Virus record (IMG/VR): IMGVR_UViG_3300032323_000590
Coordinates: 1 to 27,465 of that record
Length of the DNA stretch: 27,465 nucleotides
Strand: one strand, 5' to 3'
From: a virus
Below the pieces are notes generated by a model. It did no database searches. It had not been told where the DNA came from and was given only the letters and a program-made list of their open reading frames with translations. The position numbers and the translations under genes were made by a program. Positions 1-27,465 of the stretch are shown here, piece after piece. Within the stretch, counting starts at the first letter, position 1; each line of letters opens with the position of its first letter.

Positions 1-18
1 ATAACAAGGTAAACTAAA

Positions 19-243
19 ATGGCCGTAAGAGTAACTGTCAACTCTATTCCGAAGACGAGAGTTTCGATAAATAACGAAAAGAGAGGCACAATCAGAACGG
101 TTGGCGTAGGTACCAAAAGACTTTCAGATTTGACAGACGTTGATGCTAGTGATCCCGATAACAACGAAACTTTAGTATATGATGCAGCCTCTGGTAAGTA
201 CGTAGTGAGAGAATTGCCTATCGTCAACGGAGGAACATTCTAA
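19..243 (+). CDS. Small virion/tail-fibre-associated protein (74 aa)
   Basis: This complete 74-residue protein has a basic N-terminal half (about residues 1-34). A segment of the form LSDLTDVDASDPDNNETLVYD follows at about 35-55; this kind of segment is familiar from tail-fibre and other structural proteins of T4-like marine phages. It ends in NGGTF, very like the DGGSF end of the next gene, from which it is separated by a single base. An AAGG ribosome-binding site lies about 9 bases before the ATG. There is no signal peptide or membrane segment. I infer a minor structural or fibre-attachment protein made with the fibres. The family has no function I can name. Confidence 0.6.
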   Translation: MAVRVTVNSIPKTRVSINNEKRGTIRTVGVGTKRLSDLTDVDASDPDNNETLVYDAASGKYVVRELPIVNGGTF

Positions 244-244
244 A

Positions 245-1450
245 ATGGCAAATACTCTAATTCAGATTAAAAGATCAACCTCTACTAATCAACCTTCAAA
301 TGGTTCTCTTAGTATAGGTGAGCTTGCTTATTCATATGCCTCTAACGTAGCGTTTATTGGTACGTCTGGTGGCAATGCTGTTTCTCCTATTGGCGGTAGA
401 TTCTACGTAGAAAAGACAAATAGTGCATATGATATCGCAGCATCAGCATTTGATAGGGCCAATGCTGCTAATCTTCTTGCCTTTAACACTGGTATAGGTG
501 CCAATGCATTTGCTTCTGCCACAATCGCTGGAGCCAACGCTGCGGTTGGTACAGGTGCAAATACGTATGCGAATGCCACATTTGTTAGATTAGTTGCGGG
601 TAGTCAAACGATTACTGGTGATCTTGCAATTGTAGGTAATCTAACCTTTAGTGGAAATACAACGTTCTCTAACGTACAATCACTCATTGTCAATGACCCA
701 CTAATTTACCTCGCTGGCAATAACACTTCAGACATTGTAGACATAGGTTTCTTTGGTAACTATGTGAATGCAACTGGTTCTAATGTTCATACGGGTCTTT
801 ATCGTGAACATTTGGATAAGATGTACTACTTGTTCCAAGGCTATGATAGGCTGCCAGATAATAACCATATTGGTCCTTTTTCTAACAACATGACGCTGGC
901 TGTTCTTAATGCTGATCTAAGAACAAGCAACTTGTCTCTTGGTGGTATTAATGCTATTTCGTGGATTACAGCAGCCTTTGACAAGTCAAACACGTTCAAC
1001 AATGTTTACACAACTATAGCAGGATCTAACACCGCTGTTGGCACAGGTGCGAATGCTTTTGCTAGTGCCACCATTGCTGGCGCAAACACAGCCGTAGGTG
1101 CTGGTGCGAATGCTTTTGCTACTGCCGCTGCCGCTGGTGCCAATGCCTTTATGATCTCAGTGCAAAATGGATCTAATACCGCTATTGGTGCTGGAGCTAA
1201 TACAGTCGGTGCAGCAGCATTCAACCAAGCCAACACAGCAGCACAAACTGTAAACCTAGCTAACGCAACAGGTACTTTGATAGTCGCAAGAGGCGGTACA
1301 GGAACTACGTCTTTCACTGCTAATGGTATTCTGTTTGGCAACGGTACAGGTGCAGTGCAAGTGACAGCCGCTGCGATTGAAGGTAAAGTTCTACAAGCTG
1401 GTTCAGGTGGTGGTCCTGTCTTTGCTGATCTGGATGGTGGATCGTTCTAA
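245..1450 (+). CDS. Repeat-containing tail fibre protein (401 aa)
   Basis: This is a low-complexity, Ala/Asn/Gly/Thr-rich fibre protein. Residues 1-60 form a typical fibre N-terminus (MANTLIQIKRS, then GELAYS), also seen at the start of the 1452-aa fibre at 1972. Degenerate repeats of the form AGANTAVGTGANAF lie at about 82-108 and 258-325. Between them, residues 109-260 form a non-repetitive module (NDPLIYLAGNN, HTGLYREH, YLFQGYD) shared with the fibre at 1972. The C-terminus (about 345-401) has the GGTGTTSFTANG and GKVLQAGSGG segments common at the ends of phage fibre proteins, and it ends in DGGSF. The repeats resemble beta-roll or trimeric stalk repeats, but this is inference. It may be a shorter partner or paralogue of the large fibre downstream. 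There is no S74 domain here. Confidence 0.75.
   Translation: MANTLIQIKRSTSTNQPSNGSLSIGELAYSYASNVAFIGTSGGNAVSPIGGRFYVEKTNSAYDIAASAFDRANAANLLAFNTGIGANAFASATIAGANAAVGTGANTYANATFVRLVAGSQTITGDLAIVGNLTFSGNTTFSNVQSLIVNDPLIYLAGNNTSDIVDIGFFGNYVNATGSNVHTGLYREHLDKMYYLFQGYDRLPDNNHIGPFSNNMTLAVLNADLRTSNLSLGGINAISWITAAFDKSNTFNNVYTTIAGSNTAVGTGANAFASATIAGANTAVGAGANAFATAAAAGANAFMISVQNGSNTAIGAGANTVGAAAFNQANTAAQTVNLANATGTLIVARGGTGTTSFTANGILFGNGTGAVQVTAAAIEGKVLQAGSGGGPVFADLDGGSF
569..1024 (+). repeat. 152-codon fibre module, copy 1
   Basis: This encodes residues 109-260 of the 401-aa fibre. The same module occurs in the large fibre at 4084-4539. By eye the two protein segments differ at about 20 of 152 positions with no gaps. 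Both copies are flanked by the same Ala/Gly/Asn repeats. Confidence 0.85.
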
Positions 1451-1453
1451 ATA
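1446..1453 (+). promoter_or_regulatory. Possible degenerate late promoter TCTAAATA
   Basis: TCTAAATA overlaps the stop codon of the fibre gene, 34 bases before the coiled-coil gene. It differs from the T4-type late motif NATAAATA at one position. The same octamer precedes gp18. It is a weak call on its own. Confidence 0.3.
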
Positions 1454-1486
1454 TAGGCGATTCATCATGATCAGTAGGAGTTAATT

Positions 1487-1972
1487 ATGCAACAGAATGA
1501 TAGGTTTTTCAATGCTTATGTTGATTTGGCAGTAGGAACTATTCACCAGAATGTAAACACAATACTTGAACTAAAAACTCAGGTTAAGATGCTCGAAGAC
1601 CAAGTTCGTGAACTAGATTCGGCAGTTGGTGTGATGAATCAGAGGATTGAAAATTTCGATAAAGAAAAAGATAGTCTGATCAAACAGTTTGAAGAAGACA
1701 CTAAGAATCTCACCTCACAGTATGATCGGAAATTGTCTGATCTACAAAGTAAGTTAAAATCTCTAGAACGTGAGAAAGAATCCACTCTGAAAAAGAGTGG
1801 TCACATGTCTACTTTTGAGAATCAGATTAAGAACATGAAAAGAGAAATCTTAGAAAAGAATGCTGAGATTGAAAGTTTGAAATCTAACACCAGCAATACA
1901 GGTGTAACTTCTGTTATAAATACTAAAACGAAGAAATCATCGTCTAAACCAGAAAATGTAGATGACTTTTAA
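1487..1972 (+). CDS. Coiled-coil protein between the fibre genes (161 aa)
   Basis: Residues about 15-135 are strongly charged and heptad-like, with many Glu/Lys/Leu/Ile (for example LKTQVKMLEDQVRELDS and LQSKLKSLEREKE). This predicts a long parallel coiled coil. The last 30 residues are Ser/Thr/Lys-rich and end in VDDF. A good AGGAG site lies upstream of the ATG. The stop overlaps the start of the 1452-aa fibre by one base (TAATG), which suggests translational coupling. No family is recognised. It could be a trimerisation or connector rod in the fibre, or an assembly chaperone. No enzymatic motif, signal peptide or membrane segment is visible. Confidence 0.6.
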   Translation: MQQNDRFFNAYVDLAVGTIHQNVNTILELKTQVKMLEDQVRELDSAVGVMNQRIENFDKEKDSLIKQFEEDTKNLTSQYDRKLSDLQSKLKSLEREKESTLKKSGHMSTFENQIKNMKREILEKNAEIESLKSNTSNTGVTSVINTKTKKSSSKPENVDDF

Positions 1973-4900
1973 TGCCTAATACAGTAATCAAGTTAAAACG
2001 ATCAGGAACTGTCTCTAACGCACCAGTAGCATTAGAGTTTGGTGAGCTTGCGATCAACTACGCAGATGGCTATCTTTATTACAAAGCCGCGAACGGTACT
2101 GTAGTAAGATTCGCCAGTGGTGGCGGTGACTCATTTGGTACTGTCAATGCTAACGGTACATTAGTTGTAGCAGATGCCCCTGCTGATATTCTTACACTTG
2201 TTACTGGCAATAATATCACCATTACGGGTGATGCGGTTAATGATAGAGTGACTATTGGTCTGACAAACTCTATCAACATAAATGGTACAGCAACATTCAC
2301 TGGTCCTTTTACAATCAATAATGGAAGTGGTGCTGGCGGTAGTGATGAAGGCGGCGAGATACAATTAGCAAATGCGGTATCTAACTCTTCTCTATCTGGT
2401 CCGATAGCGATTGACATTTATCAGAATAAACTAAGATTCTTTGAAGTAAACTTACCAAACAGAGGTGCGTTCATCAATCTTGCATCTGCTGCTGTTGGTG
2501 TAGGTACTGATCTTCTTGCAGGCGGCGGTGAAACTACAGATACTGTTGCAAGAAATGCCGCCGGCGCCGCTTTTGATAAAGCCAATGCAGCACTTGCAAA
2601 TACTAATGGTGCAACTTTTGCGGGTTCTCTGACAGTATCAACAAATCTAACTGCTGATAAAGTCATTTCAACAAACAATGGTCAAGGTGAAAACTTTCAA
2701 GTTGGTGATGATGCATGGATTGGTGATACTAACGTTGCCGATACAGTCAGAATCAAAGGTCAGCAAAACTCAGCAAATGCTTTCATTGCGTTTGGTAATA
2801 ATGACGGTGTTCTGCTTGGTCGTGCTGGATCAGGAAATCTTACTTATGGTGGCAATACTGTATGGCACTCTGGTATTGATGGTGCTGGTTCTGGTCTTGA
2901 TGCAGACTTATTAGACGGTCAGCAAGGAACATATTATGCAACGGCCACAGATTCAACCGCTGCTTTTGAAAGAGCAAACGTTGCTGTCGCTAACGTCAAC
3001 TATGTCAATACTGCTATGCAAGCGGCCTTTACTAGAGCCAATACAGGAATTTCTAACACCGAAAACGTTGTTTTTGCTGGCAACAATTTCTTCTTTACAA
3101 GCAATATTAAGTTTGTTGGTTCTGCTACAAGAATCACTTATACTTCTGATTCGGTCTATATCACGAACGGCGCTCAAACTAATAAACCCGCATTGCAGCT
3201 TGAGACTGGTGCTGGTACTGGCGGCATAGTAGTAGGTCGTGGTAGTGCTAGTGCAAGTTTTGGTCACGATTCAGGAAGTCAAACTTATATTGGTTCAACT
3301 AACTGGGGTGGTCTTGCTTTTACTACAGCCGGAAATTTAAATCATCAAGCCAACAATGGTATGTTTAGATTTACTGGAGATAGCAACTCTTATGCTGCTT
3401 CTAACGGTGTTATTCAGGTCGTAGCTGCTTCGTCCGTTGGTTTCTATGTCAGATTTACTAAAGATGCTCTGACAAGTACATCTAATCTCAGACTAAACGA
3501 TGTATTCACAGTAAGCTACTCTGGTAATGTCAACACACTTGGTAGCATAGAGTCTACTGGTCTAAAAGTTATTGGTTCTGCTAACATAACGTCAAATCTT
3601 TTAGTTCTGGGTGTTGACGTACTGAATACTCTAAGCGGTGCTAACACTGCTGTTGGTGCTGGAGCCAACGCTTTTGCATCTGCAACTATAGCTGGCGCTA
3701 ACACTGCTGTTGGTACTGGTGCTAATGCATATGCAGTAACAATCGGCACAGCATCAAACACATATCTACTAACAACTCTTGCTGGCGCAAACACAGCCGT
3801 AGGTGCAGGCGCCAATGCGTTTGCTACTGCCGCTGCCGCTGGTGCTAACGCCTTTATGATCTCGGTGCAAAATGGATCTAATACCGCTATTGGTACTGGT
3901 GCCAATGCATTCACTTCTGCAACTATAGCTGGTGCTAACACTGCTGTTGGTACTGGCGCTAACACCTATCTATTGACAACTCTTGCAGGATCTAATACAG
4001 CCGTTGGTACTGGCGCAAATGCCTTTATGATCTCAGTACAAAACGGATCTAATACTGCTGTTGGTTTAGGTGCCAATAACTACGCAAACTCTACTTTTGT
4101 AAGACTAACTGCCGCAAGTCAGACGATTACTGGTGACGTAACAATTGTCGGTAACCTAAATTTTAGTGGAAATACTTCATTTTCTAATGTGCAATCGATC
4201 ATTGTTAATGACCCACTGATTTATCTTGCTGGTAATAACGCATCTGACATTGTAGATATAGGTTTTTTTGGTAATTACGTAAACGCAACTGGTGCTAATG
4301 TTCACACAGGTCTTTATCGTGAACACGTAGATAAGATGTATTATCTGTTCCAAGGTTATGACAAGCTACCAGATAACAATCATATAGGCGCTCTGTCTAA
4401 CAATATGACATTGGCTGTTCTTAATGCCGACTTGAGAACAAGCAATCTGTCTCTTGGCGGCGCGAATGCTATCACATGGATCACTGCATCTTTCGCTAAG
4501 GCAAATACATTTGATAACGTCTATACGACTATAGCAGGTGCGAACGCAGCCGTAGGAACCGGTGCCAACACATATCTACTAGCAACACTCGCAGGTGCGA
4601 ACGCAGCCGTAGGAACCGGTGCCAACACATATCTACTAGCAACGCTTGCTGGTGCTAATACAGCCGTAGGAACTGGTGCTAACTCATTTGCCACTGCTGC
4701 GACAGCAGGTGCTAACGCCTTTATGATCTCAGTGCAAAACGGATCTAATACTGCGGTTGGTGCTGGCGCTAATACATATCTGCTGACAACTCTTGCTGGT
4801 GCTAATACAGCCGTTGGTGCTGGCGCTAATGCGTTTGCCACCGCTGCTGCTGCTGGCGCTAACGCCTTTATGATCTCAGTGCAAAATGGATCTAACACTG

Positions 4901-6330
4901 CCGTTGGTACTGGTGCCAATACAGTAGGATCAGCCGCTTTTGCCAAGGCTAATGCTGCTTTAGCCAATACAACTGGTACTTTCAATGGTGCGCTGACTGT
5001 TGCTAATGACTTTGCAGCGAGAAACGCGAACTATACATTCACTTTACCAAATGTTCTCGCAACAGCTTCTTGGATCAAGTTAGGTACTTTTACAGCATCT
5101 CAAGACGGTCGTCACATATTCATTAAAGTTGTGACTTCTCATGGCTACAACGCCACGACAACTCAACAAGGTGAAGTTTACATTCACTTTAAAACCAGCA
5201 ATGGTGTTTCAGTTGATGCTAATGGATTTGCTGGCGAAGCAACTTTTTATATAACCAACTCAACTACAGATTATGATGTTAAAGTTGTATCAAACGCCGC
5301 GGGTGTTTCTGCTACATCTTTTGATATCTATTTCTATCAATCTGGTTCATATAATGGTGCCGGTAGCTTCTATACTGTAGAACTCGGTGATCAATATAAC
5401 TGCACATGGACAAATTCTTCAACTACATCTGCTGATCCAGGTGCGGCATCTTCTTCAATTACTGTAGGCACACAGAGATTCATAGTTCAATCTAACGTTG
5501 GTATCGGAACAACGTCTCCAACTTCAAAATTGCACGTTGTTGGTGCTGCTAATATTACCACATCATTAATTGTTGCTGGTGCCGATATACTCACAACAAT
5601 TGCGGGTGCCAATGTCGCAGTGGGCGCTGGTGCCAATACAGTAGGCTCAGCAGCATTCATACAAGCCAATGCGGCAGTTATTAGTGCTAACTTAGACTCA
5701 GTAAACGCAACAAGATTTATGGTCTTTGAAGACGCCGTGACAGGAACTTTTAACAGAGCCAATGTTTCGCACGGCATAACTTATAATCCATCTTCGAATA
5801 CTCTTAATACAGGCAATCTTGTCGTTACAGGTAACGTGGGTCTTGGTAGAGCAAATCCTGGATTTAGACTCGATGTTGTTGGTACGATCAATGCGTCTAG
5901 TATATTAGTAAATGGTGCTGCCATAGGTGGTGCTACTCTATTCACCGATAACGTTAGCGCGACTCGCTTCGTGACATTTTCAAGCAGTAACACAGGTACA
6001 TTCTCGCAAGCTAACGTTGCATCATCACTGACTTTTAATCCGTCAACAGGTACTCTATCAGCCACTATATTCAACGCAACATCTGATGCTAATTCAAAGC
6101 AAAATATCAAAACCATAGAAAACGGATTGAATATTATAAATAGTCTCAGAGGTGTCAGCTTCGACTGGAAAGACACAGGTAAACCTTCTTATGGGCTGAT
6201 AGCGCAAGAAGTGGAAGAACATCTACCTGCTCTAGTCTATACAGACGAAAACGGAAAAAAATCTCTAAACTATGATGCTATAATTGGTTTCTTAGTAGAA
6301 GCTATAAAAGAGTTAAAGAAAAATGGTTGA
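1972..6330 (+). CDS. Large tail fibre with C-terminal S74 intramolecular chaperone (1452 aa)
   Basis: This is the largest gene in the window. The N-terminus (MPNTVIKLKRSGT, then ALEFGELAINYADG) matches the fibre at 245 in style. Long beta-rich stalk segments follow, then two blocks of AGANTAVGTGAN-type repeats (nt about 3640-4080 and 4534-4950) flanking the shared 152-aa module (nt 4084-4539). Further on are a lectin-like non-repetitive stretch (nt about 5000-5480) and a VGIGTTSPTSKLHV segment often found before chaperone domains. Residues 1371-1452 form a peptidase S74 / endosialidase-type intramolecular chaperone, starting SDANSKQNI and containing GLIAQEVEEHLP. In this family the domain trimerises the fibre and cuts itself off just after the Ser of the SD pair. 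Ser1371 and Lys1376 are present. It is probably a receptor-binding long fibre. Confidence 0.85.
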   Translation: MPNTVIKLKRSGTVSNAPVALEFGELAINYADGYLYYKAANGTVVRFASGGGDSFGTVNANGTLVVADAPADILTLVTGNNITITGDAVNDRVTIGLTNSININGTATFTGPFTINNGSGAGGSDEGGEIQLANAVSNSSLSGPIAIDIYQNKLRFFEVNLPNRGAFINLASAAVGVGTDLLAGGGETTDTVARNAAGAAFDKANAALANTNGATFAGSLTVSTNLTADKVISTNNGQGENFQVGDDAWIGDTNVADTVRIKGQQNSANAFIAFGNNDGVLLGRAGSGNLTYGGNTVWHSGIDGAGSGLDADLLDGQQGTYYATATDSTAAFERANVAVANVNYVNTAMQAAFTRANTGISNTENVVFAGNNFFFTSNIKFVGSATRITYTSDSVYITNGAQTNKPALQLETGAGTGGIVVGRGSASASFGHDSGSQTYIGSTNWGGLAFTTAGNLNHQANNGMFRFTGDSNSYAASNGVIQVVAASSVGFYVRFTKDALTSTSNLRLNDVFTVSYSGNVNTLGSIESTGLKVIGSANITSNLLVLGVDVLNTLSGANTAVGAGANAFASATIAGANTAVGTGANAYAVTIGTASNTYLLTTLAGANTAVGAGANAFATAAAAGANAFMISVQNGSNTAIGTGANAFTSATIAGANTAVGTGANTYLLTTLAGSNTAVGTGANAFMISVQNGSNTAVGLGANNYANSTFVRLTAASQTITGDVTIVGNLNFSGNTSFSNVQSIIVNDPLIYLAGNNASDIVDIGFFGNYVNATGANVHTGLYREHVDKMYYLFQGYDKLPDNNHIGALSNNMTLAVLNADLRTSNLSLGGANAITWITASFAKANTFDNVYTTIAGANAAVGTGANTYLLATLAGANAAVGTGANTYLLATLAGANTAVGTGANSFATAATAGANAFMISVQNGSNTAVGAGANTYLLTTLAGANTAVGAGANAFATAAAAGANAFMISVQNGSNTAVGTGANTVGSAAFAKANAALANTTGTFNGALTVANDFAARNANYTFTLPNVLATASWIKLGTFTASQDGRHIFIKVVTSHGYNATTTQQGEVYIHFKTSNGVSVDANGFAGEATFYITNSTTDYDVKVVSNAAGVSATSFDIYFYQSGSYNGAGSFYTVELGDQYNCTWTNSSTTSADPGAASSSITVGTQRFIVQSNVGIGTTSPTSKLHVVGAANITTSLIVAGADILTTIAGANVAVGAGANTVGSAAFIQANAAVISANLDSVNATRFMVFEDAVTGTFNRANVSHGITYNPSSNTLNTGNLVVTGNVGLGRANPGFRLDVVGTINASSILVNGAAIGGATLFTDNVSATRFVTFSSSNTGTFSQANVASSLTFNPSTGTLSATIFNATSDANSKQNIKTIENGLNIINSLRGVSFDWKDTGKPSYGLIAQEVEEHLPALVYTDENGKKSLNYDAIIGFLVEAIKELKKNG
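3640..4080 (+). repeat. Degenerate AGANTAVGTGAN-type repeat block 1 of the large fibre
   Basis: This is a run of in-frame imperfect units built on GANTAVG(T/A)GAN, with interspersed TYLLTTLAG and AFMISVQNGSN elements. The AFMISVQNGSN element occurs twice here, twice in the second block, and once in the 401-aa fibre. At the DNA level synonymous bases vary, so most units are old; compare the near-perfect tandem copy at 4534. Confidence 0.8.
4084..4539 (+). repeat. 152-codon fibre module, copy 2
   Basis: This is the second copy of the module at 569-1024, inside the 1452-aa fibre. It is in the same reading frame and has the same length. Sequence on both sides is of the AGANTAVGTGAN repeat type, so homologous recombination could exchange the module between the two genes. 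Confidence 0.85.
4534..4647 (+). repeat. Near-perfect 57-bp tandem duplication in the large fibre
   Basis: Bases 4534-4590 and 4591-4647 are adjacent copies of one 57-bp unit. They differ at two positions, both near the 3' end, and the first 53 bases are identical. Each unit encodes 19 residues, AGANAAVGTGANTYLLATL. The surrounding repeat units differ at many synonymous positions, so this duplication looks recent. Gain or loss of one unit keeps the reading frame and would change stalk length. The wider repeat block continues to about 4950. Confidence 0.9.
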
Positions 6331-7492
6331 CTTCGTATTTAGAGCAAACAATACTCCTTTTGAAAGTCTATACGTAACTTGGGAAGAGCTTGGATTCAAC
6401 GCAGATGATTTCAGAGGCGGCGGTTTGTGGTCATGGGGCGTAGCAAGCTACGGTCGATTAGGTCATGGTGACACTACCGTCAGATCATCACCTGTTCAAG
6501 TAGGTGCATTGACAAACTGGACTCAAGCTAGTGCAGGGTTTGAACATTCAGCGGCAGTAAGATTAGATGGAACTTTATGGACATGGGGTGATAATCGTGA
6601 CGGTCAACTAGGTTTAAACGATACAACCAATAGAAACTCACCAGTTCAAGTGGGAACAGGTACAAGTTGGAGAAATGTTGCTGCTGGACGCCGAATTACT
6701 TTTGCAATTACTCGTAATGGTAGTTTGTGGTCATGGGGTCTTAATAGTTTTGGCCAATTAGGTTTAAATGACAGAACTAATAGATCAAGTCCAGTTCAAA
6801 TTGGAACACTGACAAATTGGAAACAAGTTTCTTGTACTTTATATAATATATCGGCTATTAGATCAGATGGTACACTATGGGCTTGGGGTAGAAATGATCT
6901 TGGTCAATTAGGTCTTGGTGATATCGTACATAGATCATCGCCAGTTCAGGTAGGATCATTGACCAATTGGAGTCAAGTTTTTGCAGGACAAGCACATACA
7001 CTAGCTGTCAAAACCGATGGATCGCTGTGGTCATGGGGTGATAATTCTAACAGTCAATTAGGCGGAGGAGCCACACGCTCATCACCAGTTCAGGTTGGTT
7101 CACTGACCAACTGGAAACAAGTTTCTAGTGCCGCCGGGACGGGTGCAACATTGGCTGTTAAGACAGATGGCACACTATGGTCGTGGGGTAGAAACAATAT
7201 TGGCGAGTTTGGCACAGGTGAAAGCGGATTATCCGTTCGGAATTCTCCAGTACAAGTTGGCACTCTCACTAATTGGAAACAAATAGGGACAGGAAAAGGT
7301 GCTACTGGCGCTCATTCTGTATTTGCCATCAAAACAGACGGCACTCTATGGGCGTGGGGTACCAATGCCATATTTGGTCAATTAGGTCTTGGTGATACAA
7401 CGCCCAGATCATCGCCAGTTCAAGTAGGATCATTAACCAATTGGAAACAAGTTGATGCATGGGATCATGCTTTAGCTTTAACAAGAATATAA
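6323..7492 (+). CDS. RCC1-repeat seven-bladed propeller protein 1 (389 aa)
   Basis: After a unique leader of about 33 residues (MVDFVFRANNTPFESLYVTW...) the protein consists of seven RCC1-type repeats. The consensus is LWxWGxNxxGQLGLGD, RSSPVQVGSLTNW, QVSxGxxHxLAVKTDGT, about 48-53 residues each. RCC1 repeats fold as a seven-bladed beta-propeller. Finding exactly seven, with strand-like segments at both ends, fits a closed ring. The gene overlaps the end of the S74 fibre by 8 bases and precedes a DUF4376-like fibre-assembly gene. A virion adhesin or host-binding tip is therefore more likely than a Ran GTPase exchange factor. It has two paralogues, at 8164 and 11236. Repeat 5 is shorter, reading SQLGGGATRSSP. 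There is no signal peptide. Confidence 0.8.
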   Translation: MVDFVFRANNTPFESLYVTWEELGFNADDFRGGGLWSWGVASYGRLGHGDTTVRSSPVQVGALTNWTQASAGFEHSAAVRLDGTLWTWGDNRDGQLGLNDTTNRNSPVQVGTGTSWRNVAAGRRITFAITRNGSLWSWGLNSFGQLGLNDRTNRSSPVQIGTLTNWKQVSCTLYNISAIRSDGTLWAWGRNDLGQLGLGDIVHRSSPVQVGSLTNWSQVFAGQAHTLAVKTDGSLWSWGDNSNSQLGGGATRSSPVQVGSLTNWKQVSSAAGTGATLAVKTDGTLWSWGRNNIGEFGTGESGLSVRNSPVQVGTLTNWKQIGTGKGATGAHSVFAIKTDGTLWAWGTNAIFGQLGLGDTTPRSSPVQVGSLTNWKQVDAWDHALALTRI

Positions 7493-7508
7493 GAGGTTTT
7501 AAGATAAT

Positions 7509-8162
7509 ATGTACGCACTCATTCATAACAATCAAATTCAAGTAGGTCCTCGTCAGTGGAATTATGCTTTCTTTAAAGACTATCTTGATGAAGAAGGTCT
7601 GAACGCAGATGCCTTGACGACAAGACCTCCAGAAGATAACAAGATTATTACAGATCAATGGAAGATCATCCCTGTGATTGATATTCAGTATGCCCAGCTT
7701 GACGAGCCATTTGAGCAGCCAGCAGGTCCATATTGGACAATTAACGATGAGTATATCACTGGTGAATATCTTGCTGTGCCAAACACAGTCGGTATGGTTC
7801 AAGGCAAACTGAAAGAGAAAGTCACAAATAATCGTTATAGAGTCGAGATCGGTGGTTGTCCATTTACTTTTTCTGATGGTACTGAGGTAACTCTATACAC
7901 AACTAGAGAAGATCGCAACGTTTACCTACAGGCATATCAAATTATGGCCGATGATGGTTCAATTGTATTTAAGTTTCCTAACGCTGTATTCAAGAGCGTC
8001 AATAAGACTGAGCTAGGTCAGATTGTTGCAGCAGGTTCGGCTCACATTCAAGAAGCATTCACATGGGAATCTGGTAAGTATGCAGAAATCGATGCTTGCA
8101 CAACTCTTGAAGAACTTAAGTTGATCGACACGAAGCATCCATCACAAGTATCTGAGGAATAA
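7509..8162 (+). CDS. DUF4376-like tail-fibre assembly/accessory protein (217 aa)
   Basis: The N-terminal part (MYALIHNNQIQVGPRQWN, residues 1-90) has the short-strand, YxxI-rich style of phage fibre accessory proteins. Residues about 110-210 (YRVEIGG, FSDGTEVTLYTTREDR, ELGQIVAAGSAHIQEAFTWE, TTLEEL) fit the DUF4376 pattern. That domain is common in fibre-assembly or fibre-tip proteins of tailed phages. The gene sits between two RCC1 propeller genes, 16 bases after one and one base before the next, so a role in assembling or attaching the propellers is a natural inference. Family assignment is by eye and the biochemical role is unknown. There is no membrane segment. Confidence 0.6.
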   Translation: MYALIHNNQIQVGPRQWNYAFFKDYLDEEGLNADALTTRPPEDNKIITDQWKIIPVIDIQYAQLDEPFEQPAGPYWTINDEYITGEYLAVPNTVGMVQGKLKEKVTNNRYRVEIGGCPFTFSDGTEVTLYTTREDRNVYLQAYQIMADDGSIVFKFPNAVFKSVNKTELGQIVAAGSAHIQEAFTWESGKYAEIDACTTLEELKLIDTKHPSQVSEE

Positions 8163-8163
8163 A

Positions 8164-9315
8164 ATGCCTGCAAGTATTACTAGGTTTACTGAAGAAGATA
8201 TTGATCTTGCAGATAAGTATCTCGCCAAAGCTGATGCTTCATTGATACCTGCAAAAGGACTGTGGTCGTGGGGATTAAATAATGACGGTGGACTAGGTCA
8301 TAATGACAGAACTAATAGATCATCGCCAGTTCAAGTGGGGTCTCTAACTAATTGGAGCCAAGTTGATGCCGCCGTCAGTAATTCTGCTGCAATAAAATCT
8401 GATGGTACTTTATGGACTTGGGGTAACAATACACATGGACAGTTAGGTCTTGGTGACAGAACTAATAGATCATCGCCAGTTCAAGTGGGGTCTCTAACTA
8501 ATTGGAGACAGGTTTCTACTAGTCTTCATACATTAGCATTAACAACTAATGGAGGATTATGGGCATGGGGTAGAAACAACTATGGTCAACTAGGTCTTAA
8601 TGACCTCGTACATAGATCGTCACCAGTTCAGGTAGGATCACTGACTAATTGGAGTCAAATTTCTTGTACTTATCATTCATTAGCTGTTAAAACAGATGGT
8701 ACTTTGTGGGCATGGGGTAGAAACAACTATGGTCAACTAGGTCTTAATGACAGAACTAATAGATCATCGCCAGTTCAAGTGGGTACATTAACCAATTGGA
8801 GTCAAATTTCAGCAGGATTAGGACATTCATTGGCTGTTAAAACAGACGGTACTTTGTGGGCATGGGGCTATAACCGTTCAGACACACGTCAATTAGGTCT
8901 TCTTGATGCCATACACAGATCATCACCAGTTCAAGTGGGGTCTCTAACTAATTGGAGACAAGTTGCTGCTGGTGGTACGTCTAATTCATTAGGATTTTCA
9001 TTAGCTGTTAAAACTGATGGTACATTATGGGCTTGGGGTACTAACAGCTTTGGCAGTTTAGGTCTTGGTGATATCACACCTAGATCATCTCCAATTCAAG
9101 TTGGAGCACTTACTAATTGGAGTCAAGTTTCTGCTCGAAGTAGAGTTTCATTTGCTGTTAAAACTGATGGTACATTATGGGGTTGGGGTTATAACGACAT
9201 TGGTAACTTAGGTCTAAATGATAGAACACGCAGATCGTCACCAGTTCAAGTAGGATCACTGACTGGGTGGAGACAAGTTTCTGCTTCTTTCCTAACATTA
9301 GCTTTATTTAAGTGA
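8164..9315 (+). CDS. RCC1-repeat seven-bladed propeller protein 2 (383 aa)
   Basis: This is a paralogue of the proteins at 6323 and 11236. Its different leader (MPASITRFTEEDIDLADKYL, residues 1-32) looks helical and may be an attachment peptide. Seven RCC1-type repeats follow, starting GLWSWGLNNDGG and ending in LTLALFK. Repeat 5 carries a short insertion (YNRSDTRQLGLLD, then AAGGTSNSLGF). Several repeats are nearly identical at DNA level: 8304-8357 and 8454-8507 are a perfect 54-bp copy, and 8560-8604 recurs at 8707-8751. This indicates recent exchange between blades. It follows the DUF4376-like gene directly. I infer a virion adhesin with variable loops; no enzyme motif is present. Confidence 0.8.
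   Translation: MPASITRFTEEDIDLADKYLAKADASLIPAKGLWSWGLNNDGGLGHNDRTNRSSPVQVGSLTNWSQVDAAVSNSAAIKSDGTLWTWGNNTHGQLGLGDRTNRSSPVQVGSLTNWRQVSTSLHTLALTTNGGLWAWGRNNYGQLGLNDLVHRSSPVQVGSLTNWSQISCTYHSLAVKTDGTLWAWGRNNYGQLGLNDRTNRSSPVQVGTLTNWSQISAGLGHSLAVKTDGTLWAWGYNRSDTRQLGLLDAIHRSSPVQVGSLTNWRQVAAGGTSNSLGFSLAVKTDGTLWAWGTNSFGSLGLGDITPRSSPIQVGALTNWSQVSARSRVSFAVKTDGTLWGWGYNDIGNLGLNDRTRRSSPVQVGSLTGWRQVSASFLTLALFK
8304..8507 (+). repeat. Exact 54-bp repeat within propeller 2
   Basis: Bases 8304-8357 and 8454-8507 are identical, 150 bases apart, which is one RCC1 blade. They encode the RTNRSSPVQVGSLTNW part of blades 1 and 2. A second exact repeat, 45 bp, lies at 8560-8604 and 8707-8751. Identity at synonymous sites shows recent conversion or duplication, not selection on protein alone. 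Confidence 0.85.
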
Positions 9316-9349
9316 CATAAGTAATACTATATCATGAAAGGTCTACATT

Positions 9350-9901
9350 ATGAATATAAACATTGGTGCTGGTTACAAGCGTTTTCCTGGTTTCATCAAC
9401 ATCGACTCGGATAAAAACTGTAACCCAGATCATCTAGTCAATCTTGAGACAGAAAAACTTCCTCTTGAAGACAACTCTGTAGAAAAAGTCATCGCACATC
9501 ACATTCTTGAGCATCTTGGAGAAGGTTACTTTCATCTTCTCCAAGAACTCTATCGCGTATGTAAGCATGGTGCAATCATCGATATTCGTGTTCCGCATCC
9601 TAATCACGAAGTCTTTCTCAACGATCCTACTCACAAGCGACCTGTCACAGTAGATGGTCTCAGACTATTCTCTAAGCAGTTTAACAAACTTGAAATTGCA
9701 CGTAATGGCTCATGCTCAACGTTAGGTCTCATGTATGATGTAGACTTTGAAATTATTAACTATCAATACATTCATGATGGTTTTTATGATGACATCACGA
9801 AAACAATGACAAGACCTCAACTAGAAAGACTGTTTCGCGAAGCCTTAAATACAACAATTGAGATTCATATTCAGCTTATGGTGGTGAAAGATGCCGTTTG
9901 A
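9350..9901 (+). CDS. SAM-dependent methyltransferase (class I, 183 aa)
   Basis: The N-terminus MNINIGAGYKRFPGFINIDSD carries a minimal glycine-rich SAM loop (residues 3-8) followed by the acidic residue at the end of strand 2 (Asp19). LPLEDNSVEKVIAHHILEHL (38-57) is the motif-IV/V region of the Methyltransf_11 type, and RVCKHGAIIDIRVPHP (68-83) is the strand after it. At 183 residues it is short, lacking a separate substrate domain. Similar small methyltransferases are common in surface-polysaccharide clusters and in T4-like phage fibre regions. It overlaps the next glycosyltransferase-like gene by 11 bases, so the two are probably made together. The substrate is unknown; a sugar or a protein side chain is possible. 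There is no DNA-methylase NPPY motif. Confidence 0.75.
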   Translation: MNINIGAGYKRFPGFINIDSDKNCNPDHLVNLETEKLPLEDNSVEKVIAHHILEHLGEGYFHLLQELYRVCKHGAIIDIRVPHPNHEVFLNDPTHKRPVTVDGLRLFSKQFNKLEIARNGSCSTLGLMYDVDFEIINYQYIHDGFYDDITKTMTRPQLERLFREALNTTIEIHIQLMVVKDAV

Positions 9902-11246
9902 TATCAACTCTTCTGTTCTTATGAAAACTGTTTTTACTTGCAAGTCATCGGGTAAACTTGATGATGCGAAGAACTTTCTTGATATTGCAGCAAAGTATAG
10001 TTTTGAAGTCTCAACCCTTGATGAGATTGCATACCTACAGAACGAAGTAAAAGACTATGCAAATAGTATTGCAACTCTGAGAAAGTGCCTAGCTCTGTCT
10101 CAGAATCCACAAGAACATTATTCTATTCGTGCCAATCTTGCCAAGATGTATAACCATCTTAACGAACCGATGCTCAGTCTCGGTTACTCAAATGCTAATT
10201 TTGAGACCTCACAGGGTCAAGACTATGACACGCTGATGGAGATTGCATTCTCACATTATCTATACGGTGACTATGAAAAGTCTGAGAGCATAATGCGTGA
10301 ACTGAATACTGTTGAAGGGTTACCTGATCATGTCAAAGGTCGTATTTTATATAATCTTGGAAGCTATGACATCGAAAAAGGTTTATTCAAGCGCGGTCTG
10401 AGTGGCTTCATTCATATTGGTCATAAGATCGGTATATGGACACATCGTGAAAAATCAATGATACCTATGTGGGACGGTTCAAAGCAAGAAGGCAAGACAC
10501 TGCTCATTCATGCTGAAGGTGGTATCGGTGATGAAATCATCTGTATTCGTTTCATGAAGCATATTGAGCGCATGGGTATGAATCCTGTATGGTATACAAA
10601 CAACCAATCTCTAGTAGAAGTATTCAATAATAATGGCTTCAAGTGTATTTCTGATTTTAATGAAGTTGATTTATCCGATGCCGTACAGTGTATGGCAATG
10701 TATCTGCCCTTACTTCTTGATGTGGATAAAGATCAGCTATGGGAAGGTCCATATCTGAAAGTCAATGAAAAGTATCTTGATAAGTGGCGAAAAATTCTAC
10801 CAGAAGGACCTAAGCTCGCTTGCAAGTGGACAGGCAATCCACATTACGAGCAAGACTTACACAGAAGCTTGCCTATTGATTTCATAAACAATCTTGAGTT
10901 TTCAGGTACTAAGATCAATCTGCAACTAGAACCTGAGAACGACCAACCAAATATGTTCAATGCGGGAAGTATGATAAATAGTATTGAAGATACGCTCGCA
11001 ATTCTAAAGCTGTGTGATTATACGGTGACGAGTTGCACTAGCATTGCCCATATGTTAGGTGCCTTAGATGTTAAGGGTTCAGTTTGCCCGCCTATCGCAA
11101 CATACTATGTGTGGTTGGGCATGAATGAAAATAAGTCGAACTGGTATGGTGAGAATCTAAAAGTATTCAGACAGAAGAAGCATAGAGATTGGTCATGTGT
11201 TTTTGATGAAGTTCAAAAAACAATAAGAGAGAACAATGCCAAGTAA
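9891..11246 (+). CDS. TPR domain plus GT-B (GT9-like) glycosyltransferase (451 aa)
   Basis: The first half (about residues 1-190) is helical with TPR-like helix pairs (AKNFLDIAAKYSFEVSTLDE, then ANLAKMYNHLNEPMLSLGYS). The second half starts at about 203 with LLIHAEGGIGDEIICIRFM, the Gly-rich loop typical of TPR-linked glycosyltransferase family 9-like proteins, whose GT9 members include LPS heptosyltransferases. WTGNPHYEQDLHRSLP (about 306-321) and a C-terminal DYTVTSCTSIAHMLGAL (about 374-390) match the sugar-nucleotide binding region of that fold. The window also encodes HldE- and HldD-like enzymes, so ADP-heptose is a plausible donor. This is inference from context. The gene overlaps its neighbours by 11 bases on each side. 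Confidence 0.7.
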   Translation: MPFDINSSVLMKTVFTCKSSGKLDDAKNFLDIAAKYSFEVSTLDEIAYLQNEVKDYANSIATLRKCLALSQNPQEHYSIRANLAKMYNHLNEPMLSLGYSNANFETSQGQDYDTLMEIAFSHYLYGDYEKSESIMRELNTVEGLPDHVKGRILYNLGSYDIEKGLFKRGLSGFIHIGHKIGIWTHREKSMIPMWDGSKQEGKTLLIHAEGGIGDEIICIRFMKHIERMGMNPVWYTNNQSLVEVFNNNGFKCISDFNEVDLSDAVQCMAMYLPLLLDVDKDQLWEGPYLKVNEKYLDKWRKILPEGPKLACKWTGNPHYEQDLHRSLPIDFINNLEFSGTKINLQLEPENDQPNMFNAGSMINSIEDTLAILKLCDYTVTSCTSIAHMLGALDVKGSVCPPIATYYVWLGMNENKSNWYGENLKVFRQKKHRDWSCVFDEVQKTIRENNAK

Positions 11247-12372
11247 TTTTACGGTTGCTGGAAATGACACAGATAACATCTTTCTGCTGAGAACAGAAAC
11301 AGACGAAGATAATGGCCCATATTGGGGTATATGGACTGCGGGTAATAATGGTAACGGCCAATTAGGTCAAGGCGATATAGTACATAGATCATCACCAGTT
11401 CAGGTAGGTTCACTAAATTGGGCTAGAGTTGCGACCGGACGCCGACATACATTAGCTATCAGTCCAGAAGGTTCACTATGGGGTTGGGGATATAATAGTT
11501 TCGGTGTATTAGGCTTAGGTAATACCGTTCATAGATCATCACCAGTTCAAATTGGATCTTTAACTAATTGGAGTCAAGTTTCAGCTGGAGGATCTTCCTT
11601 TGCTATCGGAACAAATGGAACATTATGGGCATGGGGAATAAACAATAGCGGTGAATTAGGTATAGGTGTTTTAGGATCCGTATCATCACCAGTTCAAGTA
11701 GGTACACTAACTAACTGGAGTCAAGTTTCTTCTGGACTAGACCATACAATAGCGGTCAGAACAGACGGTACACTATGGTCATGGGGAAGAAATCAATATG
11801 GTCAATTAGGTCTTGGTGATACAACTGGCAGATCATCGCCAGTTCAGGTAGGATCATTGACCAATTGGAGTCAAGTTGGACAAGGTTTAGCATCATTTTC
11901 TATAGCAGTCAAAACAGATGGCACACTGTGGTCATGGGGCAGAAACACTGAAGGTCAATTAGGTCTTGGTGATATCGTTCACAGATCATCACCAGTTCAA
12001 ATTGGAACACTTACTAATTGGAGTAGAGTGGCACGAGGTTATAGGCATTGTCTTTCTGTTAAAACAGACGGCACTCTGTGGGCGTGGGGTAATGATGGTA
12101 GCGGTCAATTAGGTCAAGGTACTCCTACCAACAGATCATCACCTGTTCAGATTGGATCTTTAACTAACTGGAGTCAAGTTGCAGCCGGAGACTCTTCAAT
12201 GTCTGTTAAAACAGATGGAACATTGTGGGGTTGGGGATCTAATAATTACGGATCTTTAGGCCTTGGTAATACAACTTCCAGATCATCACCAGTTCAAATA
12301 GGAACAGCTACTAATTGGAGTCAAGTTTCTTTCAGTCGATATCATTTTGCAGCTATCAGAAGAATACGATAA
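11236..12372 (+). CDS. RCC1-repeat seven-bladed propeller protein 3 (378 aa)
   Basis: This is the third paralogue. The leader (MPSNFTVAGNDTDNIFLL, residues 1-35) differs from those of the other two. Seven RCC1-type repeats follow, from GIWTAGNNGNGQLGQGD to the last blade ending FAAIRRIR. The first blade lacks the usual WG pair (WTAG), and its linker is two residues shorter (SLNWARV instead of SLTNWxQV). A 48-bp stretch (11830-11877) is identical to one in propeller 1 (6932-6979), nearly 5 kb away. The gene overlaps the glycosyltransferase by 11 bases. Its place between modification enzymes suggests a link between these adhesins and glycan chemistry: either they bind the host glycan, or the enzymes decorate them. 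Confidence 0.8.
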   Translation: MPSNFTVAGNDTDNIFLLRTETDEDNGPYWGIWTAGNNGNGQLGQGDIVHRSSPVQVGSLNWARVATGRRHTLAISPEGSLWGWGYNSFGVLGLGNTVHRSSPVQIGSLTNWSQVSAGGSSFAIGTNGTLWAWGINNSGELGIGVLGSVSSPVQVGTLTNWSQVSSGLDHTIAVRTDGTLWSWGRNQYGQLGLGDTTGRSSPVQVGSLTNWSQVGQGLASFSIAVKTDGTLWSWGRNTEGQLGLGDIVHRSSPVQIGTLTNWSRVARGYRHCLSVKTDGTLWAWGNDGSGQLGQGTPTNRSSPVQIGSLTNWSQVAAGDSSMSVKTDGTLWGWGSNNYGSLGLGNTTSRSSPVQIGTATNWSQVSFSRYHFAAIRRIR

Positions 12373-12375
12373 ATA
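12368..12375 (+). promoter_or_regulatory. Probable T4-type late promoter GATAAATA
   Basis: GATAAATA overlaps the stop of propeller 3, 30 bases before the sulfotransferase ATG. It matches the NATAAATA late motif. It would drive the sulfotransferase and epimerase genes late in infection. Confidence 0.45.
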
Positions 12376-12405
12376 TCATGTATAAAAAATGCGAGTGTCT
12401 ATATC

Positions 12406-13161
12406 ATGCAAAAACAACTACACTTTCTCTCAGGTCTACAGAGGTCGGGATCAACTGTTCTAACTAAGATGCTGAACCAGCATCCCGACATCTTTGCCTC
12501 TTCTACATCACCTTTCATCGACTATCTTATTCCTGCCGTCGAACAACTCTATAACATTCAACAGAACCATTCATCTGGTCATTATGTGAATGTTCAGAGA
12601 ATCTTATCGACAGCAGCGTTTGCTTTCTACGATACAAACAAGACGCATATCATCGACAAGAATCGCGGATGGTTGACCAACTACGAAAACATCGATAGAG
12701 AGCTACAACAGAACCCAAAGATCATTCTAACACTCAGACCAATTGAAGAAGTCGTTGCATCGTTCTATAAGATTCTGGTTGTGAAGAATGAACTACAACA
12801 AACACCAGAAACTATCTACGAGGGTTTCATCAAAGACCTATTTGGTGAAATGATGAAGAAGGCATATCTGAAAGATAAACTCTGTATCGTGACTTATAAA
12901 GAAATTGTACAAGACGCAGAGAACACAATGAAGCGCGTCGAGAACTTTATTGAAGCCGAACATCATAACTATGACTTCAATAACATCAGAGATGATGATC
13001 CTGAGAACGATGAGAAGTGGGGTATTCCAGGTCTACATGATATCAGACCTACAATCAGTGTGACTTCTATACCACCTTCTGATATCATGACAAAGAGTGA
13101 GCTTTCATTCTGTAAGCAACTGACACAGACGCTCTACAAAGCATATGGTGTGAAGGAGTAA
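12406..13161 (+). CDS. PAPS-dependent sulfotransferase (251 aa)
   Basis: This enzyme moves a sulfuryl group from PAPS to a hydroxyl or amine acceptor. Residues 7-20 (FLSGLQRSGSTVLT) form the 5'-phosphosulfate-binding loop, with Arg13, Ser14 and Gly15 in place. ILTLRPIEEVVASFYK (107-122) is the 3'-phosphate-binding region, with Arg111 and Ser119. IIDKNRGWL (82-90) is also typical of bacterial and phage members. The length suits a soluble single-domain enzyme, with no membrane anchor. No strong Shine-Dalgarno is visible. It precedes the epimerase by two bases. An APS-kinase-like gene, able to supply PAPS, lies on the opposite strand about 0.8 kb away. The acceptor is unknown; a glycan on the host or on the virion is the natural guess. 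Confidence 0.8.
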   Translation: MQKQLHFLSGLQRSGSTVLTKMLNQHPDIFASSTSPFIDYLIPAVEQLYNIQQNHSSGHYVNVQRILSTAAFAFYDTNKTHIIDKNRGWLTNYENIDRELQQNPKIILTLRPIEEVVASFYKILVVKNELQQTPETIYEGFIKDLFGEMMKKAYLKDKLCIVTYKEIVQDAENTMKRVENFIEAEHHNYDFNNIRDDDPENDEKWGIPGLHDIRPTISVTSIPPSDIMTKSELSFCKQLTQTLYKAYGVKE

Positions 13162-13163
13162 TT

Positions 13164-13961
13164 ATGATTCTGGTTACTGGACACAAAGGCTTCATCGGCA
13201 GAAATCTTGCTAATCATCTTGAACAAAGAAACAACAAAGTCTACGGTCTAGATCGTAAAGACGGAGATGTGTTTGAACAATTGAATGACGTGCCTTGGAA
13301 AGATATTACTGAAATCTATCATCAAGGTGCCATTTCAAGCACAACAGAACAAAACGTTGACGCGATCTACAAACACAACATCAAGTTCAGCATTGATCTT
13401 TTTGAGAAAGCTATTGAGCATGAGATTATTGTTAAGTATGCATCTTCAGGTTCAGTATATGGCAACTCAAAAGACTATTCATACAACCCTCTAAACTACT
13501 ATGCCATGTCTAAGTTGACAGTCGATATGTGGGTCAAGCAGAACAAGCGCCGTTTCAAAAAGAACATTACAGGCTTTCGCTATTTTAATGTCTACGGCAA
13601 AGATGAAATGAAAGACGATCTTAGCACAAGCCCAATCTATCGCTTCAGCGAGCAAGCGAAGAGTACGGGCATCATCAAGATTTTCAAGGGATCGGATAAG
13701 ACGTTTCGTGACTTTATATGCGTAGAAGATATCATCAGCATTATCACTGACGATCACGCATTTGGTATATTTGATTTGGGCACAGGAACTCCTGTTAGCT
13801 TTCTTGAAGTCGCAGAACTCGTTTCAGAGAAGTACGACGCAGCCGTCAAGTTTATCCCTATGCCCGATATTGTAAAGGGAAAGTATCAGTTTTACACAAA
13901 GGCAAAAGATGAATACAATCACCATTTCATTTCAGTTAAAGATTGGTTAGCTAAGACCTAA
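13164..13961 (+). CDS. hldD: ADP-L-glycero-D-manno-heptose 6-epimerase-like (HldD-like SDR, 265 aa)
   Basis: This is an extended short-chain dehydrogenase. TGHKGFIG (5-12) is the NAD(P)-binding loop. The catalytic set is Ser94/95 (YASSGSVYG) with Tyr113 and Lys117 (YYAMSK). Specific resemblance to HldD/RfaD comes from HQGAISSTTEQN (53-64), FRYFNVYG (138-145), KTFRDFICVEDI, FDLGTGTPVSF and MPDIVKGKYQFYTKA, each with a close counterpart in the E. coli enzyme. HldD converts ADP-D-glycero- to ADP-L-glycero-manno-heptose. At 265 residues it is shorter than the roughly 310 of E. coli. Its 3' end overlaps the convergent APS-kinase gene by 15 bases. The HldE-like gene on the other strand would make its substrate. 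Confidence 0.8.
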   Translation: MILVTGHKGFIGRNLANHLEQRNNKVYGLDRKDGDVFEQLNDVPWKDITEIYHQGAISSTTEQNVDAIYKHNIKFSIDLFEKAIEHEIIVKYASSGSVYGNSKDYSYNPLNYYAMSKLTVDMWVKQNKRRFKKNITGFRYFNVYGKDEMKDDLSTSPIYRFSEQAKSTGIIKIFKGSDKTFRDFICVEDIISIITDDHAFGIFDLGTGTPVSFLEVAELVSEKYDAAVKFIPMPDIVKGKYQFYTKAKDEYNHHFISVKDWLAKT

Positions 13962-14747
13962 TTCTTTTCTGATTTTAGTTGCTGATATATTGTGAGTTGC
14001 ATCATCGAAGACTTCTTGTTCGATCTTGTAGCCCACATCTCTACCGTAAGTAATATTGACGATGTTAGGTACGACCATAATCGTATACTGCCCGTAGTAT
14101 TTGGGACCTAAAGCTTTATGAATCCTATCGATAACATCGTCAACATCAAATGGGTTGCTATCGTTCCAACCCTGACAGTCGCGAATCATAATGCAGACTT
14201 GACCAGTCTTGTCTAGCGCACGATTGAACAGAGCCATATGACCATCATGCCAAGGCTGCCAGCGACCTAGCATCTGCACTGTAGGCTTTCGAAAATCAAA
14301 TTGACTGGGCTTCTTCTTATTCAGAATGTCGCTCGCTATTCGCTGCGCCCATCCCTTAGCATCAAAATTAGTTATGCGATAGTCATACTTTGTCGGTGGC
14401 TCGAATATCTTATTTGTATCTTCATATCTACCCTTCTTGATAGTATCAAGCCAAATGATATAATCAGGTTCACCATTGCACGAAAAGACTTCTCGCATTT
14501 TTTGTGTTGGGCAGATAAACTCGCAGATAGATGTGACATTATTCTTCTTGTCCAACTTAGCTAGATCAGCCATGCGTTGAGCTTGTCTTAGTCTGCCGGA
14601 TTCGCTGAAGTCCCAATCTTCAAATAGCTTGCGAACATTATCAGCATTATGCCAGTTAATCTGTATCTTATCAAGTAAGATACTACTCAGTTCTTGAGCT
14701 AATGTTGTCTTACCAGAACCAGGTAGACCCATAATCAAAATCTTCAT
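13947..14747 (-). CDS. APS-kinase-like domain fused to HxGH nucleotidyltransferase (266 aa)
   Basis: The N-terminal domain (1-145) has a P-loop GLPGSGKT (7-14), followed by NADNVRKLFEDWDFSES and RLRQAQRMADLA. These align with the GDNVR...LGFS and RxxEVA regions of adenylylsulfate kinase (CysC), which makes PAPS. CEFICPTQKMREVF and the RYEDTNKIFEPP region also fit. The C-terminal domain (about 157-266) is a nucleotidyltransferase with GRWQPWHDGH (161-170) and ISATKIR (254-260), which are the two hallmarks of the cytidylyltransferase/NMNAT superfamily. ATG at 14747 is chosen over an upstream TTG because it forms a TGATG junction with the preceding gene. The C-terminal substrate is unknown; an ATP-sulfurylase-like activity is possible but its RNPxHxxH motif is not seen. 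It is the last gene of the minus-strand operon. Confidence 0.7.
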   Translation of the reverse strand: MKILIMGLPGSGKTTLAQELSSILLDKIQINWHNADNVRKLFEDWDFSESGRLRQAQRMADLAKLDKKNNVTSICEFICPTQKMREVFSCNGEPDYIIWLDTIKKGRYEDTNKIFEPPTKYDYRITNFDAKGWAQRIASDILNKKKPSQFDFRKPTVQMLGRWQPWHDGHMALFNRALDKTGQVCIMIRDCQGWNDSNPFDVDDVIDRIHKALGPKYYGQYTIMVVPNIVNITYGRDVGYKIEQEVFDDATHNISATKIRKELGLS

Positions 14748-15556
14748 CAACCAATCTCCTCTGTAATCTTTTGTCTTAATTCTACTGGCACGATCTCCGC
14801 CATAGACATTCTTCTGAGTGTTACTTCAACTTCTCGTTTCTTATTTGGTTCTCTTGAGCATTTTACATAGTCACATCCAGTCTTGATGAAGTTTTCCATA
14901 TCTTGTTCACGAAAGTAATGATTGACCAGAAACCATAATGTCCAATCATTAGTAGGATTGATCTCATATTCTTCCGTAAGCATCTTCAAGTAGAGTTCCG
15001 GTCTTGCCTTCTTCTTAAAGTCTTGATCGTGTATCAGATAGATATCGTCATTATATATTTCAACCTCTGATCGATCTTTATGTATCCATGATAGATGTTC
15101 GTAGATAGGCTGTGACCAGGTATAGTCATGTCGTCTATGTATCTTGTTTGTGCCGAGTGTCTTTGGTGGTCCTACACGAACAACATTCGAGTACAGGTCG
15201 AGACGATCACACGAGATGTTAGTCACATTAGGATTCCGTCCAATAGTCTTAATCATCTCATCAAGCACATTGATAGAGAAGTACTCATCTAGATCAGGCG
15301 ACAGCGCCCATTCTACATCATCTGGTACCATAGACAAGTTATATTTTCTAGCTACATCAAACTTCCATGGTGTAAACGTCTTCTGTTCTATAATAAGATT
15401 AGGGTCAGACTTGGTTGCTTCTTGAAATAGTTCGTATGTTCCGTCTGTTGAGCCGGTATCAAGAACAACCCGATAGTCAAACTTCTCGGTATAGAACAGC
15501 CACTTTTCTACAAACTGTTTTTCATTCTTACAGATAGTATATGCCGCAGTTTTCAT
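14747..15556 (-). CDS. Family 2-like glycosyltransferase (GT-A fold, 269 aa)
   Basis: The start MKTAAYTICKNEKQFVEKWL is the typical first strand and helix of GT2-type enzymes. VVLDTGSTDGTYELF (31-45) binds the nucleotide. ALSPDLDEYF (84-93) sits where the DxD metal site is expected, here as DLDE. The C-terminal half is helical and poorly conserved. No membrane segment is present, so it is a soluble transferase. The start overlaps the HAD gene by 4 bases (ATGA). In the operon it probably adds a sugar to a surface glycan or protein; donor and acceptor cannot be read from sequence. Confidence 0.75.
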   Translation of the reverse strand: MKTAAYTICKNEKQFVEKWLFYTEKFDYRVVLDTGSTDGTYELFQEATKSDPNLIIEQKTFTPWKFDVARKYNLSMVPDDVEWALSPDLDEYFSINVLDEMIKTIGRNPNVTNISCDRLDLYSNVVRVGPPKTLGTNKIHRRHDYTWSQPIYEHLSWIHKDRSEVEIYNDDIYLIHDQDFKKKARPELYLKMLTEEYEINPTNDWTLWFLVNHYFREQDMENFIKTGCDYVKCSREPNKKREVEVTLRRMSMAEIVPVELRQKITEEIG

Positions 15557-15870
15557 TTCTGTGTTATCCTATTTACACCTCTAAAATATCTGAGACTGTT
15601 CATGGCCTTATCATCTATGAATAAATCGAAAGAAGGCTTACCAGTCTGTATGCTCGTAAACTTACAGCCCCAAGATTCAAGCTGCTTCACGGTAAACTCT
15701 TGTAAGTCTTTACCAGAATTATTACCTCTAGCGGTCCAATAGTGAACTTCGTGACCTTTTGAATATAGTTCGTTTAGATGCTGTATTCTGTCATGATATG
15801 GTTTGCTATTAGCGTAGTCGCTGTCTTTCGTTTCACATATCGTATTGTCTATATCAACATAATAAATCAT
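15553..15870 (-). CDS. Small HAD-superfamily phosphatase (105 aa)
   Basis: This is a compact HAD hydrolase. YVDIDNTIC (4-12) carries the nucleophile Asp6 and acid/base Asp8 of motif I. YWTARGN (44-50) is motif II, with Thr46. Lys78 (TGKPS) is motif III, and FIDDKA (84-89) is motif IV. No cap domain fits in 105 residues. Related small HAD proteins occur in capsule and LPS sugar clusters. It lies downstream of an HldE-like kinase/nucleotidyltransferase, and heptose synthesis needs a bisphosphate phosphatase (GmhB), so it may fill that role. GmhB is a longer HAD protein, so this is only a suggestion. It overlaps both neighbours by 4 bases. Confidence 0.7.
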   Translation of the reverse strand: MIYYVDIDNTICETKDSDYANSKPYHDRIQHLNELYSKGHEVHYWTARGNNSGKDLQEFTVKQLESWGCKFTSIQTGKPSFDLFIDDKAMNSLRYFRGVNRITQK

Positions 15871-16217
15871 TGCGAATCTCCTGGCATAACTCTGTAGTTA
15901 TCATTAGGGTCATCGTGAGTCGAAACTTCAACGATGCATGAGTCGTCTTCAAGAGCAATCAGTTGATGAGGCATAAGAGGCGGGTTGTGCCAGTTTTCTC
16001 CTGTGCAAAGCACTTGCTCGTGTACAGAGGCATCTTTTGTCTCAATCCACTTGACTATAAAAGAGCCGCGCTGAACATACCAAGTCTCGTCTTTGATAGC
16101 ATGAAAATGCATTGAGGAGCGATTATCCTCTTTATCAAAGATCATAAACTTACCACAGTAATTTGGCATATCGGCAAAGATTATCTCTCTGCCCCAGCCT
16201 TTCTCTATAACTTTCAT
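15867..16217 (-). CDS. Cupin-domain sugar-phosphate isomerase-like protein (116 aa)
   Basis: This is a single cupin barrel. MHFHAIKDETWYVQRG (36-51) is cupin motif 1 with metal ligands His37, His39 and Glu44. PPLMPHQLIAL (79-89) is motif 2 with His84. The start KVIEKGWGREIIFAD resembles the C-terminal cupin of mannose-6-phosphate isomerase / GDP-mannose pyrophosphorylase proteins and stand-alone cupins of nucleotide-sugar clusters. It may isomerise or epimerise a sugar phosphate, or simply bind one. It lies in the operon between the HldE-like enzyme and the HAD phosphatase, with 4-base ATGA overlaps on both sides. Specificity is unknown. If it replaces the missing heptose isomerase GmhA it would be an unusual substitution, as GmhA is not a cupin. 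Confidence 0.7.
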   Translation of the reverse strand: MKVIEKGWGREIIFADMPNYCGKFMIFDKEDNRSSMHFHAIKDETWYVQRGSFIVKWIETKDASVHEQVLCTGENWHNPPLMPHQLIALEDDSCIVEVSTHDDPNDNYRVMPGDSQ

Positions 16218-17365
16218 GCTCTCTCCAATATGCTTGTCGTAGAATAACCGCTGATAAAAGGTATCAATTTTACATGTGCTAGATCATGACCGACAACTTG
16301 ATCTATCGATGTATAATCTCCACCCTTTGTGATGATGTCTGGTTTGATTCGCTTTATTAGTTCGTATGGTGTGTCTTCGTCGAAAACAATAACCTCGTCT
16401 ACGCAACCAAGACTTTCTAATACAAACTTTCTGTCTGATTGATTGTTTACAGGTCTTGAGAAACCTTTCAGACGCTTTACAGATTTATCTGAGTTTAGAC
16501 CCACTATAAGCTTGTCGCCTAACTTTTTAGATTTCTGTAGATATTCAACATGACCGCGATGTATGATATCAAAACAGCCGTTTGTGAATATGATCTTAGG
16601 AGTAACTTTTCTTATATCTTCTTCTGTCAGAACGTATGTGCCGAACTTAGTCACCGATATAGAGGCTAGTCTTGTCGCCTTTGCTGTAGCTTCTTTTATA
16701 TCGAAGCCCTTAGCTAGATAGAAACCAAGAGACGCTATAAAGACATCGCCAGCTCCAGTAACGTCAGAAACAGCATAGTTCGTCGTTTCGACTTCTGAAA
16801 TGCCTTTTGAGTCTATGATAAGAACTGGCTTCGAAGCTCTGGTAACTATGATCGTATCAATACTGTAATGAACTCGTGCTTTCTCATAGTCTGAAATTTC
16901 TGAATACTTACTGAACTCTTTTTCATTTAGCTTTACTATGTCTGCGTTTCTATAATTGTCGAGAGACTTTTTAGGATCAACTATGACAAACTTATTTCGC
17001 GACTTTAGATGTTTTATGATGTCTGCTGATCTGTGCAAAAAGCCCTTGTTATAGTCTGACAATATGACAATCTTGGACGAGAACTCATATTCTGTAAAAT
17101 TTATCGGTAAATAAGACTCGTCATCAACGCGAAAGACAATATGATTATCGACTACGTATCTGGTTTTAGTAGAAGTCTGAGTGAAATGATACTCAATCTC
17201 AGCACCTAGAGCTTTTAGGTTTAGACAGACGTTTTCTACGCCGCCGCCCCTAGTCTCTCTATTTGTCTCTTGAAATACTGGAACTGGCGATTCGGGGGAA
17301 AGTCTATCACAGGTACCATAAATATACTGGTCAACTATGTAATCTCCTAAGAGACCGATTTTCAT
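16214..17365 (-). CDS. hldE: Bifunctional heptose kinase/nucleotidyltransferase, HldE-like (383 aa)
   Basis: The N-terminal PfkB-type kinase (1-245) has LGDYIVDQYIYG, GGGVENVCLNLKALGA (40-55), which binds the sugar, and DVTGAGD (201-207) with catalytic Asp207. The C-terminal nucleotidyltransferase (258-383) has FTNGCFDIIHRGHVEYL (HxGH at 269-272), LNSDKSVKRLKG and ITKGGDY, each close to E. coli HldE. Together the domains phosphorylate D-glycero-manno-heptose 7-phosphate and, after a phosphatase step, make ADP-heptose. The kinase half is about 80 residues shorter than in E. coli (477 total). ATG at 17365 is chosen over a start 12 codons upstream because GGAG lies 6 bases before it and the upstream ATG falls in the promoter -10 box. 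It is the first gene of the operon. Confidence 0.85.
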   Translation of the reverse strand: MKIGLLGDYIVDQYIYGTCDRLSPESPVPVFQETNRETRGGGVENVCLNLKALGAEIEYHFTQTSTKTRYVVDNHIVFRVDDESYLPINFTEYEFSSKIVILSDYNKGFLHRSADIIKHLKSRNKFVIVDPKKSLDNYRNADIVKLNEKEFSKYSEISDYEKARVHYSIDTIIVTRASKPVLIIDSKGISEVETTNYAVSDVTGAGDVFIASLGFYLAKGFDIKEATAKATRLASISVTKFGTYVLTEEDIRKVTPKIIFTNGCFDIIHRGHVEYLQKSKKLGDKLIVGLNSDKSVKRLKGFSRPVNNQSDRKFVLESLGCVDEVIVFDEDTPYELIKRIKPDIITKGGDYTSIDQVVGHDLAHVKLIPFISGYSTTSILERA

Positions 17366-17371
17366 TTCAAA

Positions 17372-17375
17372 CTCC
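17372..17375 (-). promoter_or_regulatory. Ribosome-binding site of the HldE-like gene
   Basis: On the minus strand GGAG lies 6 bases before the ATG at 17365. It decides the start in favour of MKIGLLGDY over the upstream MFYIFIYF. Confidence 0.8.
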
Positions 17376-17383
17376 ACAAAGTA

Positions 17384-17391
17384 TATAAATA
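17384..17391 (+). promoter_or_regulatory. T4-type late promoter TATAAATA for the morphogenesis operon
   Basis: TATAAATA is the exact T4 late-promoter consensus (recognised in T4 by the gp55/gp33 sigma system). It lies 31 bases before the gp13 ATG, in the only intergenic space between the divergent sugar operon and the neck-terminase genes. Confidence 0.75.
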
Positions 17392-17400
17392 TATAGAACA

Positions 17401-17429
17401 ATTATAACAGAGAGTACCATTAATGTCAA
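17401..17429 (-). promoter_or_regulatory. Consensus sigma70 (early-type) promoter of the minus-strand operon
   Basis: Reading the minus strand: TTGACA at 17429-17424, a 17-base spacer, then TATAAT at 17406-17401. Both hexamers and the spacing are exact consensus. Transcription would start near 17394 and give a leader of about 30 bases to the HldE-like ATG. The -35 box covers the first codons of gp13 on the opposite strand. Such strong host-type promoters drive early genes in T4. Confidence 0.85.
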
Positions 17430-18166
17430 TACCTGCTTCTAGAGAACAGCTAAAAGACTGGTGTCTTCGTCAGCTAGGTTTTCCAGTTATAGAAATCAAC
17501 GTTGACGACGATCAGGTAGATGACCGTATTGACGAAGCCTTTCAGTATTTTCAACAGTTTCACTTTGATGGCGTTGAGCGCACGTATACGAAACACCAAC
17601 TAACAAACACCGATATCAGCAATAAGTGGATACCGATAACAGATAGCATCATCGGTGTCACTCGCATCTTTCCGGTAGCTGCATCTAATGCTACAGTCAA
17701 CATGTTCGATTTGCGTTATCAGTTGCGCCTACACGAACTCTACGACTTTACCAGCACATCATATGTCAATTATGTTTTGACTATGCAGCATATTCGAACT
17801 CTCGACATGCTGTTCTCTGGTGAGCAGCCGATTCGTTTCAATCGTCATACGAACAGACTTTATCTAGATTGGAACTGGATGCAGTTTGCTCAAGTCGGTG
17901 AATGGATTATCATTGAAGGTAGTGTAGTGACTGAACCAGAAGTCTACACAAGAGTCTATAATGACATGATGCTCAAGAGACTGGCCACAGCATATATCAA
18001 GCGCCAGTGGGGTGCTAACATGTCTAAGTTTGCTGGTATGCAGTTACCTGGCGGTATCACAATGAATGGTGTTCAGATTTATCAAGACGCTATAAACGAG
18101 ATCAAAGACCTCGAACAGCAGATCAGAGATACTTACGAAGCTCCACCTCAGTTTATATTAGGATAA
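17423..18166 (+). CDS. gp13: Neck protein gp13 (247 aa)
   Basis: This is a head-completion protein that, with gp14, forms the T4 neck joining the portal to the tail. The start MSIPASREQLKDWCLRQLG, then INVDDDQVDDRIDEAFQYF (24-43), is the characteristic N-terminus of gp13 in marine T4-like phages. VLTMQHIRTLDML and WNWMQFAQVGEWIIIEG lie in the middle. It is 247 residues against 309 in T4, mainly a shorter C-terminal part. It is the first gene after the late promoter and is followed by gp14 after one base. Position 13-14-15 in the expected order supports the call strongly. Confidence 0.85.
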   Translation: MSIPASREQLKDWCLRQLGFPVIEINVDDDQVDDRIDEAFQYFQQFHFDGVERTYTKHQLTNTDISNKWIPITDSIIGVTRIFPVAASNATVNMFDLRYQLRLHELYDFTSTSYVNYVLTMQHIRTLDMLFSGEQPIRFNRHTNRLYLDWNWMQFAQVGEWIIIEGSVVTEPEVYTRVYNDMMLKRLATAYIKRQWGANMSKFAGMQLPGGITMNGVQIYQDAINEIKDLEQQIRDTYEAPPQFILG

Positions 18167-18167
18167 T

Positions 18168-19040
18168 ATGGCAACCTCTCAGTACTTCAACAACTTCTCT
18201 GTTGCTACCATTGGCGAACAGCGTCTCATGGAAGACGTTATTGTTGAATCTATCAAGATCATGGGCCATGACGTTTGGTACATACCTCGCGAAGGATTCA
18301 ACGAGACTGACTTTCTCTTCGGTGAAAACGTACAGTCAAAGTTTGAACGTGCATATCAGATAGAAATGTATCTAGCGAACGTAGAAGGCTACGAAGGTGA
18401 TGGTGACTTCTTCTCCAAGTTCGGTCTAGAAATTCGAGACACATCTAACTTTGTAGTCTCGCGCAGATCGTTCGAACGTTATATACCTTCAGCTTTGGCT
18501 ATCAGACCAAAAGAAGGTGATCTTGTCTATGTGCCACTGATGAGAAAGCTATTCGAAATCAAGTTCGTCGAAGAAGAATTGATGTTCTTCTCACTCGGCA
18601 AGCGCAATCCATATATCTACGAACTGCGCTGCGAACTCTTCCGTTACAGCAACGAGAGTATCGATACTGGTGTTGATGAGATCGATGAGATTGAAGATAG
18701 ACACTCTTATGCTATTCAGCTTGATTTCTCTTCAGGCACAGGCAACTTCATTAAGAGCGAAACTGTCTATCAGGGTGCAAATGTGAATACTGCTATTGCT
18801 GTTGGACACGTCAAAGAATGGGATAGAACAAATACTAAATTGCAAATCATCAACATTCAAGGCACCTTCACACCCGGCTCTAACGTAAGAGGTGAGACAT
18901 CGAACGCCGTCTATGTTATTCAGACGCAAGATGATCTCGAAGACTTTGCTGTATACGATCAGTACGATAATAGAAACATTCAAGATGAAGCTAACACATT
19001 CATCGACTTTACTGATACCAATCCATTTGGACGACCATAA
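18168..19040 (+). CDS. gp14: Neck protein gp14 (290 aa)
   Basis: This is the second neck protein, partner of gp13. Typical gp14 segments are MATSQYFNNFS, EQRLMEDVIVESIKIMGHDVWYIPRE (17-42, written here only as landmarks), EGDGDFFSKFGLEIRD (76-91) and the RRSFERYIP region. Against T4 gp14 (256 aa) it has extra sequence at 192-251. That is a 60-residue beta-type segment with an ungapped counterpart in gp15. The last 40 residues are acidic and end NPFGRP. Its stop overlaps the gp15 start by one base (TAATG). Confidence 0.88.
   Translation: MATSQYFNNFSVATIGEQRLMEDVIVESIKIMGHDVWYIPREGFNETDFLFGENVQSKFERAYQIEMYLANVEGYEGDGDFFSKFGLEIRDTSNFVVSRRSFERYIPSALAIRPKEGDLVYVPLMRKLFEIKFVEEELMFFSLGKRNPYIYELRCELFRYSNESIDTGVDEIDEIEDRHSYAIQLDFSSGTGNFIKSETVYQGANVNTAIAVGHVKEWDRTNTKLQIINIQGTFTPGSNVRGETSNAVYVIQTQDDLEDFAVYDQYDNRNIQDEANTFIDFTDTNPFGRP
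18741..18920 (+). other. 60-residue module in gp14 shared with gp15
   Basis: This encodes gp14 residues 192-251. It aligns without gaps to gp15 residues 235-294 (19742-19921) with 23 identities of 60 counted by eye, including VYQG, the Trp at position 27, QGxF and NAxY. It coincides with the length excess of this gp14 over T4 gp14. Confidence 0.75.
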
Positions 19041-20047
19041 TGTTAAGTAGTCAAACTTTTTACTTTCAGCTAACCAGAAAATATGTCATTCTGTTCGGCA
19101 ACATGTTCAATAACATTGCTGTTGTTAGAAAGAATAAGACAACCGGCGCTGAGATTGAAAGACTAAAAGTTCCTATCATCTACGCTCCAAAAGAAAAGTT
19201 CTTCGCTCGCTTCGAAGCCGATCCTGATTTGACAAGAGAACTACAGATCGTTCTGCCGCGCATGTCGTTTGAGTTGACAGGGTTCAGCTATGACGCTGCT
19301 CGTAAGCAGAACTCGTTACTCAGAACAGCAAAAGCAAATACTGCTACTCGTGTAGGTTCTCAGTACATGGGTGTGCCATATGATCTAGAGTTTGAACTGA
19401 ACATCTATACTCGTAACATCGACGATGGCACACATATTGTAGAGCAAATTCTACCATACTTCAACCCTGATTATACAGTGACTATCAATGCGATACCTGA
19501 AATCGGATTCACTAAAGATGTGCCGATCATTCTGAATACTGTATCGAATCAGATTGAACACGAAGGTAACTTCGATGCCGTTCGTTACGTGACATGGAAG
19601 CTAACTTTCACAATGAAAGCTAACTACTATGGTCCAGTCAGCACACCGAAGATCATTCGCGAAGTCAATACAAACATCTATAATGATCCTTCGCTCAAGT
19701 CGGGCAATATAATTCGCATCAACACAGGCAACGGCAACAACGGTACATTCAAAGAATCAGATGTCGTTTATCAAGGTGAAAACTATCAGACAGCGACAGC
19801 ATATGCTCAGGTAGTTTCTTGGAATGAGAATACGGGTAAGCTCGTTATCGGTGGTGGTCAAGGTCAGTTTAAGGCAGGTCAGATTATCAAAGCAACTTCG
19901 ACAAATGCCTCGTACAACTTGTCAAGTTTCGAATCAGCCCCAATGAAGCTCGTAAATATAAATATCGTGCCTGATCCAATCGATGCAGAACCAGAAGACG
20001 ATTACGGATACACAACAACAATCACAGAATGGCCGGATACAGTATAA
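19040..20047 (+). CDS. gp15: Tail terminator / sheath stabiliser gp15 (335 aa)
   Basis: In T4, gp15 caps the finished tail tube and sheath and receives the head-neck complex. SQTFYFQLTRKYVILFGNMF (4-23), YAPKEKFFARFEADPDL (48-64) and LPRMSFELTGFSYDAARK (72-89) match the hallmark N-terminal half of gp15 proteins. It is 335 residues against 272 in T4. The extra length is largely the 60-residue module at 235-294 shared with gp14, plus an acidic C-terminus. It overlaps the next gene by one base if that gene starts at 20047. Confidence 0.88.
   Translation: MLSSQTFYFQLTRKYVILFGNMFNNIAVVRKNKTTGAEIERLKVPIIYAPKEKFFARFEADPDLTRELQIVLPRMSFELTGFSYDAARKQNSLLRTAKANTATRVGSQYMGVPYDLEFELNIYTRNIDDGTHIVEQILPYFNPDYTVTINAIPEIGFTKDVPIILNTVSNQIEHEGNFDAVRYVTWKLTFTMKANYYGPVSTPKIIREVNTNIYNDPSLKSGNIIRINTGNGNNGTFKESDVVYQGENYQTATAYAQVVSWNENTGKLVIGGGQGQFKAGQIIKATSTNASYNLSSFESAPMKLVNINIVPDPIDAEPEDDYGYTTTITEWPDTV
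19742..19921 (+). other. 60-residue module in gp15 shared with gp14
   Basis: This encodes gp15 residues 235-294, the counterpart of gp14 192-251 (18741-18920). It is same length and ungapped. It is probably a small beta domain inserted after the conserved core. Confidence 0.75.
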
Positions 20048-20583
20048 TGCTATCATTTTCAGAGTTTCTTTTAGAGAAAGCAGAGTATAACGCACAAGAA
20101 GGCGAAAGCTCAGTTGTTCACCATGCGTCTGATCAAGACTTCGATCAGTTTAGACCACTGTCTCACTTTGGAACTGCGAATGCAGCAAGAGCCAGAGCCG
20201 TATCTGTAGGTCAGTCTTCAAAAGAGCCAAAGAATCTTTACTCTGCAAGAATACGAACAGGCAACGTAGTTAGAATCGGTGATGATGCCGAGAATCATAC
20301 TCCAGCATCTATTCTTCATAGCCTTCACAAAGCGGGACATGTTACTGTCAGTCATTATATAAAGATGGATGATAAGATGAGAGCCGCATCCAGTGAAGGT
20401 GAGCGATCAAAAATATTGACAGACTTTCTGAAAAAGAGAAAGATTAATACTATTGCATACAAGAACAGAGTAGAAGATCCGGGTAGTACAAGTTATATCA
20501 TCACACACCCTAATCAAGTACGACTACTCAGAAAGACAAAAGCGCCTATCAATGTTAAAAGAGGCGAAGCGAAGTTGAAATGA
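20047..20583 (+). CDS. Putative packaged ADP-ribosyltransferase-like protein (178 aa)
   Basis: Residues 22-165 have the layout of phage ADP-ribosyltransferase-like (ART/PolyVal-type) domains. These are SVVHHASDQDFDQF (22-35) with a His where NAD-binding Arg/His sits, SHFGTANAA (39-47), LYSARIRTGNVVRIGDD (64-80), and AYKNRVEDPGSTSYIITHP (137-155) with Glu143 as possible catalytic residue. The first ten residues, MLSFSEFLLE, resemble the capsid-targeting peptide of T4 internal proteins (IPIII begins MKTYQEFIAE) and end in LLE, fitting the (L/I)-x-E site of the head protease gp21. I infer packaging in the head and injection. ATG at 20047 (TAATG junction) is preferred to 20029, which would add six residues before this peptide. 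It has no counterpart at this position in T4. The activity is unproven. Confidence 0.6.
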   Translation: MLSFSEFLLEKAEYNAQEGESSVVHHASDQDFDQFRPLSHFGTANAARARAVSVGQSSKEPKNLYSARIRTGNVVRIGDDAENHTPASILHSLHKAGHVTVSHYIKMDDKMRAASSEGERSKILTDFLKKRKINTIAYKNRVEDPGSTSYIITHPNQVRLLRKTKAPINVKRGEAKLK

Positions 20584-21011
20584 AAAAGTTTAGTGAAGCT
20601 CTTGGTATTGAACATGACGAGTCTCCTAGGCAGGTAGAGATACTTCCACCAGTACTTGTTGCTGAACAATCTCTACCTGCTGAATCCTTACCCGATCAGG
20701 CGGAAGACTACAGACTTGCTCGTAAGACATTTCGTAATCTGATTGATAAGGGTAATGGTGCTATCGAAGACTTGAGCGATCTGGCTCGTCAGAGTGAAAG
20801 CCCAAGAGCATATGAAGTTCTTGCTACACTTATGAAGACAGTCGGTGACACAACGAAAGACTTGTATGATCTTCAGAAGAAGACTAAAGACTTGATGAAA
20901 GACGACAAGGCAAGACCACAAGACGAGCAGCGCATCAATGTGGAGAAGGCCGTCTTCGTTGGTTCTACTGCCGAATTGCTCAAGAAAATAAAGAACAATG
21001 AAGACGTTTAA
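20580..21011 (+). CDS. gp16: Terminase small subunit gp16 (143 aa)
   Basis: gp16 forms rings that regulate the packaging motor and recognise DNA. DYRLARKTFRNLIDKGNGAI (47-66), ARQSESPRAYEVLATLMKTV (about 74-93) and the helical DLYDLQKKTKDLMKD segment correspond to the central coiled-coil of T4 gp16 (DSPRHMEVFATLMGQM there). NVEKAVFVGSTAELLKKI near the C-terminus matches NIQNATVFMGSPTELMDEI. Length is 143 against 164. It overlaps the upstream gene by 4 bases (ATGA) and the downstream one by 14. It lies two genes before gp17, as expected apart from the inserted GNAT gene. Confidence 0.88.
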   Translation: MKKFSEALGIEHDESPRQVEILPPVLVAEQSLPAESLPDQAEDYRLARKTFRNLIDKGNGAIEDLSDLARQSESPRAYEVLATLMKTVGDTTKDLYDLQKKTKDLMKDDKARPQDEQRINVEKAVFVGSTAELLKKIKNNEDV

Positions 21012-21360
21012 GCAGTTCATCAAAGAAAGCAAGATCGAAGATGATCTTTATAAAGACAAACTTGAGGGCTTAAAGGATATTCAAGGTGATGTCTATATTC
21101 GTCACCGTAAAGATGTTCTTGATGGCAGAAGTATATACACCGTACATCATCAAGGCAATAAGATCGCTTCTGCAAAGTTGAGCGGTCAAGATCACTATGT
21201 CACTGACGTTGACGTTAAACCTGAGTTTCGCCGAAAGGGTATTGCGTCGAAGATGTATGACTTCATTGAAAAGCATACAGGCAAACAACTCAAGCCTTCA
21301 CCAATGTATCAGACAGCAGATGGCAAGGCTCTGTGGAAGAAGAGAGAGCAGTCTAAGTAA
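20998..21360 (+). CDS. Putative packaged GNAT N-acetyltransferase-like protein (120 aa)
   Basis: Residues about 30-118 look like a compact GNAT domain. VYIRHRKDVLDGRSIYTVHHQGNK gives the early strands, cited here only by position 32-55. VTDVDVKPEFRRKGIASKM (68-86) is motif A with the R-x-x-G-x-A acetyl-CoA pyrophosphate loop at 78-83, and SPMYQTADGKALWKKR (101-116) is the C-terminal signature. The N-terminus MKTFKQFIKE is very close to the T4 internal-protein capsid-targeting peptide MKTYQEFIAE, and IKE fits the gp21 cleavage rule (L/I)-x-E. The protein is probably packaged in the prohead and trimmed. No target is known; a host or viral protein lysine or small molecule is possible. It overlaps gp16 by 14 bases and gp17 by one. 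Confidence 0.6.
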   Translation: MKTFKQFIKESKIEDDLYKDKLEGLKDIQGDVYIRHRKDVLDGRSIYTVHHQGNKIASAKLSGQDHYVTDVDVKPEFRRKGIASKMYDFIEKHTGKQLKPSPMYQTADGKALWKKREQSK

Positions 21361-23030
21361 TGCCACGTTATGAAGGTTATCAGGGGAATCCAAATCTTCC
21401 CCGTGAAGATTACATACACTCTTTCACTCAGCATGAGAAGGATGAGTTCATCAAATGTGTGAATGATCCTATTTACTTTGCTGTAACCTACATGAAAATC
21501 ATCAACGTTGATCATGGTCTGATGCCCTTCAAGATGTGGGACTTTCAGAAGGACATGCTTCAGACGTTTCATGATAATCGCTTCTCTATTTGTAAACTGC
21601 CTCGTCAGGTCGGTAAGACAACAACATCCGTAGCATATCTGCTTCACTACATTCTATTCAACGAGATGGTCAACATAGCTATTCTGGCTAACAAGTCATC
21701 TACCGCTCGTGAAATCATGGGCCGTCTCCAGCTTGCATTTGAATATCTTCCGCGCTTTCTTCAGCAAGGTGTCAAAGAATGGAACAAGGGTTCTATCGAA
21801 CTTGCGAATGGTTCAAGAGCCGTTGCCGACTCGACTTCTGGTAGCTCTGTTCGTGGTAGATCATTCAACGTAGTCTTCCTTGACGAGTTTGCGTTCGTGC
21901 CAAACAACATTGCCGAAGCCTTCTTCATGTCAACTTATCCTACGATTTCTTCTGGTCAAAGCACGAAGGTCATCATCGTATCAACACCAAACGGTCTGAA
22001 TCTGTTCTATAAGATGTGGCAAGATGCTCTTGAAAAGCGCAGTCTGTACGTTCCAATCGAAATTCACTGGTCTATGGTGCCCGGTCGCGACGATAAGTGG
22101 AAAGAAGAGACTATCAAGAACACCTCAGAGGATCAGTTCCGTCAGGAGTTTGAATGCGAGTTCATCGGTTCTACTAATACTCTGATTCACCCAGCAAAGC
22201 TCAGAACACTGGTTTTTAAGAATCCAATAGCAAAAGACGGTCTTCTTGACATCTACGAACAGCCTGTATCTAACAGAACTTACTGCATGACTGTAGACGT
22301 TGCAGAGGGTCAAGGATTAGACTATTCGACGTTTTCTATCTTCGATGTTTCACAGATACCGTATGTGCAGGTGGCTAAATATAAGAATAACAAGATAGCA
22401 CCACTACTATTCCCTACTGTGATTCTACAGGCTGCGCGTAAATACAATGACGCATTCATTCTTGTAGAAATCAATAGTATCGGTCTTCAGGTTTCAGACA
22501 TTCTTCATTTTGAACTTGCCTATGACAATCTCATCAAGATTCAAGTAAAGGGTAAGCAAGGTCAGATGTCTACATCTGGTTTTACAAAGAAGGTCGCATA
22601 CGGACTTAGACAGTCTGTTCAAACTAAGAACATTGGCTGTGCGAACCTCAAGGCTCTTGTTGAATCTGACAAGCTGATTATTAATGACGCCGATACGATT
22701 ATGGAACTGACTACATTCTCAGCAGAAAAGAAATCATTCAAAGCTGAAGAAGGTAATCATGACGACTTAGCTATGACACTTGTAAACTTTGGTTGGTTGA
22801 CAGCACAAAGATATTTTAAAGAGAATATAAACAACGATATAAGAAAGGTTCTGCAAGAAGAGCAGATGAGTCTTATGGATCAAGATTTAGTGCCTTTTGG
22901 TATTATAGACAATGGACTTGACGAGCCTTGGGACAATTCTAAAGATGCTCAAGGTGACTTTTGGGTAGAAGATAGAAAAAAGCTCTATCCTTTCGATAAT
23001 TTTGCATGGGACTGGCAACAGAAGCTATAA
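21360..23030 (+). CDS. gp17: Terminase large subunit gp17 (556 aa)
   Basis: This is the ATP-driven DNA packaging motor and headful nuclease. In the ATPase domain, Walker A is PRQVGKTT (81-88), Walker B with catalytic Glu is VVFLDEFAF (171-179), and the coupling motif is STPNG (208-212). In the RNase-H-fold nuclease, the acidic triad candidates are Asp313 (TVDVAEGQG), Glu370 (ILVEINSIG) and Asp468/469 (GNHDDLAM). Length is 556 against 610 in T4, and the N-terminal region is shorter. The start overlaps the GNAT gene by one base (TAATG). All catalytic motifs are intact. Confidence 0.95.
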   Translation: MPRYEGYQGNPNLPREDYIHSFTQHEKDEFIKCVNDPIYFAVTYMKIINVDHGLMPFKMWDFQKDMLQTFHDNRFSICKLPRQVGKTTTSVAYLLHYILFNEMVNIAILANKSSTAREIMGRLQLAFEYLPRFLQQGVKEWNKGSIELANGSRAVADSTSGSSVRGRSFNVVFLDEFAFVPNNIAEAFFMSTYPTISSGQSTKVIIVSTPNGLNLFYKMWQDALEKRSLYVPIEIHWSMVPGRDDKWKEETIKNTSEDQFRQEFECEFIGSTNTLIHPAKLRTLVFKNPIAKDGLLDIYEQPVSNRTYCMTVDVAEGQGLDYSTFSIFDVSQIPYVQVAKYKNNKIAPLLFPTVILQAARKYNDAFILVEINSIGLQVSDILHFELAYDNLIKIQVKGKQGQMSTSGFTKKVAYGLRQSVQTKNIGCANLKALVESDKLIINDADTIMELTTFSAEKKSFKAEEGNHDDLAMTLVNFGWLTAQRYFKENINNDIRKVLQEEQMSLMDQDLVPFGIIDNGLDEPWDNSKDAQGDFWVEDRKKLYPFDNFAWDWQQKL

Positions 23031-23041
23031 ATCTTGTTTTT

Positions 23042-23049
23042 TCTAAATA
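23042..23049 (+). promoter_or_regulatory. Possible late promoter TCTAAATA before gp18
   Basis: TCTAAATA lies 41 bases before the gp18 start, in the 60-base gap after gp17. It is one base off NATAAATA and identical to the octamer at 1446. The gap also holds a good AAGGAG site just before the ATG. Confidence 0.4.
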
Positions 23050-23090
23050 ATAAAGGAAAAGTGTAGTGCTTTTTATAAAGGAGAAATACG

Positions 23091-25058
23091 ATGGCATTTC
23101 AATTGTCACCAGGCGTTAATGTATCTGAAGTTGACCTAACTACTATTGTTCCTGCCGTTGGTACCACTGAGGGTGCTTTCGCAGGTAACTTTGCTTGGGG
23201 TCCAGTCAATCAGGTCGTTAGCATATCAAATGAGCTAGAACTAGTTGATAGATTTGGTAAGCCAAATTCTACTAACTTCGAATCATTCTTTACCGCAGCT
23301 AACTTCCTCTCATACGCAAGAAATTTGAGAGTCGTTCGTGCCGGTAGTAACACAACATCATTTAACTCAACTTCCGGTGCTTCTGGTCTGGCAATCTTGA
23401 ACAAAGATCAGTACGAAGAAGAATATTTGGATCTATCAGCAGCAAACACATATGGTATGTTTGCAGCACGCTATCCTGGCGATCTCGGTAACAGCCTGAA
23501 GGTTTCTCTTCTTGCAAATTCTAGCGGATTTTCTGCATGGACTTATGCAGCAGAGTTTCAAGGCGCACCCGGAACATCAACATATACCGCTGGTGTTAAT
23601 GGCGCTAATGACGAAATGCACATTATCGTAATCGACGAAGATGGTAGAATTACAGGAACGGCGAATACGGTTCTTGAAAAGTTTGCTTACGTATCTAAGG
23701 CTTCAGACGCCAAGACCGACGACGGCTCTTCAAACTACTATGTAAACGTAATCAATGATCGTTCTAAGTATATCTACATTCTGAAACATGCTCTAGGCTC
23801 TTCAGCGAATGTTCAGAGCATTTCTTTCACGACAAGTGCGAACGGTTATTCAAACGGCAATATTACATTCTCTGGTGGTGCTGGTTCTGGTGCTGCTGGT
23901 TTCATCAACGTTAATGCCACAAACTTTATCGTTTCTGCGACAATCACAAACAGAGGTTCAGGTTACTTAATTACTGATACTGTGACAGGTAATATTTCTG
24001 CACGTTATGTTGGTGGTGCAAACTCTGTTGGTACGCCTTCAAATACTGCAACAGCAGTTCTCCAGTTAGAGACTGAAACCGCAAATTGGGGTACTGTTGC
24101 TTCTAACACAAGATTCACCCAAAACACGGCAACATATACGTCTTCTCTTTCTTCAGGCTCATATTCAACACCTACAGATGCTGATCTTACATTAGCATAT
24201 GATAAGTTTGCAAACGCCGACGAAATTGACGTTTCATTGATTGCTACCGGCGCTCATAGTACGACAGTTATATCACACGTAATTGATAACATCGTAGGTT
24301 CTCGTAAAGACTGCGTTGCTTTCGTATCACCACCAAGAGCATCAGTTGTAAATAACTCTGGTAACGAAACAACAGCTATTACAACATATAGAAATTCTAC
24401 TCTAAACAAGTCATCTTCATACGCAGTTATGGATACAGGTTGGAAGTATCAGTTTGACAAGTACAACAACGTATATCGTTGGGTACCTCTAAACGGTGAC
24501 ATTGCTGGTCTCTGTGTTCGTACAGACTTCGAGCGCGATCCTTGGTTCTCACCTGCTGGCTTCAATCGTGGTCAGATCAAGAACGTAATTAAGCTCGCAT
24601 GGAATCCAACTAAGTCACAGAGAGATGATCTCTACAAGATTGGTGTGAACCCAGTTGTTTCATTCCCTGGCGAAGGTACAGTACTGTATGGTGACAAGAC
24701 ACTTCTTGCAAAGCCATCAGCATTTGATCGTATCAACGTTCGTCGTCTATTCATTGTTCTTGAAAAGGCAATTGCTCGTGCAGCTAAGTACAGCCTATTC
24801 GAGTTCAACGATGAGTTCACTCGTGCCCAGTTCGTTGCTCTCGTAGAGCCTTATCTGAGAGACGTTAAGGGTCGTCGTGGTATCTTCGACTTCCGCGTTG
24901 TTTGCGACGAAACAAACAATACTCCTGAAGTGATCGACAGAAACGAGTTCGTTGGCGATATCTATATCAAGCCTGCAAGAAGCATCAACTTTATCCAGTT
25001 GAACTTCGTAGCAGTTAGAACTGGTGTTGCATTCGAAGAAGTTGTTGGTCGTTTCTAA
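23091..25058 (+). CDS. gp18: Tail sheath protein gp18 (655 aa)
   Basis: This is the contractile sheath subunit. The N-terminus QLSPGVNVSEVDLTTIVPA and FAWGPVNQV match the strand-exchange arm and first domain of T4 gp18. The C-terminal core carries DCVAFVSPPRASVV, KYQFDKYNNVYRWVPLNGDI, SPAGFNRGQIKNVIKL, VLYGDKTL and FDRINVRRLF, all close to T4. It ends with RNEFVGDIYIKPARSINFI and so has the final inter-subunit strand. At 655 residues it is almost the T4 length of 659. The Gly/Ser/Asn-rich middle (about 245-330) differs and is probably the surface-exposed domain. It has its own Shine-Dalgarno and a possible late promoter. Confidence 0.95.
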   Translation: MAFQLSPGVNVSEVDLTTIVPAVGTTEGAFAGNFAWGPVNQVVSISNELELVDRFGKPNSTNFESFFTAANFLSYARNLRVVRAGSNTTSFNSTSGASGLAILNKDQYEEEYLDLSAANTYGMFAARYPGDLGNSLKVSLLANSSGFSAWTYAAEFQGAPGTSTYTAGVNGANDEMHIIVIDEDGRITGTANTVLEKFAYVSKASDAKTDDGSSNYYVNVINDRSKYIYILKHALGSSANVQSISFTTSANGYSNGNITFSGGAGSGAAGFINVNATNFIVSATITNRGSGYLITDTVTGNISARYVGGANSVGTPSNTATAVLQLETETANWGTVASNTRFTQNTATYTSSLSSGSYSTPTDADLTLAYDKFANADEIDVSLIATGAHSTTVISHVIDNIVGSRKDCVAFVSPPRASVVNNSGNETTAITTYRNSTLNKSSSYAVMDTGWKYQFDKYNNVYRWVPLNGDIAGLCVRTDFERDPWFSPAGFNRGQIKNVIKLAWNPTKSQRDDLYKIGVNPVVSFPGEGTVLYGDKTLLAKPSAFDRINVRRLFIVLEKAIARAAKYSLFEFNDEFTRAQFVALVEPYLRDVKGRRGIFDFRVVCDETNNTPEVIDRNEFVGDIYIKPARSINFIQLNFVAVRTGVAFEEVVGRF

Positions 25059-25064
25059 TATTGA

Positions 25065-25072
25065 AATAAATA
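25065..25072 (+). promoter_or_regulatory. Probable late promoter AATAAATA before gp19
   Basis: AATAAATA matches the NATAAATA late motif in the 34-base gap between gp18 and gp19, 20 bases before the ATG. An AGGAG ribosome site follows. A separate promoter would allow the high expression needed for tube protein. Confidence 0.45.
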
Positions 25073-25092
25073 AGACAAAGGAGTAATAACAA

Positions 25093-25731
25093 ATGGCTTT
25101 CAACGTACAAGAATTTAGATCAGCACTTCGTTATGATGGTGCCAGACCTAATCTCTTCCAGTTCAACATGACATTTCCTACTGTTGCAACTGGTGGTGGT
25201 GCTACCGGTGGTGCTGGTACAAACGACAACCTAAACGTAAATCGTCAGTTTACGTTCATGGCAAGAGCCGGTCAGATGCCCGGCTCATCTATCAATCCTA
25301 TTCCTCTCATGTATTTTGGTCGTGAGTTAAAGTTTGCTGGTAATAGAGTGTTCCCTGAGTGGACAGTAACTATTATCAATGATGAGGACTTCAGAATTAA
25401 GAACAGCTTTGAGAAGTGGCTGAGCGGTCTTAACTCTCACGTTAACAACGAAAGAGATTCAAGATTCATCAATCCAAACAGCTACACATCAAACATTGAT
25501 ATTACTCAGTTCTCTAAGACTGGTCCCGGTATTGGTGCGAGTTTCGGTTCTATCGAAGCTGGTGCTGCTGCTGGCATCAAGCAGTATCGTCTTATCGGTG
25601 CTTTCCCAATCGACGTATCACCTATTGAACTTGATTGGGGTGCGAACGATCAGATCGAAGAGTTCACAGTAACATTTGCCTATCAGTGGTGGGAATCTAA
25701 CACTACTGAACAGTCTTATGTTGGTGCTTAA
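25093..25731 (+). CDS. gp19: Tail tube protein gp19 (212 aa)
   Basis: This is the inner tube subunit through which DNA passes. ARPNLFQFNMTF (17-28), ELKFAGNRVFPEWTVTIINDED (cited by position 75-96) and the C-terminal ELDWGANDQIEEFTVTFAYQWWE region match T4 gp19 (ARPNLFQVEISY, DWTVTVMNDE, LDWDSNNEIQTFEVTLALDYWE). It is longer than T4 (163). A Gly/Thr-rich insertion at about 31-45 and a longer loop at about 100-165 account for this. It is followed by a strong hairpin terminator. Confidence 0.92.
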   Translation: MAFNVQEFRSALRYDGARPNLFQFNMTFPTVATGGGATGGAGTNDNLNVNRQFTFMARAGQMPGSSINPIPLMYFGRELKFAGNRVFPEWTVTIINDEDFRIKNSFEKWLSGLNSHVNNERDSRFINPNSYTSNIDITQFSKTGPGIGASFGSIEAGAAAGIKQYRLIGAFPIDVSPIELDWGANDQIEEFTVTFAYQWWESNTTEQSYVGA

Positions 25732-25742
25732 TATATAAAACT

Positions 25743-25765
25743 AGGGGGAAGTTTTTCTTCCCCCT
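25743..25765 (+). terminator. Hairpin terminator between gp19 and gp20
   Basis: A perfect 9-bp stem (AGGGGGAAG, 25743-25751, with CTTCCCCCT, 25757-25765) closes a TTTTT loop. It follows the gp19 stop by 11 bases. The T tract after it is short (TTTGT), so termination may be partial. On the other strand it is also followed by a T-rich stretch, but no minus-strand gene ends here. Confidence 0.8.
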
Positions 25766-25793
25766 TTGTAATCTTCAGGAATAGGTTTTCTTA

Positions 25794-27455
25794 ATGGTTC
25801 AACTCTTTGGCTTTGAAATAAGCCGCAAGAAAAATCAAGTCGAAGACGAACAGAATAAATCGTTTGCGCCGCCGCAGAATGATGACGGTGCGGTAACGAT
25901 TCAATCTGGTTCGTATTATGGTACTTACGTTGATCTTGACGGTACAGTTCGTAATGAAATCGAGCTTATTACTCGTTATCGTGAAATGTCTATGCAGCCG
26001 GAGCTTGAGACTGCTATTGACGAAATCGTTAACGAAGCTATCGTAAATGACGATAATGGTCAAGCGATAGAACTAAACACAGACGATCTAAGACAACCAG
26101 AACAAATCAAAAAGAAAATCAGAGATGAGTTTGATGTCATTCTCAAGTTGCTCAACTTCGGCAACATGGGTCACGATATCTTTCGTCGTTGGTACATTGA
26201 CGGTAGAGTTTTCTATCATGTCGTTATCGATGACAAAAGACCCACTTTAGGTATTCAAGAACTTCGATATATCGATCCTCGTCGTATTCGTAAGATTCGC
26301 GAAATTCAAAAAACTAAAGACCCAAAGACGGGTATGGAAGTCATCAAGCGTCAGAATGAGTACTATCTATATAATGAGCGTGGTATCATAGGTGCTCATT
26401 CTAATCTTGGTGCTAAGATTGCTGTCGATTCTGTTGTCAACGTCAACTCGGGTCTTATGGATTCGAAGCGCGCAATGGTAATGTCATACCTACATAAGGC
26501 GATCAAGCCGCTCAATCAGTTGCGTATGGTAGAAGACGCAACAGTTATCTATAGACTGTCTCGCGCACCTGAGCGTCGTGTATTCTACGTTGATGTTGGT
26601 AATATGCCTACTATCAAAGCAGAACAATATCTTCGCGACATCATGGTAAAGTATCGTAATAAGTTAGTCTATGATAGTAGCACGGGTGAAATCAAAGACG
26701 ACCGTAAGCATCTTTCTATGCTCGAAGACTTCTGGCTTCCACGCCGCGAAGGTTCAAAAGGTACAGAAATCACAACTCTACCGGGTGGTGCAAATCTAGG
26801 TGAACTAGAAGACGTTAAATATTTCGAGAAGAAACTCTACAAGGCTCTTGGTGTTCCTATTGGTCGTCTTGAAGCCCAGCAAGGTTTCTCTCTTGGTAAA
26901 TCAAATGAAATTACAAGAGACGAACTAAAGTTCACTAAGTTTGTTCAGCGTCTTCGTAATAAGTTTTCTACTCTGTTTGACGATCTTCTTCGCATTCAGC
27001 TTGTACTCAAGAGAGTATGCACAGAAGAAGAATGGAAGCAGTTCAAAGAAGAAATCTACTACGATTATCTCAAAGACAACAACTTCACTGAGCTAAAAGA
27101 AGCAGAGCTTATCACTAACCGTATTCTTCTTTTGCAGTATGTTGATCCGTTTGTCGGTCGCTACTATTCAAAAGAATGGGTTCGTAAGAATGTTCTGAAG
27201 CAGACTGACGAAGACATCGATGAGATTAATGAACAGATTGCTAATGAGCTTGCTCAAGAACCTGCACCTACAGATGCAATGGGTAATCCTATTGATCCTG
27301 CAACAGGTCAACCAGTTCAAGCTGGTGCAGTACAAGGAGTCGGTGGAGCGCAGTTAATGCCACCACAAGCCGCACAAGCTCAACAACCAGTACAAGAACA
27401 AGCACCTCCTTCTAAATTTGAAGTACAACAAAACGAGTTGGACTTAGTATCATGA
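25794..27455 (+). CDS. gp20: Portal vertex protein gp20 (553 aa)
   Basis: This is the dodecameric portal at the head vertex. It starts prohead assembly, passes DNA and docks gp17 and the neck. Landmarks shared with T4 gp20 are MVQLFGFEISRKK, YREMSMQPELETAIDEIVNE (cited as about 64-83), YIDGRVFYHVVID, LRYIDPRRIRKIREI, RLSRAPERRVFYVDVGNMP and LPGGANLGELEDVKYFEKKL. Length is 553 against 524. The extra part is a Gln/Pro/Ala-rich C-terminal tail from about 495. The stop overlaps the next ATG by 4 bases. Confidence 0.95.
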   Translation: MVQLFGFEISRKKNQVEDEQNKSFAPPQNDDGAVTIQSGSYYGTYVDLDGTVRNEIELITRYREMSMQPELETAIDEIVNEAIVNDDNGQAIELNTDDLRQPEQIKKKIRDEFDVILKLLNFGNMGHDIFRRWYIDGRVFYHVVIDDKRPTLGIQELRYIDPRRIRKIREIQKTKDPKTGMEVIKRQNEYYLYNERGIIGAHSNLGAKIAVDSVVNVNSGLMDSKRAMVMSYLHKAIKPLNQLRMVEDATVIYRLSRAPERRVFYVDVGNMPTIKAEQYLRDIMVKYRNKLVYDSSTGEIKDDRKHLSMLEDFWLPRREGSKGTEITTLPGGANLGELEDVKYFEKKLYKALGVPIGRLEAQQGFSLGKSNEITRDELKFTKFVQRLRNKFSTLFDDLLRIQLVLKRVCTEEEWKQFKEEIYYDYLKDNNFTELKEAELITNRILLLQYVDPFVGRYYSKEWVRKNVLKQTDEDIDEINEQIANELAQEPAPTDAMGNPIDPATGQPVQAGAVQGVGGAQLMPPQAAQAQQPVQEQAPPSKFEVQQNELDLVS

Positions 27456-27465
27456 AGAAGTTCGG
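27452..27465 (+). CDS. Start of the gene after gp20 (partial, cut by window end)
   Basis: An ATG overlaps the gp20 stop (ATGA), the junction type used elsewhere here. It gives MKKF before the window ends. In T4 the next genes encode prohead core proteins and the gp21 protease, so a prohead gene is expected. Only four codons are visible. Confidence 0.4.

Follow-up and report, generated by a model that had tools for sequence, protein, structure and literature searches.

Seven-blade RCC1 propellers behind the tail fibre gene of a T4-like phage: probable exchangeable virion adhesins linked to heptose and sulfate genes

The DNA analysed here, called the window below, is a stretch of 27,465 nucleotides (IMG/VR record IMGVR_UViG_3300032323_000590). 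It covers part of the genome of a T4-like phage, and its portal protein has its nearest relatives in Pelagibacter phage Mosig (56%) and in marine cyanomyoviruses (55%). No close DNA relative was found among phage records by megablast, and the window gave neither Rfam matches nor tRNAs. A long tail fibre gene is followed by three RCC1 genes (R1 to R3), by enzyme genes lying among and after them, and by a minus-strand set of donor-sugar and PAPS genes (13947-17401). The features are as follows.

1916..1922, plus strand: late-promoter-like ATAAATA of T4 type, upstream of the fibre gene
1972..6330, plus strand: long tail fibre with C-terminal S74 intramolecular chaperone (PF13884, 3.1e-15; tail-fibre PHROGs)
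6323..7492, plus strand: R1, 34-residue leader (class P1) and seven-blade RCC1 propeller (Pfam; leader class; structure model)
7509..8162, plus strand: DUF4376 protein (PF14301, 1.5e-9; alignment of 27; synteny)
8164..9315, plus strand: R2, 32-residue leader (class P2) and seven-blade RCC1 propeller (Pfam; leader class)
9350..9901, plus strand: SAM-dependent methyltransferase-like protein (PF08241, 1.4e-6; synteny)
9891..11246, plus strand: TPR-GT, a TPR domain (profile, 2.8e-21) and a GT-B domain of GT9 heptosyltransferase fold (model)
11236..12372, plus strand: R3, 31-residue leader and seven-blade RCC1 propeller (Pfam; leader)
12369..12375, plus strand: late-promoter-like ATAAATA, upstream of the sulfotransferase gene
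12406..13161, plus strand: sulfotransferase (PF13469, 7.7e-14, 52.9 bits against a curated cut-off of 27)
13164..13961, plus strand: HldD-like ADP-heptose 6-epimerase (TIGR02197, 2.9e-57, below the equivalog cut-off; PDB 1eq2, 2.5e-34)
13947..14750, minus strand: APS-kinase-like domain (PAPS supply; PF01583, 3.2e-12) and nucleotidyltransferase-like domain
14747..15556, minus strand: GT2-like glycosyltransferase (phrog_13126, 1e-30; PF13704, 1.5e-5, below cut-off)
15553..15870, minus strand: small HAD-type phosphatase-like protein (TIGR01689, 1.1e-6, below cut-off; phrog_1238)
15867..16217, minus strand: cupin protein (PF07883, 3.8e-4, below cut-off; phrog_7851, 3.2e-33)
16214..17401, minus strand: HldE-like heptose kinase/adenylyltransferase (NF008454, 5.5e-86, and TIGR02199, 4.6e-52, both below the equivalog cut-offs)

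The fibre gene shares its last 8 bases with R1, and the TPR-GT gene overlaps its neighbours on both sides, its stop lying within the start of R3. Of nine ATAAATA sites, four are followed by a start within 60 bases (P=3e-4). The Pfam matches to PF13884, PF14301 and PF08241 agree with the S74 fibre, DUF4376 and methyltransferase genes named in an earlier note on this DNA. The order fibre-RCC1-DUF4376-RCC1-RCC1 was found again in dozens of phages, the isolate S-SRM01 among them. Across T4-like relatives the DUF4376 gene lies between the first and second propeller genes, and the methyltransferase-like gene is a frequent member of the same block. psbA is present in 2 of 14 long RCC1 phage contigs.

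The earlier count of exactly seven RCC1 repeats in each of the three proteins was borne out by PF00415, which gave seven stretches each in R1, R2 and R3 (E 1.3e-72, 4.8e-74 and 8.6e-79, respectively); at such values chance is no issue. A genome search likewise detected 21 RCC1 blades in three open frames of the window, all above the curated cut-off. In related loci, 369 of 401 distinct RCC1 ORFs have seven blades and the remainder lie largely near 14 or 21. The proposal that the propellers are closed is supported by prediction for R1, the protein that was modelled: its predicted structure (pLDDT 88.9, pTM 0.85, 28 strands) is a closed seven-blade ring in which the N-terminal strand 33-39 completes blade 7 by strand exchange between the ends. 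When compared to the PDB, this model matched RCC1-family structures with Z 45-50 and the RCC1-like inhibitor BLIP-II with Z 30. R1 to R3 gave no Pfam match to the gp38 family (PF05268).

Each propeller stands behind a short leader, defined as the residues ahead of the first LWxWG. The leaders differ between the proteins, as noted earlier, but measure 34, 32 and 31 residues, slightly shorter than the 32-36 first given; that of R1 was predicted with low confidence. In related phages the kind of leader goes with the position of the gene, and 75 of 82 were assigned correctly when each genome was left out in turn. These assignments favour the suggestion that the three proteins are mounted at different places, but all three leaders share a theme and the R3 leader is not separable from P1 (11.2 bits for P1 and 11.1 bits for P3, a tie). 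A leader HMM found nothing significant in all non-RCC1 ORFs of the first loci, so that the leader, or plug, was not seen carrying another head. Only weak tblastn matches (E 1-8), to virion proteins of Erwinia jumbo phages, were obtained in phage records and they were not used.

The propellers do not follow gene position. Between genomes their identity is 53.7% in the same slot versus 53.4% in different slots, and it reaches 61.8% within one genome. The blades show almost no index orthology. Synonymous codons are shared between blades at 0.595 within a genome versus 0.470 expected, and at 0.471 versus 0.439 between genomes.

Head replacement was examined in pairs of loci whose neighbouring enzyme is 97-100% identical. 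In these pairs, which are not independent and come from metagenome contigs of mostly non-T4-like phages, where repetitive genes can be misassembled, the leaders are 83-85% and the propellers 61-65% identical. In one of them (L152/L156) a single head differs within 6 kb of otherwise near-identical DNA: one RCC1 gene is 76% identical in nucleotides, against 99.6-100% for the second RCC1 gene and for most of the genes around them. A T4-like pair (L211/L213) gave 97% for the DUF protein, 96 and 91% for the leaders and 71 and 69% for the propellers. Of the synonymous framework codons, 37-65% differ in swapped heads and 0-26% in most neighbours, indicating that diverged alleles were exchanged. Variability is concentrated on one face of the propeller (0.48 versus 0.21, p=0.008), and the variable positions, at which Y, S, N and G are frequent, lie on fixed loop columns. 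Together, the propeller and leader comparisons reveal a variable part of binding type on a conserved part of attachment type. The description of the propellers as interchangeable is therefore strongly supported, since changes in the heads are not tied to changes in leaders or neighbours.

We consider R1 to R3 to be, probably, exchangeable virion-borne adhesins of a T4-like phage, with heads swapped between fixed slots. Each closed propeller would be presented on its leader, which would plug into one given slot in the tail-fibre region. The hypervariable face, made up of blade loops 1 and 3, would be the likely receptor-binding surface; such a role fits the hypervariability of a single face and the place of the genes after the fibre gene. 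Recombination and duplication of blades, between genes as well as between genomes, may replace the heads and leave the leaders where they are, so that the phage could alter its recognition and keep the rest of its tail.

TPR-GT9, sulfotransferase, ADP-heptose and PAPS genes make up a linked modification module, a linkage that the earlier note had missed. Their products probably attach heptose and sulfate to proteins or sugars. The locus was accordingly drawn too short in that note, as the sulfotransferase, the HldD-like epimerase and the minus-strand genes at 13947-17401 also belong to the linked set. The gene at 9891-11246 had been called a glycosyltransferase. No GT family, Glyco_transf_9 included, was matched in Pfam at E<=1, and direct assignment by sequence thus failed; the fold was assigned from the predicted structure (pLDDT 92.9), which matches GT9 heptosyltransferases with Z 16-17. 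Residues 196-451 superpose on 1psw and 3tov (Z 17.3, rmsd 3.0-3.2, 233-238 aligned). Because the sequence match is missing, we file TPR-GT as GT9-like, not as a member. G211, G213 and D214, an N-terminal motif of G-x-G-D type with the catalytic Asp, are invariant in 23-24 relatives, and this Asp is presumably equivalent to WaaC Asp13. In other phages the homologue of the window sulfotransferase is the N-terminal domain of an enzyme in which it is fused with the TPR-GT9 protein, and of 74 loci with these genes 71 have RCC1 genes next to them. The best PDB matches of the fused-family profile are protein-tyrosine sulfotransferases (TPST, 2e-7); aryl sulfotransferases appear too. Among 117 distinct loci, 47 have homologues of 13947..14750 near the enzyme. 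Two PHROG labels were rejected: the 'phosphoheptose isomerase' at 15553-15870 is probably a HAD phosphatase (TIGR01689), and the 'cysteine dioxygenase' at 15867-16217 is a cupin (PF07883).

Tentatively, and with less than even confidence, we propose that the phage adds heptose and sulfate to its own hypervariable propeller adhesins, or to the fibre, and that heads pass from one fixed docking slot to another. The modifying enzymes would be a GT9 enzyme guided by its TPR domain and a sulfotransferase of TPST-like type, fed by ADP-heptose and PAPS from phage enzymes. We know of no earlier heptosylated or sulfated phage adhesin system. It is also quite conceivable, if not what we favour, that the linked enzymes modify the host envelope and not the propellers, placing heptose or sulfate on surface glycans to block superinfection or aid progeny release. 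GT9 enzymes classically build the LPS core, and an ADP-heptose route is largely present in the window, as is a GT2-like gene. Against this, the transferase carries a TPR domain, like OGT and SPY, and the protein heptosyltransferase TibC has the same GT9 fold. Moreover, the genes lie with overlaps inside the adhesin operon, the sulfotransferase gene has a late-promoter-like site, and the enzymes are linked specifically to RCC1 genes. This alternative departs from our explanation only at the enzyme step and leaves its adhesin part intact.

The adhesin reading itself was weighed against other roles. Propellers acting as secreted or intracellular binders, for example as BLIP-II-like inhibitors of host enzymes or defence proteins, appear improbable. 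BLIP-II is such an RCC1-like inhibitor and arms-race inhibitors can be hypervariable, but the position-specific leaders and the fibre-linked operon speak against this role. In addition, the window propellers share phrog_4219 with W70_237-239 of Escherichia phage W70, three RCC1 proteins each close to 40 kDa in mass, all detected in virions by mass spectrometry (PMC11370258). Six RCC1-like proteins were found in phAPEC6 virions (PMC7247149 Table 1) and RCC1-like gp1 in those of GAP32 (PMC5259590). These three precedents concern presence in the virion, not an outside location. No virion proteomics was found in the literature for the window phage or S-SRM01.

Virion presence and the RCC1 name would also suit internal organisers of packaged DNA; a DNA-organising role was suggested for phAPEC6 (PMC7247149) and genome packing suspected for W70 (PMC11370258). 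We find this role still harder to accept for R1 to R3. Their genes follow and overlap the tail fibre gene, hypervariable heads beside near-identical neighbours are unexpected for DNA packing, the variability is concentrated on one face, and RCC1-like domains occur on tail-fibre proteins of phages PollyC and Littlefix. Targeted mutagenesis by a diversity-generating retroelement, suggested by the Y/S/N/G-rich positions on fixed loop columns, was rejected as very improbable, as no reverse transcriptase was found in the 14 long RCC1 phage contigs searched, which may be incomplete, and the synonymous differences of swapped heads reflect exchange of diverged alleles.

Many phage RCC1 proteins are annotated as chromosome-condensation factors, and virion studies took the label at face value. 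Fixed plugs, exchanged heads and one variable face point to a recognition surface, not to chromosome condensation. The system had been called little described, which is right in part: RCC1 proteins were already found in W70, phAPEC6 and GAP32 virions, and those of W70 and phAPEC6 were taken to pack DNA. Host-range determinants of a widespread aquatic phage group become testable, and the propeller offers a natural case of a repeat scaffold used as an antibody framework is. That heptose and sulfate enzymes are linked to the propellers points either to phage adhesins that carry modifications or to a new means of masking the host surface, and names compounds to seek.

Among the nearest known arrangements is that of Synechococcus phage S-SRM01 (NC_070963), in which gp334-gp345 encode, in the same order as the window, fibre, RCC1, DUF4376-type, RCC1, TPR, RCC1 and sulfotransferase proteins. 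The propellers are 46% identical to those of the window, and the first one of S-SRM01 shows six blades. Its RCC1 proteins are annotated only as 'regulator of chromosome condensation' and the S-SRM01 paper is silent on them. Marine virus AG-345-E08 (MH319737), an unannotated single-cell amplified contig in which no fibre gene was identified, resembles the window with RCC7, a 230-aa protein, RCC7, two ORFs, TPR-GT, two ORFs, RCC7 and sulfotransferase. The 'DNA condensation proteins' of the jumbo phages phAPEC6, 121Q and GAP32 are RCC1-like and, in the first two, multi-copy, but remote in sequence from those of the window. In PollyC and Littlefix the RCC1-like fold is fused to the fibre, in single copy and without slots, unlike in the window. 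TPR-GT shares its GT9-like fold (Z 16.3) with protein heptosyltransferases of the TibC type; TibC uses ADP-heptose, modifies autotransporter adhesins and lacks a TPR domain. In T-even phages the small gene directly behind the long fibre gene encodes the gp38 adhesin tip, whose specificity is exchangeable; gp38 belongs to a family unrelated to R1-R3 and occurs once per phage.

The virus record of 27,465 bases derives from a T4-like phage, with neck, sheath stabiliser, terminase, sheath, tube and portal genes downstream of the propeller region. Its portal protein shares 56% identity with its counterpart in Pelagibacter phage Mosig and about 55% with those of marine cyanomyoviruses. A 120-residue ORF without PHROG match (20998-21360) lies between the small and large terminase genes. 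The following genes are considered here:

1972-6330, S74 fibre
6323-7492, + strand, RCC1 propeller protein R1
7509-8162, DUF4376 protein
8164-9315, + strand, RCC1 propeller protein R2
9891-11246, TPR-GT, a TPR domain with a C-terminal GT9 heptosyltransferase fold
11236-12372, + strand, RCC1 propeller protein R3
12406-13161, sulfotransferase (PF13469)

The fibre gene and the adjacent gene 245-1450 both carry long Ala/Asn-rich 'GANTAVGTGANAF' repeat arrays and have a near-identical stretch (FSNVQSLIVNDPLIYLAGNN...) in common, which suggests duplication or recombination between fibre genes.

Each of R1, R2 and R3 contains exactly seven RCC1 repeats, as the earlier note had counted. Their leaders, the short N-terminal stretches ahead of the propeller, comprise 34, 32 and 31 residues before the first LWxWG respectively; the 32-36 residues claimed previously thus hold for R1 and R2, R3 being shorter. 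In all three proteins the seventh repeat stops short of its own LWxWG strand, as expected if an N-terminal strand closes the ring. The structure prediction that had been proposed as a check was run for R1 (AlphaFold2, alignment of 35 sequences; pLDDT 88.9, pTM 0.85). The prediction is a closed seven-blade ring whose 28 strands fall into groups of four; the last blade is completed by strand 33-39, and confidence is low for the leader. The model matches HERC2 RLD2 (Z 49.5), RCC1 (47), UVR8 (46) and BLIP-II (30), and R2 and R3 are 55-61% identical to R1.

The 229 related loci, taken from phage records and publicly available viral contigs, entered the set because they resemble R1, R2 or the enzymes; frequencies among them are therefore not unbiased. 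Seven blades were counted in 369 of their 401 distinct complete RCC1 ORFs, and most others come close to 14 or 21. One arrangement recurs in the T4-like phages: the fibre gene, a first RCC1 gene, DUF4376, a second RCC1 gene, (a ~165-aa protein) and a third RCC1 gene, after which come sulfotransferase, methyltransferase and TPR-GT, whose order differs between loci. Isolate S-SRM01 shows this order in its own locus, and single-cell record AG-345-E08 a closely similar one. Elsewhere, L183-L185 carry seven consecutive RCC1 genes and one nearby, in a stretch without linked enzyme (83 blades on the L184 contig), and L041 has five in tandem, each after a similar N-terminal region of ~210-250 residues.

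Leaders were classed by gene position as P1 (before DUF4376), P2 (just after it) or P3 (later). A leave-one-genome-out HMM test correctly classed 75/82 leaders, R1 and R2 included, R3 giving a tie between P1 and P3. Propellers do not follow position: compared between genomes, they are 53.7% identical in the same slot and 53.4% in different slots, paralogues within one genome reach 61.8%, and individual blades show no conservation of slot or of blade index. Blades of the same genome share synonymous codons at 0.595 versus 0.470 expected from usage; between genomes the values are 0.471 and 0.439, a far smaller excess. These figures show the blades of a genome evolving in concert, which fits the way propellers in general are amplified from single blades (PMC9218822). 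In the non-T4-like group L018-L082, leaders with a 'SGVWTLxxQxxAxAAGTWP' motif or an FN3-like domain are likewise repeated by gene position.

Among other phages in which sulfotransferase and TPR-GT form one fused enzyme, pairs with 97-100% identical enzymes have leaders 83-85% identical and propellers only 61-65%. L152 and L156 are 99.6-100% identical for most genes over >6 kb, one RCC1 gene included; their other RCC1 gene shows 76% DNA identity. Between T4-like L211 and L213, DUF4376 is 97% identical, leaders 96 and 91%, and propellers 71 and 69%. Point mutation as the source of the swapped heads is ruled out by their synonymous codon differences of 37-65%, against 0-26% for most neighbours, which indicates exchange of diverged alleles. 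A search for reverse transcriptases in 14 long contigs was negative. The most variable blade columns (9, 11, 12, 22, 40 and 42-44) fall in or at the edges of loops 1 and 3, which share a face in a four-stranded meander (a topological assignment, not one from coordinates); mismatch is 0.48 on this face versus 0.21 for the opposite, more conserved loops (p=0.008). The DUF4376 protein also varies in some close pairs (L001/L231 63%, while TPR-GT is 94%), and from such sequence variation it may have a part in recognition or docking.

The enzyme genes belong to the propeller set. Sulfotransferase and TPR-GT occur as a single ~590-residue protein in 41 ORFs of other phages; an RCC1 gene lies ≤2 ORFs away in 71 of 74 newly fetched fused-enzyme loci, which are close relatives of the query, and four of the five phage records matched by TPR-GT contain RCC1. 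The GT9 fold matches 1psw and 3tov (Z 17.3) and TibC (Z 16.3), SPY and O-GlcNAc transferases are among the top Foldseek matches of TPR-GT, and the fused-enzyme profile first retrieves protein-tyrosine sulfotransferases from the PDB. Donor genes in the window encode HldD-like, HldE-like and APS-kinase-like proteins. Among 117 distinct loci, APS kinase lies near the enzyme in 47 and HldE in 14, and some non-T4-like phages have the tight order RCC1, RCC1, fused enzyme, RCC1, RCC1, ORF, APS kinase, HldE, cupin, HldE, HldD. The exact substrates we infer, because several of the donor-gene matches fall below NCBIfam equivalog cut-offs. At 13947-14750, an APS-kinase-like domain and a nucleotidyltransferase bearing the motif GRWQPWHDGH make up one fused protein, whose layout resembles that of a compact PAPS synthase. 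Fused sulfotransferase-GT genes, mostly adjoining RCC1 genes, also occur in L240-L244, binned as Halothiobacillus, Betaproteobacteria, Woesearchaeota, Phycisphaerales and Methylobacter; these are probably misbinned phage contigs.

R1 and the fibre gene share 8 bases at the fibre stop; TPR-GT overlaps each flanking gene by 11. ATAAATA lies just upstream of the fibre, sulfotransferase, first neck and tail tube genes (4/9 sites, P=3e-4), a placement consistent with late expression; over the whole window, the motif is no more frequent than chance predicts.

Full-text searches, with subscription journals mostly outside coverage, turned up nothing published on leaders specific to slots, exchange of heads or linkage of the enzymes. 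The observation in the earlier note stands, and its interpretation is in part supported and extended: R1-R3 are probably exchangeable virion-borne adhesins. That the linked enzymes modify the propellers or the fibre themselves is a more doubtful proposal, which we make tentatively. Three RCC1 proteins are present in W70 virions (PMC11370258), and R1-R3 match the same phrog (phrog_4219); phAPEC6 virions contain six (PMC7247149 Table 1), and an RCC1 protein is present in those of GAP32 (PMC5259590). A DNA-packing role was proposed by the W70 (PMC11370258) and phAPEC6 (PMC7247149) authors. In PollyC and Littlefix, the RCC1-like domains sit on tail-fibre proteins.

What the first reader, a model, noticed from the sequence alone, without database searches (positions are those of the whole stretch)
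20047..20583. ADP-ribosyltransferase-like protein with a capsid-targeting-type N-terminus, inserted between gp15 and gp16
Seen: MLSFSEFLLE at the start, then an ART-like layout (HHASDQDFDQF, SHFGT, YKNRVEDPGSTSY). Known: T4 packages internal proteins that carry an N-terminal capsid-targeting peptide cut by gp21 after (L/I)-x-E, and T4 injects the ART Alt. Inference: this is a small Alt-like effector delivered with the DNA, encoded in the late neck-terminase block and unrelated in length to T4 Alt (682 aa). It could modify host RNA polymerase, translation factors or a defence protein.
Basis: partly seen in the sequence, partly recalled or inferred. Interest (0 to 1): 0.75.

Follow-up and report, generated by a model that had tools for sequence, protein, structure and literature searches.

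The report
Capsid-tagged ADP-ribosyltransferase-fold phage cargo
A T4-like environmental phage carries a small protein with a predicted ADP-ribosyltransferase fold and the same kind of ten-residue address tag that sends proteins into the T4 head; in its relatives that tag sits in front of many different cargo proteins, so this looks like one of a large set of proteins injected into bacteria with the phage DNA.

Summary
The ORF at 20047-20583 is real: it lies between gp15 and gp16, and its body is under strong purifying selection (dN/dS 0.054 against its closest relative). AlphaFold2 (pLDDT 83.7) gives an ADP-ribosyltransferase (ART) fold. The best PDB match is a chain of a cyanophage pre-ejectosome, then an anti-CRISPR protein and PARPs. 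By sequence it is a divergent sister of ART-PolyVal, not an Alt homologue. His26 is kept, but the usual Tyr is His40 and the usual acid is absent; Glu143 is invariant in close relatives, so catalysis is unproven. The N-terminus MLSFSEFLLE fits the T4 capsid-targeting sequence at its four critical positions. A strict form of that motif finds only ipII and ipIII in T4 and 0 of 273 core proteins of relatives, but 87 of 8339 starts where about 1 is expected. It precedes many unrelated bodies: 16 groups around gp17, 67 after a wider scan (an upper bound), including SAM-lyase, zeta-toxin-like and two other ART types. The gp16-gp17 junction is a cargo slot whose tag DNA often overlaps the gp16 stop. 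"Packaged, injected ART-like effector" is well supported as inference; packaging, cleavage, activity and target are untested.

The parts
20047..20583 (+). ART-fold cargo protein, 178 aa
   Evidence: ORF; AF2 pLDDT 83.7; Foldseek/VIA ART matches; relatives
20047..20076 (+). capsid-targeting-type N-terminus MLSFSEFLLE, codons 1-10 (F4, F7 targeting positions; L8, E10 processing positions); predicted protease cut after Glu10
   Evidence: T4 rule in PMC9026906 section 2.6; motif statistics
20122..20124 (+). His26, first catalytic-type residue (strand 1), invariant in 16 of 16 aligned ART domains
20164..20166 (+). His40 in SHFGT, at the place of the usual catalytic Tyr (strand 2)
   Evidence: correspondence by sequence, not by superposition
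20473..20475 (+). Glu143, invariant in the 8 rows of A3, candidate substitute acid
20491..20493 (+). Ser149, at or next to the place where relatives carry Glu/Gln/Asp
19040..20047 (+). gp15, tail sheath stabiliser (context)
   Evidence: PF16724 1.7e-68
20580..21011 (+). gp16, small terminase (context)
   Evidence: PF11053 8e-17, phrog_445 1.1e-34
20998..21360 (+). second tagged cargo gene: GNAT acetyltransferase, MKTFKQFIKE N-terminus
   Evidence: PF00583 25.2 bits, cut-off 20.7; strict tag
20998..21011 (+). 14-nt overlap: start of the second tag lies inside the end and stop codon of gp16; same arrangement in 42 of 73 gp16 genes examined
21360..23030 (+). gp17, large terminase (context)
   Evidence: PF03237, PF17289
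25794..27455 (+). gp20 portal (context); in relatives a tagged Alt-like ART gene follows it, in this window the sequence ends
   Evidence: phrog_213 2.2e-209

Best explanation
The gene encodes a small effector with an ADP-ribosyltransferase fold that is put into the phage head during assembly and injected with the DNA. Step 1 (inferred from the motif): residues 1-10, part of a predicted helix with Phe4 and Phe7, bind the prohead core. Step 2 (inferred): the prohead protease gp21 cuts after Leu-Leu-Glu10, freeing residues 11-178. Step 3 (inferred): the free protein leaves through the tail with the DNA and acts early on NAD and a host target, most plausibly modifying a host or defence protein. 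Computed here: the fold (prediction), selection on the protein, the tag and its specificity, and the variety of tagged cargo at this locus in relatives. The active site is a non-canonical variant (His26, His40, Glu143, Ser149 instead of His-Tyr-Asp/Glu), so ADP-ribosyl transfer is likely but not certain.
For: ART fold: AF2 pLDDT 83.7, pTM 0.77; Foldseek PDB rank 1 is 9k3a_B of a cyanophage pre-ejectosome, E 4.4e-5, then an anti-CRISPR protein (E 5.8e-3), PARP4, PARP14 and RES; the 50 VIA rows shown are PARP, tankyrase or ParT chains, best Z 8.3, rmsd 4.3 over 120 residues; BFVD best match pT24 4.3e-10 and several ART-PolyVal-like rows. Sequence: pT24 genes 157 and 156 exceed the PF18760 cut-off (43.8 and 73.8 against 31.2 bits); hhalign of the subfamily with the latter, probability 96.5. 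Tag: the strict motif finds only ipII and ipIII among 1155 in-frame Met in T4; 0 of 273 core proteins and 87 of 8339 starts against about 1 expected; a permuted tag pattern gives 0 stretches in IMG/VR against at least 120 for the real one. Between window and L001 five tag residues differ, yet F4, F7 and E10 are kept and residue 8 stays Leu/Ile. Context: prohead protease gp21 in 8 of 8 long relatives that I chose; an LNE site in gp23 of two of them aligned with T4 Glu65; relatives of this domain also occur inside very long phage proteins; L072 has the same ART behind MKTFKQFLEE at the gp16/gp17 slot.
Against: No direct Pfam match of the protein itself. Neither the Tyr nor the acid of the published H-Y-D active site is present (PMC5512222 section 9). 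Foldseek TM-scores by query length are low (0.29-0.44), only one PDB match is under E 0.001, and Z near 8 is close to what unrelated models can reach. gp21 itself is not in this 27-kb fragment. Two free-standing relatives, L011 (MKSYRLFLES) and L005 (MKRLRDILSE), do not fit the strict motif. The motif misses two T4 cargo genes, ipI and alt, and is absent from the 15.6-kb stretches around gp17 of HTVC008M and Mosig. No virion proteomics is at hand.
Confidence: 0.65

Rival explanations
1. The protein is packaged and injected, but its ART-fold domain is not a transferase: it is an NAD(H)- or ADP-ribose-binding pseudoenzyme, or an NAD-cleaving enzyme, that blocks or depletes a host factor.
For: Tyr and acid of the canonical triad are missing; RES toxin chains, recalled as NAD-cleaving, also match the model.
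Against: His26 is invariant in 16 of 16 rows; His40, Glu143, Ser149 and Tyr150 are invariant in 8 of 8 rows of A3, which looks like a kept active site rather than decay.
Confidence: 0.28
2. The protein is not packaged; the N-terminus is a translation or folding feature of genes wedged between overlapping late genes, and the protein acts in the cytoplasm late in infection, as T4 ModA and ModB do.
For: Late-gene location alone does not prove packaging; 33 of the 79 wider-scan loci show no T4-type or window core gene in the fetched stretch.
Against: The motif is absent from 273 core proteins in the same gene block, occurs elsewhere in the genomes including an Alt-like gene after gp20, and in T4 marks only two internal head proteins.
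Confidence: 0.14
3. A head or neck structural protein that happens to have an ART-like fold.
For: It lies between neck and terminase genes.
Against: Of the 80 gp17 loci only L001 shows it at the gp15/gp16 place; homologues occur in different genomic places and as parts of long proteins.
Confidence: 0.05

Closest known systems
ART-PolyVal domain (PF18760, Tox-ART-HYD2 clade; Iyer et al. 2017, PMC5512222)
   Same: Fold, His in strand 1, C-terminal SYI..PNQ region shared with pT24 members, phage setting, predicted delivery with DNA
   Different: No match to the family model; His instead of Tyr, no acid at the usual place; single small gene with a capsid-targeting tag instead of a domain in a giant protein
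T4 internal proteins IPII and IPIII with capsid-targeting sequence
   Same: Ten-residue N-terminus with aromatics at 4 and 7, Leu/Ile at 8, Glu at 10; small protein in a T4-type phage
   Different: Body has an ART fold; different locus; cut would be Glu-Lys rather than Glu-Ala
T4 Alt (packaged ADP-ribosyltransferase)
   Same: Proposed mode of action: packaged, injected ART
   Different: Alt belongs to the R-S-E clade (PMC5512222); this protein has no match to PF03496 or phrog_802. Relatives have a separate Alt-like gene after gp20 with its own tag
Cyanophage A4 pre-ejectosome chain 9k3a_B
   Same: Best structural match; by its title a chain of a phage ejection complex (title only seen)
   Different: 1071-residue chain; 8% identity over the aligned part

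Membership tests
ART superfamily (fold) | split-beta ART core | tested here: met
   AF2 model matched to PARP, ParT, RES and anti-CRISPR chains; prediction only, Z about 8, low TM-scores
ART-PolyVal PF18760 | score over the curated cut-off | tested here: not met
   no PF18760 match at E<=1; two pT24 relatives pass
ART-PolyVal PF18760 | His in strand 1 | tested here: met
   His26, 16 of 16 rows
ART-PolyVal PF18760 | Tyr in strand 2 | tested here: not met
   His40 in SHFGT by sequence correspondence
ART-PolyVal PF18760 | Asp (or Glu) in strand 5 | tested here: not met
   Thr148-Ser149; Glu143, invariant in A3, lies six residues upstream
T4-type CTS-bearing internal proteins | aromatic residues at 4 and 7 | tested here: met
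   F4, F7; positions from PMC9026906 section 2.6
T4-type CTS-bearing internal proteins | (L/I)xE ending at residue 10 | tested here: met
   L8-L9-E10; I8 in L001
T4-type CTS-bearing internal proteins | gp21-type prohead protease in the same phage | tested here: inconclusive
   this 27-kb record ends after gp20; present in 8 of 8 long relatives that I chose
T4-type CTS-bearing internal proteins | present and cleaved in virions | not testable with these tools
   needs virion proteomics
T4 Alt family | match to ADPrib_exo_Tox / Alt-like models | tested here: not met
   no PF03496 match at E<=1, no phrog_802 match at E<=0.1; the separate gene L028:11777 matches both

The most novel reading that the evidence does not exclude
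The ten-residue capsid-targeting tag is a portable address module of T4-like phages. Its DNA, which at the gp16/gp17 slot often also encodes the last codons and stop of gp16, is the conserved join behind which unrelated effector genes are swapped. A large, mostly unnamed set of injected effectors (at least three ART types, SAM lyase, zeta-toxin-like kinase, GNAT, ParB-like and many unknowns) can be read directly from genomes by this tag. The window's ART is one of them, with a new His-His-Glu/Ser active site.
Probability: 0.45. Interest if true: 0.87.

Novelty: new variant of a known kind. Interest (0 to 1): 0.72.

Why it matters
If the tag marks head-packaged proteins, a ten-residue sequence rule picks out injected effectors in T4-like phages, including those of uncultured hosts. 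That makes hypotheses about early host takeover and anti-defence directly testable by virion proteomics. That T4-like phages might use the tag to package varied proteins has been suggested in a review (PMC9026906 section 2.6). What is added here is a quantitative case, a defined cargo slot beside the terminase genes, an inventory of cargo that includes several enzymes, and an ART variant lacking the textbook active-site residues.

Tried and rejected
Pfam, PHROG and PDB sequence searches with the protein alone gave no named family: Pfam none relevant, phrog_21376 of unknown function at 8e-8, PDB none. Profiles of A3 and A4 against PDB sequences gave only chance-level hits, so the ART assignment rests on fold and on the ART-PolyVal link. 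A genome-contig scan with the subfamily gave 34 pattern matches and no confirmed relative. The second structure prediction, of the 245-aa cargo family that precedes gp17 in L001, was poor (pLDDT 59.8) and was not searched further. PADLOC on 67 cargo representatives gave 3 families, one member each (ShosT, PDC-M13A, PDC-M13B), not followed up. NCBIfam gave nothing over a cut-off for the 10 proteins tried.

Membership of the Alt family was considered and rejected. Limits of the tag counts: loci L130-L208 were fetched by the tag pattern itself, so they show diversity of bodies, not enrichment. The 67 groups are single-linkage blastp groups at E 1e-3, so distant homologues are split (ART-PolyVal members stand apart from the window's group) and 67 is an upper bound; only 20 Pfam families were matched at E 0.001 over the 67 representatives. 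At least one tagged protein looks like an internal Met of a phosphoribosyltransferase (L146). The strict motif misses ipI and alt in T4, and T4 was scanned in four pieces. Of 47 genes in 50 distinct gp16/gp17 intervals, 5 have no tag and 12 keep only the targeting half. Of three named isolates tested over 15.6 kb around gp17, HTVC008M and Mosig have no strict tag (0 of 157 and 0 of 114 Met) and S-SRM01 has one (of 136). The correspondence of His40 with the usual Tyr and of Ser149 with the usual acid is from sequence; I could not superpose the model, as the listing of the script box showed no coordinate files.

Papers: PMC5512222, section 9 and found passages; PMC9503650, found passages only; PMC9026906, section 10 (heading 2.6) and found passages. 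Ten library searches listed, by title and start of abstract, no paper on tagged cargo in marine or freshwater T4-like phages; most subscription journals are not in that library. From recall, not from calls: 6kyf being AcrIF11 and an ART, RES toxins cleaving NAD, the T4 gp23 cut after residue 65, PARP1 motif positions.

Full report
What is there. It lies between gp15 (PF16724) and gp16 (PF11053), followed by a GNAT gene and gp17. The window is a 27,465-base virus record with one copy of the gene. The 25 best gp17 matches among named phages, at 54-59% identity, are Pelagibacter, Synechococcus and Prochlorococcus phages, a cyanophage and two single-cell marine viruses.

Relatives. L001 has an 84% identical protein before gp16. 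Comparison of codons gives dN/dS 0.068 overall, 0.054 for residues 13 onwards (dS 1.39) and 0.52 for the first 12 codons. More distant relatives are: L072 (36%), between gp16 and gp17 behind MKTFKQFLEE; L011 (38%), starting MKSYRLFLES; L002/L005 (33%), starting MKRLRDILSE; and parts of long proteins, 1359 aa in L010, 1682 aa in L006-L009 and 2888 aa in L013 (in L013 only 33 residues match). The L011 and L005 N-termini resemble the tag but do not fit the strict motif. Two neighbouring genes of Tenacibaculum phage pT24 are relatives as well, and both exceed the ART-PolyVal cut-off. The 1359-aa L010 protein combines this ART with a GNAT match, a ParB_N match below its cut-off, and a canonical ART-PolyVal domain. 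The window phage has an ART and a GNAT, and L001 an ART and a ParB-like protein (named from the look of its sequence; no Pfam match), as separate short genes.

Fold. AlphaFold2 on an eight-row alignment gave mean pLDDT 83.7 and pTM 0.77, with a helix over residues 4-14. Foldseek against PDB put a cyanophage pre-ejectosome chain first (9k3a_B, E 4.4e-5, probability 1.00; the only match under E 0.001), then an anti-CRISPR protein (6kyf), PARP4, PARP14 and RES toxins. In the VIA re-alignment the 50 rows shown are PARP, tankyrase or ParT chains, best Z 8.3, rmsd 4.3, 120 aligned; the tool warns that Z near 8 is not decisive on its own. BFVD gave 43 matches at E<=0.001, led by the pT24 protein. hhalign of the subfamily (A1) with the pT24 156 protein gave probability 96.5, E 9.8e-10.

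Active site. ART-PolyVal is described as having His, Tyr and Asp in strands 1, 2 and 5 (PMC5512222 section 9). In a 16-row alignment His26 is invariant. Nine rows have HFG where the Tyr-bearing strand is expected: the window, L001, L072, L010 first domain, L011, L005, both pT24 genes and L124; all nine also have N..E followed by S[YW][IM] (recounted). Reading by eye, seven of the nine have no acid at the two residues corresponding to Thr148-Ser149, and the other two (pT24 156, L124) have Asp at the first. Of the seven rows without HFG, six have Glu at one of the two and one (L126) has none. So this is a subfamily with an altered active site, and its chemistry is open.

The tag. In T4 the first ten residues of IPIII suffice for head targeting, residues 4 and 7 matter for targeting, 8 and 10 for processing, and gp21 cuts after (L/I)xE (PMC9026906 sections 2.5-2.6). 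The window protein has F4, F7, L8, E10. I tested the motif M..[FY]..[FY][ILMV].E. In the T4 record it picks ipIII and ipII and nothing else among 1155 in-frame Met with at least 60 aa after them; it misses ipI and alt. In the window it picks this gene and the GNAT gene, of 143. In the window plus 80 loci it picks 87 of 8339 Met peptides, against 1.18 (within-peptide shuffle) and 0.8 (pooled shuffle) on average. Of distinct gp13, 14, 15, 16, 17 and 18 proteins 0 of 29, 37, 40, 50, 58 and 59 carry it. Between window and L001 the tag differs at residues 3, 5, 6, 8 and 9 but keeps F4, F7 and E10, with Leu/Ile at 8.

A cargo slot. Among 50 distinct gp16-gp17 intervals in relatives, 18 are empty and 32 hold genes. 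Of the 47 genes, 30 have the strict tag, 12 the targeting half and 5 none (22 duplicate intervals left out). The 55 tagged proteins of at least 100 aa form 16 body groups. One group of 15 lies after gp20; its member L028:11777 matches ADPrib_exo_Tox (74.9 bits against a cut-off of 23.4) and the Alt-like family phrog_802. Another cargo, L079, passes the ART-PolyVal cut-off (34.0 against 31.2). In 42 of 73 gp16 genes (near-identical contigs included) a tag-like start lies 14 nt inside the gp16 end, so one stretch of DNA encodes both the gp16 stop and the start of the tag; in one of the 42 (L039) that frame stops after nine residues, which looks like a scar. Across 14 chosen first cargo genes (two of them both ParB-like) DNA identity is 0.38-0.55 in the gp16 end before the start, 0.85 and 0.66 over the first two 15-base steps of the tag, and 0.26-0.33 beyond.

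Wider scan. In 176 loci, including 79 fetched by the tag, 150 distinct tagged proteins of at least 80 aa form 67 body groups, 46 of them singletons. Over-cut-off Pfam matches among ten that I checked singly include ART-PolyVal, zeta toxin, S-adenosylmethionine lyase, lysozyme with LysM, and glucosaminidase. L145 holds a run of six tagged genes between gp18-like and gp19-like genes, one of them ART-PolyVal at 48.9 bits. In two long relatives strict-tagged genes number 3 and 6. 46 of the 79 loci show a T4-type or window core protein in the fetched stretch, 33 do not. gp21 (PF03420) is present in 8 of 8 long relatives chosen, and gp23 of two of them has LNE aligned with T4 Glu65. Among three named isolates, S-SRM01 has a strict-tagged 102-aa gene before gp17, while HTVC008M and Mosig have none in the 15.6 kb examined.

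Conclusion. The best reading is a head-packaged, injected ART-fold effector of a variant active-site subfamily, one item of a large class of tagged cargo. Fold, selection, tag and variety of cargo are computed results. Packaging, cleavage, injection, enzyme activity and target are inferences. The general idea that T4-like phages use the tag to package varied proteins is in print as a suggestion; the cargo slot and its inventory did not appear in the titles or abstract starts listed by the ten library searches made.

Noticed in passing
window 20998-21360: GNAT acetyltransferase gene with the same capsid-targeting N-terminus (MKTFKQFIKE), overlapping the gp16 stop by 14 nt.
   Followed up: yes
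L095:5334-5642 (Synechococcus phage S-SRM01): A named isolate with a strict-tagged gene (MKSFKQFISE) between gp16 and gp17, similar by eye to a tagged group in environmental contigs (L139); a ready case for virion proteomics.
   Followed up: partly
L145, reverse complement 4803-8313: Run of six tagged genes between gp18-like and gp19-like genes, one passing the ART-PolyVal cut-off.
   Followed up: partly
L010:6061-10140: 1359-aa polyvalent protein carrying a homologue of this ART, a GNAT, a ParB-like and a canonical ART-PolyVal domain, with short stretches that by eye resemble prohead-protease sites between domains.
   Followed up: partly
L135:1921-2421 (-): Tagged S-adenosylmethionine lyase (59.0 bits, cut-off 28), a possible packaged anti-restriction enzyme; five distinct proteins in its group.
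   Followed up: partly
L019, L020, L027, L081, L082, L083, L088 gp16-gp17 slot: Small 72-76 aa proteins (MKTYKQFISKR and similar) keep the targeting half of the tag but lack Glu10; perhaps packaged but not cut.
   Followed up: no
window 6323-7492 and 8164-9315: Two RCC1-repeat proteins of similar length, near a protein with an S74 chaperone domain.
   Followed up: no
window 13947-17401 (-): Reverse-strand island before gp13 with PfkB plus cytidylyltransferase, APS-kinase-like and glycosyltransferase-like genes.
   Followed up: no
L002:711-4213: Two proteins (373 and 777 aa) upstream of the ART with many EEQIDELS-type repeats that by eye resemble (I/L)xE protease sites.
   Followed up: no
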